Shown piece by piece: positions 1-64,000 of a stretch of 64,000 bases of DNA; position 1 is the first letter of the stretch, and each line of letters begins with the position of its first letter. A program made the translations under genes and the position numbers. Below the pieces are notes generated by a model. That model was not told the origin of the DNA. It worked only from the letters and a program-made list of their open reading frames with translations, and did not search any database. The stretch is from Dulcicalothrix desertica PCC 7102 (GTDB lineage Bacteria; Cyanobacteriota; Cyanobacteriia; Cyanobacteriales; Nostocaceae), in assembly GCF_003991905.1 (NCBI RefSeq), contig NZ_RSCL01000018.1:62001-126000 (forward strand). Reading direction: 5' to 3'.

Positions 1-2
1 AC

Positions 3-974
3 GACATCCTAGATTTGGCAAAAATTGAAGCCGGACAGGTTGAACTTGAATACGCCCCCACCTCTATTAGCACGCTTTGCCAAGCGAGTATATTATTTAT
101 CAAACAACAAGCCTATAAAAAACGCCTCAAACTTAACCTTGAATTGGCGCCTAATCTACCCGATTTGCTGATCGACGAACGTCGCATTCGACAGGTGTTG
201 ATTAATTTGCTTAATAATGCTGTAAAATTTACCCCAGAAGGCGGCAGCGTTACCTTAGAAGTAACCCTTGAATTATCCACTAGCACTACCACCCCCAACA
301 ATGCAATGCGTTTTGCCGTAATTGATACAGGCATTGGCATTGCCTCAGAGGAATTGAAAAAACTATTTCAGCCTTTTGTTCAAATTGATAGTGCCCTTAA
401 CCGTCAATATCAAGGAACGGGTTTAGGGTTATCCCTGGTTAAGCGGATTGTGGAACTACATGGAGGTAGCATTGGGGTAAGCAGTCAAGTTGGTATGGGC
501 AGTCGATTTATGGTGTATCTTCCCTGTCCAGATGTGCCGCTTTCATTCCCGGAACCTTTGCCAAGATTGGTTCCTCAGTTAACTAGCACTACCTCCGAAG
601 CGGTTACAACTTCGCCCTTAATTTTGATTACAGAAGATAATGAAGCCAATATTATCACCATTTTTAGTTACCTCAAAGCCAAAGGTTATCGCCTTATCTT
701 GGCAAACAACGGTCAAGAAGCGATTGCATTAGCACATTCCCAGCAGCCTGATTTAATCTTAATGGATATTCAAATGCCAGGAATGGATGGATTAGAAGCG
801 ATGAAACACATCCGCAGTCATCCTAACCTGGTTAATATCCCAATTGTCGCCTTGACCGCTCTTGCGATGCCAGGTGATCGGGAAAAATGTCTAGAAGCTG
901 GAGCCAATGACTATCTCACCAAGCCAGTCAAGCTCAAGCAACTAGCTGCCACAATTCAACATTTTTTAAGCTAA
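3..974 (+). CDS. Hybrid sensor histidine kinase/response regulator, 3' part (5' end outside window)
   Basis: The reading frame is open from the left edge; the first residues (DILDLAKIEAG) are the typical end of a HisKA dimerisation domain, so the real start lies outside the window. A HATPase_c domain follows with N-box (RQVLINLLNNAVKF), G1 (DTGIGI) and G2 (GTGLGLSLVKRI) motifs. After a Ser/Thr/Pro-rich linker comes a C-terminal receiver domain with the phospho-acceptor Asp in LILMDIQMPGMDG and the conserved Lys in LTKPVK. It is a cytoplasmic phosphorelay protein that autophosphorylates and passes phosphate to its own receiver. The closest architecture in this window is the kinase ending at 17536. 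The input domain and stimulus cannot be seen. Confidence 0.9.
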   Translation, partial: DILDLAKIEAGQVELEYAPTSISTLCQASILFIKQQAYKKRLKLNLELAPNLPDLLIDERRIRQVLINLLNNAVKFTPEGGSVTLEVTLELSTSTTTPNNAMRFAVIDTGIGIASEELKKLFQPFVQIDSALNRQYQGTGLGLSLVKRIVELHGGSIGVSSQVGMGSRFMVYLPCPDVPLSFPEPLPRLVPQLTSTTSEAVTTSPLILITEDNEANIITIFSYLKAKGYRLILANNGQEAIALAHSQQPDLILMDIQMPGMDGLEAMKHIRSHPNLVNIPIVALTALAMPGDREKCLEAGANDYLTKPVKLKQLAATIQHFLS

Positions 975-1044
975 ACCGTTGGCGCCATTTGTTACTTGTG
1001 AGAAATCCAGGTTGGGATGGTCTGTTTATTTCTGCCGTTGTATA

Positions 1045-1830
1045 CTAGGTAGGTGAGGCTAATTTAGTACAAAAATATATATTTTCATCTGCGATCAAGC
1101 CGTATTTTTTAGATTTCTCAACTCCCAATTCTTGTGCGTAATTGTCAATTTTTACAGCAAACCCAGCTTTTTCTAATTTCTCTTTATAGTCAAGACCATA
1201 CATTCTCACATGGTCATGATGCCCAAAGAGACGCTCTCTTTCCTCAGATGACAAGTCACTAGAGCCTTCAAGCGTTTGAGCCAAATTATTGTCAAGGGGT
1301 ACATGCAAAATCGCCCATCCACCTGGTTTTAAGACTCGGCATAATTCTGACATTGCTTGCCAATCATTTGGAATATGTTCTAGAACATGACTGCACAGGA
1401 TTACATCAAATACATTATCTGGATATTGAATATTTGTAACATCCATTTGTACCATTGCTTGTTTAAGTTGCAAGTCAGCACTCAAATAATCAATATTAGC
1501 CAGATTTGCAATAGCTTTCTCAAGTAAGTATTCTGGCGCCACATGAAGAACTTTTAAATTTTCTCTAAGTAAATTGGTTTTATTTTTTATATAAAGCCAT
1601 AACAAACGATGTCTCTCTAAAGATAAACATCTTGGACATATAGCATTATCTCGCTTTTGCGCGCCAAATGGTAAAAACGTTTGGAAATCTTTTCCACAAC
1701 AAGGACAAAAAACTTTATCACCTGCATACCATAGCGCCCGCAGTATAAGAAAAGGTGTTCCCATTTTAAATAATAAAGAACGTCTTTCTAAAAGATACTG
1801 ATAGATTTTGAGAAAAAGAGACCGTTTCAT
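1045..1830 (-). CDS. Class I SAM-dependent methyltransferase with N-terminal zinc-ribbon-like cysteines
   Basis: 261 aa. A Methyltransf_11-type Rossmann domain is visible from about residue 90: motif I region LKVLHVAPE, acidic strand-2 YLSADL, a VILCSHVLEHI segment and RVLKPGGWAILHVPL. Upstream, Cys42/44/45 (CPCCG) and Cys65/68 (CPRC) look like a zinc ribbon. The substrate is unknown. It is the last gene of a run of envelope genes (adaptor, TPR protein, GT39, flippase-like protein) on the same strand, 28 bp behind its neighbour, so methylation of a sugar or lipid-linked glycan is a reasonable inference. The glycine-rich SAM loop is replaced by HVAPE. Confidence 0.8.
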   Translation of the reverse strand: MKRSLFLKIYQYLLERRSLLFKMGTPFLILRALWYAGDKVFCPCCGKDFQTFLPFGAQKRDNAICPRCLSLERHRLLWLYIKNKTNLLRENLKVLHVAPEYLLEKAIANLANIDYLSADLQLKQAMVQMDVTNIQYPDNVFDVILCSHVLEHIPNDWQAMSELCRVLKPGGWAILHVPLDNNLAQTLEGSSDLSSEERERLFGHHDHVRMYGLDYKEKLEKAGFAVKIDNYAQELGVEKSKKYGLIADENIYFCTKLASPT

Positions 1831-1858
1831 AAAGAACTCTGGTGAAATGATATAATTT

Positions 1859-2836
1859 TTATTTGCTAGAATTATCTGCTTGTTTAATATGCTGTAATCC
1901 AGAAGAATCTAAGAGCAATATGATTCCGCCAGGTAGAGATAAAAACCAACTTAGCATTGTTATAGTTACAGATAACAATAATGCTTGCTCTACAGCTAAA
2001 TCAATTCGGCTGAACAGGTAAACCCATAATCCTTCTTTTAGTCCAAGTCCACCTAAAGAAATCGGCAGTAAAGTAATAACTGAAATTATAGGAATAAAAA
2101 CTAAAAGTTCCAAGTAAGAAATAGGGATTTTTAACTGAGTAGCTACCAAATAATGGTAGTAGACGACAGCGAGCATTAATAGGAATGATAGCAAAACTGA
2201 TATAATTAAAGCTCTACGATCTTTTGCAAAATGCCTTAAAATAATTTGAATTTTACTGAAGCGCACGGCTACACTTCTCAAACCAAATTTATTTAGCGAT
2301 GGCTCTACTATGATTAATAACTGAGGGCTAACAATTAAAATCACTCCTCCAACTAAGGCGCCGACACAACCGAAAAATATCAGAATTACATCCCAACGCC
2401 CCACTACTCTAATTGCAGCAGGTAAACCCAATACAGCTAAAGCAGACAAAGCAAAAAGTCCTGTCAATCTCTCTAAAAATACAGATACAAGTGCTGCTTC
2501 TGAGTCATGAGTTTCTTTGGTAATTCGATAAATACGATATATATCTCCACCAAAAGAACCAGGAAGAAATATATTTAAAAACATTCCAGCAAAATAACTA
2601 CTGAGTAGACTGTTTATTGATATATACTTACCAGTAGAACGAATAATTACTTGCCAGCGTAAGCAACTTAACCATTGACAAATCGTATAGTAAATTAGGG
2701 CAAAAGTAACAAAGGGTAAAGAAAGAGACTGAAATTGTTGCCAAGTTTTAGAAATATCTATATTAGTGAAAAGAATGGCTAAAATTCCTATACTAATAAA
2801 TATTTTTAAAACTACAATCGGCTTAATTTTCATCAT
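1859..2836 (-). CDS. Lysylphosphatidylglycerol synthase TM region/UPF0104-like membrane protein
   Basis: 325 aa, almost entirely hydrophobic with roughly eight membrane helices. The motif set FLPGSFGGDIYRIYRI (about residue 90) and LPISLGGLGLKEG (about residue 255) is characteristic of the UPF0104/AglD/MprF N-terminal flippase-like family. Such proteins accompany glycosyltransferases and are thought to move lipid-linked intermediates across the membrane. The ATG at 2834-2836 directly abuts the stop of the upstream GT39 gene, so the two are probably co-translated. No catalytic C-terminal MprF domain is present, so it is not a lysyl-PG synthase. Confidence 0.75.
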   Translation of the reverse strand: MMKIKPIVVLKIFISIGILAILFTNIDISKTWQQFQSLSLPFVTFALIYYTICQWLSCLRWQVIIRSTGKYISINSLLSSYFAGMFLNIFLPGSFGGDIYRIYRITKETHDSEAALVSVFLERLTGLFALSALAVLGLPAAIRVVGRWDVILIFFGCVGALVGGVILIVSPQLLIIVEPSLNKFGLRSVAVRFSKIQIILRHFAKDRRALIISVLLSFLLMLAVVYYHYLVATQLKIPISYLELLVFIPIISVITLLPISLGGLGLKEGLWVYLFSRIDLAVEQALLLSVTITMLSWFLSLPGGIILLLDSSGLQHIKQADNSSK

Positions 2837-5800
2837 TTAATAAGCTCCTAAATCTTTCCCATTATTGGGTATGCGATTTGGTAATCCATTTTCTGGTTGC
2901 CATAGTCGTAGACGAGTACCAAAACTGTCTATTACTGGCTGACCTAAGCTTTCCATATATTGCCAAGTATCAGGACTAAATCTACCTTCTCTAGTATCTT
3001 CTAAATGAATCCATACACGTTTTGATTTTTCAAATATACGATTAACTTGGTCTATATTAGTAACTACTACTGCCCCAGCCCAACGGTCAATCAACTTCCC
3101 TTGATGCCAATAAATTGCATCAAAATAACCAGTACCCATCAAAAAGTAGTCTAATTTACCTAAGCTAACTACTGCTAAAGACGGTAAAGGTGAAATAACT
3201 ACATCCTCTGTTTGTTTATGATTAATAAGATATTCAAAAACCTGTATATTGCGCCTATTAATAGACTCCTGATAGGCAGCTAATACTCTGGATGGTTCTA
3301 AGTTTATAACTATTATTATAATAGCAAAACTCAAGGCTATGGCTCGTATATTTATCAAATTGTCAAGCAATTGTTGTATTTTATTGCCTTGGCTTTCTGC
3401 TATATCTATCGCACTATAAATCGCAATTAAAACAAACAATGGATAAACAGAGTAAACATAACGTTCTGCTAAATTATAACATAAAATAGTTACAATCATG
3501 ACTTGAATAATTACAGTAATAGACCAAAACAATAATTTAGTATTTCTAGTTTTTAGAAAATAAATACAACCAATGAAAAAGAACAATGTATAAATTATTT
3601 GCATTCGGTCAGAACCAGATAAAAAATTTGCAAAAAGGTCGGTTATATCAGAAAAATGCAGTTTAAGGTAAGCAGATGTACTGTCAGATATTGCTGCTAA
3701 AGGAGTTAAAAGTCGGATATAAGAAAAGGCAAGGCAATATATAAAGACTGATAGAGTTATTACAGTACCGACTACAATTTGCCATTCTTTGAATAATTGA
3801 AATGGACGATAGAAGTATAAAAAGCCAATAATAAATGCTGGTAGTATAGTTAAACTAATTTCTTGAGTTAGTAAAGTTAAAGTGAGAGAAACAAAAAATA
3901 TGTATTGATAAAGCTTGCCCGATTTTTCAATAAAACTTTTAAAGAATGACCACAAAGATAGAATAGTCAAGCATTGCAGAACTTGGTAAAAGCGAATATT
4001 ACGCGAATACCAAAGCTCCCAAGGATTTATAGCTAAAATTAATGTTACAAATAGAGCAATCCATACTTTTCCGGTGAGTTTACGAGCAAAGATATAAACT
4101 ACAATTAAGGTTGCTGTACCCCAGAGTACAGACAGAAACCTCGCATTTACCGCCGAATCTCCAACTAAACGTAACCATAAAGCTAACAGATATTGATAAA
4201 AAGGACCTCTTGTATACCAAATACCTGAAGTCGATATTGGGGCGCCTGTGCGAAGAATACCCCTAGCTGCATCTAGGGAAGTATTTTCATCAGCATCTAA
4301 GTCAACAGTGTCGAGATTATAAGCCCTTAGTGCGAAACCAATGCTAACAATAAAGGCTAATAAAACCCATTGCCCAGATGATTGTAATACCGTTGGAAGT
4401 ACAGTAAATGTATCTTTAATTTGTTGCTGCCCTTTCACGCATAACCTAGTAGAACCGATAATTACAGTGGCAACAAGCAAAGTTAAAATAACATTTCCTC
4501 CTGCAACTAAAGCATTGCCAGTAACGACAACTACTCCAAAGAAAAACCATAAACTCCTACGAGGTAGTTTTCCTAATATGTTCCTAATTTGACTCAATAA
4601 CAGAGTTAGCAGAAAAATAGTTGTAAACCCAATCAAGATTAGATAATTGCTTTGTGGTTGAGCAAATAGCAATCCGGATTCTGCTTCTGCATAGCGATGT
4701 TTGAGCAGAGCAATACCAATTAAAAATAAAGTTCCAGGTGTAAGTATTGCCGCCCCTACACTTAAAGTATCACACCAACTTGTTTCACGACCGAACCACA
4801 AGCCTAAATAGAAAGCATAAAGTAAAGCACAGACAACTCCTGCTAATTGCCAAAGACTGAGATGCCATAAGTACTTTGGGTAATTGAGTAAATAGGCATT
4901 GCCCTCAAAGTTACGACGAAACTGTTCTGTATCAGGTAGACCCATGAGAGTTACAGTTTGCCCTTCACCCACTCCTTTTTCCCAATTAGAAGTTAAGTGG
5001 TTAAAGCTTCTCCAAGTACTATCGCTTGCAATGCTAGTAACAATCTCTGCTTTATCCGTTTCTGCCCATCCATCTAACAGCCAATCAACCGAACCGTTTG
5101 AGTAAACTTGGTTGTTACCTGCTCTTGCCGCTTCTAAAGGACTAGCCAAACTTACGGCTAGTATATTATTGCCAGGTCGTAAAAGCTTTGTTACTTCTAA
5201 TAAATGTAACTGCTGACCGCTTTCTGTCCTGTAATCATTTACTAAAGTACCATTTAGTAAAACTGAATACTGCCCTCTACCAGCAAATCGAATGTAAGCA
5301 TGAGAAATTGGGGTTTGTGGGAGAAACCATATTCCTCTCAGCCATACTTGACCTTTTTGACTTGGAGTCCCTGTAATCCAGTTTCCTGCTAAAGGGCGGT
5401 CAAATAGATTCTTACTCAATCGGCTATAAGTAGCTTCTTGAATAGGACTAAGTATTTTAGCTTGTGCCCAACCAGCATCAGGAAAACCCACGTCATTCCA
5501 TTGTACTGCTCGACGGGTTTCTGACAAATTTGAGACTCGCCAATCTGTTACTCCCGTTGTTAAATTAATCGGAGCTACATCAGCGACAGGGTAAACAACA
5601 CCCTCAGCGACTACGCGCGGATTTTGCTTTCCCTTTTGAATTTCTAGCGCGATAACATTTTTACCTGGACGTAAGAACGAAGTCAGGTCTACATAAGCTG
5701 TTAATTTCCAATCGTTGGAACTAGCTAGTAAATAATTTACTGAAGTTTTGACACGATAACGATTACTATCATTAAAATCTTGAAATGGTATTCTAACACC

Positions 5801-6112
5801 ACCAGCTAAACCAAGAGAATTATTCAGCACGCTATTTTCCCGCGCGATCTGGCGCCCATTTACATATAAAGTAAAATCATTATCAGCACTTATTCGCAGC
5901 CAACCTGCCGAGGCTTTATCAGGTAAATAAAACGTGTGACGCGCGTAAAAACGGTAAGTTGGTGATTGTGGAGCAATCCATTGAGCTTCAGGTGCCCAAG
6001 CAACACGTTCAACAGGGCTAGGTGTTTTTTCCCAAATCGAAAACCCCAACATTCCAAGTAAAAGTCCGAGAGTAACAATTAGCCCGAATGGCAACCAACT
6101 AGACCGTTTCAT
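2837..6112 (-). CDS. GT39/ArnT-like membrane glycosyltransferase with two N-terminal jelly-roll modules
   Basis: 1091 aa. One membrane helix (residues ~11-29) is followed by two repeated beta-rich modules, ~45-170 and ~245-370, each with a sequence of the kind DFTLYVNGRQIA / YSVLLNGTLVN and a LRPGKNVIALE / LRPGNNILAVS turn. These resemble the galactose-binding-like or rhamnosidase N-terminal fold. From ~410 the chain is polytopic; the GT39 core shows DTVDLDADENTSLDAARG and RGPFYQYLLALWLRLVG, matching the acidic loop and first-helix signature of ArnT/PMT-type enzymes that use polyprenyl-phosphate sugars. It lies 6 bp after the TPR gene and abuts the flippase-like gene. The fusion with two extracytoplasmic lectin-like modules is unusual; acceptor recognition is inferred. 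Confidence 0.75.
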   Translation of the reverse strand: MKRSSWLPFGLIVTLGLLLGMLGFSIWEKTPSPVERVAWAPEAQWIAPQSPTYRFYARHTFYLPDKASAGWLRISADNDFTLYVNGRQIARENSVLNNSLGLAGGVRIPFQDFNDSNRYRVKTSVNYLLASSNDWKLTAYVDLTSFLRPGKNVIALEIQKGKQNPRVVAEGVVYPVADVAPINLTTGVTDWRVSNLSETRRAVQWNDVGFPDAGWAQAKILSPIQEATYSRLSKNLFDRPLAGNWITGTPSQKGQVWLRGIWFLPQTPISHAYIRFAGRGQYSVLLNGTLVNDYRTESGQQLHLLEVTKLLRPGNNILAVSLASPLEAARAGNNQVYSNGSVDWLLDGWAETDKAEIVTSIASDSTWRSFNHLTSNWEKGVGEGQTVTLMGLPDTEQFRRNFEGNAYLLNYPKYLWHLSLWQLAGVVCALLYAFYLGLWFGRETSWCDTLSVGAAILTPGTLFLIGIALLKHRYAEAESGLLFAQPQSNYLILIGFTTIFLLTLLLSQIRNILGKLPRRSLWFFFGVVVVTGNALVAGGNVILTLLVATVIIGSTRLCVKGQQQIKDTFTVLPTVLQSSGQWVLLAFIVSIGFALRAYNLDTVDLDADENTSLDAARGILRTGAPISTSGIWYTRGPFYQYLLALWLRLVGDSAVNARFLSVLWGTATLIVVYIFARKLTGKVWIALFVTLILAINPWELWYSRNIRFYQVLQCLTILSLWSFFKSFIEKSGKLYQYIFFVSLTLTLLTQEISLTILPAFIIGFLYFYRPFQLFKEWQIVVGTVITLSVFIYCLAFSYIRLLTPLAAISDSTSAYLKLHFSDITDLFANFLSGSDRMQIIYTLFFFIGCIYFLKTRNTKLLFWSITVIIQVMIVTILCYNLAERYVYSVYPLFVLIAIYSAIDIAESQGNKIQQLLDNLINIRAIALSFAIIIIVINLEPSRVLAAYQESINRRNIQVFEYLINHKQTEDVVISPLPSLAVVSLGKLDYFLMGTGYFDAIYWHQGKLIDRWAGAVVVTNIDQVNRIFEKSKRVWIHLEDTREGRFSPDTWQYMESLGQPVIDSFGTRLRLWQPENGLPNRIPNNGKDLGAY

Positions 6113-6118
6113 CTTTAA

Positions 6119-7498
6119 TTAGTCCACTGAAGATTTTTTCCAAGTACTGCTATCTACCGATTGGCGGTATCTTTCCCAAGTTTTATCTGCATCGCCATTA
6201 TCATATTCAGCCCAAGCGATATGTAAATAAGCTTGTCCAAGTAAACCAATTCTTGGTTCTTGAAAATATTTCTGTCCTTCGATGATTTTTTTAGCAATAT
6301 CAGCTGATTTTTTAAATTCACCATTTATAACTCTAGCCAGCATCAAATCATAAAGCCCTTCGATATGTCCGGGAAAAACTATTAATGCCTTTTCAAACAA
6401 ATCTACTGCGGCTCCAGGCTTTCTATTACCAGGGCTATTTAAATACTCTACACCTTGATTCAAAATTGAGGATGCTAAATACCCTCGAACTAAAAATCTA
6501 CTTTTATCAATATCCAAAGCTTTTTTAAAGTAATTTTCTGCTTCTTGAAAACTACTATTTTTATAATTTTCTAAACCCTGAACAAAATTAATCAAAGCTG
6601 GTTCTACTTTATCGGCATAATACTCGGCTCTAGCCAAACGCTCTAGAAATGCTTCATCACCTTGTAAAGAAGGGTACAACGATGCCAAAATTTTACTATT
6701 GGCAACGACTTTTGAATACTTGCCTATACTATATTGAACGTCTATTTGATAGTTAAAGATATTTACGTAAATTAGAAAAAATATTATGAGACTAACTAAA
6801 AAGCCAGCGCACATTAAGAATATTTTTAAATCTGTAGTTGAACTATTAATGTTTTTATTATTGTTTGCTAAAAATATTCCAATTAAACTAATAGATATAC
6901 CAATTAAAGTGTACATCCAGCCTTTACCAATGAAGGCAAAAAACCTATTATTATAGCCAAAACCGTCAAGTACAATTTTATCCCAAGATGGCAATTGAAA
7001 AAAACGGCTGTCTAAGATTGATATTTCAAAAGTTGATGGTGGTACTTCTGGTTTATCTAAATATATATTCTGTTTCCAACGCGCTTGTACCTCTGAAAAG
7101 TTATTATCCACGTGAGCCGATACATTTTCTACTTGTTTGTAGTAAGCAGATGCAATAAATTTAACTTGTGGATTCCAAGTATTAACAAAAAAAGGAAACA
7201 ACATTACTATTATTAAAGACGCTAAAAATCTTTTTCTTGGAAGTGCACGTTCAACAGTCCAGAAAGTTAAACTAAAAACTTGAATTGCTAAGATTCCTGC
7301 AAGTAATTCTCCAATTTTATAAAAATTAATATTGGTTCCAAAAGTTTCTAAAGCCTTGTTTGGCAATTGATACCAAGCATTAGTCGCTCCTAATGTTAAA
7401 ACTAAGGCGCCAATAAAAAGGACTATTCTCTCTCGAATGAACCAATCTTGCCAAGAGCGAAAGTTTTTTCCATTAAATAAAGCGTTAATTAAAAACAT
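6119..7498 (-). CDS. TPR-containing polytopic membrane protein
   Basis: 459 aa. Hydrophobic segments are visible at about residues 28-45, 62-85, 95-112, 197-215 and 228-250, with an extracytoplasmic stretch between the third and fourth. The C-terminal half (~285-450) is helical with TPR features such as NYFKKALDIDKSRFLVRGYL and AVDLFEKALIVFPGHIEGLYDL. The start ATG overlaps the last base of the upstream HlyD-family stop (TAATG), which implies translational coupling. A scaffold for the adaptor or for the polysaccharide machinery is inferred; there is no enzymatic motif. Confidence 0.7.
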   Translation of the reverse strand: MFLINALFNGKNFRSWQDWFIRERIVLFIGALVLTLGATNAWYQLPNKALETFGTNINFYKIGELLAGILAIQVFSLTFWTVERALPRKRFLASLIIVMLFPFFVNTWNPQVKFIASAYYKQVENVSAHVDNNFSEVQARWKQNIYLDKPEVPPSTFEISILDSRFFQLPSWDKIVLDGFGYNNRFFAFIGKGWMYTLIGISISLIGIFLANNNKNINSSTTDLKIFLMCAGFLVSLIIFFLIYVNIFNYQIDVQYSIGKYSKVVANSKILASLYPSLQGDEAFLERLARAEYYADKVEPALINFVQGLENYKNSSFQEAENYFKKALDIDKSRFLVRGYLASSILNQGVEYLNSPGNRKPGAAVDLFEKALIVFPGHIEGLYDLMLARVINGEFKKSADIAKKIIEGQKYFQEPRIGLLGQAYLHIAWAEYDNGDADKTWERYRQSVDSSTWKKSSVD

Positions 7499-9018
7499 TA
7501 TTTATCCTCAGCAATCGGTACTTGTACAGATTCAGGAGTAATACTATCGCCGGGATTCAAAGCTCTAGCATTAAGAACGACCCGTTCTCCTGGTTTTAAA
7601 CCAACTAATACCTCACGTTTATTACCAAATGTTCTACCAAACTTAACTTTCCTGATAACTGCTTTACCATCAAGAGCAACCATTACCATACCTTCACCTG
7701 CAGACAAATGTGTAACGGCACTTTCTGGAATTGTTAAAGCAGTCTTACCTTTCTGAAACTGCACGTAACCTTGTAATCCTGGAGGCATTTTCAAATCATT
7801 AACAGCAATCCAAACTGAGTATGTGTATTGCCTATCAATTCCTGCTTTTCCTTTAATAGTCTGATTTTCGACAGTAGGATTAAGTTGGATAACCTGCCCT
7901 CTAAAACTCTGTCCTGGGTATGCTACTAAGCGAACTGTAGCCATATCGCCTATTTTCACGGCGCCAAGTCGTGCTTGGTCGATGTAAGCTTTAAATACTG
8001 TATTCTGAGTCAGAGTTAATAGAGGGTCACGACTGCGCGCGTCTGCAACTTCTCCACTGTGGATATTGACTCGACTTACTAAGCCATCTGTACTAGCATA
8101 TACAACCGTGCGAGTCAAATCTCTTAACGCTTGTTGCAATTCTATTCTTCTATTTTCAAGCGTAAGGCGAGCATTCGCCAAATCTCGATCTAAATTGGCC
8201 TGAGCAAGTTCGAGTTGCTGTTGAGCGGAAATCAATTCGTTGCGGCGCTGAATATAGAAATCTTGGTTGCCAAATTGCTGACTCTGAGTGCCAATTATTC
8301 CTTGTTGAGCAGCCAGAAGCTCTCGTTTGCGAGTCGCATAAATATCTTCCATGTCATAGCGCTGAAATTTGGAAATAGCTCCTTGCTGTTCTAAAAACTG
8401 AATTTGTTTGAGCTTTTGCTGTGCTGTCTGTAACCTGACTTCTGCCGCTACAACATTGTTTTGAATTTCTTTTTCGGCTAAAGAGTCAATTTTTGCCAGT
8501 CTAGTTTCAGCAAAATTTAGCCTAGCCAGTGATGCGGTAAGGTTATTTCTTAAGTTCTTCAATCTATCTGGTACTGTACTTTGCAACGCTTTCAAATTTT
8601 TTTCAGCAGCAGCAAGGTTATTGCTAGCAGTATTAACTTGGTCTTGAAAAGGCGCCCGCTGCAACTCAAGCAAAGGTTGACCCCGACGCACAAGTTGCCC
8701 TTCTGCTGCATAAACTTTTTGTACAAGACCCGATACCAAAGAACGAACATCAACCTGTTGCATTGCAACAGATTCACCTGGCGCTCCAACATTACTTTCT
8801 AAACTTGTTGCTGCCACTGTCACAGTATCAACTTGAATTGCTTTACCTGCCATACGTTGCAAAGCAGGATAGCCAAACCCAGAAGAGTAAAACCTAGATT
8901 GGGGGTCGCTGAGAGTTGGTAAAAGTACCTTTACCGAAAGAATTCCTATTAAACCAATGGGAGCTATCACCAAACTAAGTAAAATACTGCGCGAGAGAAG
9001 TTTACGGGATTGAATCAT
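7498..9018 (-). CDS. HlyD/RND-type periplasmic adaptor (membrane fusion) protein
   Basis: 506 aa. An N-terminal signal anchor (~10-32) is followed by a split biotinyl-lipoyl domain (VSGLVQKVYAAEGQLVRRGQ around residue 95), a long coiled coil (~125-300, rich in Gln, Leu and Arg), the second half of the lipoyl domain and a beta-barrel region (VRLVAYPGQSFRGQV). This is the standard layout of adaptors linking an inner-membrane pump to an outer-membrane channel. No pump or TolC homologue is adjacent; instead it heads an operon of glycan genes, so it may serve polysaccharide export. The 126-bp shared upstream block lies about 195-320 bp before its ATG. Confidence 0.85.
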   Translation of the reverse strand: MIQSRKLLSRSILLSLVIAPIGLIGILSVKVLLPTLSDPQSRFYSSGFGYPALQRMAGKAIQVDTVTVAATSLESNVGAPGESVAMQQVDVRSLVSGLVQKVYAAEGQLVRRGQPLLELQRAPFQDQVNTASNNLAAAEKNLKALQSTVPDRLKNLRNNLTASLARLNFAETRLAKIDSLAEKEIQNNVVAAEVRLQTAQQKLKQIQFLEQQGAISKFQRYDMEDIYATRKRELLAAQQGIIGTQSQQFGNQDFYIQRRNELISAQQQLELAQANLDRDLANARLTLENRRIELQQALRDLTRTVVYASTDGLVSRVNIHSGEVADARSRDPLLTLTQNTVFKAYIDQARLGAVKIGDMATVRLVAYPGQSFRGQVIQLNPTVENQTIKGKAGIDRQYTYSVWIAVNDLKMPPGLQGYVQFQKGKTALTIPESAVTHLSAGEGMVMVALDGKAVIRKVKFGRTFGNKREVLVGLKPGERVVLNARALNPGDSITPESVQVPIAEDK

Positions 9019-9385
9019 AAAATTCCTGTAAAAGAAGTATTAAGAAGAATTCAAAAGGCTCTGTAGAGAACTCAGTAGATTCGCCACTCCCAAGGGCTAC
9101 ATTTATATATAGCATTCCTAAATAATTCCTAGAAATTTATAATAAAATCATAACAAGCGAAAAAGAATGCAACAAGTTTTTCAAATTATATAAGAGCGCT
9201 AGAAAAATTGATTCAAATACAAATTTAAATGTTCATCACTCAAAGTCCATCTGTGTAAATACTTAAATTTATTACAATTATATTAAGAAAATGTTTGATT
9301 TGTTTGACTTTAAATAAAAACATATAAAACAAACAATTGTTAAATTAAATTTTTAGATAAAAAAATAATTTACCTTAAATGCTTA
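9019..9385. promoter_or_regulatory. AT-rich upstream region of the HlyD-TPR-GT39 operon
   Basis: No gene is seen here. It separates the HlyD start (9018) from the stop of the upstream glycosyltransferase (9386). It contains the first copy of the duplicated 126-bp block, listed separately, and is otherwise very AT-rich without a convincing terminator hairpin. Confidence 0.5.
9213..9338 (-). promoter_or_regulatory. Copy A of a duplicated 126-bp upstream block
   Basis: This block matches 34674-34799 over its whole length, roughly three quarters identical by eye, with identical ends and equal length. The core 9238-9267 differs from 34700-34729 at one of 30 bases. Read in the direction of transcription (minus strand) it has a direct repeat TCAAACAAATCAAACA (9292-9307), then an AT-rich stretch with a TATAAT-like hexamer, then the core containing TATTTACACAGATGG. 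A promoter with an activator site is inferred; the shared sequence itself is directly visible. Confidence 0.6.
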
Positions 9386-10612
9386 TTAAATAGCTCTTTC
9401 TGACCCTTTACCAGCCAAACCAGTATTCAAAGCTGTTGTAAAAACTTGCTGCCACAGGGGTACAATTCGTGCCCAGCTAAATCTAACTTGAACATCTGCC
9501 AAACCTGCTCGCCCAATTTCAAGAGCTTGATTTGGATTGACGAGCAAAGTCAAAATCGCTTCTGCCAAAGCTAATGGGTTCTTTTCTTGTACTAGCAAAC
9601 CCGTCTTTCCTGATTGAATCACATCTACAATTCCGCCCACCGCACTAGCAATTACTGGCTTTTGATGAGCTAAAGCTTCTATCATCACAATTCCCAATCC
9701 TTCGGTATCACCCTTGCTATCAACAATCGCAGGTAATACAAAAATATTGCAAGATGCATATTCCGATGCTAATTCTTCCTTGCTGACAAAACCTAAGAAT
9801 TTAACTACATTATTCAAATTCAATGCATCACACTGCGAGCGAATTTCTTGTTCAAGAAGTCCTTTACCAACAATCCGCAAATTTACTGTTTGTTTTGCTA
9901 AAACTAATGGTAGAGCCTCTAACAAATATCGTAGTCCTTTACGTTCATCGAGCCTTCCTACAAACAAAAGTACAGGTTCATGACCGAATGGTCTACTTAG
10001 TGGTGGTTTAGCTTCAATTGTCAAACCATATGGAATAATACTAACTTCACCATTATAAAGCTTGCTTAAGAGCGCACGAGTAAACGAAGAATTAGCTGTT
10101 ACAACCTTAGCCATTGGCAACATCCACCGCAGAATATGCGCGACAAAACCGAATTTGTTTGCTAGCATCAACTCGGCGCCGTGGAAACTAAATATCATCG
10201 GAATACCGAGTAAAATACTTGCGGGTAAAGCCATCAACCCATGTGGAAAGGGCCAGTGAATCTGGAGTACATCAGGCTTTTGTTTACAGCACACCCAAAA
10301 TAATTGAATTGTGCCTAGCAAAATATATAAAGCAGCAACTACTATATATAGAGGTTGCCTTTGCAATTTAGTCGGGGCACCATCGCGCGCTAGATTTTCA
10401 AATTTTTTTAAACAATAGCGAAAGCGATGAACTTGAACGCCATCTAATACATGACTTTTAGAAGCTTCATAAGCAGGAGCAAAGACTGTAAACTTAGTGA
10501 TTGTTGGCTGTAAGCGCACAATTGCCTCACGTATAAAGGCGCCATGATTAGCGTCAGTCGTCTCTGGGTAGACTGATGTCACAACTAGAATATGTTTTCT
10601 TTCCAGATTCAT
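9386..10612 (-). CDS. Glycosyltransferase family 4 (group 1)
   Basis: 408 aa, full length for a GT-B glycosyltransferase. The N-terminal domain starts with HILVVTSVYPETTDANHGAF (the acceptor-side signature); the C-terminal domain has VLLFVGRLDERKGLRYLLEA and the nucleotide-sugar site EGLGIVMIEALAHQKPVIAS with the two spaced Glu residues. It transfers a sugar from a nucleotide donor at the cytoplasmic face of the membrane. It precedes the HlyD operon on the same strand but is separated by 367 bp holding a probable promoter, so it may be its own unit. Acceptor unknown. Confidence 0.88.
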   Translation of the reverse strand: MNLERKHILVVTSVYPETTDANHGAFIREAIVRLQPTITKFTVFAPAYEASKSHVLDGVQVHRFRYCLKKFENLARDGAPTKLQRQPLYIVVAALYILLGTIQLFWVCCKQKPDVLQIHWPFPHGLMALPASILLGIPMIFSFHGAELMLANKFGFVAHILRWMLPMAKVVTANSSFTRALLSKLYNGEVSIIPYGLTIEAKPPLSRPFGHEPVLLFVGRLDERKGLRYLLEALPLVLAKQTVNLRIVGKGLLEQEIRSQCDALNLNNVVKFLGFVSKEELASEYASCNIFVLPAIVDSKGDTEGLGIVMIEALAHQKPVIASAVGGIVDVIQSGKTGLLVQEKNPLALAEAILTLLVNPNQALEIGRAGLADVQVRFSWARIVPLWQQVFTTALNTGLAGKGSERAI

Positions 10613-10713
10613 AATTTTTTATCGAAACGTAAAGTTTGGCTACTTTGAAGGATATATGGTGTAAAAGTTGTCTTTACAAGGTAGAGATAGTAAAGCAATA
10701 TTGGGGACTTACA

Positions 10714-10751
10714 AAGAAACCAGGTTTCTAGGTTTTCATGCGTAAGTCCTG
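10714..10751. repeat. AGAAACCWGGTTTCT palindromic repeat with GTAAGTCCTG tail
   Basis: A 15-bp odd palindrome (AGAAACCAGGTTTCT, about 10715-10729) is followed about 12 bp later by GCGTAAGTCCTG. Related copies lie at 36138-36163, 38112-38129 and 38163-38190, the last with the same tail. All are between genes. There is no T-run, so it is a dispersed repeat rather than a clear terminator. Confidence 0.7.
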
Positions 10752-10792
10752 GAAAAATGACAGATTACTTTTGTATTTCTACTCAATTACAG

Positions 10793-11581
10793 CTATGTTA
10801 ACGTTTGTAAATTTACCTGTTGCATATTACGTTTATAAATTTTACGCTTTTCAGTCTGGAGCCACCACCATAACTTGACAAAATCGATAGCAGAAGAAAG
10901 GAGACGACGTTTACCAAATTTACTCTTTCCAGAATGCCGAGGATGCCAAGGAGTCGCAACCTCTGTCACATTATGTCCTTGAGATGCAAGTACAGCTAAA
11001 AGATAGCGATGGGTAATCTTTTCTATCGGTAAAGTAGATAACAAATCATGACGAACTAGTTTAATCCAGTTCATATCGTGGATTTTTAAACCAAAGAGTA
11101 AACGACAAGCTGAATTGGCAATCGTTGAAGCTATAATTTTGCCATCGCCACGCTTTTGGCGCCAGCCTGCAACTGCGTCTACACCTGGCTTACAAGCTTC
11201 TAATAGCAATGGTATATCAGTACGAGGGTCAGACTCTAAATCAGCTTGCCCCCAAAGTATCCAGTCAGTTTTAACGTGAACTAAAGCTGTTTTCCATACT
11301 TCTGTTACTCCGCGCTTTTGTGAATGATGTATCACCTTTAAAAAGTTATATTGTTGTGTCAGGCGATTCAGAATTTCAGGGCTATTGTCTGTACTACCAT
11401 CATTAACTATTAGGACTGGTAAAGTCGAACCAAGATTTTGGAATACTTCTTTTATATACAACAGAAGTTTCTCTAAATTTCCTTCTTCATTTAAAGCAGG
11501 AATTACAATTGTAACCGAGATTTTTTTCTGTTGACTTGCCAAAGTAGTATATTTTTCTATTGTATTATTGTTATCAAGCAT
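10793..11581 (-). CDS. Glycosyltransferase family 2 (dolichyl-phosphate-mannose-synthase-like)
   Basis: 262 aa. The GT-A fold signature begins at ~residue 20: VTIVIPALNEEGNLEKLL, then LIVNDGSTDNSPEIL and the metal-binding acidic motif in QADLESDPRTD. The later WRQKRGDGKI segment fits DPM1-like GT2 enzymes that charge polyprenyl phosphate with a sugar. No C-terminal membrane helices are present. Its product could be the polyprenyl-phosphate sugar used by the GT39 enzyme downstream; this is inference from family and context. Confidence 0.85.
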   Translation of the reverse strand: MLDNNNTIEKYTTLASQQKKISVTIVIPALNEEGNLEKLLLYIKEVFQNLGSTLPVLIVNDGSTDNSPEILNRLTQQYNFLKVIHHSQKRGVTEVWKTALVHVKTDWILWGQADLESDPRTDIPLLLEACKPGVDAVAGWRQKRGDGKIIASTIANSACRLLFGLKIHDMNWIKLVRHDLLSTLPIEKITHRYLLAVLASQGHNVTEVATPWHPRHSGKSKFGKRRLLSSAIDFVKLWWWLQTEKRKIYKRNMQQVNLQTLT

Positions 11582-12229
11582 TTTCTTTCTCCCATCAAAA
11601 TGTTGTTTTTTAGCAATTAGCTGTTCAAACTAATTCAACATATATTTGTTGAGTTAGATTTAAAATTATGCAAAGGTGATGTCAAAAATATTTTGCAAAG
11701 CAGAATTTTAGCTTTTTGACAATCAACAATAATTTTGTATCAATAGGAGCTTTTGATCAATCAATGCAGAGGTAAAGTAGTTTTTACAAATGCCCTCAGC
11801 CTCCTACCCTTTGCTTTCCTTTGGTAAAGGGAACTCATCTTAAAATCTAATATAGATACTAATGACTAAAAACATATCAGTGCTTATCGGTATTTTTGAA
11901 ATTTTAAAAATTCAATTTAATAAGTAGATATATTTAAAACTAAATATATTTTATTAGTCTAAATAAAATAAATGTAAACTTTGTCATTTAAATGTAGATT
12001 TTATTAATAAAAATGTAGATTTTGTTTATTAAAAAGATACTGTTTTATATGGAATTTATATTTTATTAAGTCGATACTGAATTATTGCTAAAATTTAAAA
12101 CAGTTTATTTTTTCAATTAAAACCTAAAAATTTAGGCACCTAGTGTGTTTACTATATAGGTGCCTAAATCCTTATACACAATTATTTATAGTCTGTTCCC
12201 AACCTGCACTAGCTATGTGGAGGCGCCTT
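11582..12229. other. AT-rich intergenic region with a 13-bp inverted repeat
   Basis: No supported gene is found in about 650 bp. It contains short direct repeats (AATGTAGATTTT-type units near 11992-12024) and, near the right end, the inverted repeat listed separately. Possible promoters of the GT2 gene cannot be fixed by eye. Confidence 0.5.
12125..12169 (-). terminator. Perfect 13-bp hairpin with T-run on the minus strand
   Basis: The arms ATTTAGGCACCTA (12130-12142) and TAGGTGCCTAAAT (12157-12169) are perfect complements around a 14-nt loop. On the minus strand the stem is followed by TTTTTAGG. It lies 61 bp beyond the stop of the small gene at 12230, so it is a plausible Rho-independent terminator for that gene. 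Confidence 0.6.
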
Positions 12230-12520
12230 TCAAAAAAGCATATTATGTTCTGAATCCCAACATTTTTCACCTTGCCATTCTCGACCTCGGTGTTCGCACT
12301 CAGATTTGTTGTTTATCCAAGGTAAGGAAGTAGGATAGCTATTTCCTGTTTGGTTATAATAATTAATCAAATAACCTATAAATTGAATGGTTAAGCAACC
12401 TGCTACTAATAGTTTTACTATGAGAAAGGTGCTTATTAAAATAATATTTATTTTTTTAAGTTTTAAGCTTGGATTTACAATTATTTGATTATGCTGTCTC
12501 TTGTAATATTGTAATTTCAT
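12230..12520 (-). CDS. Small membrane protein with C-terminal Cys/Trp-rich tail (hypothetical)
   Basis: 96 aa, not recognised. It has a basic N-terminus, one long hydrophobic stretch (~26-55) and a short polar tail containing SECEHRGREWQGEKCWDSEH, with two Cys that could form a disulphide outside the membrane. It starts with ATG and a terminator-like hairpin follows its stop, which supports a real gene. It stands alone between the glycosyltransferases and the kinase cluster. Codon use is AT-rich like the surroundings, so a chance ORF is not excluded. Confidence 0.5.
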   Translation of the reverse strand: MKLQYYKRQHNQIIVNPSLKLKKINIILISTFLIVKLLVAGCLTIQFIGYLINYYNQTGNSYPTSLPWINNKSECEHRGREWQGEKCWDSEHNMLF

Positions 12521-13115
12521 GTTCTTTTTTTTGGCTCATCTATACTTTTCATAATAAAACCATGATGATATTTATGTAATTGTTAATATTACCGTTTTTT
12601 CAAATGTATATTATGTTTGATTATTTGTTTGATATCAACTAGTTTTTTGTTATATAATGATTAATTTATATGTTTTATTATTTTTTATTAAGATGAGATA
12701 AGTTAAGAAGCGCTACTACACAGTTAATATCATTTTTTATGAAGATCTGCTAAATTTTCAATCTACGTAAAATACACTTTATTGGAATACTTGCTGAAGA
12801 AGTAATTTCTTGGATTTTAAGCTGCAATACATATCAATTATATCTTCGGCTGTATGGGTATCTAGACAACAGCTACTCATTTGTCAAAATCGCGCGAGAG
12901 ACGCATCAACCACAAGTTTTCCCGCAGGGTAGTTATTATATTCCTACCCTACGCGAAAACTACGTTTATATTCCTCAACCCAACCTAAGAATTTTCGGTT
13001 TAGATATTGATTTTGTATTTTCCGAATTTAAACTTTAATTTTTATGATGATTATCTTCTTTTGATTGCTTGTTAACATTTCATTTAGATTGTTTTATAAA
13101 CTATAATTAATTATT
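12521..13115. other. Intergenic region with an imperfect inverted repeat
   Basis: No gene is seen in about 600 AT-rich bases. The segment 12916-12960 holds an inverted repeat (GTTTTCCCGCAGGGTAG / CTACCCTACGCGAAAAC, 15 of 17 pairs). Its left arm is the same string that occurs in every unit of the 52-bp tandem array at 44711. No HATPase sequence continuing the truncated kinase at 13116 is present. Confidence 0.6.
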
Positions 13116-13856
13116 TTAAATATTATCTTCTAAAAATAATAAATTGTCTAGCATCAGCACCATATGCTGTACTGAAGATTGAATGCGATTTAAATGAAAC
13201 ATAGCTTTTTCTTCAGTCCAATCTTTACCGTATTTTTCAAGTAGTTCGGTTGAACTTAAAATAGTAGTTAAAGGAGTTCTAAATTCGTGAGAAGTAATAT
13301 TAATAAAATTGGATATCATTTCTCGAAGCTTTGCTTGTTCTTTACTACTTGAGTCATGTTTTTCTTCAAGTAACTTATCATCTGTCATATCAACACAGAC
13401 GCATAAAGTATAATTTTTAAAATTTTTAAATTCTATTATATACCTAGTAATTTCAAAAGAACGTGTTCCTTTTGTAGGCAACACTAAAAATTCTTGCGTA
13501 ATTAATACCGATTCTTTTTTGAGTTGTGATAAACTTGACATATCAAGCTCATTAAATCCTAAAATATCATTTTTTTGACCAAGAATTTTTTCAATAGATG
13601 TATTATAAATTTGAACAACAGCTTGATTGACTAAGACAAATCTATTGTCTGAATCGTGAATAAAAATTAGGTTAGGGCTAGTATCTATGATTTGACGTAA
13701 TAATTTTTTTTCTTGCATTAACTGCTCTTTCAACGTTTTATATTTAATCTCTAATTTATTAAACTTATCTTTTTCTTCCATAAATCTATCATGCATTTGG
13801 TGTAATTCAGTTTGTAATTGCCTTATTAGTGTTTCTAATTGTTCTTGGTATAACAT
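13116..13856 (-). CDS. PAS-HisKA protein lacking the ATPase domain (truncated histidine kinase)
   Basis: 246 aa. A predicted coiled coil (~1-50) leads into a PAS domain (~50-160, LIFIHDSDNRFVLVNQAV) and a HisKA helix with the phospho-acceptor His in [17 protein letters not shown] (~residue 192). The chain stops at MLDNLLFLEDNI, where the HATPase_c domain would normally begin; no N, G1 or G2 box is present. It could be phosphorylated in trans by a neighbouring kinase or act as a dominant partner, or it may be a remnant. It lies 38 bp after the next kinase of the same strand. Confidence 0.8.
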   Translation of the reverse strand: MLYQEQLETLIRQLQTELHQMHDRFMEEKDKFNKLEIKYKTLKEQLMQEKKLLRQIIDTSPNLIFIHDSDNRFVLVNQAVVQIYNTSIEKILGQKNDILGFNELDMSSLSQLKKESVLITQEFLVLPTKGTRSFEITRYIIEFKNFKNYTLCVCVDMTDDKLLEEKHDSSSKEQAKLREMISNFINITSHEFRTPLTTILSSTELLEKYGKDWTEEKAMFHLNRIQSSVQHMVLMLDNLLFLEDNI

Positions 13857-13894
13857 AATCTCATTTTTTAATTGTAAAGTATGAAATATGATGG

Positions 13895-15004
13895 TTATAT
13901 TCGAGGAAGTTTGACAAAAAAAGTTGTACCCTTATTAATATGAGTAACAAAGTCAATTGTACCTTTGTGTAAATCTACACATTGTTTCACAATTGTAAGT
14001 CCCAAGCCAGTACCAGATATTTGACTGACATTAGTCCCACGTTGAAATGGCTCAAACAAGTGGTTATGCAATTCTTCTGGAATTCCCAGACCTTGGTCTT
14101 GAACTTGGAAACAAATAAAATCAGTTTCCCAAATTAGTACCAACGAAACCAAAGAAGAAGCACCCGAATATTTAATAGCATTAGATAGTAAATTATCAAG
14201 TAGATGCCATAGTAAGTGTTTATCTAGGTTAGCAAGGCGCCCTTCACCGTGAACAGTAAATTCTATAGTGTACTGTTGATTAATAGTCATTTGCAGTGAT
14301 TCAAGGATTTCTTCACAAAAAGCGATTACATCAATCAAACAAGGGTTATATGTAAGTTTTCCAGATTGAGTTCTACCTAAAATTAAGATGTCTTCTAATA
14401 ATCCAATTAAACTGTCAGTAGCTGTTTCAATGCGTTGAAGATGCTTGTGCTTTTTATCCTCATAACCATTATATGCTTTGAGGATTTCCGCACCAAGTTT
14501 AATTGTAGTTAAAGGATTGCGGAGCTCGTGTGCTGCCATACAAATATATTGAGATTGTTCCTGGATTCGCAATTCAGCAACCTTTTTATCGGCTTTAGCT
14601 AAAAATAATGCATTCTTGATATCTATTTCTGCTTGATGACGAGAAAGAGCAATGTCAATTGTGGTTGAAAGTGTTTTTTCGTCAAAAGGTTTTGATATAT
14701 AACCAAAAGGTTGTGACGTTTTCACACGCTCAAGCGTCGCTTGGTCTGCGTTGGCAGTAAGGTAAACTACAGGAATGTCAAATAGCGATTTAATCTGCAT
14801 CGATGCTTCAATCCCATCCATTTTGCCTTCGAGACGAATGTCCATTAGTACTAAATTTGGCTTTTTGACTTCAGCTTGGAGGATTGCTTCTTCTCCCGAC
14901 GCAACTAAATTAGAGACTGAGTAACCTAAAAACTCTAGCGTTTCACGTAAGTCATCAGCAACTAGCTGTTCATCCTCTACTATTAATATATAGATAGAAT
15001 TCAT
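13895..15004 (-). CDS. Response regulator-histidine kinase (REC-HisKA-HATPase)
   Basis: 369 aa. The N-terminal receiver domain (1-120) has the acidic pair VEDEQ, phospho-acceptor Asp in NLVLMDIRLEG and Lys in YISKPFDE. A HisKA domain follows with His in MAAHELRNPLTTI (~residue 160) and a complete HATPase_c (LLDNLLSNAIKY, DQGLGIPEE, GTGLGLTIVKQ). This receiver-first order is common in cyanobacteria for intermediate kinases that receive phosphate from another kinase before acting. It is 4 bp downstream of the HisKA_2 kinase, so they are co-transcribed. Confidence 0.92.
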   Translation of the reverse strand: MNSIYILIVEDEQLVADDLRETLEFLGYSVSNLVASGEEAILQAEVKKPNLVLMDIRLEGKMDGIEASMQIKSLFDIPVVYLTANADQATLERVKTSQPFGYISKPFDEKTLSTTIDIALSRHQAEIDIKNALFLAKADKKVAELRIQEQSQYICMAAHELRNPLTTIKLGAEILKAYNGYEDKKHKHLQRIETATDSLIGLLEDILILGRTQSGKLTYNPCLIDVIAFCEEILESLQMTINQQYTIEFTVHGEGRLANLDKHLLWHLLDNLLSNAIKYSGASSLVSLVLIWETDFICFQVQDQGLGIPEELHNHLFEPFQRGTNVSQISGTGLGLTIVKQCVDLHKGTIDFVTHINKGTTFFVKLPRI

Positions 15005-15008
15005 AGGT

Positions 15009-16184
15009 TTACTTAAATTTTTCTAGTGTAGGAAAGTTTATATGGAATACTGCACCGCAATCACGTTTGAGCGAGATTTTGCCCTTCAGTTGCCTCGTCA
15101 AGTTATGCACTATTCTCAACCCAAGCGAGTTTGTACTTTGCCAATCAAAATTTTCATCGATCCCAATGCCATTATCACCAACTGTAAGCTTAAAACCATT
15201 TTTGCTATCTTGCTGAAGATAAATAATAATTTTTCCGTGAATTTTATCGTACTGCTGATTTGAAAAAGCATACTTTAGGGAGTTAGAAACAAGCTCATTA
15301 ATTATCAACCCACAAGGGATTGCTGTATCAAGGCAAAGCTTAAGAGCATTTGTTTCAATATCTAGTTGAATAAATCGCTGACTAACTCCGTAGCTGCGGA
15401 ACAGATTATCTGTGAGACTGCGAATATAATCACCAAAATTGATTTGAGATAAATCTGAAGCTTGGTACAAATGTTCATGAATTAACGCCATAGACTGTAC
15501 GCGGTTTTGAGATTCTTGAAATAAAATAAGAGTTGTTTCATCAAGAGGGCGCCGCGACTGCATACGCAGAAGACTAGAAATGATTTGCAGATTGTTTTTA
15601 ACACGATGATGAATTTCTTTGAGTAAAGTTTCTTTTTCTTCGAGTGAACGCCGAATTTTAGCTTCGCTTTGCCGCAGTTCGTTTTCAACTCGCATTCTTT
15701 CTGTAATTTCACTCCGTAATAGGGCGTTTGCCTGTTCTAGGTCAATAGTTCGCTGTTGTACATTGTGTTGCTGTTGCTCAATTTGTCGCATTAACCGTAC
15801 TCGTTCCATTACAGTATTGCAAGCTCGGTTTAATGCTTCGCAAGTTAATCGATTTTTAACCAAATAATCTTGCGCTCCATTCTTCATCACCTGAACTGCA
15901 ATTGTCTCGTCTCCCAGCGCAGATAATACGACTACTGGCATGTAAGTTATACAACTTTTATGCTTGAGTTCTTCTAAAAAACTAATTACAGTCGCATCTG
16001 GTAATATAAAATCCACTAATATCAAATCTGGTGTTTGTGTTTGGCAGTAAATAAGTGTTTGAGTTGCTGTTTCCAATTCAATAATATTGTTAGTATATAA
16101 AGAATTTCTTTCAAGGTAATGACGATATAAGTTTCGTTCTTCTGCTGATTTATTTACTATCAGAATAGTGTATTGTGTTTGCAT
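15009..16184 (-). CDS. Response regulator-histidine kinase of the HisKA_2 type
   Basis: 391 aa. Receiver domain 1-125 (Asp in PDLILVDFILPD, Lys in DYLVKNRL), coiled coil ~130-185, then a HisKA_2/HWE-like dimerisation domain with LLKEIHHRVKNNLQIISSLL (phospho-acceptor in HHRVKNNL). The ATPase domain has NELVSNSLKYAF and DNGIGIDENFDWQ and ends in SLGLRIVHNLTRQLKG. This kinase class differs from the HisKA proteins around it. It is the first gene of a three-gene run with 15004 and 13856; the 287-bp gap upstream contains a perfect palindrome. Confidence 0.9.
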   Translation of the reverse strand: MQTQYTILIVNKSAEERNLYRHYLERNSLYTNNIIELETATQTLIYCQTQTPDLILVDFILPDATVISFLEELKHKSCITYMPVVVLSALGDETIAVQVMKNGAQDYLVKNRLTCEALNRACNTVMERVRLMRQIEQQQHNVQQRTIDLEQANALLRSEITERMRVENELRQSEAKIRRSLEEKETLLKEIHHRVKNNLQIISSLLRMQSRRPLDETTLILFQESQNRVQSMALIHEHLYQASDLSQINFGDYIRSLTDNLFRSYGVSQRFIQLDIETNALKLCLDTAIPCGLIINELVSNSLKYAFSNQQYDKIHGKIIIYLQQDSKNGFKLTVGDNGIGIDENFDWQSTNSLGLRIVHNLTRQLKGKISLKRDCGAVFHINFPTLEKFK

Positions 16185-16398
16185 AAAACTTGCGATATCT
16201 TTAAGTATTTACAAGCTTTGAAAAAGTGCCAATGTTAGTTAGCTGCAAATAGGCTCTCTTATATTATTGCCTGTACTACTACTAAAATGAGTAGGGTATT
16301 ATTACTAAAAGTAAAATAAATAATATGAGCGTAACAACGTAAATTTACGGGAATATAGATGGGTATATATAAATTGCCATGTTAATTCCCAAACACTC

Positions 16399-16426
16399 GT
16401 AGAGACGTTACATGTAACGTCTCTAC
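16399..16426. repeat. Perfect 28-bp palindrome of the GTAGAGACG family
   Basis: The two halves GTAGAGACGTTACA and TGTAACGTCTCTAC are exact complements with no loop. The GTAGAGACG...CGTCTCTAC ends recur at 39850-39883, and partly at 25488-25508 and 48126-48135. It lies between two kinase genes transcribed the same way and has no T-run. Confidence 0.8.
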
Positions 16427-16471
16427 ATATCATGTGTTCTGAAATATTTAGATTTTATTGACATTAAAATT

Positions 16472-17539
16472 TTATAGTTCTATAGTAAATATTGTTCCTT
16501 GAGGTTGGTTATCTTGTATAAAAATTTGACCTTGATGAGCATTAATAGCAAGTTTACAAAATGCTAAACCCAAACCTGTTTGAGAAATTCCTTTAACAAC
16601 TTGACCAATTTCAAATTTATCAAATATACGCTGTTTCAAGTTATCACTAACACCTTTCCCTTGGTCAATAACTTTTATTCTAGCTTGAATATTCTCAGGA
16701 TACTCAACACAAAGCTTTACTAAGCTGTTTGCAGGAGAAAATTTAATTGCGTTTGAGACTAAATTGTCAAGTACTCTACGTATAACTTGTTTATCTATGT
16801 ATACTTTTTTCGTTAAAGGTGCAACGTCATTAATTATTTGAATTTTTCTAGATTCAGCTAAAAAGTTAAAATCTTCTAACACAGATTCAATAATTTCTCC
16901 AAGTATTACCTCTTCAGGTTCAATAACCATTTTATCAGATTCTAACTTTGCCATTATTAATAAACTATCTGTTAACAATTGCAGTTGTTTAGCTGAATTT
17001 TCCATTAATTGTAAATGCTTCTCTTTTCGAGATTCATTCTTGCCAAAACGTAAAATTTCACAACCTAAAAGAATTGATACAAGATGATTAGAAAAATCAT
17101 GGAAAATCATATTCCCCATATCTTCTCGCAATTGCAAGCTATTTTGCAGCGCATCATACTGATGTTTAATTCTTAACATGGAATTAACTCTAGCTCTAAG
17201 TTCAACACCACTGACAGGTTTGCTAATAAAATCATCTGCTCCTGCTTCTAAGCACTGAGCTAAATCTTCTTTTGTATTGAGTGCTGTCACCATCACAATT
17301 GGTATATAGCCCAGTTGCCGATTTGCTCGAATTCGACGGCAAACCTCAATTCCATTAACTTCTGGCATCATGACATCAAGCAGAACTGCATCAACTTTAT
17401 TTTTTTCTATAAAATCAAGCGCAATATCACAATTTTGAGCAAAATGTAAAGTATAACCTTCTTTAAAAAGTAAAATTTCAATAACATCAAAATTTTGTTC
17501 CTCGTCATCAACAACCAAAATTATCGTATTACTTTTCAT
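16472..17539 (-). CDS. Response regulator-histidine kinase with atypical H-box
   Basis: 355 aa. Receiver 1-125 (VVDDEEQNFDV, Asp in AVLLDVMMPEVNG, Lys in FISKPVSG). The dimerisation helix carries HDFSNHLVSILLG (~residue 150) in place of the usual HELRTPL. The HATPase_c domain is complete (VLDNLVSNAIKFS, DQGKGVSDN, QTGLGLAFCKLAI). The ATG overlaps the upstream stop by four bases (ATGA at 17536-17539), so it is translationally coupled to the CBS-PAS hybrid kinase and is probably its phosphotransfer partner. Confidence 0.9.
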   Translation of the reverse strand: MKSNTIILVVDDEEQNFDVIEILLFKEGYTLHFAQNCDIALDFIEKNKVDAVLLDVMMPEVNGIEVCRRIRANRQLGYIPIVMVTALNTKEDLAQCLEAGADDFISKPVSGVELRARVNSMLRIKHQYDALQNSLQLREDMGNMIFHDFSNHLVSILLGCEILRFGKNESRKEKHLQLMENSAKQLQLLTDSLLIMAKLESDKMVIEPEEVILGEIIESVLEDFNFLAESRKIQIINDVAPLTKKVYIDKQVIRRVLDNLVSNAIKFSPANSLVKLCVEYPENIQARIKVIDQGKGVSDNLKQRIFDKFEIGQVVKGISQTGLGLAFCKLAINAHQGQIFIQDNQPQGTIFTIEL

Positions 17540-19557
17540 GGTTTTTGATTCCTAGTTAATAACTTTTGGATTACCGAGTTTAGGTATTTCAGGCTAACTG
17601 GTTTCAGAATAAACTCATCGGCGCCAGCTTCAATACATTTGTTTTTACCCTCAGACAATGCAGTTAAAGCAATTATTGGGGTTTGTGAAAGATCAGGTAC
17701 TTCACGCATACGTCCAATTGCAGCCAAACCATCAAGTTTTGGCATTTGCACATCTATAACAATTAGCTGAGGATTCTGCTCTATGGCAAATTCAACAGCT
17801 TCTAATCCATCACGTGCAATAGTAAATTGATAACCACATACTGTTAAAAATTCGCAAATTAACTCAGCATTAGTAATATTATCATCTGCTACTAAAATTA
17901 AGGGTTTATTTATACTATTATAATTACTATTCTCTTCTGTTAATATAAATGATTTTATAGATTGGTAAGTAGATTGATGTGTAAAATCAGAATAATTTAA
18001 CTGTGGAGCAGTAATCAGTGGTAGTGTACAAGTAAAGCAACTTCCCTTACCAACTTCACTAGAAACTGTAACATTACCTCCATGCATATCTATAATTTTT
18101 TTAACTAGAGCCAATCCCAACCCAGTACCTGAATAGCTGCGGGACAATGAAGCATCAATCTGTACAAATGGTTGAAACAATTTATTAAAATTTTTAGCAT
18201 CAATCCCAATACCAGTATCAAAAACTCGAAAGTAAATTTTCTTTGCTTCTTTATCAACATTGACGACAAGTTCAACAGTTCCGCCATTTGCCGTAAATTT
18301 AATACCATTACTCAATAGGTTTATTAAAACCTGACGTATACGAAGTGCATCAATCCATACTTTATCTATAGTAGGAGCAATTGTAAACGTTAGTGTTATA
18401 TTTTTTTTACATGCAAGTTGTTTAACAAAAGGACAAATAGAATTACACAGAGTATTGATATCTACTAAACTTTTATCTAGTTTCAAATCACCAGACTCAA
18501 TTTTTGTCAAATCGAGAATATCGTTAATTAAATCTAAAAGGTTTTGTCCGCAATTTTGAATATTTGATATTGCTTTTTTTTGTTTTTCAACTAATGGTGC
18601 ATAAACTTCATCAATTAAACCTTCTGATAAACCTAAAATGGCATTTAAAGGTGTGCGTAACTCGTGACCCATATTCGCCAAAAATTCATCTTTCATACGA
18701 GTCGCACAAGCTAGCTCCGAATTTATTTTGCCTAGTTTACTCAAAGCTGTCTCTAAACGTCTACGGTTACTTATGTCTCGTACAGCAATTATAGCAAATT
18801 TTCTATAGTTATAATTAACTACTGTCCCCCTAACTTCACCATCAAAAGCGCTACCATCTTTATGTAAACCAGTAGCTTCGATGAAAGATTCACAGCCAAG
18901 TTCCAGTGTCTTAAAAAAATTTTCGAGAACATAATGTGAGTTTTGATGTATGTACTTACTTATACAAGCTTTTAACAACTCTTCATATGTGAAACCGTGC
19001 ATTTTGCAAGCAGAAGAATTTGCTTCAACTAAAAGTCCTGCCTCTAAATCATATATAAATACGCCATCGCTGACAGTTTCAATAATTCTTCGCATCATGC
19101 CAATGCTACTTTCTTGTTCGAGAAGAGTATTTTTCAAAGCTGGAATAATATTTGCCTTAGTTATTATCCCCTCTACATCACCATTCTGGGATAGTACGAT
19201 TAAACTATCTAACTGGTTATCAAACTTATCTAATATATAGTCAATACTTTTAATTTGTGAGCGCATTAGCGTTACCAACGGTTGAGTTAACGCATCTGCA
19301 ACTCTAACAAATTCTATCTTTTTCCCTGCTGCTATCTGTCTGACTATATCTCCACTTGTTAATACTCCTATGGGAATCGAATTTTCTACGACTACAGCAT
19401 TTAAAATGTGGCTTTGTTCTGTCTTACCTTGACATACTAGGGTAATTGCTTCTGCAACAGATACATTAGGGGCTACTAGAGGGCAAACTTCAATTACCTC
19501 ATCCAAAACTGACGACAGGTAATTAAATGATTTTGCCGACAAAAATTGAGAGCGCAT
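17536..19557 (-). CDS. CBS-PAS hybrid histidine kinase with C-terminal receiver
   Basis: About 673 aa from the preferred ATG at 19557; a start at 19647 in the same frame would add 30 residues of basic sequence. Order: paired CBS domains (first ~170 residues, PIGVLTSGDIVRQIA), PAS domain with GVFIYDLEAGLLVEANSSAC, coiled coil, HisKA (FLANMGHELRTPLNAIL), HATPase_c (VLINLLSNGIKFT, DTGIGIDAKN, GTGLGLALVKKI) and receiver (PQLIVIDVQMPKLDG, FILKPVSLK). CBS pairs usually bind adenine nucleotides, so energy status is a possible input. Neither start has a clear Shine-Dalgarno sequence. Confidence 0.9.
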   Translation of the reverse strand: MRSQFLSAKSFNYLSSVLDEVIEVCPLVAPNVSVAEAITLVCQGKTEQSHILNAVVVENSIPIGVLTSGDIVRQIAAGKKIEFVRVADALTQPLVTLMRSQIKSIDYILDKFDNQLDSLIVLSQNGDVEGIITKANIIPALKNTLLEQESSIGMMRRIIETVSDGVFIYDLEAGLLVEANSSACKMHGFTYEELLKACISKYIHQNSHYVLENFFKTLELGCESFIEATGLHKDGSAFDGEVRGTVVNYNYRKFAIIAVRDISNRRRLETALSKLGKINSELACATRMKDEFLANMGHELRTPLNAILGLSEGLIDEVYAPLVEKQKKAISNIQNCGQNLLDLINDILDLTKIESGDLKLDKSLVDINTLCNSICPFVKQLACKKNITLTFTIAPTIDKVWIDALRIRQVLINLLSNGIKFTANGGTVELVVNVDKEAKKIYFRVFDTGIGIDAKNFNKLFQPFVQIDASLSRSYSGTGLGLALVKKIIDMHGGNVTVSSEVGKGSCFTCTLPLITAPQLNYSDFTHQSTYQSIKSFILTEENSNYNSINKPLILVADDNITNAELICEFLTVCGYQFTIARDGLEAVEFAIEQNPQLIVIDVQMPKLDGLAAIGRMREVPDLSQTPIIALTALSEGKNKCIEAGADEFILKPVSLKYLNSVIQKLLTRNQKP

Positions 19558-19829
19558 TACAGTAAGGATAATTTTATGTAATTTGGTAATTATTGTAATC
19601 GCAATTTTATAGGATTTTCTGCCCCGCCAAACATATTTTTGTAACATTTCTCTTAATTATGCAAAAATTGCATTGATAACTTTCAAGTTTGTAATAATAT
19701 AAATTAAATGTAGCAATTTTGAATAAATATTTACTTTCTTCAATTAATTTGATTGTTTTGTACACTTTGTTTAATATGTAAAATATACAAATTAATAATT
19801 TATCTTTTACTGAAAATATTTTAACCTTG

Positions 19830-22580
19830 CTACGGCGCCCTATTAACAAGTAAGCTTTCAGAAGGCGCCGTTAATGTAAAGTAAAAAGTAGTTCCGACTT
19901 CTGGCTCTGATTCTGCCCAAATATTACCATTGTGACGCTCAACAATTTTCTTACAAATCGCCAGACCAATACCAGTACCAGAAAATTCATTACGTGTATG
20001 CAAGCGACGGAAAATCTCAAAAATGCACTCGATGTATTGCGGTTTAATGCCAATTCCGTTGTCTTGTATCCAAAAAAGGTATTTATGAGTATACAAAGAA
20101 CTCTCTATTTCTTTAACTCCAATATGAATCTGAGGTTGTTGCCGACAAAACTTAATGGCATTGGCAATTATATTTTGGAATACTTGTACTAGCTGAGTTC
20201 TGTCTGCAAGTACTCTCGGTAAAGTATCGTGGGTAATATTCGCTTGACTTTCGGTAATACTTACTTGTAAATTAATCATGGCTTGGTTAAGAACTGAGTT
20301 AGAGTCAATAACAGTAAATTCTTCGTCACGAATACTAACGCGAGAGTACTTTAACAAGTCATGTACTAATTGATGCATTCTTTTACCAGCATCAATAATA
20401 ATTTTTATATATCTTTGCGCCGATTCATCTAGATGTTCTTGATATTTTGCTTCTAGAATTTGGGTAAAACCGATTATTGCTCGTAATGGTTCCTGTAAAT
20501 CATGGGAAGCTATATAAGCGAATTGTTCTAAATCTTGATTAGAACGTAATAATTCTTGATTTAATTTTTGTAACTCTGCTTCGCTGATTTGTAAAGCTGC
20601 TGTACGCTGTTGAACTCTTGTTTCGAGTTCTTGGTTAAGTTGAAAAATCGCTGCTTCCGCTTGTTTACGTTCTGTAATGTCAGTAATTGAACCTACAGCT
20701 CTAATTGGAATTCCTGCTTCGTTCCACAGAGCTTGTCCGCGCGCTAAAAGCCATTTATAAGAACCATCTTTACAGTGCATACGATACTCACTACTATAAT
20801 ATGGAGTCTGGCGAGTAAGATGAGCTTCAAATGATTTTTTTAATATTTCTTGATCTGTTGGATAGATTAAATCAAACCATTCACTGAAAGTTGTAATCTC
20901 ATTATCTTCATATCCTAGCATCTTGCGACAGCGTGGAGATAAAAAGTGGCGCCCGCTAATTAAGTCATGGTCCCAAATTCCATCTTTGTTACCTTTGATT
21001 GCCAATTGCCAGCGCTGTTCTTGTTGTAGTAGTTCTAATTCTGCTTGCTGACGTTGTAAAGCATTAGTAAATATTTCGCCAACAATTTTTAATAATCTCA
21101 CGCTATTCTCTGACCATGCTTTTTCTTGCTCAAACGTTGCAAACCCTAATACCCCAAAACAGCTACCTTGATAGTTTAAAGGTATAGAAATCAGCGACTT
21201 AATATTATTTTGATGCCAGTTTTCACGGTCAATTGCCGCTTCTTCTGGTAGTTCTAACAAACTTGTAAAGTATACAACATCACCTTGCATTGCTCGCGTG
21301 TTTGCCCAAGAAAAAGAATTATACGGAAGATTCTGAATATTTTCAATGTGAGGTGTAAACCCTGGTGCCACCCACTCATAAATCATCTTAATAAAAGTTT
21401 TATCATCTGAAAATTCTATAATAAAACTAGTATCAACCTGGCTAAACTCACTAATTTCTTGTAGAGCTGAATTAATACTATCTGGAATTTCTGAACAAGA
21501 CAAATTAATAAAACGTGTAGAAATTCTAGCAACAAGCTGGTCAAACTCAATTTGATACTGTAAAGCAATCTCTAACTGCTTACGTTGTGTAGTATCTTGA
21601 AAGAAAATAAATAAGCCATCTTGTGTAGGATAAATTCGATTTTCATACCAGCAATTCCAGGGTGGGTAATATTCCTCGATTTGCATCATCCGCTGTTCTG
21701 CAATAGCTTGATAATAAGTATGGTAAAATTTTTGTCCTATTCCATCAGGAAATTCTGTCCAAATATGCTTGCCAATTAACTCTTCTGGTGTGCGATTAAA
21801 AATTTTTCCTGCTCTTTGGTTAACATAAGTATAATTCCAGTTATTATCTAAAGCTACAAAAGCATCTGTTGTACTTTCTAAGAAACTCGCCAATTGCGAT
21901 TTTGCAGCTTTTTTTTCTAAGCTAACAGCTTCTTGAGATAACACTGTGTTAACAAATATTTGCTTCCGCAGTAATAAATACACACTTATAAGTAAGATTA
22001 AACCAAAGCCATATCCCAAGCCTACTAATATATTAGTTCTACTAATACTCCTGCTTGTTTGTTGCATTCGCAATTTCAATAAGCTTTTTTCTTCATCTTC
22101 TATCTCTTGAAATATAGTCTCAATCGGTTCGTGCAACAGACTATTTTCTTCTGTAATGGCAGTTTGAGATGATAAATCTTTAGGATTTTGCCTGAATCGC
22201 TTGATTGACTTATCAAAAAAAATAAATCTTTTGTCAATTAATGGCTTGAGTTTATCTAGTCTACGTTGTTGCTTAGAGTTATCTTTTGTTAAGTCATATA
22301 ACTTATTTAAAGATTTGTAAACTTTGTCTTGATCTTGTTGATAGTTCTTAATATAAGATGGCTTACCTATTAAAACAAAACCCCTGCGTTTACTTTCAGC
22401 ACTGATAAGTCCAACATTTATATCCTTGATGGTTACCATTACACTGTAGGTATGAATGACCCATTGTTTATCTTGGTTTGACTGTCTTACACTCAAGTAA
22501 GAAGCAATTATCACACCAGACAGTAATGCTAATGCACAACTGAAGGCGCCTGAAATTACTTTACTTGAGACTTGGTTCAT
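19830..22580 (-). CDS. CHASE3-PAS-GAF-PAS histidine kinase
   Basis: 916 aa, membrane-anchored. A first helix (~8-28) and a second (~182-203) flank a CHASE3-type periplasmic sensor (INVGLISAESKRRGFVLIG). Then come PAS (~225-335, ALDNNWNYTYVNQRAGKIF), GAF (~345-510), PAS/PAC (~525-640), HisKA (FAYIASHDLQEPLRAIIGF) and HATPase_c (QVFQNIIANAIKFC, IQDNGIGIKPQ, GTGIGLAICKKI). The HDLQEPLR H-box is that of phytochrome-like cyanobacterial kinases. There is no receiver or output domain. It lies between the cytoplasmic kinase group and the surface-protein cluster, both on the same strand, and is the only kinase here able to sense outside the membrane. Confidence 0.92.
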   Translation of the reverse strand: MNQVSSKVISGAFSCALALLSGVIIASYLSVRQSNQDKQWVIHTYSVMVTIKDINVGLISAESKRRGFVLIGKPSYIKNYQQDQDKVYKSLNKLYDLTKDNSKQQRRLDKLKPLIDKRFIFFDKSIKRFRQNPKDLSSQTAITEENSLLHEPIETIFQEIEDEEKSLLKLRMQQTSRSISRTNILVGLGYGFGLILLISVYLLLRKQIFVNTVLSQEAVSLEKKAAKSQLASFLESTTDAFVALDNNWNYTYVNQRAGKIFNRTPEELIGKHIWTEFPDGIGQKFYHTYYQAIAEQRMMQIEEYYPPWNCWYENRIYPTQDGLFIFFQDTTQRKQLEIALQYQIEFDQLVARISTRFINLSCSEIPDSINSALQEISEFSQVDTSFIIEFSDDKTFIKMIYEWVAPGFTPHIENIQNLPYNSFSWANTRAMQGDVVYFTSLLELPEEAAIDRENWHQNNIKSLISIPLNYQGSCFGVLGFATFEQEKAWSENSVRLLKIVGEIFTNALQRQQAELELLQQEQRWQLAIKGNKDGIWDHDLISGRHFLSPRCRKMLGYEDNEITTFSEWFDLIYPTDQEILKKSFEAHLTRQTPYYSSEYRMHCKDGSYKWLLARGQALWNEAGIPIRAVGSITDITERKQAEAAIFQLNQELETRVQQRTAALQISEAELQKLNQELLRSNQDLEQFAYIASHDLQEPLRAIIGFTQILEAKYQEHLDESAQRYIKIIIDAGKRMHQLVHDLLKYSRVSIRDEEFTVIDSNSVLNQAMINLQVSITESQANITHDTLPRVLADRTQLVQVFQNIIANAIKFCRQQPQIHIGVKEIESSLYTHKYLFWIQDNGIGIKPQYIECIFEIFRRLHTRNEFSGTGIGLAICKKIVERHNGNIWAESEPEVGTTFYFTLTAPSESLLVNRAP

Positions 22581-22698
22581 ACTGATTATTTGACTTGATA
22601 TCTAAATATAAATTAACTAATATAGGCGCTTATTTGGAGTATAGTAACAAAATTATTGTTACAGCTGTATCGGCGCCAATCTCGTTTAAATCATAACT

Positions 22699-25290
22699 CT
22701 ATTTCACCCTACCTCGGAAACGGATAAAACCGTATGAACTAGCAGGTATACCGGGAGCAGTCGCATTTGGTAAATTTCCTAACTTAACGACTATAGCACC
22801 GTTGGTATTAGAACCATCGCACTTGATACCTGGATACTTAATCATGGGGTCAATACCTGGGGATAAATATTCTGCTGTATCCCCATCGCTGATATTAGTT
22901 AAGGATTCTGTGGCGCCGTTGTATTGCCAAATGATACCGCGATCACCACTAGGAAGACCACTTGTGTTTTTAGTTGGAAAATTATTGAATGCAGTCGGGA
23001 TAAAGGTAGCATTATCGGGAACGCGATCACATATCAAAACATTATTTGCGGTTGTGTCACCTGTGGACAAGTAGTAGATAGTGTATTCGATTTCATCATT
23101 TGGTCGAACATTACCACCATTTGTACCACCAACTAGGAAAGTGTTTATGCTAGGCCATTTGTTAGTATCTTCGGAGGTTGTGGGCGTAGGGTTAATAATG
23201 CTAACATTGTTGTCATCGTATGGATTAGTATTTTCGTCTTTGTATTTAGCCAAGTCGTCACCGTCTTTAGTGGAAGTTAAACCGTTGACCGCAGTAATAC
23301 GCTTGATTAGTAAGACATTTGGGTTGCTTGGAGCATCAAAACCAAAGTTTTGGTTAGTAACAGAACTGGCGGAAACATTAACTGATAGGCTGTTTGCTGT
23401 ACCCAAAGTCAAGCCAGCAGGAATATCACTATCGTTTGTGTCTACTTGAATGATGTAATTACCGCTAGTCATTCCAGTAAAGCTGTATTGGCCGCTAGTA
23501 TTAGTGTTCGTGATGGCAATAATTGTCCCAGTACCATCTAACAATTTCACAGTGATATTGGCAGGTAAGGTTGGTTCACCACCATCGAAATCATCACCGC
23601 GATCACTATCTTCGTAAACTGTTCCGGAAACAGTATAGGTTGGGTAAAAGCCAAAGTTCTGATTATTAACAGCACTACCAGAGACAGTTACCGGAAGATT
23701 ATTGTTTGTACCCAATATTAATCTAGCAGCGATATCAGTATCTGTGGTATCGACTTGGATTTTGTAACTACCGTTAGTGATATTAGTGAAGGTGTAAGTT
23801 CCATTGCTCTGTGTCAGAGTTGTTGTGATGACATTATTGTTGATATCAAGTAGTTTTACTGTAATATTTGCTGGTAGTTTGGGTTCACCTGCATCTAAAT
23901 CATCACCCATATCAGTATCTTCGTAGAGTGTACCGGAGATAGTAGTAGTGGCAGGAGTTATTGTTGTAATAGTAGGGTCTCCAGGTGTGAGCGTATTAGG
24001 GTCGTCAGTAGGCATACCACCCGTTGGATTTCCTAAGTAAAAAGTCGTTCCTTGGTTGTTAACGTTAGTTGGGGGGTTGACGGTATTCACCCTAATTCGA
24101 TATTTGATTGTCACTTTATAGCTGCTACCCGTACCAATTACCCCTGGTTTCAGACCTGGTGATTGAATTGTCGCACCATTCGCAAATGGAAATGTTCCCC
24201 CAGTCGCATCTGTAACAGCTACACCATTCATTGTAGTACTTGCTGCTATGTAGGTAGTACCTACAGGAACTGGGTCTTTAAAAGAAGCTTTAGTAGCAGG
24301 TACACTACCTATATTTGTAGTTGTTATCGTGTACTCCATCACATCTCCAGGTAGAATATCACTTCCTGTGCTACCACTAACTTTGGTGTACGTTTTAGTC
24401 GATTGAAGATTAGGAGTTGGTGCAGCACAACTTGCGTAGTCTGTACCTACAACACCAGCAGTTGTTGCTGGGTTAAAAGTAATCGTTCCTATTGCAGTAG
24501 GGGTTCCTGTATTGGTATTGACTTCATACATAATACTGTTGCTTCCAGCAAAAGCATAAAGCTTACCATCTGGTTTGAATGCCAAACTATTAAATTGTGT
24601 GCCAGCTGGGGCTGTAGCAAGAAGATTGGCTGGAGAAGATACAGAGAGATTATCAATATCGATAGTGTACAAATTGGCATCCGCAGCAAGGAAGAGAACA
24701 TTATTCCCATCAAATGCCATATCTCCATTTGCCCCAGAAACGCCAGATAGAGTTTTACTACTGATTTGGGCGCCAGTTATGGGGTTGATTTCAAATAATG
24801 TTGTGGAGGTTGCCACAAATAGTCGTCCGCTAGGAGAAAAAGCTGCGCGGACAGTTGTTGAATTAGCGTTAAATGTTATTGCTAGCTGCGTGTGAGTATT
24901 AGTTACAGGATCCCAGTAAGCAACTTTGGTGCTAGATATGTCACGGGATACATAAAATAATCTACCTGTGCTAGGTTCTAGAGCAGCAGCTGCGCTCAAG
25001 AATAAAGTATTGGTTGCTACTGTTCCAGTATTAGCAGTGGCAGCATTATAAGCAGCGTTAGCGACATTAACATTGTAGATTTTGCTGAAATTAGTACCCG
25101 TATTATCAATTCCATATAGTATTGAACAGTAAGGTGCTGTTTGTGCCTTAACTTTGGGCATGAGCGCAACCTGGCTAATTGCAAGCAACCCCATGATTCC
25201 TGTTGTCCCAAGTATTCCAATATGAATTTGAGATGCTTTTTGTGTATTTGAATAAGCAATAGCTTTTAAAGTTTTAAATAAACTTTTCAT
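22699..25290 (-). CDS. Secreted DUF11/SdrD-like surface protein with N-terminal beta-propeller
   Basis: 863 aa from the ATG at 25290; an in-frame TTG lies at 25326. A signal peptide (~15-50, ending near KVKAQTA) is followed by a propeller-like region (~55-290: LYGIDNTGTNFSKIYNVN, GRLFVATSTTLFEINPITG). Then a DUF11 domain (~295-425), two SdrD/Cna-B-like domains with the Asp-rich motif DTDMGDDLDAGE or DSDRGDDFDGGE (~445-540 and ~545-640), and a final DUF11-like domain. The Asp-rich motifs probably bind Ca2+. No LPxTG or PEP-CTERM anchor is seen, so it may be held by the outer-membrane protein encoded upstream. Confidence 0.8.
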   Translation of the reverse strand: MKSLFKTLKAIAYSNTQKASQIHIGILGTTGIMGLLAISQVALMPKVKAQTAPYCSILYGIDNTGTNFSKIYNVNVANAAYNAATANTGTVATNTLFLSAAAALEPSTGRLFYVSRDISSTKVAYWDPVTNTHTQLAITFNANSTTVRAAFSPSGRLFVATSTTLFEINPITGAQISSKTLSGVSGANGDMAFDGNNVLFLAADANLYTIDIDNLSVSSPANLLATAPAGTQFNSLAFKPDGKLYAFAGSNSIMYEVNTNTGTPTAIGTITFNPATTAGVVGTDYASCAAPTPNLQSTKTYTKVSGSTGSDILPGDVMEYTITTTNIGSVPATKASFKDPVPVGTTYIAASTTMNGVAVTDATGGTFPFANGATIQSPGLKPGVIGTGSSYKVTIKYRIRVNTVNPPTNVNNQGTTFYLGNPTGGMPTDDPNTLTPGDPTITTITPATTTISGTLYEDTDMGDDLDAGEPKLPANITVKLLDINNNVITTTLTQSNGTYTFTNITNGSYKIQVDTTDTDIAARLILGTNNNLPVTVSGSAVNNQNFGFYPTYTVSGTVYEDSDRGDDFDGGEPTLPANITVKLLDGTGTIIAITNTNTSGQYSFTGMTSGNYIIQVDTNDSDIPAGLTLGTANSLSVNVSASSVTNQNFGFDAPSNPNVLLIKRITAVNGLTSTKDGDDLAKYKDENTNPYDDNNVSIINPTPTTSEDTNKWPSINTFLVGGTNGGNVRPNDEIEYTIYYLSTGDTTANNVLICDRVPDNATFIPTAFNNFPTKNTSGLPSGDRGIIWQYNGATESLTNISDGDTAEYLSPGIDPMIKYPGIKCDGSNTNGAIVVKLGNLPNATAPGIPASSYGFIRFRGRVK
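23350..23945 (-). repeat. Two tandem SdrD-like domain repeats inside the surface gene
   Basis: Two adjacent segments of about 290 bp encode nearly the same domain: each has YEDxDxGDDxDxGEP, LPANITVKLLD and NQNFGF. Similarity is clear at protein level and partly at DNA level, which indicates internal duplication. Confidence 0.75.
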
Positions 25291-25487
25291 CGGTTCTACT
25301 CTATAACTAATTTTTTTGACTATCAAAAATTCGTATATTTTATGGTTTCACTGACGGTAAAATTTGCAAGACATGGCGCATATTATAAAAACAAGCACAT
25401 GAATAAATAATGTATAAATCAAACTAATTGTTGTTCTTCCTTTTCATTTCCAAAATCTACTTTTTTATAGCTTCATAGGTTGTGTGG

Positions 25488-25508
25488 AGACGTAGCACTG
25501 CTACGTCT
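25488..25508. repeat. 10-bp inverted repeat AGACGTAGCA / TGCTACGTCT
   Basis: Perfect 10-bp arms around a single base, lying between the surface gene ending at 25540 and the next one starting at 25290 on the minus strand. It resembles the GTAGAGACG palindromes. It could fold in RNA and separate the two genes, but lacks a T-run. Confidence 0.6.
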
Positions 25509-25539
25509 TTGTCAAATCGTGGTGTATTTACCTTTCTTC

Positions 25540-28500
25540 TCAAAATTTATTTGGTAAAGTTCTGCGTTGATTTTTGTATTTTAGTAGAGTTTGCACTACT
25601 GATTCTTGTTGCTGGCTAGCTGGACGTTTTTGCAGTCCAAATCCGTCAAATAGTTCATTTAGTTTGACTGTTAGTCCTAAATAAACGCCTCCAGCAGAGC
25701 GTGTACCTGAGAAGTCACGGTCATCAACTTTACCAAAGACGTAACCAGCAGAAAGTCGTAGGTCTGGGGTGAGGTAGTAACCTGTTTCAACGACGAACCC
25801 GGTTTCAGTATTGTCAGATTGACCAATCCACCTTGCCTCACCAACTAAATCTATGCTGTATCCTAAACGGTACGTAGCTCTAAATTGTGCCAAATTTACG
25901 CTAGCGCTACCGATTAAGTCGCTTGCTAAGTATGAGGCACTGTTGCGAAGAGCGTATTTACCATAAAATTCCCATTGCCAGTTGGGTGCGTAAATAGCTT
26001 CGGCGGCAAATGTATGGTCTTCAGAACCCGTGCCACTACCGAGAAGAATTGTATCTGGAATTACTGATGGATTTTTGCGATATTCATAGCGTAATAAGGC
26101 GTTAAATTTGTCGTTACTGGGGTCGCGGTATGCTACACCAAGTCGGAGGTTGGCAATATCGCCTATACCTGTTAATTTCTGGTTTGATGCATTTGCTTGT
26201 TGGTATCGAGCTAAGGCAGTGATAGAGGGCGAAATTTTACCTGTAATTCCTGCGGTAATTACGGTGTTTGCACCTACAGAAGAAGCGCGATGTTCAAATT
26301 TGGCGCCTGCTTGGAAATTGGGATTATCCGAATATTCTAAGCCAACGCTGTAACTATCACCACCATTAAATCCGATAGAAGACGCTGCTTGTCCAACGGT
26401 GAAGGGTTGGGCAAATTGCTGTCCGGTTGCGTTACGCGCTTGGAAGTCACCGAAAATATGTTCGTAAGCAAGGTTGAGACGTAAACCAGGTGCTATTGTC
26501 CATTTGTTGTTTAAGCCTACTGCACCTTGAGTAGTAATTTCATTGGCGCCTCCTAAAATTGAATAACGTCCAGTGATGGTAGTATCACTTCCTAGTTTAT
26601 GTTCGCCATTAACGCTCAAAGAAGTGATAGAATTACCTTCAAACTGTCCACCATTATAAAACTGTTGTGCCAAGCTAACATTTACACCCGGAAGTACAGC
26701 CCAATTTAAACCGAAGATGGTTCTGTCAGGGTAAACAGTATCTTTTTCGGAAGATAATGTCAGTTCGTTTTGCGCTTGAAAGGTAAGATTCTTTGTGATG
26801 GGAACACTTAATCTAGAACGCAGTTGGTCAGATTTACTGGAAAGGGAATTTGTGGAAATTCTGTCTTCGCGATTACGATGAATCCAATCAAAATCTAAAA
26901 TAGCATTACCAAAGCGTTGTTGAATCCCTGCCAGAACAGTTGTTAATGAATTATCGACTTTACTACCAGGAACTGCTTCAACACGAGGTGTAAATAAATC
27001 TTCAAAAGTATTTAGCGGTTGCGGTGCAATACCAAAGTTATCTTCGTGGTCGTATTGCAAGCGTAAATTCGTACTCTCCGACAGTTTACCCGTTAGTTGG
27101 GCGCCGTAACGAGTTTGTCCGGGAACAAAACTTATTGTGGCATTATTCGCAAACCCAGTATCGGCAAAGCGATAATATGCGCGTCCTTGAAGACCTTTGA
27201 ATATTTGCCCTTCAGCTTCCAAACGGTACGCATCACCCTTAACATCCGTCATTAATTCCGAATTATTACGTGAGCGTGCAAATTCAGCGATAAATTTACC
27301 TTGAGAACCAAACGAAATTAAAGCATCTGCACCAAATAACTCAAAATCGCGTACACCTTGGTCTTCTTTTAAATAGGTTCCAGCTATCCAGCTTTCTTGG
27401 TTCAAACCGCGCGCAAGGTTATATTGCAGGCGCCCTGCAAAAATATTACTATTAGAATCCTGACTATCATATTGATAAGTAGTGACAATTCGGCGTACTA
27501 AAACTTCACCATCCTTACCAATATCAGTTCGCAGAATCGGTTCCCGAAATAAAATTGTCCCTCTGTCATAATCAATATCGTAGTCAGCACCGCGATTTAA
27601 TTGTTTGCGTTCCAATACAGTCCCCGGACGGTTGAGTTCTTCCAACTCCAAGAAAATATTTTCACTTCCAGGAACTAAAATTCGTCGCGAAAGGAAGTAA
27701 AAACCACTCGTTCCATCAGGTGGAATGGTGTCGCGTTGAAATCCTTGAACATTATTACCATAAAAACCCGTAACTTGGAAGTTACCAATATTGTAATTTG
27801 CTTTAAAACCGTGCAACTGACGAGTCACAGCAGTAAACTGTTGCGATGAACGAGCAAATTCTTCAGTGTTGTAGTCACCCCACATCGCATAGTCAGGTGT
27901 AGCACCCGGAATACCTGTAGAACGTTCAAACCGCAAAAAGAGACTATCTGTTGAAGGTGCAACAACATCTGTTTTAGAACTATCTCCATAAACCGGATAA
28001 TTCTGTTCGCTAAATTGATAAGTTCTAAATAAACGATTATCGCAGTTACAATCCTCATTCAAAGAACGTGAAGTATTTAAAGCACCAGTGAATAACCATT
28101 CACCAATCGCACCAGTGGCAAAAATTGATGAATTGAAATCTAACTGAGTGTTCTTATCTTTATCGGGACGGAGAAAATCGCGGAAACTACCAAAATAATC
28201 AGTTCCTCTGGCGCCCAAACGCAAATCAACAACACCTGTTACCAAACTAGGACGCAAAGCAGTTTCAAATTGCAATTGCGTATAAGCTTCCAAATCATTC
28301 GCAGTTCCCCGAATCCGAACAGTTTGCGCTTTCAAATCAGATTTTAACCTCGCAGTAAACTGTCCATTTTTGGCTTCAACCTGAAAACCAGGTTCATTAC
28401 TGTTATAGTCAACCCCAACAAACTCCCCAGAAGTCGTATATAAAGTAACAATTGCATCTCGATTTGAACGATTACCATTAGCATCAACCAATTGACCTTT

Positions 28501-29523
28501 AACAGTTGCAACCGAACGACCATCCGCAGGTATACGAGCCTCAACCGTATCTAAAGTTAAGCTTGTTGGTGCCCCCCGAACTTCTACCTTCACAGTAGAT
28601 ACAGCTTCCGTCGTACCAATGAGTTGTGCTGTAATAGTATTTTCGCCTTCTAAAAGCGAAACACCATACCAAGTTTGTGTTATCAAATTGGAATTAGCGT
28701 CAGTTTCCGTTCGTCCAATTAAATCTCGGTTAACTAACTTACCATTGACACGCAACTCAATATTGGCGCCAATAGAAAATTGTAAAACAACTGTGGCAGC
28801 GGGAATATCAGCAATTGAGTCAGAGCTGGGAGAAAGGATTTTGACTGTAGGAGAAGTTGAGAGCGTGGAAGAAGACGAGGGGGAGGGGGGGCTTGTTTGT
28901 TTTTCTACTTCCAATTTCCTATTTTCGATTTGCCCTGACTGTGCTAACTTTTGCAAGCTTGTAGGTAACTTTATATCTTCTGCTGGTTGAAAAGGTTGAA
29001 TTGCTTGTTTTGGTTCTTTTTGATTGAGTGCGTTTTGAAGTCTTTCTGCGGTTGATTCACTCCTATGATTATTATCAACAATGGGGGTAAACTCAGCTTC
29101 TAAAGGTAAATCAGGAGCTAGCAATTCGATATTTTGAATTTTTATTGGCTCATTTGTATTTGAGTTTGGTATTGATTGTAGATTAAATTGAGAATTAACT
29201 GGATTATCGAATTTTTGGGATGATTGTGCTTTCACAATGCTGGGAGCCAAAACTAAACTAAAAGCACCAGCTAACGCGCTCATAAATACCAAATGAGATC
29301 GCGTTACTTTTTGCTTAATCACAGGTTCCGGAACAACGCTAATAACCTGATAACGGAACAATGGTAAGCTAAAACTCTCGTCTTTTGTAGGTTTTTGCGA
29401 CTCTTGAACTTTGCCAGAAAGAATACCTTCTTGGCAAGTTGCCTCTGTGTGAAAATTTTCTTTGTAAAGATTTTCTTTTGACTCTAAACCTGTTTGCAAT
29501 AAAATATGCAGTCTATGTATCAT
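25540..29523 (-). CDS. Large outer-membrane beta-barrel protein with Ig-like N-terminal domains
   Basis: 1327 aa. A long N-terminal extension (~70 aa) precedes a signal-like helix (~75-98, ending SIVKAQ). A Ser/Pro-rich linker (~205-225) leads to an Ig-like domain (ILSPSSDSIADIPAATVVLQ), then an invasin-like Big_1 domain (RIPADGRSVATVKGQLVDAN, ~325-425). From ~430 to ~1280 there are many alternating beta strands with aromatic ends (NYNIGNFQVTGFYGNN, YQYDSQDSNSNIFAGRLQYN), as in TonB-receptor or porin barrels, but no TonB box or plug was recognised. The ATG overlaps the stop of the upstream DUF11 gene (ATGA). A secretion or anchoring role for the neighbouring surface proteins is inferred. Confidence 0.7.
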   Translation of the reverse strand: MIHRLHILLQTGLESKENLYKENFHTEATCQEGILSGKVQESQKPTKDESFSLPLFRYQVISVVPEPVIKQKVTRSHLVFMSALAGAFSLVLAPSIVKAQSSQKFDNPVNSQFNLQSIPNSNTNEPIKIQNIELLAPDLPLEAEFTPIVDNNHRSESTAERLQNALNQKEPKQAIQPFQPAEDIKLPTSLQKLAQSGQIENRKLEVEKQTSPPSPSSSSTLSTSPTVKILSPSSDSIADIPAATVVLQFSIGANIELRVNGKLVNRDLIGRTETDANSNLITQTWYGVSLLEGENTITAQLIGTTEAVSTVKVEVRGAPTSLTLDTVEARIPADGRSVATVKGQLVDANGNRSNRDAIVTLYTTSGEFVGVDYNSNEPGFQVEAKNGQFTARLKSDLKAQTVRIRGTANDLEAYTQLQFETALRPSLVTGVVDLRLGARGTDYFGSFRDFLRPDKDKNTQLDFNSSIFATGAIGEWLFTGALNTSRSLNEDCNCDNRLFRTYQFSEQNYPVYGDSSKTDVVAPSTDSLFLRFERSTGIPGATPDYAMWGDYNTEEFARSSQQFTAVTRQLHGFKANYNIGNFQVTGFYGNNVQGFQRDTIPPDGTSGFYFLSRRILVPGSENIFLELEELNRPGTVLERKQLNRGADYDIDYDRGTILFREPILRTDIGKDGEVLVRRIVTTYQYDSQDSNSNIFAGRLQYNLARGLNQESWIAGTYLKEDQGVRDFELFGADALISFGSQGKFIAEFARSRNNSELMTDVKGDAYRLEAEGQIFKGLQGRAYYRFADTGFANNATISFVPGQTRYGAQLTGKLSESTNLRLQYDHEDNFGIAPQPLNTFEDLFTPRVEAVPGSKVDNSLTTVLAGIQQRFGNAILDFDWIHRNREDRISTNSLSSKSDQLRSRLSVPITKNLTFQAQNELTLSSEKDTVYPDRTIFGLNWAVLPGVNVSLAQQFYNGGQFEGNSITSLSVNGEHKLGSDTTITGRYSILGGANEITTQGAVGLNNKWTIAPGLRLNLAYEHIFGDFQARNATGQQFAQPFTVGQAASSIGFNGGDSYSVGLEYSDNPNFQAGAKFEHRASSVGANTVITAGITGKISPSITALARYQQANASNQKLTGIGDIANLRLGVAYRDPSNDKFNALLRYEYRKNPSVIPDTILLGSGTGSEDHTFAAEAIYAPNWQWEFYGKYALRNSASYLASDLIGSASVNLAQFRATYRLGYSIDLVGEARWIGQSDNTETGFVVETGYYLTPDLRLSAGYVFGKVDDRDFSGTRSAGGVYLGLTVKLNELFDGFGLQKRPASQQQESVVQTLLKYKNQRRTLPNKF

Positions 29524-31070
29524 TGCTTAACCTCCTCTTGAAAAGTGGGGGTGACTGCAAAATTCATGCGTACCGTTCCACCTGGTTCTAAGCGCACGAA
29601 ACGCGATTGGCTATTACGTTCTTTAAATTTGGTATTAGGCGCCAGGGTATAACCTGGGAGACTACTCAAATCCAAAACCCCTGTATGACTTCCCGGTTTA
29701 ACATTCGCGACAGAATATAAACCATTTGGGTCAGTAGTAACACGGTTGCCATCATGCATAAAAATTACTGCATTCGGTACACCTGGTTCCCCCGCTTGCT
29801 GCTCTCCATCAAAGTTCTTATCAACAAATACGCGACCGATAATAGTACCGCAATCCGATGTAATACCCGGTCTAATTTTTAATTGATGTGTCGCTGGTCC
29901 ATCCTTGGCAGCAAAACCATTATCCGCGCGTCGCACATTTACAATTGCCGTATTCCGACCGTTACCGCGTACAGCATCACTGGTAAGCTGTGCAGCGTAG
30001 GCAATATTTAATACCAAACCGCGTGGAATTATAGCATCAGTACGGAATGTTACTATTGAACCTTGACGTTCAGCTATAACATTTACAGCTTGACCATTAA
30101 TTTCACCCCGTACCGATTTCGGGACAAAATTGAATCCCAAGGGTAAATTATCAGTAGCAACAACACCATTTAAACCAACATCTGAGAGATTTTTGACAGA
30201 AAGACGATAAATTGCAGTATCACCAGGTTCTGCTGTTGCCCTGTCCCCAGATTTGATAATTTGTACTTGGTTAGGTTGACACATTCCTGTTGTAAATTGG
30301 AATGCCAATAAATCGAGTCCAACAGTTTCAGCATTGGGAACAAAAGCCACAGTATCGGTGAAATTAATACCACCCGTAGTCGTAATTGGTTGCCCATCAA
30401 GCGAAGTTGCTGTATAGCGAACGACATTATTTCCAATCCCACCGGTACTATCAATAATTTGCAGCTTGATACGTCGCTGAGTATAAATCGAATTTCGGGG
30501 TGGATTAACTACTAAAATATAAGTCCTACCAGTTGCAAGTTGATTTTTATTGGGGTCAAACAAAAAGTTATAAGTACCGCGTGGTTCTTGGTTTGTTAAA
30601 AAATACGGATTACTATTTTCGCCATTTGGTTTGAGTCCACCAGGAACACCATTATTTTGAATGTCGGGTACCTCAGTTCGCGTCAAACTAAGCAAATTAC
30701 CTAACTCAGTTCCCGTTGGGTCACTTGGGTTTGGTTCGTATACTCCGACCGAAAACCCAGTGTAATCAGGTAAAAGTTCACCTCCACAACCTAAAATTCT
30801 CCCTAACGGGTCAACTAATGGTTTAGTAACAGCATTTAACTGGCTTGATATACCTCGAAAATTTAATTTACTGGCAGGGTCAGTGTAAGAGTAACTTGCT
30901 TGGTTATTAATTGCAGGGCGAGCATTACTTTGGCTTTCTTGGGCATTTGTTGTGCCTGTAGAGTTGTGCAAAACACATCCAATTAATACTATTACAGTTA
31001 CTTTTTGCAGCCATTTTCTTTCGATATATCTTTCTAAATATCTTTGCTTTTGATGTCGCGGACGCTTCAC
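29520..31070 (-). CDS. Secreted DUF11 protein with C-terminal SdrD-like domain
   Basis: 516 aa. The basic N-terminus and hydrophobic segment (~20-40, VTVIVLIGCVLHNSTGT) form a signal peptide ending near NAQES. A beta-rich region follows, then a DUF11 domain (~275-390: IIKSGDRATAEPGDTAIYRL) and an SdrD/Cna-B domain (~405-510: RVFVDKNFDGEQQAGEPGVP, a Ca2+-binding type loop). It is translationally coupled to the beta-barrel gene downstream by a 4-bp overlap, so the two proteins are made together and probably interact. Confidence 0.8.
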   Translation of the reverse strand: MKRPRHQKQRYLERYIERKWLQKVTVIVLIGCVLHNSTGTTNAQESQSNARPAINNQASYSYTDPASKLNFRGISSQLNAVTKPLVDPLGRILGCGGELLPDYTGFSVGVYEPNPSDPTGTELGNLLSLTRTEVPDIQNNGVPGGLKPNGENSNPYFLTNQEPRGTYNFLFDPNKNQLATGRTYILVVNPPRNSIYTQRRIKLQIIDSTGGIGNNVVRYTATSLDGQPITTTGGINFTDTVAFVPNAETVGLDLLAFQFTTGMCQPNQVQIIKSGDRATAEPGDTAIYRLSVKNLSDVGLNGVVATDNLPLGFNFVPKSVRGEINGQAVNVIAERQGSIVTFRTDAIIPRGLVLNIAYAAQLTSDAVRGNGRNTAIVNVRRADNGFAAKDGPATHQLKIRPGITSDCGTIIGRVFVDKNFDGEQQAGEPGVPNAVIFMHDGNRVTTDPNGLYSVANVKPGSHTGVLDLSSLPGYTLAPNTKFKERNSQSRFVRLEPGGTVRMNFAVTPTFQEEVKQ

Positions 31071-31266
31071 TTTAATGTTCTCCTGTAAAATAGTACCTTT
31101 ATGATTAGCAAATGCACTTCATAAATAAACTATTTTTGTTAAATAGCTTCTAATTTTGTTTGTTAGGATTTGAATTTTTCATTTTCAAAATATATTTTCG
31201 TAAAAACAGCCATTGCCATCAATCTACGACAATGGCTGATATAAGGTGAGGAGAGAGCAGCAACCC

Positions 31267-31833
31267 CTACTTGACTTTTACCTGATAGCTACCTTTAACA
31301 ACACTCTTCGCTTCCACTGATGGAATTTGCATCCTAATGTGTGTGTAAGTACTTGCAGGCGCCGCTTTTGTTTCAACTTTACCGTTGGGGAGTGTGACTT
31401 TAACAGTTGGATTTTCTACAAAGCTACGTCCACCGTCAATGCTATAAGTAATTTTGGTATCACTTCTGATATCTCCAATTGCAGATTTCAACACAAATTC
31501 CATACGTTGAGGAATAGGTTGATTGATAGTTAAATTCTTAACTGGTTTGTTGCTCAGATTTTCACCACTAACTGTATAACGTAATACATCTCCGGGCTGT
31601 ACGCTTGCTTGACCTTTCAATGCTTGCCAAGATTTCATTTGCTTACCTTGCTGGTTTTGAAAAATCACTTGTTTTTCCGCATCAAGTTGCAACTTAACTT
31701 TTTGTTGTTTTTGAACATTTTGCGCGTTTGCACTAGATTGAAAGAAATTCTTAGCTGCGGGGATTTGAGCAACTACAGGAACACTAGCGATTAATGTAAC
31801 GGCTGCTAATCCTAATAAATAACTGTGTTTCAT
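31267..31833 (-). CDS. Small secreted DUF11-like protein
   Basis: 188 aa from the ATG at 31833, chosen because a normal signal peptide starts there (MKHSYLLGLAAVTLIASVPV) and an AAAGG ribosome-binding site sits ~9 bp upstream; the frame is open to 31908. The mature part contains a single DUF11-like domain (VQPGDVLRYTVSGENLSNKP, ~80-185). It lies between two larger DUF11 genes on the same strand. It may be a minor subunit of the same surface structure. Confidence 0.8.
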   Translation of the reverse strand: MKHSYLLGLAAVTLIASVPVVAQIPAAKNFFQSSANAQNVQKQQKVKLQLDAEKQVIFQNQQGKQMKSWQALKGQASVQPGDVLRYTVSGENLSNKPVKNLTINQPIPQRMEFVLKSAIGDIRSDTKITYSIDGGRSFVENPTVKVTLPNGKVETKAAPASTYTHIRMQIPSVEAKSVVKGSYQVKVK

Positions 31834-31920
31834 AGAAAAAACCTTTTGAAGTTGGAAAAGACTTAATTGATTAAAAATTTGATTTTTCGGGCGGCTGAGG
31901 ACAGCCACCCCACAAGATGG

Positions 31921-34467
31921 TTAATTCACTTTGCGTTGGAACATAAATTCGCGCTTCTCACCAGGTTGAACAATACCTGTCACAGTATTTATGTACTTGG
32001 AGACATCAGTATCTGCTGTTGTACCAGTTTGGTCGATTGCAGAGTTTGTACCAGTTGCACCGCTGTAGAATTGGATTGTTGAGGCGCCTGTATCTTTTGC
32101 TGTACCAACTATGTTGCTAGTATCGATTTGACCATTAACATCGTTGTCTTTAGCCCAGTTATTCTTACCATCACCAGGGACAGTGCTTAGAGTTCCATCT
32201 TCCACAATTACAACTTTGTCAGCTTTCAATATGACATTACCAGTACCGGATTGAGCTTCGGAAATATTTGTGTAGGTAATGCGATACTCAATAATATTTC
32301 CAGGTGCAGGTTTCTTAGGATCAGAACTGAATGTACCTTCATTCCCTTGAACAGCAGGCCCAGTTCCTGGAAGTACACGAGATTCTTTCAGCAACTTCAA
32401 GAAGCCAGTGTATACACGATCAATTGTGGTGTTCTTTGCAGTTTCACTACCCAGACCAGGTGTTGCATCATCTACAAATGCCGTCACGGGTACAGGGAAG
32501 CCTTTTCCTGTATCGGTAGATAATGGGGTATCTGGAGGTAAATTAATTTCCACACCGTAGTTCACGCTGGCGCCTGGTGTAACATTCGGAATCGTGATGT
32601 ATTCAGTAGTTTGGTCGATTGGGGATTGGTCGTTAGTTGTTGCTGGGTTCTTATCAGTATCAAATTTGAAAGCTGTACCATCCCAAACATAAGACCTAGA
32701 TTCGGAACCGTTGGTAATTGTGACTACACTATTGACGGGTAAATCGGCAGCATTTGCTGGAAGTGTGGGAATTAATGAAATACTACTAGGGTCAGTACCA
32801 CTATTTTTAACTGTGTTGGTAAATGCTACAGGTGATGGGTCAATTGTATCCCCTGGTTTTTTATCAGTAGGTACAAACGAAGATTTGTTCGTGAAGTCGT
32901 CGTTGTTGCTTGTAGGACCAATTGCATCGGGCGCCCGATCTGGACCATTCAATACCGCAGATGGAACGGGTACTGTGGGTTCAAAGCTGTTAGCTTCACC
33001 TCCAAGTCCTGTACCACTGTTATTATTACCTGTATCTGTACCCGTATTTGTTAGCTCGGCAGGGGTGTCAACAAAGCCATCGGTAATTGTCGAAGGTGTG
33101 TCGGGAATACCATCGTTGTTTGTATCAGTTGAACCGGGTGGAATTGTCTTACCATCGTAGTTACTAGGGTTTTGGTCACCGGATTCATCGTAAATCAGGT
33201 TATCAGGGATACCATCAGTATTCGTATCGATGGGTGGTACTCCGGAAGTTTGACCAAATAACTGAGCGATGTTGTTCACTGTTAATGGCGCCGCAGTTCC
33301 AGCCTTGACTTTGACTTGAATGTTAAAGCCATTCACAGTTTGTCCAGGTGAAACTGAGGTGATAACATTCGGGTCGTTCACAAAACCAATACGTGTAACG
33401 CTGCTAAGGTTAGCTGGTGGTGTCAAACTCCAAGTTGCAGCATTAGCGTTCATTGTAACTGGGTCAGTTGTATATACAGCTTGCCAGCCAGGAGGAGGGG
33501 TAGGAGCTACGGCAAGTTCTGTACCTGCAGGAATCGCATCGGATACTAAGATACGCGAACCTGTTAATCCTCTGATTGTTGTACCTGCTAGTGGTGCCGG
33601 AGTAATACCGTTTCCAGTTGGGTCATTTAATTCAACTCGCATTCCCAAGCTATAGGTTAATTTATCATCGTCAATAGCAGGGGTTCCAGCATTGTTGTAG
33701 TCACTACGGGTTTTAAGAACTGTTGCTAATGCATAGGTTTTCAGCGACTGGTTAACTGTTGCCTTCTGGGTTGCACTTGCTTCGCGAACTCCATTTACAG
33801 GGGCGCCTACAACATCACCTGGAGTTCCATCGGGGTTATCAACAGTGTAAACATCACCACCATCAGGACTGCGGAGTTGGTTTTGGGCATCACCAGGCGT
33901 GTCACCTAGTGTAACGTTGATAATATCGTTAGCTTGGGCGCCAGGTTGAACAGTGACAGGAACACGAACTTGAATCGAACCACCAGCAGGAATTGAATTA
34001 GTGATTAATTCACTTCCTGAAATTGGTATCCAGTTTGCACCACCATCTATGCTGTATTCCAAATTACCCGCAGTACCTGGACCAGTGACTCGTGCCAAGT
34101 TGGGAACACGCAATTTGGTAGCATCATTACCGACGTTTGTAATTGTGTAGGTATAATTAACTGTATCGCCAACTGAAACTGGAGTTGCTGGAGTGAAATC
34201 TGTAACGCCCGATGCAGTAACGGTGATACCTGCTACCTCTGCCACCGTCACCACAACAGTGTTAGAGGTAGTATTTATTTTTGTACCTGGGTCTAGGGGG
34301 TCTTCGTAGGTTGCAGTCGCAGTGTTACTAATAGATTCTCCCGCTTTTGTACCTTCGGCTAACGCAGGTAAAACAAACTGAAATATTCCATTCGCAATTA
34401 ATACTGTTGTTACCAACGAACGATAAAACTTCGATGGCTGTTTGAAAAAGTTTTTTGTTTGTGACAT
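31921..34467 (-). CDS. Large secreted DUF11 surface protein with Asp-rich Ca2+-type loops
   Basis: 848 aa from the ATG at 34467; a TTG at 34485 is in frame. A signal peptide (~15-40, ending PALAEG) is followed by DUF11-type repeats (AGITVTASGVTDFTPATPVS at ~85; SFVPTDKKPGDTIDPSPVAF; APGNIIEYRITYTNISEAQS). The middle has thrombospondin-3-like loops DTNTDGIPDN and DTNNDGIPDT, likely Ca2+ sites, and a low-complexity Thr/Asn/Gly linker. It is the first gene of the surface cluster and carries the second copy of the 126-bp upstream block. No membrane anchor is seen. Confidence 0.8.
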   Translation of the reverse strand: MSQTKNFFKQPSKFYRSLVTTVLIANGIFQFVLPALAEGTKAGESISNTATATYEDPLDPGTKINTTSNTVVVTVAEVAGITVTASGVTDFTPATPVSVGDTVNYTYTITNVGNDATKLRVPNLARVTGPGTAGNLEYSIDGGANWIPISGSELITNSIPAGGSIQVRVPVTVQPGAQANDIINVTLGDTPGDAQNQLRSPDGGDVYTVDNPDGTPGDVVGAPVNGVREASATQKATVNQSLKTYALATVLKTRSDYNNAGTPAIDDDKLTYSLGMRVELNDPTGNGITPAPLAGTTIRGLTGSRILVSDAIPAGTELAVAPTPPPGWQAVYTTDPVTMNANAATWSLTPPANLSSVTRIGFVNDPNVITSVSPGQTVNGFNIQVKVKAGTAAPLTVNNIAQLFGQTSGVPPIDTNTDGIPDNLIYDESGDQNPSNYDGKTIPPGSTDTNNDGIPDTPSTITDGFVDTPAELTNTGTDTGNNNSGTGLGGEANSFEPTVPVPSAVLNGPDRAPDAIGPTSNNDDFTNKSSFVPTDKKPGDTIDPSPVAFTNTVKNSGTDPSSISLIPTLPANAADLPVNSVVTITNGSESRSYVWDGTAFKFDTDKNPATTNDQSPIDQTTEYITIPNVTPGASVNYGVEINLPPDTPLSTDTGKGFPVPVTAFVDDATPGLGSETAKNTTIDRVYTGFLKLLKESRVLPGTGPAVQGNEGTFSSDPKKPAPGNIIEYRITYTNISEAQSGTGNVILKADKVVIVEDGTLSTVPGDGKNNWAKDNDVNGQIDTSNIVGTAKDTGASTIQFYSGATGTNSAIDQTGTTADTDVSKYINTVTGIVQPGEKREFMFQRKVN

Positions 34468-34919
34468 GAAGGAAACTGAAATCAATAAAACAATTTACAT
34501 CCTGCGGTAAAAGCACAGGATTACTATTAAATCTTGATAATTCAAAAACAATATCCAACAAATATTATGGATAATATTTTTGATTTATGCATCCCAATTA
34601 TTTACCTGAATAAATTAAAAAAGCTTGAGTTTTACCGTCAAACTTTATATCTCTTATTCTTTTGGAACTTGAGTCAAATACAAATGTAAGTTCCTAATAA
34701 CTCAAACTCCATCTGTGTAAATACTTAAAATTTAGTATGATTTATATTTTTTTGTTTGACTTGTTTGATTTAAAATCAAAACATCAAAAGCAAACAATTT
34801 AAACATTCAATAAATATTAATAAATAATAAATCAACAATATCACAAATATTAAAAAATCTTTAAAAATTTCTTGTGGGATGGGCATCCTTGCCCGTCCCA
34901 ATACCGCAAGGGAAATCTC
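34468..34919. promoter_or_regulatory. AT-rich upstream region of the surface-protein cluster
   Basis: No gene is seen. It contains copy B of the duplicated block (34674-34799) and, at 34871-34900, one member of the CTTGTGG/GGGCATCCTTGCCC repeat family just beyond the stop of the FAD-enzyme gene. Confidence 0.5.
34674..34799 (-). promoter_or_regulatory. Copy B of the duplicated 126-bp upstream block
   Basis: Matches 9213-9338 end to end. The core 34700-34729 differs from 9238-9267 by one base, and the direct repeat TCAAACAAGTCAAACA (minus strand, 34753-34768) differs by one base from copy A. The core lies 233-262 bp upstream of the ATG at 34467, against 220-249 bp for copy A. Use as a shared promoter or leader is inferred. 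Confidence 0.6.
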
Positions 34920-36122
34920 TTAGACCATTAAACTAACTTGAGTGACACCAACGCGCATCTCATGTTGACGTTTGACCCACTTATGACGAATTCTTTGACG
35001 TAATAAGCGGGCGCCAAAAAACATAATTGGACGAAAAAGATTGTATCTACGCAAAATTTCTGCTTGCTCTGCTTCTTCAGATTGAAGTTGCTGTGCGCGG
35101 ATAATTTCTGGTTCACGTTCAGCTTGAATTTTTGCCAGCGCTATATCAAGTTCGGCGCCTGTAGCTTTGGCTTGTAATAATGGTACAAGATAATTAGCTG
35201 TCACAATTACATCGCGTAATGCAACATTAATACCCTGTGCGCGAATAGGTGACATTGGGTGTGCAGCATCACCAAGAAGTATTACACCAGGTGCATACCA
35301 AGAAGGACAACGACCGACTACCACCGATAATTTAATTGGTCTCTCGATAGTTTCTGCGTGGTTTATAATATGTCCTGCCATCCAAGCTGGCGCCACTGAA
35401 GCGATTAGAGGCGCCCATTGTGCAGGTTTTTGATCGATTTCATCTTGCGGAAACAATATCCAAGACAAATGTAACTTACCTTCTTCTGCTCCATGAAAAA
35501 GACCAAAGCTTCTATCTCCGTTAGAAACAGCGTAAAATATATTTTCGGATATAAACTTGGGACTATCGGCAAGTTTAAACCAAAGAATATCTATATCTTT
35601 GGGTTGCTTTTCTAAATGTAAACCCGCACGTTGACGTATAACCGAGTTACGACCATCTGCTCCAATTGTAATCGAGGCAAAAATCTCTCTACCATCTGCA
35701 AGTTTGACACCTGCTACCCGGTCATCAACTCGTAATAAATCTTTAACTGGAACTCCTTGAATAAACTCAAACTCAGGATATGCTTGAGCTTGTTCAATTA
35801 AAGCTGTTAGTAAAGGTGGTTGTGATACTAATGTACATGGTGGAAAGTTCGGCTCCATCGGTTCAGCAACACGAAAGAGTGTTTTTTTGCCTAAAATAAC
35901 TTCCCAAGCGCTAAATTCTCGGTGCGGTATTTGCTGTAGTATCTCAGATAAACCCATCTGTTTGAGGGCATCTAGTCCACTAGGCATTAACCCCTCACCA
36001 CGAAACACTCGATGAAAATCTGTAGTGGCTTCGACTAATGATACAGTAATGCCACGTTTGGCTAAAAGTAAAGCCAGTGAGGTGCCAGTTGGACCTGCCC
36101 CTACAATTACGACTTGCGGCAT
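34920..36122 (-). CDS. FAD-dependent monooxygenase (PHBH/UbiH-like)
   Basis: 400 aa. The N-terminal dinucleotide-binding motif VIVGAGPTGTSLALLLAKRG and the acidic end of the second strand (SLVEAT) bind FAD; the DG-type motif is TIGADGRNSVIRQRAG (~residue 155); the second FAD motif is GVILLGDAAHPMSPIRAQGI (~residue 275). This matches class A flavin monooxygenases that hydroxylate aromatic or polyprenylated substrates. The substrate is not deducible. It is separated from the upstream wecG-like gene by a 52-bp gap with a palindromic repeat. Confidence 0.85.
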   Translation of the reverse strand: MPQVVIVGAGPTGTSLALLLAKRGITVSLVEATTDFHRVFRGEGLMPSGLDALKQMGLSEILQQIPHREFSAWEVILGKKTLFRVAEPMEPNFPPCTLVSQPPLLTALIEQAQAYPEFEFIQGVPVKDLLRVDDRVAGVKLADGREIFASITIGADGRNSVIRQRAGLHLEKQPKDIDILWFKLADSPKFISENIFYAVSNGDRSFGLFHGAEEGKLHLSWILFPQDEIDQKPAQWAPLIASVAPAWMAGHIINHAETIERPIKLSVVVGRCPSWYAPGVILLGDAAHPMSPIRAQGINVALRDVIVTANYLVPLLQAKATGAELDIALAKIQAEREPEIIRAQQLQSEEAEQAEILRRYNLFRPIMFFGARLLRQRIRHKWVKRQHEMRVGVTQVSLMV

Positions 36123-36137
36123 TACTGCATCTCCTTA

Positions 36138-36163
36138 TAGAAACCTAGAAACCTGGTTTCTTT
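36138..36163. repeat. AGAAACCTGGTTTCT palindromic repeat
   Basis: Copy of the repeat seen at 10714, 38112 and 38163, here preceded by an extra partial unit (AGAAACCT). It fills the gap between the FAD-enzyme gene and the upstream glycosyltransferase gene. Confidence 0.7.
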
Positions 36164-36174
36164 ATTTAATCATA

Positions 36175-36933
36175 CTAAGAGTCACGCCTTTGGTGAATAT
36201 TTATCCCTAGTATTTCAAGTGCCAAGTAAAAAAGGAACTGTGAATTGGTGACTAAATAGCGTTTCCACAATCTACCAGGTTCTTGGAGTAATCGATAAAA
36301 CCATTCCAATCCAACTTGCTGCATCCACAAAGGCGCCCTTCTTTTCGTACCAGCAATCACTTGAAAAGTCCCACCAACACCAATTGCTAGATTGACTCCC
36401 AATTGTGAAAAATTCTCTTGAATGAAATTTTCTTGTCGAGGAACACCCATTCCAACAATTAGAATTTGGGCTTGACTCTGCTTGATAGCTTCGACAATTT
36501 TTGGTGTTTCGCTATTAGAAAAATATCCATGATGAAAGCCACAAATATTTAATCTGTTGTACTTTTGCTGTAGTTTTTTGACTACAGTCTCAATAACTTC
36601 TGGCTCTGCTCCAAGCAAGAAGACATGAAAATCCTCTTTACTGGCAACTACTGCTAATCCCTCTACCAAATCGACTCCTGTGACTCGTTCGGGTATGGGC
36701 AGAGCAAACAATCTTGATGCCCAGACTATTGGTTGACCGTCAGCCACCACTAATGATGCATTATTAATAAAATTTCGCAAGTAATGATTTGAACGCATCA
36801 TGATTGATATAGCCACATTGACAGTGGCAATATATCCTTGCTTCTCGTTCTTAATCCATTCACTTGCCCAGTCCAAAGTTTCATCAAAAGTAACAGTATC
36901 GTAAAAACAGTTCAATAACTTAATTCGATTCAT
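36175..36933 (-). CDS. WecG/TagA/CpsF family glycosyltransferase (GT26)
   Basis: 252 aa, normal family length. Signatures include VVADGQPIVWASRLF (~residue 65), ILIVGMGVPRQENFI and GVGGTFQVIAGTKRRAPLWM, followed by VGLEWFYRLLQEPGRLWKRY, which are the hallmark blocks of this family. It adds a sugar (ManNAc or ManNAcA in studied members) to an undecaprenyl-linked intermediate at the inner face of the membrane. Its ATG overlaps the stop of the upstream toroid gene (ATGA), so the two act together, most likely in polysaccharide synthesis. Confidence 0.9.
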   Translation of the reverse strand: MNRIKLLNCFYDTVTFDETLDWASEWIKNEKQGYIATVNVAISIMMRSNHYLRNFINNASLVVADGQPIVWASRLFALPIPERVTGVDLVEGLAVVASKEDFHVFLLGAEPEVIETVVKKLQQKYNRLNICGFHHGYFSNSETPKIVEAIKQSQAQILIVGMGVPRQENFIQENFSQLGVNLAIGVGGTFQVIAGTKRRAPLWMQQVGLEWFYRLLQEPGRLWKRYLVTNSQFLFYLALEILGINIHQRRDS

Positions 36934-38081
36934 ACATTTGTTTTTATTAACATTAGTAAACCATCAATAAAAAACTTGGTTGCCCAATTTGGATAAGATA
37001 AACGTGTGTATTTACCCCAAATTGGTTGCGAACCCTTGATTCCACCCCGAATATTTAAATCTGATGTTTGAATGTCTTGACAAGACATAACATATTGCAA
37101 ACTGGTCAAAGCTGCTTGGTAATAACGTCTATCTCCTTTAAGCTCAAATAGTTTTAGCCACAAAACTGCCATCTGACAGTTGCCTGTTAAGCAGCAATAG
37201 CTTTCGTCTGATTTACCACTACTGTCAATTTGACCTGGAATGAAACCATTCGAGTGCATTTTTGCCAACATCGCTTCTGAACCAAGAATTGCCGCGTCAA
37301 TATATTTCTGTTCTTTCTGAATTATTCCTGATTCAAATAAACCTCTAAGAGCGTAAACAATATTATGAGTAAATGGAGCTGCATCTGCGGTAAAAGCACA
37401 TTGGTCAAACCATCCATTTTTTTGTTGGCTAAGTCCCCAGTCTAAATTTGCATAAGCGACTTGCAAATATTCTGGCTTTGATTTTAAAGCATTTAACTCC
37501 AAAAGCGCCCATGCTACGCGCGTATTATAAACATGGGGTATACCTAAATGAGTATTACGAGTCCAGCGTCCACTACTGTCTGCAACCCTAACCAGCCAGT
37601 CAGAAGCGCGTTCTGCTGCTTGTAAAAAGCATAGTTCTTGCGTTTCTTGATAAGCTCGTACATATCCTAATAAAACTTGACCTGTATCAAAGACTATTCC
37701 TTCAGAACTATACCGTGTATTAGATACAGAACCGTCGGAATTTTGTATGTCACACAACCACCTAGCTATTTTGACTGCTCTGTCCCATGAGTCATTATCG
37801 TTTAACTGCTGTGCAAGATTAAAAAACGTCACAGCTATATAACCAGATGTTTCACGATAAGATGTTCGCCAACCACCTTTAAGCGAATAACCCCAACTAA
37901 CTCCATCATCAAGCGATATGTCGTGCGCGCGTTTTAGCCAACTGACCGCAGCACTCAAATGTTTTTGCGGTTCGTCAATAACTGGCAAAGTCGCAAACAT
38001 ATCTTGCGTTGCCTTAGTTGCAAAACATTGTATAAGAGCTAATTGTTGATTAATTGCGGGTTCAGACTTTTTTAAAACCAT
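36930..38081 (-). CDS. (alpha/alpha)6-toroid protein, possible sugar-modifying enzyme
   Basis: 383 aa from the ATG at 38081; a TTG at 38093 is in frame. It contains repeating helical hairpins with aromatic and Gly-rich loops (SGYIAVTFFNLAQQL, FDTGQVLLGYVRAYQE, YNTRVAWALLELNAL, FTHNIVYALRGLFESG). This is the pattern of six-hairpin glycosidases, polysaccharide lyases, AGE epimerases and prenyl-chain cyclases; the exact family is not identified. There is no signal peptide, so it is cytoplasmic. Coupling to the WecG-like gene by a 4-bp overlap suggests a substrate in glycan metabolism. Confidence 0.65.
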   Translation of the reverse strand: MVLKKSEPAINQQLALIQCFATKATQDMFATLPVIDEPQKHLSAAVSWLKRAHDISLDDGVSWGYSLKGGWRTSYRETSGYIAVTFFNLAQQLNDNDSWDRAVKIARWLCDIQNSDGSVSNTRYSSEGIVFDTGQVLLGYVRAYQETQELCFLQAAERASDWLVRVADSSGRWTRNTHLGIPHVYNTRVAWALLELNALKSKPEYLQVAYANLDWGLSQQKNGWFDQCAFTADAAPFTHNIVYALRGLFESGIIQKEQKYIDAAILGSEAMLAKMHSNGFIPGQIDSSGKSDESYCCLTGNCQMAVLWLKLFELKGDRRYYQAALTSLQYVMSCQDIQTSDLNIRGGIKGSQPIWGKYTRLSYPNWATKFFIDGLLMLIKTNV

Positions 38082-38605
38082 AAACGTTACCAAATTAATG
38101 AATGTAAATCTTAGAAACCAGGTTTCTTTGTTGAAATCTTGTAAAAAAATAACTATTTCGCGTAGAAACCTGGTTTCTTAGCGTAAGTCCTGTTTAATTT
38201 AAAAAATCATGTTTTTATTCATCTATAATTATTTATACTTATGATTATTGACAACAATAGTCTTAATAGAATATATGTCGGATAAAACGATTTAGGTAAG
38301 TATTTTATAATAGTTATCCACTAAATCAGCTTTTTGTCTCCGCATTTAAGACCTGTAACTATATATATATTTAATCTTTGACAAATTTCATAAAGATACT
38401 ATGAACTTATGTATAAATCTTTACATAGTTTTCTCTAGACAGATTTAATTTTTGGTGTAGTGTTTTGTGTTATATTTGTTACACATTCAACAATTCCGTA
38501 AATTGGATAAAACGAAATAGAATTGAAACTCAACTTACTTTTTGGTAAGCACAGAATTGCGAAGCACGGTAAACTTGATTTCTTAAGGTGTTTTAGCTAT
38601 TTAAC
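38082..38605. other. Divergent intergenic region with two palindromic repeats
   Basis: No gene is seen between the divergent toroid gene and dapL. Two copies of the AGAAACC repeat lie in inverted relation at 38112-38129 and 38163-38180, the second followed by GCGTAAGTCCTG. The remaining ~400 bp is AT-rich and must carry the dapL promoter, which cannot be located by eye. Confidence 0.5.
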
Positions 38606-39844
38606 ATGGCAACGATTAACGATAATTATCTCAAGCTCAAAGCTGGCTACCTGTTTCCAGAGATTGCACGTCGGGTGAATGCATTTGCAGAAACCAATGC
38701 TAATGCTAAAGTTATTCGATTAGGAATAGGTGACGTTACCGAACCATTGCCCGAAGCTTGTCGAACTGCGATGATTAAAGCAGTTGAGGACATGGGAAAT
38801 CGAGACGATTTTAAAGGATACGGGCCTGAACAAGGTTATGCTTGGTTACGCGAGAAAATTGCCAAGCACGATTTTCAATCTCGTGGGTGTGATGTTGATG
38901 CTTCGGAGATTTTTATTTCGGATGGTTCTAAATGTGACTGCGGTAATATCTTAGATATTTTTGGCAATAATAATACCATTGCAGTTACAGACCCAGTATA
39001 TCCTGTATACGTAGATACTAATGTAATGGCGGGTCATACGGGGGATGTGAACGAAAAAGGTGAGTATGGCGGTTTAGTTTATCTACCTATTTCTGCCGAC
39101 AATAACTTTACTGCTGAAATTCCCTCACAGAAAGTTGATTTGATTTATCTTTGCTTCCCTAATAATCCGACAGGCGCCACAGCAAGTAAAGAGCATCTCA
39201 AAGCTTGGGTTGACTACGCACGTAGTAACGGTTCGATAATATTCTTCGATGCAGCTTACGAAGCATTTATTAGTGATCCAGATATTCCTCATTCTATTTA
39301 TGAAATAGAAGGCGCCCGTGATTGTGCGATAGAATTTCGGTCATTCTCCAAAAATGCAGGTTTCACAGGAACGCGATGTGCCTTAACCGTTGTACCCAAA
39401 ACATTAACAGGTTCTTCTGCCGACGGTTCCAGTGTAGAAATATGGAAACTTTGGAACAGGCGCCAGTCTACCAAATTTAATGGCGTATCTTATATAGTAC
39501 AGCGAGGCGCCGAAGCAGTATATTCAGAAGAAGGCAAAGCCCAAACCAAAGCATTGATAGATTTCTACATGGAGAACGCAAAAATCATCCGTGAGAAACT
39601 CACAGAAGCTGGTATTTCTGTATACGGAGGTGTAAATGCACCTTACGTTTGGGTAAAAACACCCAATAGCCTATCAAGCTGGGACTTTTTCGACAAATTG
39701 CTGCACACGTGCAACGTTGTAGGAACACCAGGTTCCGGTTTTGGCGCCGCAGGTGAAGGATACTTCCGCATTTCTGCATTCAACAGCCGTGCTAACGTTG
39801 AAGAAGCAATGAAACGCATCACCGAAAAATTCCCAATCACATAA
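38606..39844 (+). CDS. dapL: LL-diaminopimelate aminotransferase
   Basis: 412 aa, full length. The N-terminal [14 protein letters not shown] and [10 protein letters not shown], the mid-region [10 protein letters not shown] and the PLP-lysine segment [16 protein letters not shown] identify DapL, the class I/II aminotransferase converting tetrahydrodipicolinate to LL-diaminopimelate with glutamate as donor. This is the one-step route to lysine and peptidoglycan precursors used by cyanobacteria and plants. It is cytoplasmic and PLP-dependent. A 34-bp perfect hairpin follows the stop. Confidence 0.97.
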
Positions 39845-39849
39845 TAAAA

Positions 39850-39883
39850 AATGTAGAGACGCGATTTATCGCGTCTCTACATT
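39850..39883. repeat. 34-bp hairpin, GTAGAGACG family, 3' of dapL
   Basis: Perfect 16-bp arms (AATGTAGAGACGCGAT / ATCGCGTCTCTACATT) flank a TT loop directly after the dapL stop. The core matches the palindrome at 16399-16426. It may end or stabilise the dapL transcript, but no T-run follows. Confidence 0.8.
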
Positions 39884-39978
39884 AAGATATATGACAAAAT
39901 TCTTCCCATACGAAGATTACAATAAAAACTAATTCAAACAAAATATTACTACACCAACAATAGACATCAACCAGTATC

Positions 39979-40494
39979 ATGTCTACACATCACACACAAG
40001 TAGTCAGTACCACTCCTGGTAGAACAAGATTAAGGGTATCAAATAAACGTCGTAACCAGGAAGAAATGGAACGCATTAGTACAAGTTTACAAGCGCCACG
40101 CTTTATTAACAGCGTCGAATACAACCATAAAACGGGCAGCATCCTTGTTCATCACGATACCCACGAACATGCCCTTGAGGCTATTAAGGATATTATGAAA
40201 AACCTGGGCATTGTTTTTGCTGATGTTACAGGCGCTAGTGAGTTAGTACAAGTGAACGATGAGAAAGAAGGTTCAGATTTACCCAGCGCTATTTATAATT
40301 TGAATCAAGAAATTCGCCAATTAACCAACGGTCTTGTGGACTTACGATTCGTATTACCGCTTGGATTATTTGCACTAGGCCTTATGCAACTGCAAGTTTA
40401 CGGACTCCAATTAGAGTTAATGCCTTGGTACCTTTTGATTTACTTCGCATTTGAAACTTTCGTTAAACTTAATTTTAACCAGCAAGTTATATAA
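39979..40494 (+). CDS. HMA-like (HMA_2) small membrane-associated protein
   Basis: 171 aa. The first ~85 residues have the ferredoxin-like pattern of HMA domains of P-type ATPases (STTPGRTRLRVSNKRRNQEE, FINSVEYNHKTGSILVHHDT) but lack the CxxC metal motif. The C-terminal part has a hydrophobic pair (~120-165) around LPLGLFALGLMQLQVYGLQL. Such short proteins occur in cyanobacteria as free-standing relatives of the N-terminus of cation ATPases. No ATPase gene is adjacent. The function is unknown; binding another membrane protein is a guess. Confidence 0.7.
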   Translation: MSTHHTQVVSTTPGRTRLRVSNKRRNQEEMERISTSLQAPRFINSVEYNHKTGSILVHHDTHEHALEAIKDIMKNLGIVFADVTGASELVQVNDEKEGSDLPSAIYNLNQEIRQLTNGLVDLRFVLPLGLFALGLMQLQVYGLQLELMPWYLLIYFAFETFVKLNFNQQVI

Positions 40495-40498
40495 ATGC

Positions 40499-40524
40499 TT
40501 GTCATGCTGAGTTCAGCATGACAA
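40499..40524. repeat. TGTCATGCTGA inverted repeat 3' of the HMA-like gene
   Basis: Perfect 12-bp arms (TTGTCATGCTGA / TCAGCATGACAA) with a 2-base loop, 4 bp after the stop. The arm sequence is the same as the start of each 52-bp unit at 44711 and of copies near 45428 and 57061. It is a possible transcript end. Confidence 0.7.
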
Positions 40525-40663
40525 TAATTCAAATGTCCTATACATACTAGAAACAGGCGCCATATTTAAATAAATTTATATTATTTAATAGTTGGATATT
40601 AGGTACATGTTGTTTGGTAGAGTAATGCTAACCTTTAAAGCGTGATAATCCTGAGCGTTAGCT

Positions 40664-43600
40664 ATGAAAGTTATTCACGGCACTTGGATACCTGATGCTT
40701 CTACGGAATTTATTCAAGCAGGTTCGTTTTACCTGTGGGTTGAAACTCCTATTAAAACCCAAGCTAAAACGAATAAGAATATCCATCCAGGTCATTTATC
40801 AAAAGATGAATTAGTAAATTTTTTGATACAAGATGTAGGTATAAAAGAGACAGTCACAACTCTTAGTCAACGTATCTCTCCTAAATATTTTGCGTTACCA
40901 ACTGCTCAAAATACGCCGCTTCCTTCTCCAGAAATGACAAGATATTTGGAAGAAGCTGATATTTTAGAATATGATAGTTTTAAATATTGGCAGGTTGATT
41001 GTTATAAGACTGTAGTTTCTGTTAAAGTCGGCGCCAAGTACTCGGATACTGTTAACATTGGTCAACTTCTTAATGAGATTCACTTTTTAGCACTATATAA
41101 TACAAGTGATATTCAGCTTGGTTCAGATTTACTATTTTGGTACCACTATACCCAAGCTTTTAAGCAGGTTATTTTAAAAGACCATTATATTCCTGCTTTG
41201 AAATATCGACAGCGAGCGAAAAGCACTTTTGAAATTTACGCTACTTGGGAGATTATTTCTGAGGAGTATGAGAGTAATTTGAAAAGGTATGTTGAGTACA
41301 TGCCATTGATTTGTGTTAGTGGTACTGAGGTACCACATTACGAGGATGTGCATTTTTTTGAGAGAGAAAGCTTATTGCGGCACTTTAGTGAGTATTTGCT
41401 TCATGATATCGTTACTCACACCCCTTCTACGGTTGCATTTGATAAGCAAATTGATGATTCTTTCGTTAATTACTGTTTTTATGCTCATAAATATAACCCG
41501 TTAAAAAGCGATGCGAGTTTGGAGGAGTTTAAGCAGTGGTCGGTATGGAGGCAAAAAATAACTCGTACTTCTCATGATGCTTCGTTCAATATAAGCTTCC
41601 AGTTACATTCTGCCCATCCTGATACAATTGATGATTGGTATATTCAGTTTTTAGTCGCTGATAAAAAAGACCCTTCGTTAAAATTAGCGCTTTCTGAATA
41701 TTGGTCGATGAGTCCGAAAGACAAAACAAACGTTAGTAAAAAGTTTGGCGAAAATTTTGAAACTAATGTACTGCTGAACTTAGGATATGCTGCACGTATG
41801 TATCCTAAATTATGGCAGGGTATGGAAACAGAATATCCATGTCAACTACGAGTAAGTTTAGAAGAAGCGTTTGATTTTCTCAAAGAAAGTGCGTGGGTGT
41901 TGGAAGATGCTGGTTTTAAGGTGATTGTACCTGCTTGGTATACTCCCGCTGGGCGCCGACGTGCTAAAATTCGCCTTAAAGCATCAAATAAAGGAAAGTC
42001 TGCGAGTAAAGTTGATAATAAAGGATATTTTAGCTTTGACTCACTAGTGCAATATGAGTATCAACTGGCAATAGGGGAGCAGCAAGTTACACCCCAAGAA
42101 TGGGAGCAATTAGTTAACGCTAAAACACCTTTGGTGCATTTCCGTGGTCAGTGGATGGAACTCGATAGAGATAAAATGCAGCAATTTTTGGAGTTTTGGC
42201 AATCTCATGGTGATGAGAAACCAGAAATGACGATGCTGGAGTTTTTACAGCGTACAGCACAAGAAGATGATTGGGAAGTTGAACACGACGAGTTTTTATC
42301 GTCGATGATGTCTAAATTACATGATAAAAGTAAGTTTGAACCAATTTCTGATTTAGCGCAACTCCAAGGAACTTTACGCGAATATCAAAAGCGGGGTGTA
42401 TCGTGGTTAAGTTATTTAGAAAATTTAGGATTAAATGGTTGTCTTGCCGATGATATGGGACTTGGCAAGTCTTTGCAAGTAATTGCACGACTTATTCAAG
42501 AACGGGAAAATAGTAATGGTAGTAAGAGCTTGTTACCCACATTATTAATTGCTCCAACTTCAGTTGTAGGAAATTGGCAGCGAGAAATTGCAAAGTTTGC
42601 TCCACATCTTAAAGTTATGGTACATCACGGCGCCAGTCGTAATCAACATGAGGTATTCAAAACTCTGTGTTTACAGTACGATGTTGTAATTACTTCGTTT
42701 ACCCTCGCGCGTAAAGATGAAAAGTTATTAAGTGGGTTTGAATGGCAGCGAGTTGTACTGGATGAAGCACAAAATATCAAAAATCCCAAAGCTGCACAAA
42801 CTAAAGCCATTTTAAAACTTCATGCCAAACATCGTTTAGCTTTAACAGGAACACCTGTAGAAAATAGATTATTAGACTTATGGTCAATTTTTAACTTTTT
42901 GAACCCAGGATATTTAGGTAAAGAAGCACAGTTTCGGAAATCGTTCGAGATTCCAATTCAAAAAGACAATAGCAAAGTAAAATCTACTACTTTAAAAAAG
43001 CTAGTAGAACCCTTAATATTACGGAGAGTGAAGACAGATACATCAATTATCAACGATTTACCCGATAAAGTCGAACAAAAGCTTTATACGAATTTAACCA
43101 AAGAACAAGCTTCATTATATGAGGCAGTTGTTAAAGATGTAGAAGATAAAATCGAGAATATAGAAGGTATTGAACGTAAAGGTTTGATACTAGCAACATT
43201 AATGAAGTTGAAGCAAATTTGTAATCACCCAGCACAATTTTTACAAGATGGCAGTGAATTTTTACCAGAACGTTCGCATAAACTAAGTCGTTTAGCAGAA
43301 ATGGTAGAAGAAGCTATCGCAGAAGGTGAAAGCTTGCTAATATTCAGCCAATTTACAGATATATGTGAAGCCTTAGAAAAACGCATTAAACAGGCAATTC
43401 ATTGTAACACGTACTATTTACATGGGGGAACAGGGCGCCAGCGTCGAGAAAAAATGATAGCAGAATTTCAAGACCCAGAGACAGAACCATCAGTATTTAT
43501 ACTTTCGCTCAAAGCAGGAGGAGTTGGAATTACACTAACCAAAGCAAACCATGTTTTTCATTATGACCGTTGGTGGAACCCAGCAGTAGAAGACCAAGCA

Positions 43601-43816
43601 ACCGACAGAGCATTTCGGATAGGTCAAAAAAAGAATGTTTTTGTGCATAAGTTTGTAGCAATAGGCACATTAGAAGAAAAAATAGATTCGATGATAGAAG
43701 ATAAAAAGAAACTATCTTCTGCGGTAGTGGGTAGTGATGAGTCTTGGTTGACTGAATTAGATAACGAAGCATTTAAACAACTAATTGCATTAAATAAAAG
43801 CGCGCTATTGGAGTAG
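40664..43816 (+). CDS. SNF2-family DNA helicase/translocase
   Basis: 1050 aa. The N-terminal half (~1-560) holds the bacterial SNF2-associated domain. The ATPase core follows: motif I DDMGLGKSLQ (~residue 600), motif II VLDEAQNIKN (DEAQ box), motif III LALTGTPVENR, and in the C-terminal RecA lobe ILSLKAGGVGITLTKA and RAFRIGQKK. These proteins use ATP to move along double-stranded DNA and remodel protein-DNA complexes. The SWIM zinc-finger gene starts 3 bp after the stop, a pairing common in cyanobacteria, so both probably act as one complex. Confidence 0.93.
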   Translation: MKVIHGTWIPDASTEFIQAGSFYLWVETPIKTQAKTNKNIHPGHLSKDELVNFLIQDVGIKETVTTLSQRISPKYFALPTAQNTPLPSPEMTRYLEEADILEYDSFKYWQVDCYKTVVSVKVGAKYSDTVNIGQLLNEIHFLALYNTSDIQLGSDLLFWYHYTQAFKQVILKDHYIPALKYRQRAKSTFEIYATWEIISEEYESNLKRYVEYMPLICVSGTEVPHYEDVHFFERESLLRHFSEYLLHDIVTHTPSTVAFDKQIDDSFVNYCFYAHKYNPLKSDASLEEFKQWSVWRQKITRTSHDASFNISFQLHSAHPDTIDDWYIQFLVADKKDPSLKLALSEYWSMSPKDKTNVSKKFGENFETNVLLNLGYAARMYPKLWQGMETEYPCQLRVSLEEAFDFLKESAWVLEDAGFKVIVPAWYTPAGRRRAKIRLKASNKGKSASKVDNKGYFSFDSLVQYEYQLAIGEQQVTPQEWEQLVNAKTPLVHFRGQWMELDRDKMQQFLEFWQSHGDEKPEMTMLEFLQRTAQEDDWEVEHDEFLSSMMSKLHDKSKFEPISDLAQLQGTLREYQKRGVSWLSYLENLGLNGCLADDMGLGKSLQVIARLIQERENSNGSKSLLPTLLIAPTSVVGNWQREIAKFAPHLKVMVHHGASRNQHEVFKTLCLQYDVVITSFTLARKDEKLLSGFEWQRVVLDEAQNIKNPKAAQTKAILKLHAKHRLALTGTPVENRLLDLWSIFNFLNPGYLGKEAQFRKSFEIPIQKDNSKVKSTTLKKLVEPLILRRVKTDTSIINDLPDKVEQKLYTNLTKEQASLYEAVVKDVEDKIENIEGIERKGLILATLMKLKQICNHPAQFLQDGSEFLPERSHKLSRLAEMVEEAIAEGESLLIFSQFTDICEALEKRIKQAIHCNTYYLHGGTGRQRREKMIAEFQDPETEPSVFILSLKAGGVGITLTKANHVFHYDRWWNPAVEDQATDRAFRIGQKKNVFVHKFVAIGTLEEKIDSMIEDKKKLSSAVVGSDESWLTELDNEAFKQLIALNKSALLE

Positions 43817-43819
43817 AAT

Positions 43820-44656
43820 ATGAGTAAATTTTCGCGAACTTGGTGGGGTACACGTTTTATTGATGCGCTAGAATCATTTACCGATTCAGGTAGATTGCAA
43901 CGTGGTCGCTCTTATGCGAGTGGAGGCAAGGTTAAGAGCTTCGAGATAGATAGTAATAAAATCACAGCAAAAGTGAGAGGTTCAGTAAATCCTTATTTTG
44001 GTGTTTATAAAGAACCAACGTACAACATTACTATCGAAATTACACCCATTGCAAAAGCTCGTTGGAACGAAGTTATCAAACAAATATCATCCAAAGCAAG
44101 CATTGTTTCTAGATTGATGCTAAATGAAGTCCCAGAAAACATCGAAGATACTTTTTCTAATTTAGGGTTGCATTTATTGCCATATAGCGATAGAGACTTT
44201 AAAACCAGATGTTCCTGTCCAGATTCTGCTAATCCCTGTAAACACATAGCTGGAGTATATTATTTAGTTGCTTCTCAACTAGACGAAAACCCATTTCTCT
44301 TATTTGAACTGCGAGGATTGTCAAAAACTGAACTGCAAGAAAAGCTAGCGAAAACACCTTTAGGAAAAGTCTTGTCCGAAGAATTAAATGTGAAAGAGTT
44401 CGTAATCGAAGCTTCAGCTTCGCTCTACACCAAACTAGAAAAGCAAGTAATTAATGAAAAACCAAGCATTCGGGAATTTTGGCTAGGTACTAAGCGATTA
44501 CCGCAAACTATTGACATTAAAGCAAGCAGCAGTGTTTCTGCAATTGTCATTAAAAAGCAAGGTGATTTTCCTCCTTTTTGGCACAAAGATAACTCATTTA
44601 TCGAAACGATGGAGGAATTATATAAACGGGTAAAGAATAAACAAAATTTGATTTAA
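43820..44656 (+). CDS. SWIM zinc-finger protein
   Basis: 278 aa. The SWIM motif CxCx(n)CxH is clear at ~residues 132-145 (TRCSCPDSANPCKHIAGV), following a beta-rich N-terminal region (WWGTRFIDALESF). SWIM domains bind DNA or protein through Zn2+. The gene lies 3 bp downstream of the SNF2 gene and is certainly co-transcribed. A role as DNA- or partner-binding subunit of the SNF2 translocase is inferred. Confidence 0.9.
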   Translation: MSKFSRTWWGTRFIDALESFTDSGRLQRGRSYASGGKVKSFEIDSNKITAKVRGSVNPYFGVYKEPTYNITIEITPIAKARWNEVIKQISSKASIVSRLMLNEVPENIEDTFSNLGLHLLPYSDRDFKTRCSCPDSANPCKHIAGVYYLVASQLDENPFLLFELRGLSKTELQEKLAKTPLGKVLSEELNVKEFVIEASASLYTKLEKQVINEKPSIREFWLGTKRLPQTIDIKASSSVSAIVIKKQGDFPPFWHKDNSFIETMEELYKRVKNKQNLI

Positions 44657-44710
44657 AACCACCTGGCAACGGATTATAAACGGATGTAACGGATAGGTTA
44701 TTTTATTAAT

Positions 44711-44997
44711 TGTCATGCTGAGGAACGTTAACGCAGTTTTCCCGCAGGGTAGCATCTTCAACTGTCATGCTGATAAACGTTAACGCAGTTTTCCCGCAGG
44801 GTAACATCTTCAACTGTCATGCTGATAAACGTTAACGCAGTTTTCCCGCAGGGTAGCATCTTCAACTATCATGCTGATAAACGTTAACGCAGTTTTCCCG
44901 CAGGGTAACATCTTCAACTGTCATGCTGAGGAACGTTAACGCAGTTTTCCCGCAGGGTAGCATCTTCAACTGTCATGCTGAGGAACGAAGCATCTTA
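44711..44997 (+). repeat. Tandem array of 52-bp units (five full, one partial)
   Basis: Units start at 44711, 44763, 44815, 44867 and 44919, each TGTCATGCTG followed by ARRAACGTTAACGCAG, then TTTTCCCGCAGGGTARCATC and TTCAAC; a partial sixth begins at 44971. Units differ at only a few positions (AGG/ATA after the first ten bases, AGCATC/AACATC). There are no variable spacers, so it is not CRISPR. Parts of the unit recur alone at 12916, 40499, 45428 and 57050-57180. Confidence 0.95.
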
Positions 44998-45147
44998 AAG
45001 ATTTTTACTCTATTTTGCATTGAATTATCATTTGATACTTAAAGCGATTGACCCAATGATGGTTTAGGTAGCGTAGTTGCCTGTTCCTAGGTTTATTAAT
45101 ACTCATAATCATTAAAATAGCCTCAAATATTAAGCTATTCAAATCAA

Positions 45148-45333
45148 AAACCTCTTAACCATTTTGGTATTGAAGTATCAAACCTAGAGCATTCGGTTGA
45201 GTTCTACCGCACCGTAACTGGTGAAAATCCAGTAGATAGCGGCACTTGGGAAAGCTTGGGACTAGGTATGGCTACTGGCGCCGGACAATCTGCTAAAATT
45301 ACATTGGGCTGCTGCTCGTCTTACCAACGTTAA
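45148..45333 (+). pseudogene. VOC (glyoxalase-like) domain remnant
   Basis: An open stretch of 61 codons reads KPLNHFGIEVSNLEHSVEFY at its start, the typical first strand and helix of VOC-fold proteins, and ends KITLGCCSSYQR before a stop. There is no start codon in place and the middle and rest of a VOC domain (normally ~120 aa or more) are missing. It is best read as gene debris left by deletion. The Cys pair near the end recalls thiol-dependent VOC proteins but is not diagnostic. Confidence 0.45.
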
Positions 45334-45470
45334 TATCGATTAGTGCTTTTCTAAGCGGGCTTCCAAAAATTAAATTTTCTCAAAATCAAAGGACGTGCAT
45401 TCTCTTCCCGTTTTATATCAACGGGTGAAGATGCTTCCTTCGTCAGCATGACATAGAAGTTAAATAAAAG

Positions 45471-45543
45471 TGGAGCCAAGCGGGATCGAACCGCTGACCT
45501 CTACAATGCCATTGTAGCGCTCTACCAACTGAGCTATGACCCC
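45471..45543 (-). tRNA. tRNA-Ala (anticodon GGC)
   Basis: 73 nt. On the minus strand it begins GGGGTCATAGCTCAGTTGGT; the acceptor arms GGGGTCA and TGGCTCC pair (with G-U), the D-loop has AGTTGGTAGA, the anticodon stem CTACA/TGTAG holds loop ATGGCAT with anticodon GGC, and the T-loop is GGTTCGATCC. Discriminator A; the CCA end is not encoded. Confidence 0.97.
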
Positions 45544-45697
45544 GTAATTTTTTCATTATACCTTAAATATTTGCTCTGATGTCAATAAAATGCGACTTAA
45601 AATCTCAGTTATGTTGATGCCTTATGTGTTGGATGAGAATAATTAATCGCACTGACAATAAATATTTATATAAGAATATTTAGATATGATTACGCAT

Positions 45698-45886
45698 TTA
45701 CAGTTGTAGCAGATAGGTCATGCAGTGACCCATTAAGAAGTAAACAACGAGCATTCCTGCGGCAGCCATTGCTACCAGCCCTCCAGCTAGCATTAGGGAA
45801 AATTCCTTGTGTTCTACTGCTTTTTCCATAAGGTGTAGCGACCAGGCAACCAGCGCTACATCAAAAATTAATATAGGTATTAACAT
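45698..45886 (-). CDS. Small two-helix membrane protein (hypothetical)
   Basis: 62 aa, not recognised. Two hydrophobic segments (residues ~2-20 and ~32-52, LMLAGGLVAMAAAGMLVVYF) flank a short charged loop (EKAVEHKEF). Composition and length are those of small thylakoid or plasma-membrane proteins of cyanobacteria. It begins with ATG and stands alone between tRNA-Ala and hisF. It is likely real because of its well-formed helical hairpin. Confidence 0.6.
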   Translation of the reverse strand: MLIPILIFDVALVAWSLHLMEKAVEHKEFSLMLAGGLVAMAAAGMLVVYFLMGHCMTYLLQL

Positions 45887-45989
45887 TTTTCTTAATAAAA
45901 GTTATTTCTTCTTCATCAAGCTTAACACTAATTTCGATAAGTGTGTCTAACCACGCTGTGGTGGTTAGATTTTAAGCAAGATACCAGGA

Positions 45990-46757
45990 CTACATTCGGA
46001 TGGGAACTTTATTGTCGTTGAGATAATTTTTGATTTGGCTTACAGTTAGTTGTCCGTAATGTAAAAGTGATGCTAGTAAGGCAGCTTCGGCTTTACCCTC
46101 GGTTAGTGCTTGGTGGATGTGTTCGCAAGTTCCGGCGCCACCAGAGGCAACAACAGGAATTTGGACTCTAGTCGCGATAGCACGGGTAAGCTCTAAGTCG
46201 TAACCTGCTTGGGTGCCATCAGCGTCCATACTTGTAATTAATAATTCCCCGGCGCCACGTTTTTCAAGTTCTTGTGCCCAAGTGAGAGCATCAATACCTG
46301 TATTTTCTCTGCCACCCCTCACATAAACATCCCAACCTGGGTTTTCTGAGCTTTGCCTCCTTCGGGCATCGATTGCAACTACTATGCACTGATTACCGAA
46401 ACGGTCACTAGCACGATTGATAAAATCAGGGTCGCGTACTGCCGCAGAATTAATACTAACCTTATCCGCCCCCGCTCGTAACAAATTTTTAACATTTTCT
46501 AAGGATTGAATACCACCACCTACAGTTAGAGGAATAAATACCTGCTCTGCGGTTCGGTAAACAACATCAATAATTGTGCCTCTATCTTCATGAGTCGCTG
46601 TAATATCAAGAAACACTAACTCATCGGCGCCTGCCTCGTTGTAGACCTTCGCTAGTTCCACGGGGTCACCCGCATCTTTGAGGTTGACAAAGTTAACTCC
46701 TTTCACAACTCGTCCCGCTTTGACATCCAGACACGGTAGAATCCTTTTAGCTAGCAT
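45990..46757 (-). CDS. hisF: Imidazole glycerol phosphate synthase cyclase subunit HisF
   Basis: 255 aa, full length. The (beta/alpha)8 barrel has catalytic Asp11 ([10 protein letters not shown]) and Asp130 (VVAIDARR), and phosphate-binding loops VGGGIQS and ASGGAG. With HisH it converts PRFAR and ammonia into IGP and AICAR in histidine synthesis. hisH is not adjacent, as is usual in cyanobacteria where his genes are scattered. It is divergent from ruvB with 135 bp between them. Confidence 0.97.
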
Positions 46758-46892
46758 GAGAATTTTTTACACTCCGAACGTATTTGCCCGACTTAAAATT
46801 GTAAATAAATTTTAAAGTGACGAGCTACCACAAAAAAAAATTATTTTAAATTCTCATTCCCAACCATCAAGTTACTGACCACCAACCGTACT

Positions 46893-48047
46893 ATGGCTAT
46901 CATCTCCTCAAGACAACAGTCACAGAACCCTGACGAGCCACAACCAAAACGCCAAAAACGTCCAAGGGAGTCCAAAAAAGCATCAGAGCAAACACCATCG
47001 TTGGCGCCATCCGAGGTGTCAACAGAAAATGCTCTATTGCAACCCGAAGCAAAAGTAGACGAACAAGGCAAACAAGAAGATAGTATTCGTCCACATCGCT
47101 TTAGTGACTATATCGGTCAAAAAGATTTAAAAGATGTATTAGAAATAGCAATTAAAGCAGCAAAATCACGTAACGAAGTTCTCGACCATTTATTACTATA
47201 TGGGCCACCTGGACTTGGTAAAACTACGATGGCGATGATACTGGCATCAGAAATGGGCGTTGGCTGTAAAATTACCAGCGCACCTGCTTTAGAGCGTCCC
47301 CGTGATATTGCAGGATTGCTAATTGGCTTAAAACCTGGCGATGTATTATTTATCGATGAAATTCACCGTTTATCGCGAATGGCTGAAGAAATTTTATACC
47401 CAGCGATGGAAGATTATCGCCTTGATATCACTGTTGGTAAAGGTACAACCGCTAAAACTCGCAGTATACCCCTAGTAAAATTTACTTTAGTCGGCGCCAC
47501 AACAAGAGTCGGAGCATTAACCTCACCACTTCGCGATAGATTTGGTTTAGTGCAAAAACTGCGCTTCTATGAACCAGAAGAACTTAGCAAAATAGTTATC
47601 CGTAGCGCTCAACTACTTAACACTCCCATAAACTCTGAAGGCGCACAAGAAGTCGCTCGTCGTGCGCGTGGAACACCACGTATAGCCAATAGATTACTAA
47701 GACGTGTACGTGATTATGCGGAAGTAAAAGAATGTGGTGAAATAACAAAAGTTGTCGCAGCCGAAGCACTCGAACTATTTCAAGTAGACCCATGTGGCTT
47801 AGACTGGACAGACCGTAAAATGTTGAGTGTAATAATTGAACAATTTAACGGAGGCCCAGTTGGAATAGAAACAATAGCAGCTGCAACAGGCGAAGATACA
47901 CAAACAATAGAAGAAGTATACGAACCATACCTCATGCAAATAGGTTACTTAAGCCGAACACCACGCGGCAGAACAGCCACACAAGCAGCATACAAACACA
48001 TGGGCTTTAAACAAGGTTCATCCTCAGAACAGCTATCCCTTCTGTAG
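46893..48047 (+). CDS. ruvB: Holliday junction DNA helicase RuvB
   Basis: 384 aa. Walker [10 protein letters not shown], Walker [11 protein letters not shown], sensor 1 [10 protein letters not shown] and the Arg finger SPLRDRFG identify the AAA+ motor that drives branch migration with RuvA; the C-terminal winged helix is present ([11 protein letters not shown]). Compared with the ~330-350 aa of many RuvB proteins it has ~65 extra N-terminal residues rich in Gln, Pro, Lys and Glu, a disordered extension also seen in other filamentous cyanobacteria. Its stop codon lies inside a long nested hairpin. Confidence 0.97.
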
Positions 48048-48124
48048 GTTGGGTGGAGGAACGGAACCCAACACCTATTACAAGCTCGGATGTTGGGTTA
48101 CGCAAAGCCTCCACCCAACCTACA
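48043..48124. repeat. Nested inverted repeat overlapping the ruvB stop codon
   Basis: Outer arms TGTAGGTTGGGTGGAGG (48043-48059) and CCTCCACCCAACCTACA (48108-48124) are perfect over 17 bp; inner arms AACCCAACA (48065-48073) and TGTTGGGTT (48091-48099) over 9 bp. The left arm contains the TAG of ruvB. It is followed by a CGCGTCTCTAC fragment of the other palindrome family. It may act as a transcript end but has no T-run. Confidence 0.85.
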
Positions 48125-48173
48125 ATCGCGTCTCTACTGCATAATAATTAAAGTTGAAAGATAATTAAAACAA

Positions 48174-48977
48174 ATGGTCAAGTTAATCGCTGTTATCTTA
48201 AGCATATTTTTATTATTCGGATGGAGTACACCTGCTATAGCGCAATCCCAAGCAAACCTAACCCCCGAACAAATACAACTGCGCGATGAACTCGGAAACA
48301 AAGCTTTTGCCGCAACAGACAAAGGAGACTTCGCGACCGCAGAAAACTACTGGACGCAGATGCTCGAACAAGACCCCACAAATGCAGCAGTTTGGAGTAA
48401 TCGCGGAAACTCGCGCGTCAGTCAAAATAAATTACAAGAAGCTCTTGTAGATTATAATAATGCAGTTAAACTGGCGCCGAACGTAACAGACCCATATTTA
48501 AATCGTGGTACAGCATTAGAAGGCTTAGGACGTTGGGAAGAAGCCATCGCTGACTATAATCATTTACTAGAAATCGATCCCAACGATGCAATGGGATACA
48601 ACAACCGAGGTAATGCTGAAGCAGGTTTAGGAAAATGGCAAGAAGCTATCGCTGACTACAAAAAATCAGCAGATATTGCACCTAACTTCGCTTTCGCCCG
48701 TGCCAACTATGCTCTAGCATTATACGAATCAGGCCAAAAAGACGAAGCAATCCACCAAATGAAAAATATTCTTCGTAAATATCCCAAATTCGCCGACGTG
48801 CGTGCTTCAATTACAGCAGCACTATGGGAAAAAGGTCAACAAGGAGAAGCAGAAAGTAACTGGGTTGCCGCAGTCGGTCTTGATCCCCGTTACAGAGATA
48901 TAAACTGGGTTAAAAACGTCCGTCGTTGGTCTCCCAGCATGGTCAGCGCATTAGAAAAATTTCTAAAATTACAATAG
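48174..48977 (+). CDS. Secreted TPR-repeat protein
   Basis: 267 aa. A signal peptide (residues 1-24, ending PAIAQSQA) is followed by five or so tetratricopeptide repeats (NAAVWSNRGNSRVSQNKLQE, DPYLNRGTALEGLGRWEEAI, DAMGYNNRGNAEAGLGKWQE). Repeats of this kind make protein-binding solenoids, here in the periplasm or thylakoid lumen. Partner unknown. It follows ruvB on the same strand but a long hairpin separates them. Confidence 0.85.
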   Translation: MVKLIAVILSIFLLFGWSTPAIAQSQANLTPEQIQLRDELGNKAFAATDKGDFATAENYWTQMLEQDPTNAAVWSNRGNSRVSQNKLQEALVDYNNAVKLAPNVTDPYLNRGTALEGLGRWEEAIADYNHLLEIDPNDAMGYNNRGNAEAGLGKWQEAIADYKKSADIAPNFAFARANYALALYESGQKDEAIHQMKNILRKYPKFADVRASITAALWEKGQQGEAESNWVAAVGLDPRYRDINWVKNVRRWSPSMVSALEKFLKLQ

Positions 48978-49328
48978 TACATATTTACCAGCAAGCAAAA
49001 ATCTTGTGAGAATCTTGTGGGGTGGGCATCCTTGCCCGCCCTTTATATTGCTCAGTGTTTATCCCGTAAATTTTTGACCATAATTTAAGATTATTATCTC
49101 TAGCATTGCATAAATTTCTTAATGCTACTCCTATTAATAAGAACGTAGACAATTATCTTAGCTAGGAAAATAGTGTTTATGCTTAATTTGGAATAAAAGA
49201 GCAAATAGGAAGCGGTAATAACTTAACACTGCTTATTGTTTAGCTTTCTTTTAAGATTCCCGAATTTTTTAAGAAGTCGGGAATCTACTTACCCCCAAAA
49301 TGACAGTTTATACATTGCAGTTAATAGG
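48978..49328. other. Convergent intergenic region with repeat and hairpin
   Basis: No gene is seen. At 49013-49042 there is a copy of the CTTGTGG/GGGCATCCTTGCCC family. At 49254-49286 a hairpin with 10-bp arms (AGATTCCCGA / TCGGGAATCT) lies between the convergent TPR and CHAD genes and may serve as a terminator for either. Confidence 0.6.
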
Positions 49329-50345
49329 TTAATTATCTTCCAGCTGCTTTAATATTGGGTTTAAGATGGCTAGGTGAAGTTGGTTTCGTGTGTCTAACTG
49401 CGTATACCGTCTTTGGATAGGCGCCCATTGCTGCCATAATTGATGACGTTTGTCAACTAGCAAACTTGTGAAAGTTGGGAGTTTTTCTGTAAAGTTTTCA
49501 CCGAACACATCGACTAACCAGTCTTCTAAGACATCACTATCATGAATTTCTCCTAATATATCTTGGATATTTTTAACTTCGATAAGATGCTCTGCGTAGG
49601 TTTCACCGTAAAATTCGGTGAATAATTCCATTTGATAACGTAGACGTTTAGCTTGTTTGCGTAGACTATGCAAAACCTCGTGGTTAGAATTCAAACTTTG
49701 CTCTACGTCTGTACTCGTCATTCCCTTCGGATAACTTCTCAATAAAGAGGTTGACGTGGAAACACCATTATTACTTCCTAATGGTGTTCCAAATTGCCAA
49801 CCTGGATGTAAAAAGAAGTAACTTACCTCTGGTAGAAGCAAGTCGGGTAACACTAAATCTATTGATAGCGGCGCCGATTCTTGGTATCTTGGTTCTTCGA
49901 GCCAATGGTCAAGTGAAGTTTTGAGCGATTTGTAGCGTCCATCTTTAAGTGTTGCTTTTACATCAGTCAATGCTTGCTCACGTTGCTTGTCGATAGCATT
50001 GAATGCTTTTTCTAAATGCTTGAGTTCTTCAGGTGGTAAATGAGGCTGGAAATTCTTGACTACAGATTCTTTTAGTACATCTAAGTCTCTTAGATTACCC
50101 AGGCGGCGTGCTATTTTACCAATGTTACGGTCTGTAACAGCTTTTGGTAAATTCACGACGAATCCAAACCGACTAACTACAGTGCGTAGGCGCCGCATTC
50201 CTACCCGCATTTGATGCAACGCTTCTGGGTCTTCATCCTTTTTGACTGTTTTTTCCCACTTTAAGGTTTTTTTGAAGTGCTTTTGAATTGCCTGGTAAGC
50301 ATAGTCTCCAAGGGTTTTGACAACAGTTTGAGTTGCTAGTGTCAT
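49329..50345 (-). CDS. CHAD domain protein
   Basis: 338 aa, all helical with many His, Arg and Lys residues. The two CHAD signatures are seen: HQMRVGMRRLRTVVSRFG (~residue 44) and LRKQAKRLRYQMELFTEFYG (~residue 232). CHAD domains bind inorganic polyphosphate through these basic surfaces. No CYTH triphosphatase domain is attached. An insert of ~40 residues (~175-220) separates the two halves. It is divergent from a DUF3616 gene, with which a phosphate-linked role could be shared, though this is only context. Confidence 0.9.
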   Translation of the reverse strand: MTLATQTVVKTLGDYAYQAIQKHFKKTLKWEKTVKKDEDPEALHQMRVGMRRLRTVVSRFGFVVNLPKAVTDRNIGKIARRLGNLRDLDVLKESVVKNFQPHLPPEELKHLEKAFNAIDKQREQALTDVKATLKDGRYKSLKTSLDHWLEEPRYQESAPLSIDLVLPDLLLPEVSYFFLHPGWQFGTPLGSNNGVSTSTSLLRSYPKGMTSTDVEQSLNSNHEVLHSLRKQAKRLRYQMELFTEFYGETYAEHLIEVKNIQDILGEIHDSDVLEDWLVDVFGENFTEKLPTFTSLLVDKRHQLWQQWAPIQRRYTQLDTRNQLHLAILNPILKQLEDN

Positions 50346-50649
50346 AAAATCACGCCTGATTAGGTTTTCGTAGAAGTTCTAAAATGAAATAAGCCCAAAT
50401 AAAACCTTCTATTCTCTTTGGATAAGTTATTTGTGCTTATTAATACAAATAATTTATTCCATAACAAATAATACTATTTAATTTACAGAATATTTTAAAT
50501 CTACCTTAAGTCGTATATTTACTTTACTATATTTATTAGTGGTACAAATTTGTTTAAATATAATTTATGTCTCTTAATATTCATTGTTTATAAAATAAAG
50601 TAAAATAAATTACACGCTTTTTATTCTTATAATTTTAAATTCATGCGCG
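50346..50649. other. AT-rich divergent intergenic region (CHAD / DUF3616)
   Basis: No gene, hairpin or repeat stands out in these ~300 bases. It must hold the promoters of both divergent genes. The ATG at 50643 just before the DUF3616 start is out of frame and stops after four codons. Confidence 0.4.
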
Positions 50650-51711
50650 ATGCTTAAGAACCAATCAATCCAGACAATTCTACTGAGCTTTAACGAGAGT
50701 TTTAAAGAACACCGAGAAGACACTTCGGCAGTTTTACTACAAGCCGGAAAACATTTGTGGCTAGGTTCTGATGAAACATCTACTATTGAGCGTTTAAGCA
50801 AAATTGATACCAGTAATTTTGGTGAACACAAGCAGTATCAAGTTACAGATTTTATCGATTTACCAGCAGCATCTGATAAAGAAATTGACATCGAAGGGCT
50901 AGCATATAGTGATTATTATCTGTGGTTCGTTGGTTCTCATAGCTACAAGCGCAAAAAACCAAAACCCGACAAATCTGATATTAAAAATGTAGACAGATTA
51001 GCAACTATCGAAACAGAACCAAACCGTTACATCCTTGGACGTATACCTCTCGTAAATGGAGAGTTATTTGCTTCATGCTCACATCCTGAAGATTCAACTC
51101 AACAATTAAGTGCAGCTAAATTAGAATTAACACCAACAGGCAATGTGTTAATTGATGCTTTAACTCAAGACTCTCATCTCGGCGCCTTTATCAAAGCACA
51201 AATTCCGGGCAAAGACAACGGTTTTGATATTGAAGGTATCGAAGTTGAACGTAATCGAGTTTTTCTTGGTTTGCGTGGGCCAGTTTTACGCGGTTGGGCA
51301 GTCATGTTAGAACTAGAATTAGAAGTATTGAGTACAGAAGTATTCAAATTAGTACAAGTAGGAGATAGTTTCTATAAGAAGCATTTTTTATATTTAAACG
51401 GTTTAGGAATTCGTGATATATGTCGTGATGGCAGCGATTTATTAATTTTAGCTGGGCCGACAATGGATTTAGATGGGCCAGTACAAGTTTATAGATTGTG
51501 CGATGGTTTTAATTTACAACAAAATGTTTTACACCGTCCTGAAGTTGTACTTGATATTCCTTATGGAAAGCGAGATGACCATGCGGAAGGAATGACATTA
51601 TTTCAACAAGTACTAGGAAAGCCTTCATTATTAGTCGTATATGACTCACCATCGAAAACGAAGAGAGTTGTTGGAGATGCAGGTATGTTAGCAGATGTGT
51701 TTGAATTATGA
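50650..51711 (+). CDS. DUF3616 domain protein
   Basis: 353 aa, beta-rich. It resembles DUF3616 proteins, with blocks HLWLGSDETSTIERLSKID, EIDIEGLAYSDYYLWFVGSH, NGFDIEGIEVERNRVFLGLR and HAEGMTLFQ that recall the blades of a propeller with the DIEG motif of esterase-like phytase-type folds. No signal peptide is present, so it is cytoplasmic. No activity is assigned. Confidence 0.75.
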   Translation: MLKNQSIQTILLSFNESFKEHREDTSAVLLQAGKHLWLGSDETSTIERLSKIDTSNFGEHKQYQVTDFIDLPAASDKEIDIEGLAYSDYYLWFVGSHSYKRKKPKPDKSDIKNVDRLATIETEPNRYILGRIPLVNGELFASCSHPEDSTQQLSAAKLELTPTGNVLIDALTQDSHLGAFIKAQIPGKDNGFDIEGIEVERNRVFLGLRGPVLRGWAVMLELELEVLSTEVFKLVQVGDSFYKKHFLYLNGLGIRDICRDGSDLLILAGPTMDLDGPVQVYRLCDGFNLQQNVLHRPEVVLDIPYGKRDDHAEGMTLFQQVLGKPSLLVVYDSPSKTKRVVGDAGMLADVFEL

Positions 51712-51753
51712 GGGGCGGGTTTAGGATATTTTTAATTATAACTAGGATATCGG

Positions 51754-52371
51754 TTAACCCGCCCGTACAGGAGTTATAATTAAGTCTTTAATAGCTTTTA
51801 GTAGATTTATGGGTTCGATTGGTTTGGCGATATGTCCTTGGAATCCTGCTAAAGAAGCTTGCTGTTTATTATAATCTCCTGCGTATGCTGTTAAAGCTAT
51901 TGCTGGTATTTGTCCTCCTTGTTGCGGCGCCAATGTTCTGACTTGTTGTAGTAACATATAACCATTCATTTCTGGCATTCCAATATCACTAATTAGTATA
52001 TTTGGCAACCACTGCGTTAATGTTGCTAATGCTTGTTTTGCTCCATCTGCTGCAATGACTTCGGCACCTGCTTGTTCTACTATAAATTTTACTAGTTCTC
52101 GTGAATCGGTTTCATCATCGACTACTAAAATTTTAATACCGTTTAAATTGAGCGATGACTCGGATGTTTTTGATACTACTTCTTCAGTTGACTCTGTTTT
52201 TACTAACGGTAATTTAATCGCAAAAGTTGCACCCATTCCTTCACCTGGACTATCTGCACAAACCGTACCACCGTGTAATTCCACAAGGTGACGCACAATA
52301 GCAAGTCCTAATCCTAATCCCCCAAACATGCGTGTTGTTGAACTATCTGCTTGCCGAAAGTAGTGTTGTTT
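51754..52371 (-). pseudogene. Out-of-frame 3' part of hybrid kinase: end of a HATPase domain plus receiver
   Basis: The frame is open from 52371 and reads [20 protein letters not shown], the F/G2-box end of a HATPase_c domain, followed by a receiver domain ([20 protein letters not shown], Asp in [13 protein letters not shown], Lys in HIAKPIEPI). No HisKA or N-box precedes it in this frame; the upstream kinase ORF runs into it one frame off and stops at 52314. An ATG at 52329 could start a 191-aa product, but it would begin inside the ATPase fold. It is best read as the detached tail of the kinase at 52314-54236. Confidence 0.8.
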
Positions 52372-54236
52372 TCAATATTTAATTCAGTACTCAGCACTTT
52401 ATACTCAGTACTTTCTACTCTTTGAGGTATCCAACTTGATGCTTCTTCTATGTATGCTGTTGCTTTTGTTGCAGTGGAACTAAACGCGCGTTTGGTACCT
52501 ATATGTTCTGGTGCCAAATGTTTACATCCGAGTGGAATTGATATAGTAAAACTTGTGCCTTGGTCAACAACGCTAGTTACATTAATTGTTCCACCATGTA
52601 AAAGTACTAACTCATTAACTAATGATAGACCAATTCCTGAACCTTCAAACGAACGACCTCTGGCGGCACTGACTCGATGAAACCGTTCAAATATATGTGT
52701 TAACTCCGATTTTTGTATACCTGTTCCTGTATCTCGTACTTCTAACTCAATGTGGTCATTTAATTGACGTAATACAACAGCTATTTCTCCTTCAAAAGTG
52801 AATTTAAAGGCATTGGAAAGCAGGTTAAGGACAATTTTTTCCCACATTTCCCGGTCTACATACACGGGTTCTGTTAATTTTTGACAATCTATAATTAAAC
52901 GCATACCAACCCGTTCAACCGTAGACCGAAACATGCTTGCTAAATCTGCGGTGAAGGTTGCCAGGTCGGTTGGTTCGTATACTACCTGAATACGTCCTGC
53001 TTCTATACGAGAAAAATCAAGTAAAGTGTTTACTAATTTCAACAAGCGTAAACTATTACGCTGCACCACTTCAATTCGTTCTTGTTGTCGTGGTGGTAAA
53101 GGTACATCAGTATCTGTTAATGCATCTTCCACAGGACTCAACATTAAAGTGAGTGGAGTTCTAAATTCATGACTAACGTTGCTAAAGAAAACGGTTTTAG
53201 CACGGTCAATTTCTGCTAACGCTTCTGCACGCTTACGTTCTTCTTCATATGCTTGTGCGCTAGCAATACTGGCAGCAATAGTATTTGAAACAAGCTCGAA
53301 AAATCTTTTATAATTACTATCTAAGAGTCTAAATGGATTTAAGCCAGCAATTAATATTCCGGCTTTACCTGTTTTTCCAGATGGTAATATTGGTACAACA
53401 ACGGCTTGTGATGGTTCTTTATTCCAGGCGCCGTGCGGTAAATTATTATAATGTGCTTCTAAATTAGAGATTAAACTGATTTGCTGCGATTCGATTACTT
53501 CAGCAAACGACCATATAGAGTTTTCATCGATATCTATTGTCTGTAAAGCTATTGGATGTGCATTAATATTACTAGTAGTTCCAGCTAAAATCAGGCGCCT
53601 GGTATCTGCGTCAATAAGATAAATTAGCGCGAAGGGAATATCATAAGGATTGCTATCTAAAGATTTTATACTCAGCGTACAGGCTGTATCGAACGTGCGC
53701 GCATTTGCTGTACTAGCCGCTAACGAACGCAATAATGCTAACTGACGCTCACCAATCATGCTCTGCGTATTGTCTGTGTTAGCACAAAAAATACCACCCG
53801 TGCCACCTTGGTCATTAGGAACAGGACTATAAGAAAATGTATAATAAGTTTCCTCTGGATAACCGTTGCGCTCCATAATCAGCAGCAACGATTCATCATA
53901 AGTCCCCTCATTATTAAGCATCGCTGATGCTGCTCTTGGAGCAATTTGTTCCCAAATTTCGCGCCACACATGCGAGGCAGGTTGTCCGAGTGCTTCTAGG
54001 TGTTTTCCACCTACAATGCTTTTGTAGGCATCATTATAAAGATTGATAAGTTCATCACCCCACCAAATAAACATTGGTTGACGCGAAGTCAACACTATCC
54101 GTACCGAGGTTTTAAGACTTTGCGGCCAACTCTCAACGGCGCCTAACGGTGTTTGTGACCAATCATACGCGCGCATGAGTTGACACATCTCACCATTGCC
54201 AGCAAATAAGCTTTCAGAATCACTCGGTGCGGACAT
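52314..54236 (-). CDS. PAS-GAF histidine kinase, C-terminally frameshifted
   Basis: 640 aa. N-terminal PAS-like domain (~20-170: [19 protein letters not shown]), GAF domain (~185-335), HisKA ([20 protein letters not shown], ~residue 357) and complete HATPase_c ([34 protein letters not shown]). After the linker [20 protein letters not shown] the frame ends in 17 unrelated residues. Relatives with this N-terminus continue into a receiver and a second kinase module. Here one extra T at the TTT near 52357-52359 would join it in frame to the downstream [10 protein letters not shown] segment. The kinase core is intact and may still work. Confidence 0.85.
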
Positions 54237-54499
54237 TTCAACTCTTTACTGATAAAGTCAATTATATGTATAACATAAAATTATATAATTCAAATCCTTC
54301 CAACCCACATCTATCGTTGGATATGTGACACTTCCAAATCAAAAAGTCTCCACTCACTTCTTGTGGAATGGGCTTCTTGTGGAATGGTCTTTTTGTGGAA
54401 TGGGCGTCCTCGCCCGTTCCAATATAAAGTACTTGATATAGAGGCGGGCAAGCAGCCTTGATACAAGGGCAAGGATGCCCACCCCACAAGATAGTTAAT
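54237..54499. repeat. Cluster of CTTGTGGAATGGGC-type repeat fragments
   Basis: Between 54357 and 54492 there are three partial tandem copies (TTGTGGAATGGGCTTC, TTGTGGAATGGTCTTT, TTGTGGAATGGGCGTCC) and, further on, an inverted copy (GGGCAAGGATGCCCACCCCA). The 98-codon ORF across this stretch is made of repeat sequence and is not a gene. Confidence 0.7.
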
Positions 54500-55084
54500 T
54501 TAATTTTTAAAAATTTCTTGCAAATTGTTAATAGCTTTCTCCGCAACTTCTGTAACATAAGTACAGTTATCTTCTAAAGCTTGTTTCCAAACTGATTGTA
54601 ATCCAGAACGATTCAGTACAAAAAGAGAGTCTGCTGCAAAAATACGTACATATACATCTTCGTCTTCCAGCAATAAAAAAGTTAATGTATCTAATGATTT
54701 ACTATTATTGTAGTTTTGAAGCTGTTTTGCAACAATTTGTCTAGGTCCACGTGATTTCTTTTCTCGATATACTTCATTTAATAAACATCTTAAAACTTCA
54801 TCACTTTTATAGTTTCCTAAAGCAGATAACGCTCCTGAGCGCACTTTTTCTTCAGAATCTGTTTCTGCTAATTTAATTAAATATGGTATACTTTTACTAT
54901 CGTTGATATATCCTAAGTTACAAGCTGCTGTACCACGGACTTCTGGGTCTACATCATTAAGGAAAGGTAATATTATATCAAAAGCATTATCTGGTTTAAG
55001 AGTTCCTATTTTGTCCAGAGCTAACTCTTTAATCTCTGTATTGGGGTTTTGTAAATCTGTTAATGCTATTTGTAGCTCATCCAT
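54500..55084 (-). CDS. HEAT-repeat protein
   Basis: 194 aa from the ATG at 55084; a GTG at 55129 is also in frame. It consists of about five HEAT-like helical pairs (IILPFLNDVDPEVRGTAACN, YLIKLAETDSEEKVRSGALS, LLEDEDVYVRIFAADSLF). The family includes phycobilisome lyase-like (CpcE/PBS lyase) proteins, but no lyase partner or phycobiliprotein gene is nearby, so it is just a protein-binding solenoid by sequence. No signal peptide. Confidence 0.8.
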   Translation of the reverse strand: MDELQIALTDLQNPNTEIKELALDKIGTLKPDNAFDIILPFLNDVDPEVRGTAACNLGYINDSKSIPYLIKLAETDSEEKVRSGALSALGNYKSDEVLRCLLNEVYREKKSRGPRQIVAKQLQNYNNSKSLDTLTFLLLEDEDVYVRIFAADSLFVLNRSGLQSVWKQALEDNCTYVTEVAEKAINNLQEIFKN

Positions 55085-55327
55085 ATAAATTTGAACACTT
55101 GGTTTATCAACTTGGTTTTGGGCACCCACGCATTTAAAGCTATGCTTCTACTAGTATTAATTTATTGGCACTAATCCAAATTAATCAAATTATACACTAA
55201 AATGATGCATGATAAAATCAATTATGATTAAATTTTGCAATAATGCAGTTTCCTGTTGTAAGTCTGGGAAAATTTCCTACTAAATCATTTAGACTATATA
55301 CGTGTATGGCTTACAAAAAAGAACAGT

Positions 55328-55564
55328 ATGAGCAGTAACCTTTTACAACGCATTACCTATAATCCTGACATTTGCCACGGCAAACCTTGTATCAGGGGAC
55401 TTCGTTATCCTGTAGAATTAATACTTGAATTACTTAGCGCTGGCATGACAGCTGATGAAATTTTAGCAGATTATGACGATTTAGAGCGGGAAGATATTTT
55501 TGCTGCTCTGCAATTTGCTGTACGCCTTAGCCAAGTTAAAAGTATACATAAAATTGCCTCATGA
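55328..55564 (+). CDS. DUF433 antitoxin-like protein
   Basis: 78 aa. The typical DUF433 sequence is present: RITYNPDICHGKPCIRGLRY and a helix-turn-helix-like part (GMTADEILADYDDLEREDIF). DUF433 proteins are small DNA-binding antitoxins paired with DUF5615 PIN-like toxins. The stop overlaps the start of the next gene by ATGA (55561-55564), as expected for a toxin-antitoxin pair, and the product probably represses its own promoter. Confidence 0.88.
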   Translation: MSSNLLQRITYNPDICHGKPCIRGLRYPVELILELLSAGMTADEILADYDDLEREDIFAALQFAVRLSQVKSIHKIAS

Positions 55565-55914
55565 AATTTCTGGTTGATGCTCAATTGCCTGTTCAACTCG
55601 CTCGATTCCTTGAATCTACAGGTTATGATACAATCCACACAAAAGATTTACCTAATAAAAATGCTACATCAGATATAGAAATCAATGCGGTATCAATACG
55701 GCATGAACGTATAGTAATTACAAAGGATTCTGATTTTTTAAATTCTTTTTTAACAATTAAAGAACCATTTAAATTACTACTTGTGACAACAGGAAATATT
55801 AATAACTTAGAATTACAAGCATTATTTGCAGCTAACTTACAATCCTTAGTGGAATTATTTAACAGTCACTCCTATATTGAAATGAGTAGCGATTCAATTA
55901 TTGTTCACTTGTAA
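55561..55914 (+). CDS. DUF5615 PIN-like toxin
   Basis: 117 aa. The N-terminal MKFLVDAQLPVQLARFLEST carries the first acidic residue of the PIN-like site, and VITKDSDFLNSF a second acidic pair; HTKDLPN is a further family mark. These proteins are predicted RNases of the Mut7-C/PIN group. Coupled to the DUF433 gene upstream, it most likely forms a type II toxin-antitoxin module. The RNA target is unknown. Confidence 0.88.
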   Translation: MKFLVDAQLPVQLARFLESTGYDTIHTKDLPNKNATSDIEINAVSIRHERIVITKDSDFLNSFLTIKEPFKLLLVTTGNINNLELQALFAANLQSLVELFNSHSYIEMSSDSIIVHL

Positions 55915-56066
55915 TTAAAGATTGATGGTTATTGGATGGTGCGTCACTGTACTTTATTTTCGTGCTTAGTAAGCGATTGCTAATGCAGTGACGCACCCTA
56001 CCTTTGATTAATAACCCTAAATCAATCTTCTTCCTTTGTGCCCTTTGTGCATCACTTTTAAAAAAA

Positions 56067-56471
56067 TTAACCAAAAGCAAAATTGTAGAGGATGACAAAG
56101 TTGACAATAGGTATAAGCATCAACAAAAGCATCCAAGGATTTTTTCCTAGCTTCTTAAGAATATTGACAAATGCAATAATTAAGAATATGAGAGCGACAA
56201 AATTTACAATTGGAATAAAAAGACCAATAATCCACCAGGGGGACTGGTCTCCTGCTTTGTACATTATCCAATTATTTAAGATTGGTACCCAGGCAAACCA
56301 AGCATTCGGCTCTCCCAATTTCTGGTATATATTATAGAAACAGTAACTACCGAATACATACCCAGCTATACCAATAATAAATCCTATGAAACTGCCTGCT
56401 GTACTCTCGCTGCCTGAACTGCTTTGAGCTAACAAGCTAATTGAACTCGCATCAAATATCTGTAGTAGCAT
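56067..56471 (-). CDS. DUF5684-type small membrane protein
   Basis: 134 aa with four hydrophobic segments. The motif series YQKLGEPNAWFAWVPILNNW, SPWWIIGLFIPIVNFVALIF and LGKNPWMLLLMLIPIVNFVI is the repeated W-P-I-x-N pattern of DUF5684 proteins, sometimes fused to signal peptidases. No catalytic Ser/Lys is seen. Function unknown. Confidence 0.75.
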   Translation of the reverse strand: MLLQIFDASSISLLAQSSSGSESTAGSFIGFIIGIAGYVFGSYCFYNIYQKLGEPNAWFAWVPILNNWIMYKAGDQSPWWIIGLFIPIVNFVALIFLIIAFVNILKKLGKNPWMLLLMLIPIVNFVILYNFAFG

Positions 56472-56690
56472 TCTTATTTATCCTTCAATAAAGAGATGTC
56501 ATTATTTTTTACGTGTATTACAATACACTTGTTTTATCTAATAAGTTTAGATACTGTTGAATATATGACATATTTTTTGCGACAACCTCAGTATTAATAC
56601 TGCTAAAGCAAAATTTGGATTGGTGTTTTATTGATAAGGAATATAGAAGATGCTTGCAGCTTTATATTTGTTACATTTTATTTAGATACA

Positions 56691-56984
56691 TTAAGTAGCT
56701 GCAATCAGTTGAATCGTAGATAAACGTGCTTTTAAAACTGACATATTAGTTTCATCAATGTTAAAATTAAAAATCATTATCTTATCCGGTTGAGGGGTAT
56801 GCTGATATACATAATCTTTAACTTTTTTAGAAACGCAAATTAGACTAGCTTGTTCTAAAAGTTGGGGATTTTTCTTTATGTCCTTTAATCCTAGAGTTTG
56901 ATATTTTACATGAGAAACACTAGCTTGCTGTAGCATCTTTTTCATTTTATCGCTTTCAGCTACTTCATAAAGATGTGTGTACAC
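56691..56984 (-). CDS. Hypothetical protein, perhaps a C-terminal fragment
   Basis: 97 aa from a GTG; the frame stays open ~20 codons further upstream without an ATG. The sequence (LYEVAESDKMKKMLQQASVS, LICVSKKVKDYVYQHTPQPD) has an alpha/beta look, like the C-terminal domain of a sensory or regulatory protein whose N-terminal part is missing. Immediately upstream lies the GGCGCC-containing repeat region 57050-57180, so truncation by rearrangement is possible. Family not recognised. Confidence 0.4.
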   Translation of the reverse strand: MYTHLYEVAESDKMKKMLQQASVSHVKYQTLGLKDIKKNPQLLEQASLICVSKKVKDYVYQHTPQPDKIMIFNFNIDETNMSVLKARLSTIQLIAAT

Positions 56985-57049
56985 GGTAGCCTTAATACGA
57001 GAAATTTTTACTAATACCAGGCGCCGCCAACCTTATATAAACATATTTA

Positions 57050-57210
57050 GATGCTTCGTACCTCAGCATGACATAAGATGCGTGCGAAAGCGGGAAAACT
57101 GTGTTAACTTTCACGACTCATGACATAAGATGCTACCCTGCGGGAAAACTGCGCCCTTCGTACCTCAGCATGACAATAATATGGGCAGGCAAGGATGCCC
57201 ACCCCACACT
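57050..57210. repeat. Mosaic of 52-bp-array and GGGCATCC repeat fragments
   Basis: In minus-strand orientation relative to the 44711 array, this stretch has CCTCAGCATGACATAAGATG, GCGGGAAAACTGTGTTAAC, AGATGCTACCCTGCGGGAAA and again CCTCAGCATGACA, followed at 57183-57210 by GGCAAGGATGCCCACCCCA. It is thus a scrambled copy of two repeat families next to each other between two minus-strand genes. Confidence 0.8.
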
Positions 57211-57248
57211 CATAACTCATCCGTTACATCCGTTATATCCGTTGCCAG

Positions 57249-59114
57249 TTAGCTCCCCAACATTTGTAAGTTGTGCAGAGTCGCATATAACCCTCCTTGC
57301 TCTATTAGTTGTTCATGACTTCCTTGCTCTATAAGCTCACCTCGTTTTAATACAAATATCCTATCTACATTACGTATGGTAGATAAACGGTGGGCGATAA
57401 TTATGGCAGTACGGTCAATTAGTAGTTCGTCTAACGCTTTCTGAACTAATGCTTCTGTACCTACATCTAAACTTGCTGTAGCTTCGTCTAATACTAAAAC
57501 TTGGGGGTCACGTATAGCAGCACGTGCAAATGCTAAAAGTTGTTTCTGTCCACTTGAAAGGTTTGTTCCTCTTTCTCGTAGTTGTGTATGATAATTTTGC
57601 GGTAGTTGTTCGATAAATTCTGCGACGTTGGTTTTTTCTGCTGCTCGTTGCACTTCTTCTATTGTGTACCCATCTCCCAAAGATATATTTCCTTTTACGT
57701 CTCCTGCAAATATAAACCCGTCTTGCAATATTACTGCCATGTATCGCCGCAGTTCGGCTTGCGGTACGTCACGGATGTCGATACCATCTATTAATATTTG
57801 CCCTTGTGTTGGTTCGTAAAGACGACACAATAATCTTATTATCGTACTTTTCCCGGCGCCTGTGGGTCCAACTAATGCTATTTTTTCACCTGGCTGAATC
57901 ACAAAGTCCAGGTCTTTAATTACATAATCATTATCTTTGTATGCAAACCATACATGCTCAAATCTTATTTCTCCACGCTTGGCTGTAACCTCATGTTCAT
58001 CCAGATTATTAACAATTTCGTCAATATAGCCAAATTCAAACCCTGATAAGTGCCGTGACGCTTGATCACGTATTTCTATTGGTTCGTCTAAAATATCACT
58101 GACTCGCTCTATTGCTGTAAACCCTGCCTGAATAACTGTAAACTTTTCGGCAAATTGCTGCAATGGGTCAAATAGTCTTTGTGCGTACAAAATAAACGTC
58201 GAGAGAATAGCAAACGTTAACTGCTGTTTGAGTAGTAACCATCCTCCTAGCCATAGTACACCAGAAATAGCTATCAATGAAATCCATTCGAGCGTCGCTG
58301 ATACTGATGAATCAAAAAATATTGTTCGGTCTACTTCTTTTACATAACTATTATTTGACTGTCTATATAGTTTCGCATTAAATTTCTCACGTCTAAATAG
58401 CTGGACAACATTTATACCTGTGATATTTTCTTGTAGCTGCGAGTTTAGTACCGAAAGTTCTTCCCTTGCTTTATAATTGGCTTTCCGGTACTGCTGCTGA
58501 AAGTAAATGATTAATGCTCCTATTGGTATTAGTGTCAAAATTAACATCAATGCTAGCTGCCACTGAACCGTAAACATAAAGCTAGCTATTACTAGCATTG
58601 ATAGTACATCTGCTAGTATACCTATGGCGCCTGTTGAAAATACATCTCCTAATGCTTCAACATCGCTTGTCAACCGAGTAATCAATTTCCCTACAGGTGT
58701 ACGGTCAAAGTACCTTACAGCTAAAGATGTGACGTGATGAAATAAGTCTTGACGTATTTCTGCTGTAATATTCTGTCCAACTTTCTGAACCAGATATCCC
58801 TGAAACCCTCTTAATAACAACTGAATAAGTACTGTTACTAAAAATGCACCTTCGATGATTTGTAACCCTTCCATTAACGTACCCCGTTTAAAAAACGCAT
58901 ACGTACTCGGTTCGTTACGAATTAATGAAATTGCTTGCCCTATTAATAAGGGTTGTGCTGCATTGCCTATTGCTATTGGCACTAGCAATAACATCGATAC
59001 TGTTAATAACTTGTAATGCCGACGCGCGTATGGCGCCAACCGTAAAAACAGTCGCCAGTCTGTTTCACTACGGCGACGTTGAGTAGATTTGGGTAGTGTA
59101 TTGGTGATGCTCAT
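57249..59114 (-). CDS. ABC exporter, fused permease and ATPase
   Basis: 621 aa. The N-terminal ABC transmembrane domain (~35-330, six helices, with the coupling region RTPVGKLITRLTSDVEAL) is followed by the nucleotide-binding domain: Walker A LVGPTGAGKSTIIRLL (~residue 420), Q-loop VILQDGFIF, signature NLSSGQKQLLAFARA, Walker B VLVLDEATASLD and H-loop IIIAHRLSTIRN. It is a half-transporter of the type that exports lipids, peptides or drugs as a homodimer. The substrate cannot be told. No neighbour suggests one. Confidence 0.95.
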   Translation of the reverse strand: MSITNTLPKSTQRRRSETDWRLFLRLAPYARRHYKLLTVSMLLLVPIAIGNAAQPLLIGQAISLIRNEPSTYAFFKRGTLMEGLQIIEGAFLVTVLIQLLLRGFQGYLVQKVGQNITAEIRQDLFHHVTSLAVRYFDRTPVGKLITRLTSDVEALGDVFSTGAIGILADVLSMLVIASFMFTVQWQLALMLILTLIPIGALIIYFQQQYRKANYKAREELSVLNSQLQENITGINVVQLFRREKFNAKLYRQSNNSYVKEVDRTIFFDSSVSATLEWISLIAISGVLWLGGWLLLKQQLTFAILSTFILYAQRLFDPLQQFAEKFTVIQAGFTAIERVSDILDEPIEIRDQASRHLSGFEFGYIDEIVNNLDEHEVTAKRGEIRFEHVWFAYKDNDYVIKDLDFVIQPGEKIALVGPTGAGKSTIIRLLCRLYEPTQGQILIDGIDIRDVPQAELRRYMAVILQDGFIFAGDVKGNISLGDGYTIEEVQRAAEKTNVAEFIEQLPQNYHTQLRERGTNLSSGQKQLLAFARAAIRDPQVLVLDEATASLDVGTEALVQKALDELLIDRTAIIIAHRLSTIRNVDRIFVLKRGELIEQGSHEQLIEQGGLYATLHNLQMLGS

Positions 59115-59329
59115 ATGAGCATTATATTAATTTTACTTGACAAAAATACTGGCGCCTTAAAGTTTTACCTAAAATTACTTAAAAAGTAATATCGGTCAAA
59201 AATGCCCAAATTTCTAGGTTTCTTTACATTCTCTTACATTAAATTTATATAAGACATATTATTTTCCCCCTAATATGTAAATTACACATACTGTTTTTTA
59301 TAAATACACGGAATTTACTGAGAAAAGCT

Positions 59330-60010
59330 ATGGTAAGAAAAAGTATTGCATGGCTAATTCCTACAGTCGCTATAGCGGTTTTTGGCACCAATTTACGCGC
59401 GCAAGCACAAACAACTAAAAATTTTGAGATTCAATATAACACCTTAACTCAAATTGTTCCTTTTCAACCAGGATTTGTTAGAGCAACTATTAGAGGTACA
59501 AGTTCGGATGGTGCCTTTGGGTTAAATTCTTTCCTTAGCGAGACTTATGGTCGGCTTGACAATCCAGACGAATTTCCCGTAGTTAGTCCCATAGCTAGGT
59601 ATACTTTTAACTCCGAACCTACTGCAATCGGCCTACCAAGTACTCTTCCAGCTTTCTTTGATACATACTCTGGTGGTGCCAATCAATTGTTTGGCAAAGC
59701 TGACGATAGGGCTGAAGTTAATTTCGCCACAGGCAATATTCAAGGTGGTGGTACTATTACCATCTTCGGTGGAACTGGTGTATTTGAAAATGCTACTGGT
59801 AAAATCACTTTTACTCAGCAAGACGCATTTGACCCATCTAATATTCCTCCTGAAGGTGTGCCAGGTGTGGCTATACTCAAATTTGACATACAGACACCCA
59901 CACGGCAAGTTCCAGAATATACGCCTACTTACACTTTAGTTTCCGCCGGCTTGGTAGGCGCTGTTTTATTAAAAAGGGGAAAAAGACAGAAGGAAAATAA
60001 CTTCCTTTAA
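59330..60010 (+). CDS. Secreted protein with a PEP-CTERM-like anchor (Pro-Glu-Tyr variant)
   Basis: 226 aa. A signal peptide (1-27, ending RAQAQT) and a beta-rich middle (NLQIGG-type repeats, GNIQGGGTITIFGGTGVFEN) are followed by a C-terminal tripartite signal: VPEYTPTYTLVSAGLVGAVL then KRGKRQKE. This matches the PEP-CTERM layout (motif, hydrophobic helix, basic tail) except that the third residue is Tyr instead of Pro. In the known system an exosortase cuts and anchors such proteins; no exosortase is in the window. Confidence 0.7.
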   Translation: MVRKSIAWLIPTVAIAVFGTNLRAQAQTTKNFEIQYNTLTQIVPFQPGFVRATIRGTSSDGAFGLNSFLSETYGRLDNPDEFPVVSPIARYTFNSEPTAIGLPSTLPAFFDTYSGGANQLFGKADDRAEVNFATGNIQGGGTITIFGGTGVFENATGKITFTQQDAFDPSNIPPEGVPGVAILKFDIQTPTRQVPEYTPTYTLVSAGLVGAVLLKRGKRQKENNFL

Positions 60011-60035
60011 CTTTTCCCTGCCAAAACTTTTTACA

Positions 60036-60194
60036 CTAATCTTCGTGGTCGTCGAATGGGTCAGCGAGCTGCTTCGATGGAGGACCGAAAGAAGTGTAAA
60101 TTGAGGCTCCGGTAATGACAACGACTATAGCGCTGACCGCTATTATCATTACCGTTGCCGGTTCTAAATTGCTAAGAGATGTTGCAAAATCCAT
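60036..60194 (-). CDS. psbN: Photosystem II protein PsbN
   Basis: 52 aa from the ATG at 60194; the frame also has an ATG at 60221. One membrane helix is followed by the conserved C-terminus SIYTSFGPPSKQLADPFDDH. PsbN is needed for photosystem II assembly and repair rather than being a structural subunit. It lies on the strand opposite psbH, as in other cyanobacteria and in chloroplasts. The N-terminus is ~9 residues longer than the common 43-aa form (LEPATV is the usual start). Confidence 0.95.
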   Translation of the reverse strand: MDFATSLSNLEPATVMIIAVSAIVVVITGASIYTSFGPPSKQLADPFDDHED

Positions 60195-60544
60195 ATATTT
60201 GGGGTGAATTATGAGTGCCATTATTATAAAATATTACAAAAAGATAAGCTAAAAGCATACCCGCTTTGGACTTATCTTGCAAAAAAATGCTTAGTATGGT
60301 TTTTCTACCGTCAAAACATAACCTAATTATTTTGGTTAAAGTATTTGCGATTTGTGGCATACTAAGCATTTGAAGTTCCTCCAAAACTTAAAGTAGAAGC
60401 AATGTAATATTTGTTTGTATTTTATGGAACAATAAAACTAAGTCTGAAAAGGCGAGTTTAACCCAGATTATTCTGCGGGGTTTTCCGTAGGAGTCTCAAA
60501 AAAAGATAAATATTGGGTTTAGCAAATAATATTAACGGTGAATT
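60195..60544. promoter_or_regulatory. psbN-psbH divergent intergenic region
   Basis: No gene is seen. A weak stem AACCC / GGGTT (about 60460-60481) followed by TTTT lies ~65 bp before psbH and could be part of the psbH leader. No clear -10/-35 pair was assigned. Confidence 0.4.
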
Positions 60545-60748
60545 ATGGCACAACGGACACGATTAGGAGATATCCTCAGACCTTTAAATTCTGAATACGG
60601 TAAAGTTGCTCCTGGTTGGGGAACCACTCCCCTTATGGCTGTTTTTATGGGACTCTTTTTCGTTTTCTTGCTGATTATCCTGCAACTTTACAACAGATCC
60701 ATCGTTATTCAAGATGTGATGGTTGATTGGCGTACTGTCGGCAAGTAA
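60545..60748 (+). CDS. psbH: Photosystem II reaction centre protein H
   Basis: 67 aa, the normal cyanobacterial length. [20 protein letters not shown] precedes a single membrane helix (~28-50, [20 protein letters not shown]) and the lumenal tail [13 protein letters not shown]. PsbH is a core subunit of photosystem II near QB and helps assembly of CP47. A good terminator follows the stop. Confidence 0.98.
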
Positions 60749-60777
60749 TTCTTTTGTATTACTTTAATTAATTGAAG

Positions 60778-60800
60778 CCCGGTATTTGCCGGGTTTTTTT
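60778..60800 (+). terminator. Rho-independent terminator of psbH
   Basis: Stem CCCGG (60778-60782) and CCGGG (60789-60793) with a 6-base loop, followed by seven T residues. It lies 30 bp after the psbH stop and before tatA. Confidence 0.85.
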
Positions 60801-60887
60801 ATGCTATCGTAACTTTGCTTGCAAGGCGCCTACGTTTAAGTCAAATTATCCTATATATATAATGCTCAGGTAGACGGGAGAAGGAAT

Positions 60888-61136
60888 ATGAATTTTTTTG
60901 GTATTGGTTTGCCGGAAATGGCTGTAATTATGGTAGTAGCGCTTTTAGTGTTTGGTCCTAAGAAGTTGCCTGAAATTGGACGCAGCATGGGTAAAGCTAT
61001 TCGTGGTTTTCAAGATGCGTCACGTGATTTCCAAGACGAGTTCCAAAAGGAAGCATCACAGCTACAAGAAGCTGTACAGACTAAAGCGGAAATTGAACCC
61101 AAGCAACTTGAAGCAACACAGAAAGAAGAAGTTTAA
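60888..61136 (+). CDS. tatA: Twin-arginine translocase subunit TatA/E
   Basis: 82 aa. A short N-terminal helix (~4-22, IGLPEMAVIMVVALLVFGPK) is followed by the amphipathic hinge KKLPEIGRSMGKAIRGFQDA and an acidic tail. This is the pore-forming subunit that moves folded proteins across the plasma or thylakoid membrane. A strong ribosome-binding site (GGGAGAAGG) precedes the ATG. Order psbH-tatA-pth agrees with other filamentous cyanobacteria. TatA and TatE/B cannot be told apart with certainty. Confidence 0.93.
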   Translation: MNFFGIGLPEMAVIMVVALLVFGPKKLPEIGRSMGKAIRGFQDASRDFQDEFQKEASQLQEAVQTKAEIEPKQLEATQKEEV

Positions 61137-61217
61137 ATTATTCTGGGGAAGAATTTACAATGTAGTACAGGTAATATAACTTCCCCTTATTTGATTCTTC
61201 GATTATTTTGACTTTTT

Positions 61218-61850
61218 ATGGACAAAACTATAGTAATTCCTCAATTAATTGTTGGTTTGGGTAATCCAGAACCAAAGTATGAACAGACGCGGCATAATAT
61301 AGGCTTTGCTGCGATTGATGCGCTGACGCGAACTCTCAAAATATCTGTATCAGAAAATAAAAAATTTCAGGGAGAATACGGTGAAGGCTCAATTGGTGGC
61401 GATAAAATTCGTTTACTAAAGCCGCTTACGTACATGAATCGTTCAGGTCAGTCTATCCAAGCTGTTTTGAACTGGTATAAACTGAGTCCAGAATCTGTAC
61501 TGATTATTTATGATGATATGGATTTGCCATTGGGCAAAACTCGATTACGGTTATCAGGGTCTGCTGGTGGGCATAATGGCATGAAAAGTGCTATCGCGCA
61601 TTTGGGTACAGATAATTTTCCTCGCTTGCGTATTGGTATTGGTAGACCAAAAAATGAACAAGTTGAGGATACTAAAACGATTTCTCATGTTTTAGGTAAG
61701 TTTAACGCTTCTGAAAACCAGTTAATGACAGATGTTCTTGATTTTGTTGTTGAAATTGTAGAACTTTCTGTAAAACAAGGTGTGGAGAAAGCAATGAACC
61801 GATGTAATAGTAAAACTTTTGCGGCGCCTTCTTTGGATAAACCTGATTGA
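61218..61850 (+). CDS. pth: Peptidyl-tRNA hydrolase
   Basis: 210 aa. The family motifs are intact: VGLGNPEPKYEQTRHNIGF with the catalytic His and conserved Asn, LLKPLTYMNRSGQ, and YDDMDLPLGKTRLRLSGSAG with the catalytic Asp. It frees tRNA from prematurely released peptidyl-tRNA in the cytoplasm. It lies ~80 bp after tatA. A GGGCAAGGATGCCC repeat starts 3 bp after its stop. Confidence 0.97.
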   Translation: MDKTIVIPQLIVGLGNPEPKYEQTRHNIGFAAIDALTRTLKISVSENKKFQGEYGEGSIGGDKIRLLKPLTYMNRSGQSIQAVLNWYKLSPESVLIIYDDMDLPLGKTRLRLSGSAGGHNGMKSAIAHLGTDNFPRLRIGIGRPKNEQVEDTKTISHVLGKFNASENQLMTDVLDFVVEIVELSVKQGVEKAMNRCNSKTFAAPSLDKPD

Positions 61851-61853
61851 ATG

Positions 61854-61886
61854 TAGGGGCGGGCAAGGATGCCCGCTCCACAAGAG
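61854..61886. repeat. GGGCAAGGATGCCC dispersed repeat 3' of pth
   Basis: Copy of the family also at 34871, 49013, 54357-54492 and 57183: GGGGCGGGCAAGGATGCCCG followed by CTCCACAAGA. The inner GGGC/GCCC pairs. It lies between two convergent genes. Confidence 0.75.
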
Positions 61887-61904
61887 AACCCACCCAGAAT
61901 ATAT

Positions 61905-62963
61905 TTATTCCCAAGCTCCGCTATCTATCAACGCGCGAAACTCTTTACTATACATAGCTTTATTCCAATTCTTTGCTGCTCGCACTTGAATTGGGGTCAT
62001 ATATTTGGCATCTCGCATATCAGTTCCTTGGAGGTCTGCACCCGAAAGGTCTGCACCACTTAAATTGGCGCCACTGAGGTTTGCAAACTGAAGTTTTGTT
62101 CCAACAAGATTGGCGCCTTGGAGGTCAGCATTCTGTAAATTGGCACTTTGAAAATTTGCACGTTGGAGATTTGCATTTTGTAAATTGGCTCCCTTCAAAT
62201 TCGCAAATTGTAATTTGGTTTGATAAAGGTCAGCACTCTGTAAATCTGCTCCTCTTAAATCAGCACTTACTAATGTCGCTTGCTGTAAGTTCGCCATTTG
62301 TAGGTTAGCTTCTACAAGTTTGCTACTTTGCAGGTCTGCTTGTAAAAGATTCACCTGCTGTAAGTTAGCTTTCTCGAAATTAGCTTGCTGTAAATTAGCT
62401 TGCTGTAAATTAGCTTGCTGCAAGTTGGCTTTGTAGAACAATGCTTCTTGAAGACTCGCTTGTTGTAAATTAGCTTGCTGAAGATTTGCTTCAATAAGCT
62501 TGGCTTTTTGAAGATTGGCTTGACTTAAGTCCGCACGCTGTAATTTTGCCTCTTGAAGATTTACTTGCTGTAAGTCCGCACGTTGAAGTGATGCTTCTTG
62601 AAGTGTTGCGTAACTCATGTTAGAAAACGAAAGCTTTGCTCTGTAGAGGTCTGCTTTTTGTAGGTCTGCTTTTTGCAGGTCTGCACTTTGAAGCAAAGCT
62701 TCCCGAAGTACTGCCTCTTGGAGATTCGCTTGCTGAAAATTAGCAAACTGGAGTTTTGCTTGTTCTAAGTTTGCCATTTGCAGGTCAGCAAACTGAAGGT
62801 CTGCTTGTTCTAGTGTCGCTCCTTGAAAATTAGCATCTTTTAATACAGCGCTGCGAAAGTCAGCCATCCGAATCACAGCGTTGCTAAAGTCAGCGTTCCG
62901 AAGGTTTTGACCGCGAAATAGTTGACCGAGAACATTTTGACCGGAGAAGTCCTGTGCAGCCAT
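61905..62963 (-). CDS. Pentapeptide-repeat protein
   Basis: 352 aa. From residue ~18 to ~310 there is an uninterrupted series of A(D/N)LQx pentapeptides (for example QADLQFADLQMANLEQAKLQ), about 58 in a row, with Leu or Phe at the centre position, as in right-handed quadrilateral beta-helices. The C-terminus (YMTPIQVRAAKNWNKAMYS) is a non-repeat helix. No signal peptide or kinase domain is fused. The related MfpA/Qnr proteins mimic DNA, but most cyanobacterial ones have no known role. The DNA itself is repetitive (AATTTAC / AAGCTAA-type units). Confidence 0.92.
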   Translation of the reverse strand: MAAQDFSGQNVLGQLFRGQNLRNADFSNAVIRMADFRSAVLKDANFQGATLEQADLQFADLQMANLEQAKLQFANFQQANLQEAVLREALLQSADLQKADLQKADLYRAKLSFSNMSYATLQEASLQRADLQQVNLQEAKLQRADLSQANLQKAKLIEANLQQANLQQASLQEALFYKANLQQANLQQANLQQANFEKANLQQVNLLQADLQSSKLVEANLQMANLQQATLVSADLRGADLQSADLYQTKLQFANLKGANLQNANLQRANFQSANLQNADLQGANLVGTKLQFANLSGANLSGADLSGADLQGTDMRDAKYMTPIQVRAAKNWNKAMYSKEFRALIDSGAWE

Positions 62964-63614
62964 AACAACATAAAAAAATTACATACCTTGAGATTGTCTG
63001 GTATATTCCAGATAAAGTCTTGCAAGCACTATACATTTCATATTCATTTTGGAGATACTAGTGATTGGAAAGATACAGAAAATCAAGAAAAAAGCGAACT
63101 TCCGCAAAAGAAGCTCGCCTATACGCTGAGGGAAAACTGTAATTTCATGCTCTATAGCAGAAGTTAAACTTTAACAAAATAGCCTATGTATATTTTTTTA
63201 TTAAAGTTTTAAAATATACGTTATTTGCCTTGACTGAGACGAAAATTACGCTCGGACTTTTAACCTTTTTCTTTTTTCCACTTAATTAAAATATCAAACG
63301 CCCTAATACTTACATCTCGGTTTAGACTATGCAAGCTTTTATACTTAAGCTTCATTAAAAAAATACAATTTTACAATCTTTATACTTTCGTCAAAAAAAA
63401 ATTTGTGTTACAAATAATACAAGTACGTAGATTTTGAGAAAGTGCTAATGAAGCTCAAATCGTAAATATTTACGTGCAAACCATTATTTCTCATTAATGG
63501 TTCATGATTTCTTTATAAAACTTCTAGGCATATTTATGTATAACTTCGTTTAAGGAATTGTAAAGCTTGCTTTAATCAGTATTGTAAAATGTAACTATAT
63601 AGGTTTTTATTGAA
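62964..63614. other. Divergent intergenic region with no recognised gene
   Basis: About 650 AT-rich bases between the pentapeptide gene and a small membrane-protein gene. An 81-codon frame at its left edge starts inside the pentapeptide gene and has no family features, so it is not called. No repeats or tRNA were found. Confidence 0.5.
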
Positions 63615-63911
63615 ATGATTACAATTGTAGTAACCATAAATATTCTGATTTCCGTAATATTGCTGTATGTAGCTTGGAGAGTTTGGTTGTTAAAGCGGTC
63701 GTTTATGAATTTGAAGAATGCTTTCAATACAGCTTCACGTAATTCTCACGCAGTTCTTTCGACTCTTCCTAACTTTCTCTACGCTCGACAGAAAGTCATT
63801 AAAAATTTACGTCAACGGAACCAAGGTTTAGAATCACAGTTTCAAAAATCTACTCAGGCATTGAGTATACTGCTTATAGTCTCAAGACTTTGGCGCCGTC
63901 GTGGTCAATAA
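63615..63911 (+). CDS. Small membrane protein (hypothetical)
   Basis: 98 aa, not recognised. A single N-terminal helix (~3-25, IVVTINILISVILLYVAWRV) is followed by a basic helical part (VIKNLRQRNQGLESQFQKST) and a terminal segment rich in Arg (RLWRRRGQ). Looks like a conserved cyanobacterial membrane protein with its C-terminus in the cytoplasm. An AT-rich hairpin and T-run follow the stop. Confidence 0.65.
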   Translation: MITIVVTINILISVILLYVAWRVWLLKRSFMNLKNAFNTASRNSHAVLSTLPNFLYARQKVIKNLRQRNQGLESQFQKSTQALSILLIVSRLWRRRGQ

Positions 63912-63934
63912 TTTAACTTTTAGTTAAATTTTTT
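63910..63934 (+). terminator. AT-rich hairpin with T-run
   Basis: Arms AATTTAACT (63910-63918) and AGTTAAATT (63922-63930) with a TTT loop, then TTTT. It overlaps the stop codon of the small membrane protein. The stem has few G-C pairs, so it is weak. Confidence 0.45.
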
Positions 63935-63952
63935 GATGATTATTTGTTTTTA

Positions 63953-64000
63953 ATGCCAGATGAGGTTCTTTGGCGCATAGAATGGTTAAAAGGGGAGAGG
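63953..64000 (+). CDS. Possible start of a further gene, cut by the window edge
   Basis: An ATG at 63953 opens a frame (MPDEVLWRIEWLKGER) that stays open to the right edge. It follows a terminator-like hairpin. Too short to name. Confidence 0.3.
   Translation, partial: MPDEVLWRIEWLKGER

Follow-up and report, generated by a model that had tools for sequence, protein, structure and literature searches.

A probable promoter element of Nostocales surface-structure genes and its copy ahead of an HlyD/glycan operon

Why should two gene sets of one filamentous cyanobacterium, one coding for surface proteins and the other for glycan export, be preceded by nearly the same intergenic sequence? The window analyzed here, a stretch of 64,000 nt (C18:62001-126000) of an 11.4-Mb Calothrix-type genome in 109 contigs, contains two such blocks, A and B. 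The answer that we favor, and consider quite probable, is that both are copies of a promoter of Nostocales surface structures, likely dependent on an activator, and that A was copied before the HlyD/glycan genes.

9213-9338, minus strand: block A, putative promoter copy upstream of the HlyD gene (sequence reading, alignment)
34674-34799, minus strand: block B, putative promoter of the DUF7925/DUF11 surface-protein cluster (sequence reading, alignment)

Two related blocks in one window

Both 126-nt blocks are present with the ends given by the original prediction, and its shared 30-mer (9238-9267 and 34700-34729) and 16-nt repeat (9292-9307 and 34753-34768) were confirmed, each with one mismatch. 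Their equal length masks compensating indels, the alignment having 4 gap columns and 99 identical columns out of 124 aligned. The resemblance, which had been judged unlikely to be chance, is indeed far beyond it, with a local alignment score of 133 for the two intergenic regions against a maximum of 49 in 1000 dinucleotide shuffles, and it extends past the blocks (9205-9369 and 34666-34828) into an outer part that is AT-rich. The distances reported from the 30-mer to the start codons (220-249 versus 233-262 bp) are correct if the gene after B starts at ATG 34467; the mechanically listed ORF starts instead at TTG 34485. A search of the whole genome, as had been suggested, found the 24-nt core (up to 3 mismatches) at A and B alone, which rules out a frequent genome-wide repeat. 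In a sample of the order that covered 388 genomes without G001 to G004, the 19-mer with up to one mismatch occurred here and once in each of two others. The half motif TATTTATACTGAAGG (up to 2 mismatches, this genome) was uninformative as a stand-alone bait, giving 69 matches versus 61 for the reversed-pattern control.

The window also has repeats of other kinds. An array with a 52-bp period (six overlapping register copies) occupies 44656-45039, and parts of it are found inverted around 57033-57153. A dispersed type, TGTGGGRTGGGCATCCTTGCCCG, appears in both orientations (34870-34898, 49013-49041, 54391-54419, 57180-57208, and 61854-61882), and a long run of 15-nt repeats lies inside an ORF (61905-62963) that presumably codes for a pentapeptide-repeat protein.

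A bipartite core with a likely -10 box

The core of the blocks is bipartite and consists of a 17-nt box followed, after 19-20 nt, by a TAN3T -10 box.

9247-9263, minus strand: conserved 17-nt box of A (AGTATTTACACAGATGG), putative activator site (motif fit, model R1)
9222-9227, minus strand: putative -10 box of A, TAAATT, 19 nt past the box (motif fit, conservation profile)
34709-34725, minus strand: conserved 17-nt box of B (AGTATTTACACAGATGG) (motif fit, model R1)
34683-34688, minus strand: putative -10 box of B, TACATT, 20 nt past the box (motif fit, conservation profile)

The box consensus in the family is approximately CTTATTTATACKGAAGA, and the family form of the whole motif is this box, 19-20 nt, and TACATT. 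A TATAAT-like region had been proposed between the repeat and the core; it is not conserved in PCC 7716 (G002) or PCC 7103 (G004), two strains of the same genus, and the -10 box is likely the hexamer listed above, inside each block. Transcription would start ca. 7 nt past it, at predicted points near 9215 (A) and 34676 (B), and the leader would be ca. 200 nt long. Of the 23 positions that make up the box and -10, 1 differs between the two blocks, compared to 24 of 101 in the remaining block (Fisher p 0.04). The proposal of an activated promoter common to the two gene sets is well supported, as far as sequence can tell, by the conservation and position of this element.

Upstream of the box, both blocks carry a direct repeat.

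9292-9307, minus strand: direct repeat of A, TCAAACAAATCAAACA, also present in B, PCC 7716, and PCC 7103
34753-34768, minus strand: direct repeat TCAAACAAGTCAAACA of block B (sequence reading)

This TCAAACA repeat lies 27-28 nt from the box in A and B. It is retained in PCC 7716 and PCC 7103 and absent from Calothrix sp. C42_A2020_038 (C42, G001), also of the same genus, so it looks like a local addition. With up to one mismatch, it was found at 11 places in this genome (1 for the reversed-pattern control) and at 54 in seven genomes of the genus (19 for the control). Two of the 11 are A and B, and the four others inspected are all within ORFs, as are the inspected places beyond A, B, and the B orthologs in general, which gives the repeat no support as a general operator.

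Conservation upstream of DUF7925 genes

The cluster behind block B begins with a gene for a DUF7925 surface protein.

31921-34485, minus strand: DUF7925 surface-protein gene, first downstream of B
19830-31908, minus strand: remaining cluster B, with DUF11 and SdrD_B proteins, a 1327-aa protein, and a CHASE3 histidine kinase

A scan of named genomes gave 164 DUF7925 relatives among 206 stretches, from which the best 80 of 164 were retained. The two-box motif was fitted on 79 upstream regions (L114, with too short an upstream sequence, was left out) plus A and B, i.e., 81. A score of 12 was passed by 58 of them, A and B included, a count made on the same 81 regions on which the PWM was refined; the reversed, reverse-complement, and locally shuffled controls had 1, 0, and 1 above this score. 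The remaining 23 stayed below the threshold. The box starts 189-627 nt ahead of the estimated DUF7925 gene start. In a partly held-out test with 30 more distant regions, 21 exceeded a score of 8 (controls 0/30, 0/30, and 3/300) and 16 passed at 10, as none of the controls did; the separation is imperfect, the PWM coming from 32 sites in 51 training loci that had been chosen with the general PWM. With this held-out PWM, B reached 12.3 and A only 8.4, failing the threshold of 10.

Exact matches to the motif pattern were found in 7 of 192 genomes of the family (2 for the reversed-pattern control), 4 of them before DUF7925 genes, 2 within ORFs, and 1 unassigned. The 19-mer with up to 2 mismatches has matches in 15 of 41 genomes, this one included, and only here (A and B) and in G001, G002, and G004 are the flanks shared as well. 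In G001 and G002 (Calothrix sp. PCC 7716) the block precedes the DUF7925 ortholog, and no block was found in G003, G005, and G006, where the DUF7925 relatives are just 42-44% identical. The expectation that the block be kept upstream of the orthologous operons thus holds for B, in two further members of the genus and, for the core, far more widely, but not for A, since five HlyD orthologs elsewhere are without the motif.

A different fate of the promoter is found in PCC 7103, where the DUF7925-DUF11 cluster is missing at the B locus. Promoter and leader (like window positions 34913-34559) run there into sequence like that from 22656 onward, upstream of the CHASE3 kinase; at the junction (L093, G004:C7:702001-722000, ca. 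7326-7760), the promoter and ca. 120 nt of leader are joined to the CHASE3 histidine-kinase gene, which lacks a middle part (ca. residues 208-568) relative to the kinase of the window. Judging from these alignments, a deletion fused promoter B to the kinase operon. A second DUF7925 gene of this strain, at another locus and with 67% identity, has a motif of its own (L119). In the window, the surface cluster is followed by a run of six genes for histidine kinases and hybrid kinases, all in the same orientation (13116-22580), and Pfam shows no DNA-binding output domain in any of them.

Other genes behind the same element

For a sequence-only model (R1) we used 51 distinct sites. Left out were A, B, and the corresponding B sites in PCC 7716 and C42, whereas the second DUF7925 promoter of PCC 7103 (L119) and promoters from further species of Calothrix were included. 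In the window, R1 ranks B first (34680-34733, 20.4 bits) and A second (9219-9271, 20.0 bits), the next match having 9.4 bits, and genome-wide the two blocks are third and fourth of 57 matches with E ≤10 (E 0.007 and 0.01). The strongest genomic match (C7:296634, 23.5 bits) is followed, 370 nt later, by a pilus-type (chaperone-usher-like) operon. Encoded in this operon are two short proteins that begin with a signal-like N-terminus and have no match in Pfam, a chaperone resembling PapD_N (E 3e-4, below the Pfam cut-off), and a 1192-aa protein that we tentatively call usher-like from its place, with no usher-family match. The 1327-aa protein of cluster B was considered as kin of the latter and gave no useful alignment.

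In G002, G004, G005, and G006, and in other genera too (G015 and G042), the same site again precedes a like first gene that has the same divergent kinase gene beside it. The first gene aligns in G002, G004, and G015 at 33-45% identity; its recognition in G005, G006, and G042 relied on the N-terminus and the kinase neighbor, and the operon in G005, G006, G042, and G015 (past its first two genes) was called from gene starts plus that neighbor only. Between close strains (L207:3004-3573 versus L217 and L218) this gene is 42-45% identical, next to a near-identical promoter and leader. It probably changes fast and codes for an exposed protein.

Strict R1 matches in 50 genomes (E ≤0.002, 23 in total) were divided into 9 before DUF7925 genes, 7 before the pilus-type gene, and 7 before other or no recognized genes. 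Some of the DUF7925 matches belong to the training set, whereas those of the pilus type do not. R1 matches before genes tentatively named as epimerase-like, radical-SAM-like (beside a PEP-mutase-like one), and response-regulator genes, among others, were rejected, their -10 box being weak or misplaced. We also used the divergent kinase gene, present in 106 of 120 genomes, as an anchor and scanned 30 of the kinase loci on the far side with a motif cut-off score of 13. The motif exceeded it at 13 of them, the maximum of three shuffles per locus being 12.2. Motifs were found at 6 of the 7 loci showing the pilus-type first gene and at 3 of the 4 with a PPC-domain protein (called by Pfam in L278, L279, and L285, and by its N-terminus in L284, with a motif score of 9.2), and also at L266, L269, L281, and L288, which were counted with an unassigned neighbor and of which L281 has a pilus-type gene start further on. 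None was found at the 7 loci with a MAKSKK-type neighbor or at the 8 with other or no listed neighbors.

Origin of block A

Block A lies between a glycosyltransferase gene and the first gene of the HlyD operon.

9386-10612, minus strand: glycosyltransferase (GT4) gene upstream of A
9123-9341, minus strand: 219-bp extra stretch relative to the GT4-HlyD gap of G051, holding the whole of block A (flank alignments; edges approximate)
7498-9018, minus strand: HlyD family gene, first downstream of A
6119-7498, minus strand: TPR gene after HlyD
2837-6112, minus strand: PMT_2 gene
1859-2836, minus strand: LPG_synthase_TM gene
1045-1830, minus strand: methyltransferase gene

HlyD orthologs (E ≤1e-60, with at most 25 candidates scored per genome) were present in 5 of 59 other genomes and in none of six others of the genus, and none of these five loci has a motif above a score of 10. 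The distance from the end of the GT4 gene to the HlyD match is 26, 38, 42, and 176 nt in four of them and 935 nt in the fifth; here it is 367. The 176-nt gap is that of G051. Both of its flanks can be aligned to the gap in this genome, and between them lie 219 bp here versus 8 bp in G051 (a whole-gap MAFFT alignment misplaced the left flank, and a local alignment per flank was used instead). The A-B alignment passes the upper edge of the extra stretch by 28 nt, which are AT-rich. The 82 nt at its lower end have no likeness to leader B, and outside A the stretch was matched or exceeded by 718 of 1000 shuffles when compared with that leader. A loss in G051 could account for the difference; three further genomes, with gaps of 26-42 nt, speak for a gain here.

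Block A aligns to the B copies with an identity of 0.80 in this genome, 0.81 in PCC 7716, 0.79 in PCC 7103, and 0.64 in C42, and the first three B copies agree among themselves at 0.93-0.96. Being about equally far from three near-alike copies, A would have been copied before the strains split or would have evolved faster; acquisition by transfer from another strain is possible. In the sequence of events that we propose, copy B would be the ancestral promoter of the DUF7925 cluster, a copy of it would have entered the gap between the glycosyltransferase gene and HlyD and become A, and the HlyD/glycan genes would thereby have been placed under the same control. The surface-protein, pilus-type, and, here, glycan-export genes would then probably be switched on together. 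The case for the HlyD operon under this promoter comes from one genome.

Alternative readings

A conserved leader RNA had been put forward as the other possibility, with the transcribed block serving as a structured 5' leader. Its distance from the start codons (200-330 nt) would agree with that, as would the near identity of the pilus-type leader over ca. 400 nt within the genus and the similarity of leader B between this genome and PCC 7716, which equals that of the promoter itself (27-30 of 30 per step). The comparison with C42 argues the other way, with 24/30 and 23/30 identities around the box and -10, then 14/30 and 14/30, and later 9-19 of 30, while upstream of the box there are 17-18 of 30. 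Information content in the DUF7925 set drops to near background within a few nucleotides past the -10 box, which makes a promoter likelier than a leader RNA; in the pilus-type set, made up of more closely related sequences, conservation continues for some nucleotides more. Besides, the blocks end approximately at the predicted starts, the TAN3T box would fall within the RNA, and neither block matches Rfam at the gathering score. A leader RNA is therefore very improbable, and this part of the original prediction found no support. The window has two Rfam matches, both outside the blocks, a tRNA and a psbN 5'UTR (RF04353, 60586-60646, minus strand).

Even harder to credit is the idea of A and B as copies of a mobile or repeated element that has no function as a promoter: the presence of A in a stretch that is extra relative to G051 would suit such an element, but there are just two copies in 11.4 Mb and the core is retained before DUF7925 genes in many genera. 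We give more weight, although we still consider it unlikely, to block A being a relic without effect, a promoter that was copied while HlyD is expressed from elsewhere. Orthologous HlyD operons do manage without the motif, and A is known from one genome only. On the other hand, the scarcity of differences in box and -10, compared with the remaining block, points to continued use of A, and the single change gives TAAATT, the form found at most of the pilus-type loci examined.

A candidate activator and comparison with known systems

The preferred reading, a promoter with an activator, can be compared with known cases. The ACTGA half-site of the box is 22-23 nt from TAN3T. Cyanobacterial CRP-activated promoters have TAN3T ca. 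22 bp downstream of the site (excerpts of PMC2633013), and NtcA promoters combine a site centered at ca. -41.5 with TAN3T, matching class II promoters (excerpts of PMC3898017). The spacing found here fits a class II activator promoter, in which a transcription factor bound to the box would probably recruit RNA polymerase. The right half, ACTGA, keeps 4-5 of its 5 bases in 64 of 73 sites, and the left half, TCAGT, in 15 of 73, with 3 or fewer in the other 58. At pilus-type loci, a palindrome CAGT-N6-ACTGA (degenerate in L265, L266, and L281) ends ca. 30 nt upstream of the box; it was not seen at A or B. This second occurrence of the half-site, as a palindrome, suggests a dimeric factor, possibly an activator of the CRP/FNR superfamily. 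The palindrome upstream of the pilus-type operon reads TACTCAGT-N6-ACTGAGTA (L207:2590-2611, likewise in G002, G004, G005, and G006), and its N6 center is GTTGTT in some strains and the reverse complement, AACAAC, in PCC 7103. By direct reading, A and B have neither the NtcA site GTA-N8-TAC nor the canonical CRP site TGTGA-N6-TCACA. HLR1, LexA, and OmpR-type sites appear to fit the 17-nt box poorly, and these readings were dropped.

The core might instead be read by an alternative sigma factor, with box and TAN3T as -35 and -10. Two conserved boxes at a fixed spacing would agree with this, but the 19-20 nt between box and hexamer exceed the usual gap of 16-18 nt, and the palindrome of the pilus-type loci fits a dimeric DNA-binding protein. 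Such factors drive hormogonium genes in Nostoc (excerpts of PMC6495340), but the J-Box GGGaAtacT is absent, with no GGG on the coding strand of either block by direct reading, and we consider a sigma factor distinctly unlikely. Consensus scans found no plain sigma-70 pair (TTGACA-/TATAAT-like, 16-18 nt spacing) in either block.

Tentatively, a single dimeric activator with TCAGT-N6-ACTGA-like sites may govern a small surface-structure regulon of Nostocales (DUF7925/DUF11, chaperone-usher-like pili, and PPC-domain proteins) that operons join or leave by whole-promoter copying or fusion, as with HlyD here and the kinase fusion in Calothrix PCC 7103. Several surface-structure gene sets of filamentous cyanobacteria are tied to one promoter sequence, with the 17-nt box as a bait for finding the regulator. 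Two rewirings can probably be traced, the whole promoter copied before a glycan-export operon and the deletion fusing it to a sensor-kinase operon. The motif with its target set was not found in print in a literature search (PMC6495340 without its supplement), and four 12-mers of the motif gave no cyanobacterial paper by title in a limited library.

The class of promoter is already known. Like the SigJ J-Box promoters of Nostoc punctiforme hormogonia (excerpts of PMC6495340, which mention a second, unexplained motif beside the J-Box), this is a promoter element common to a Nostocales gene set, albeit without GGGaAtacT. Class II CRP and NtcA promoters of cyanobacteria are alike in having a site of ca. 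16 nt centered near -42, 22-23 nt before TAN3T (excerpts of PMC3898017 and PMC2633013), and differ in the half-site, which here is ACTGA, with a weak left half. A parallel by gene content can be drawn with the chaperone-usher-type genes cccS/cccP of Synechocystis, surface-appendage genes with a PapD-type chaperone that depend on the CRP-family regulator SyCRP1 (excerpts of PMC4390875, PMC4759255, and PMC2633013). The likeness is one of gene type, the binding sequence is another, and the motif described here is common to DUF7925 and PPC-domain protein genes.
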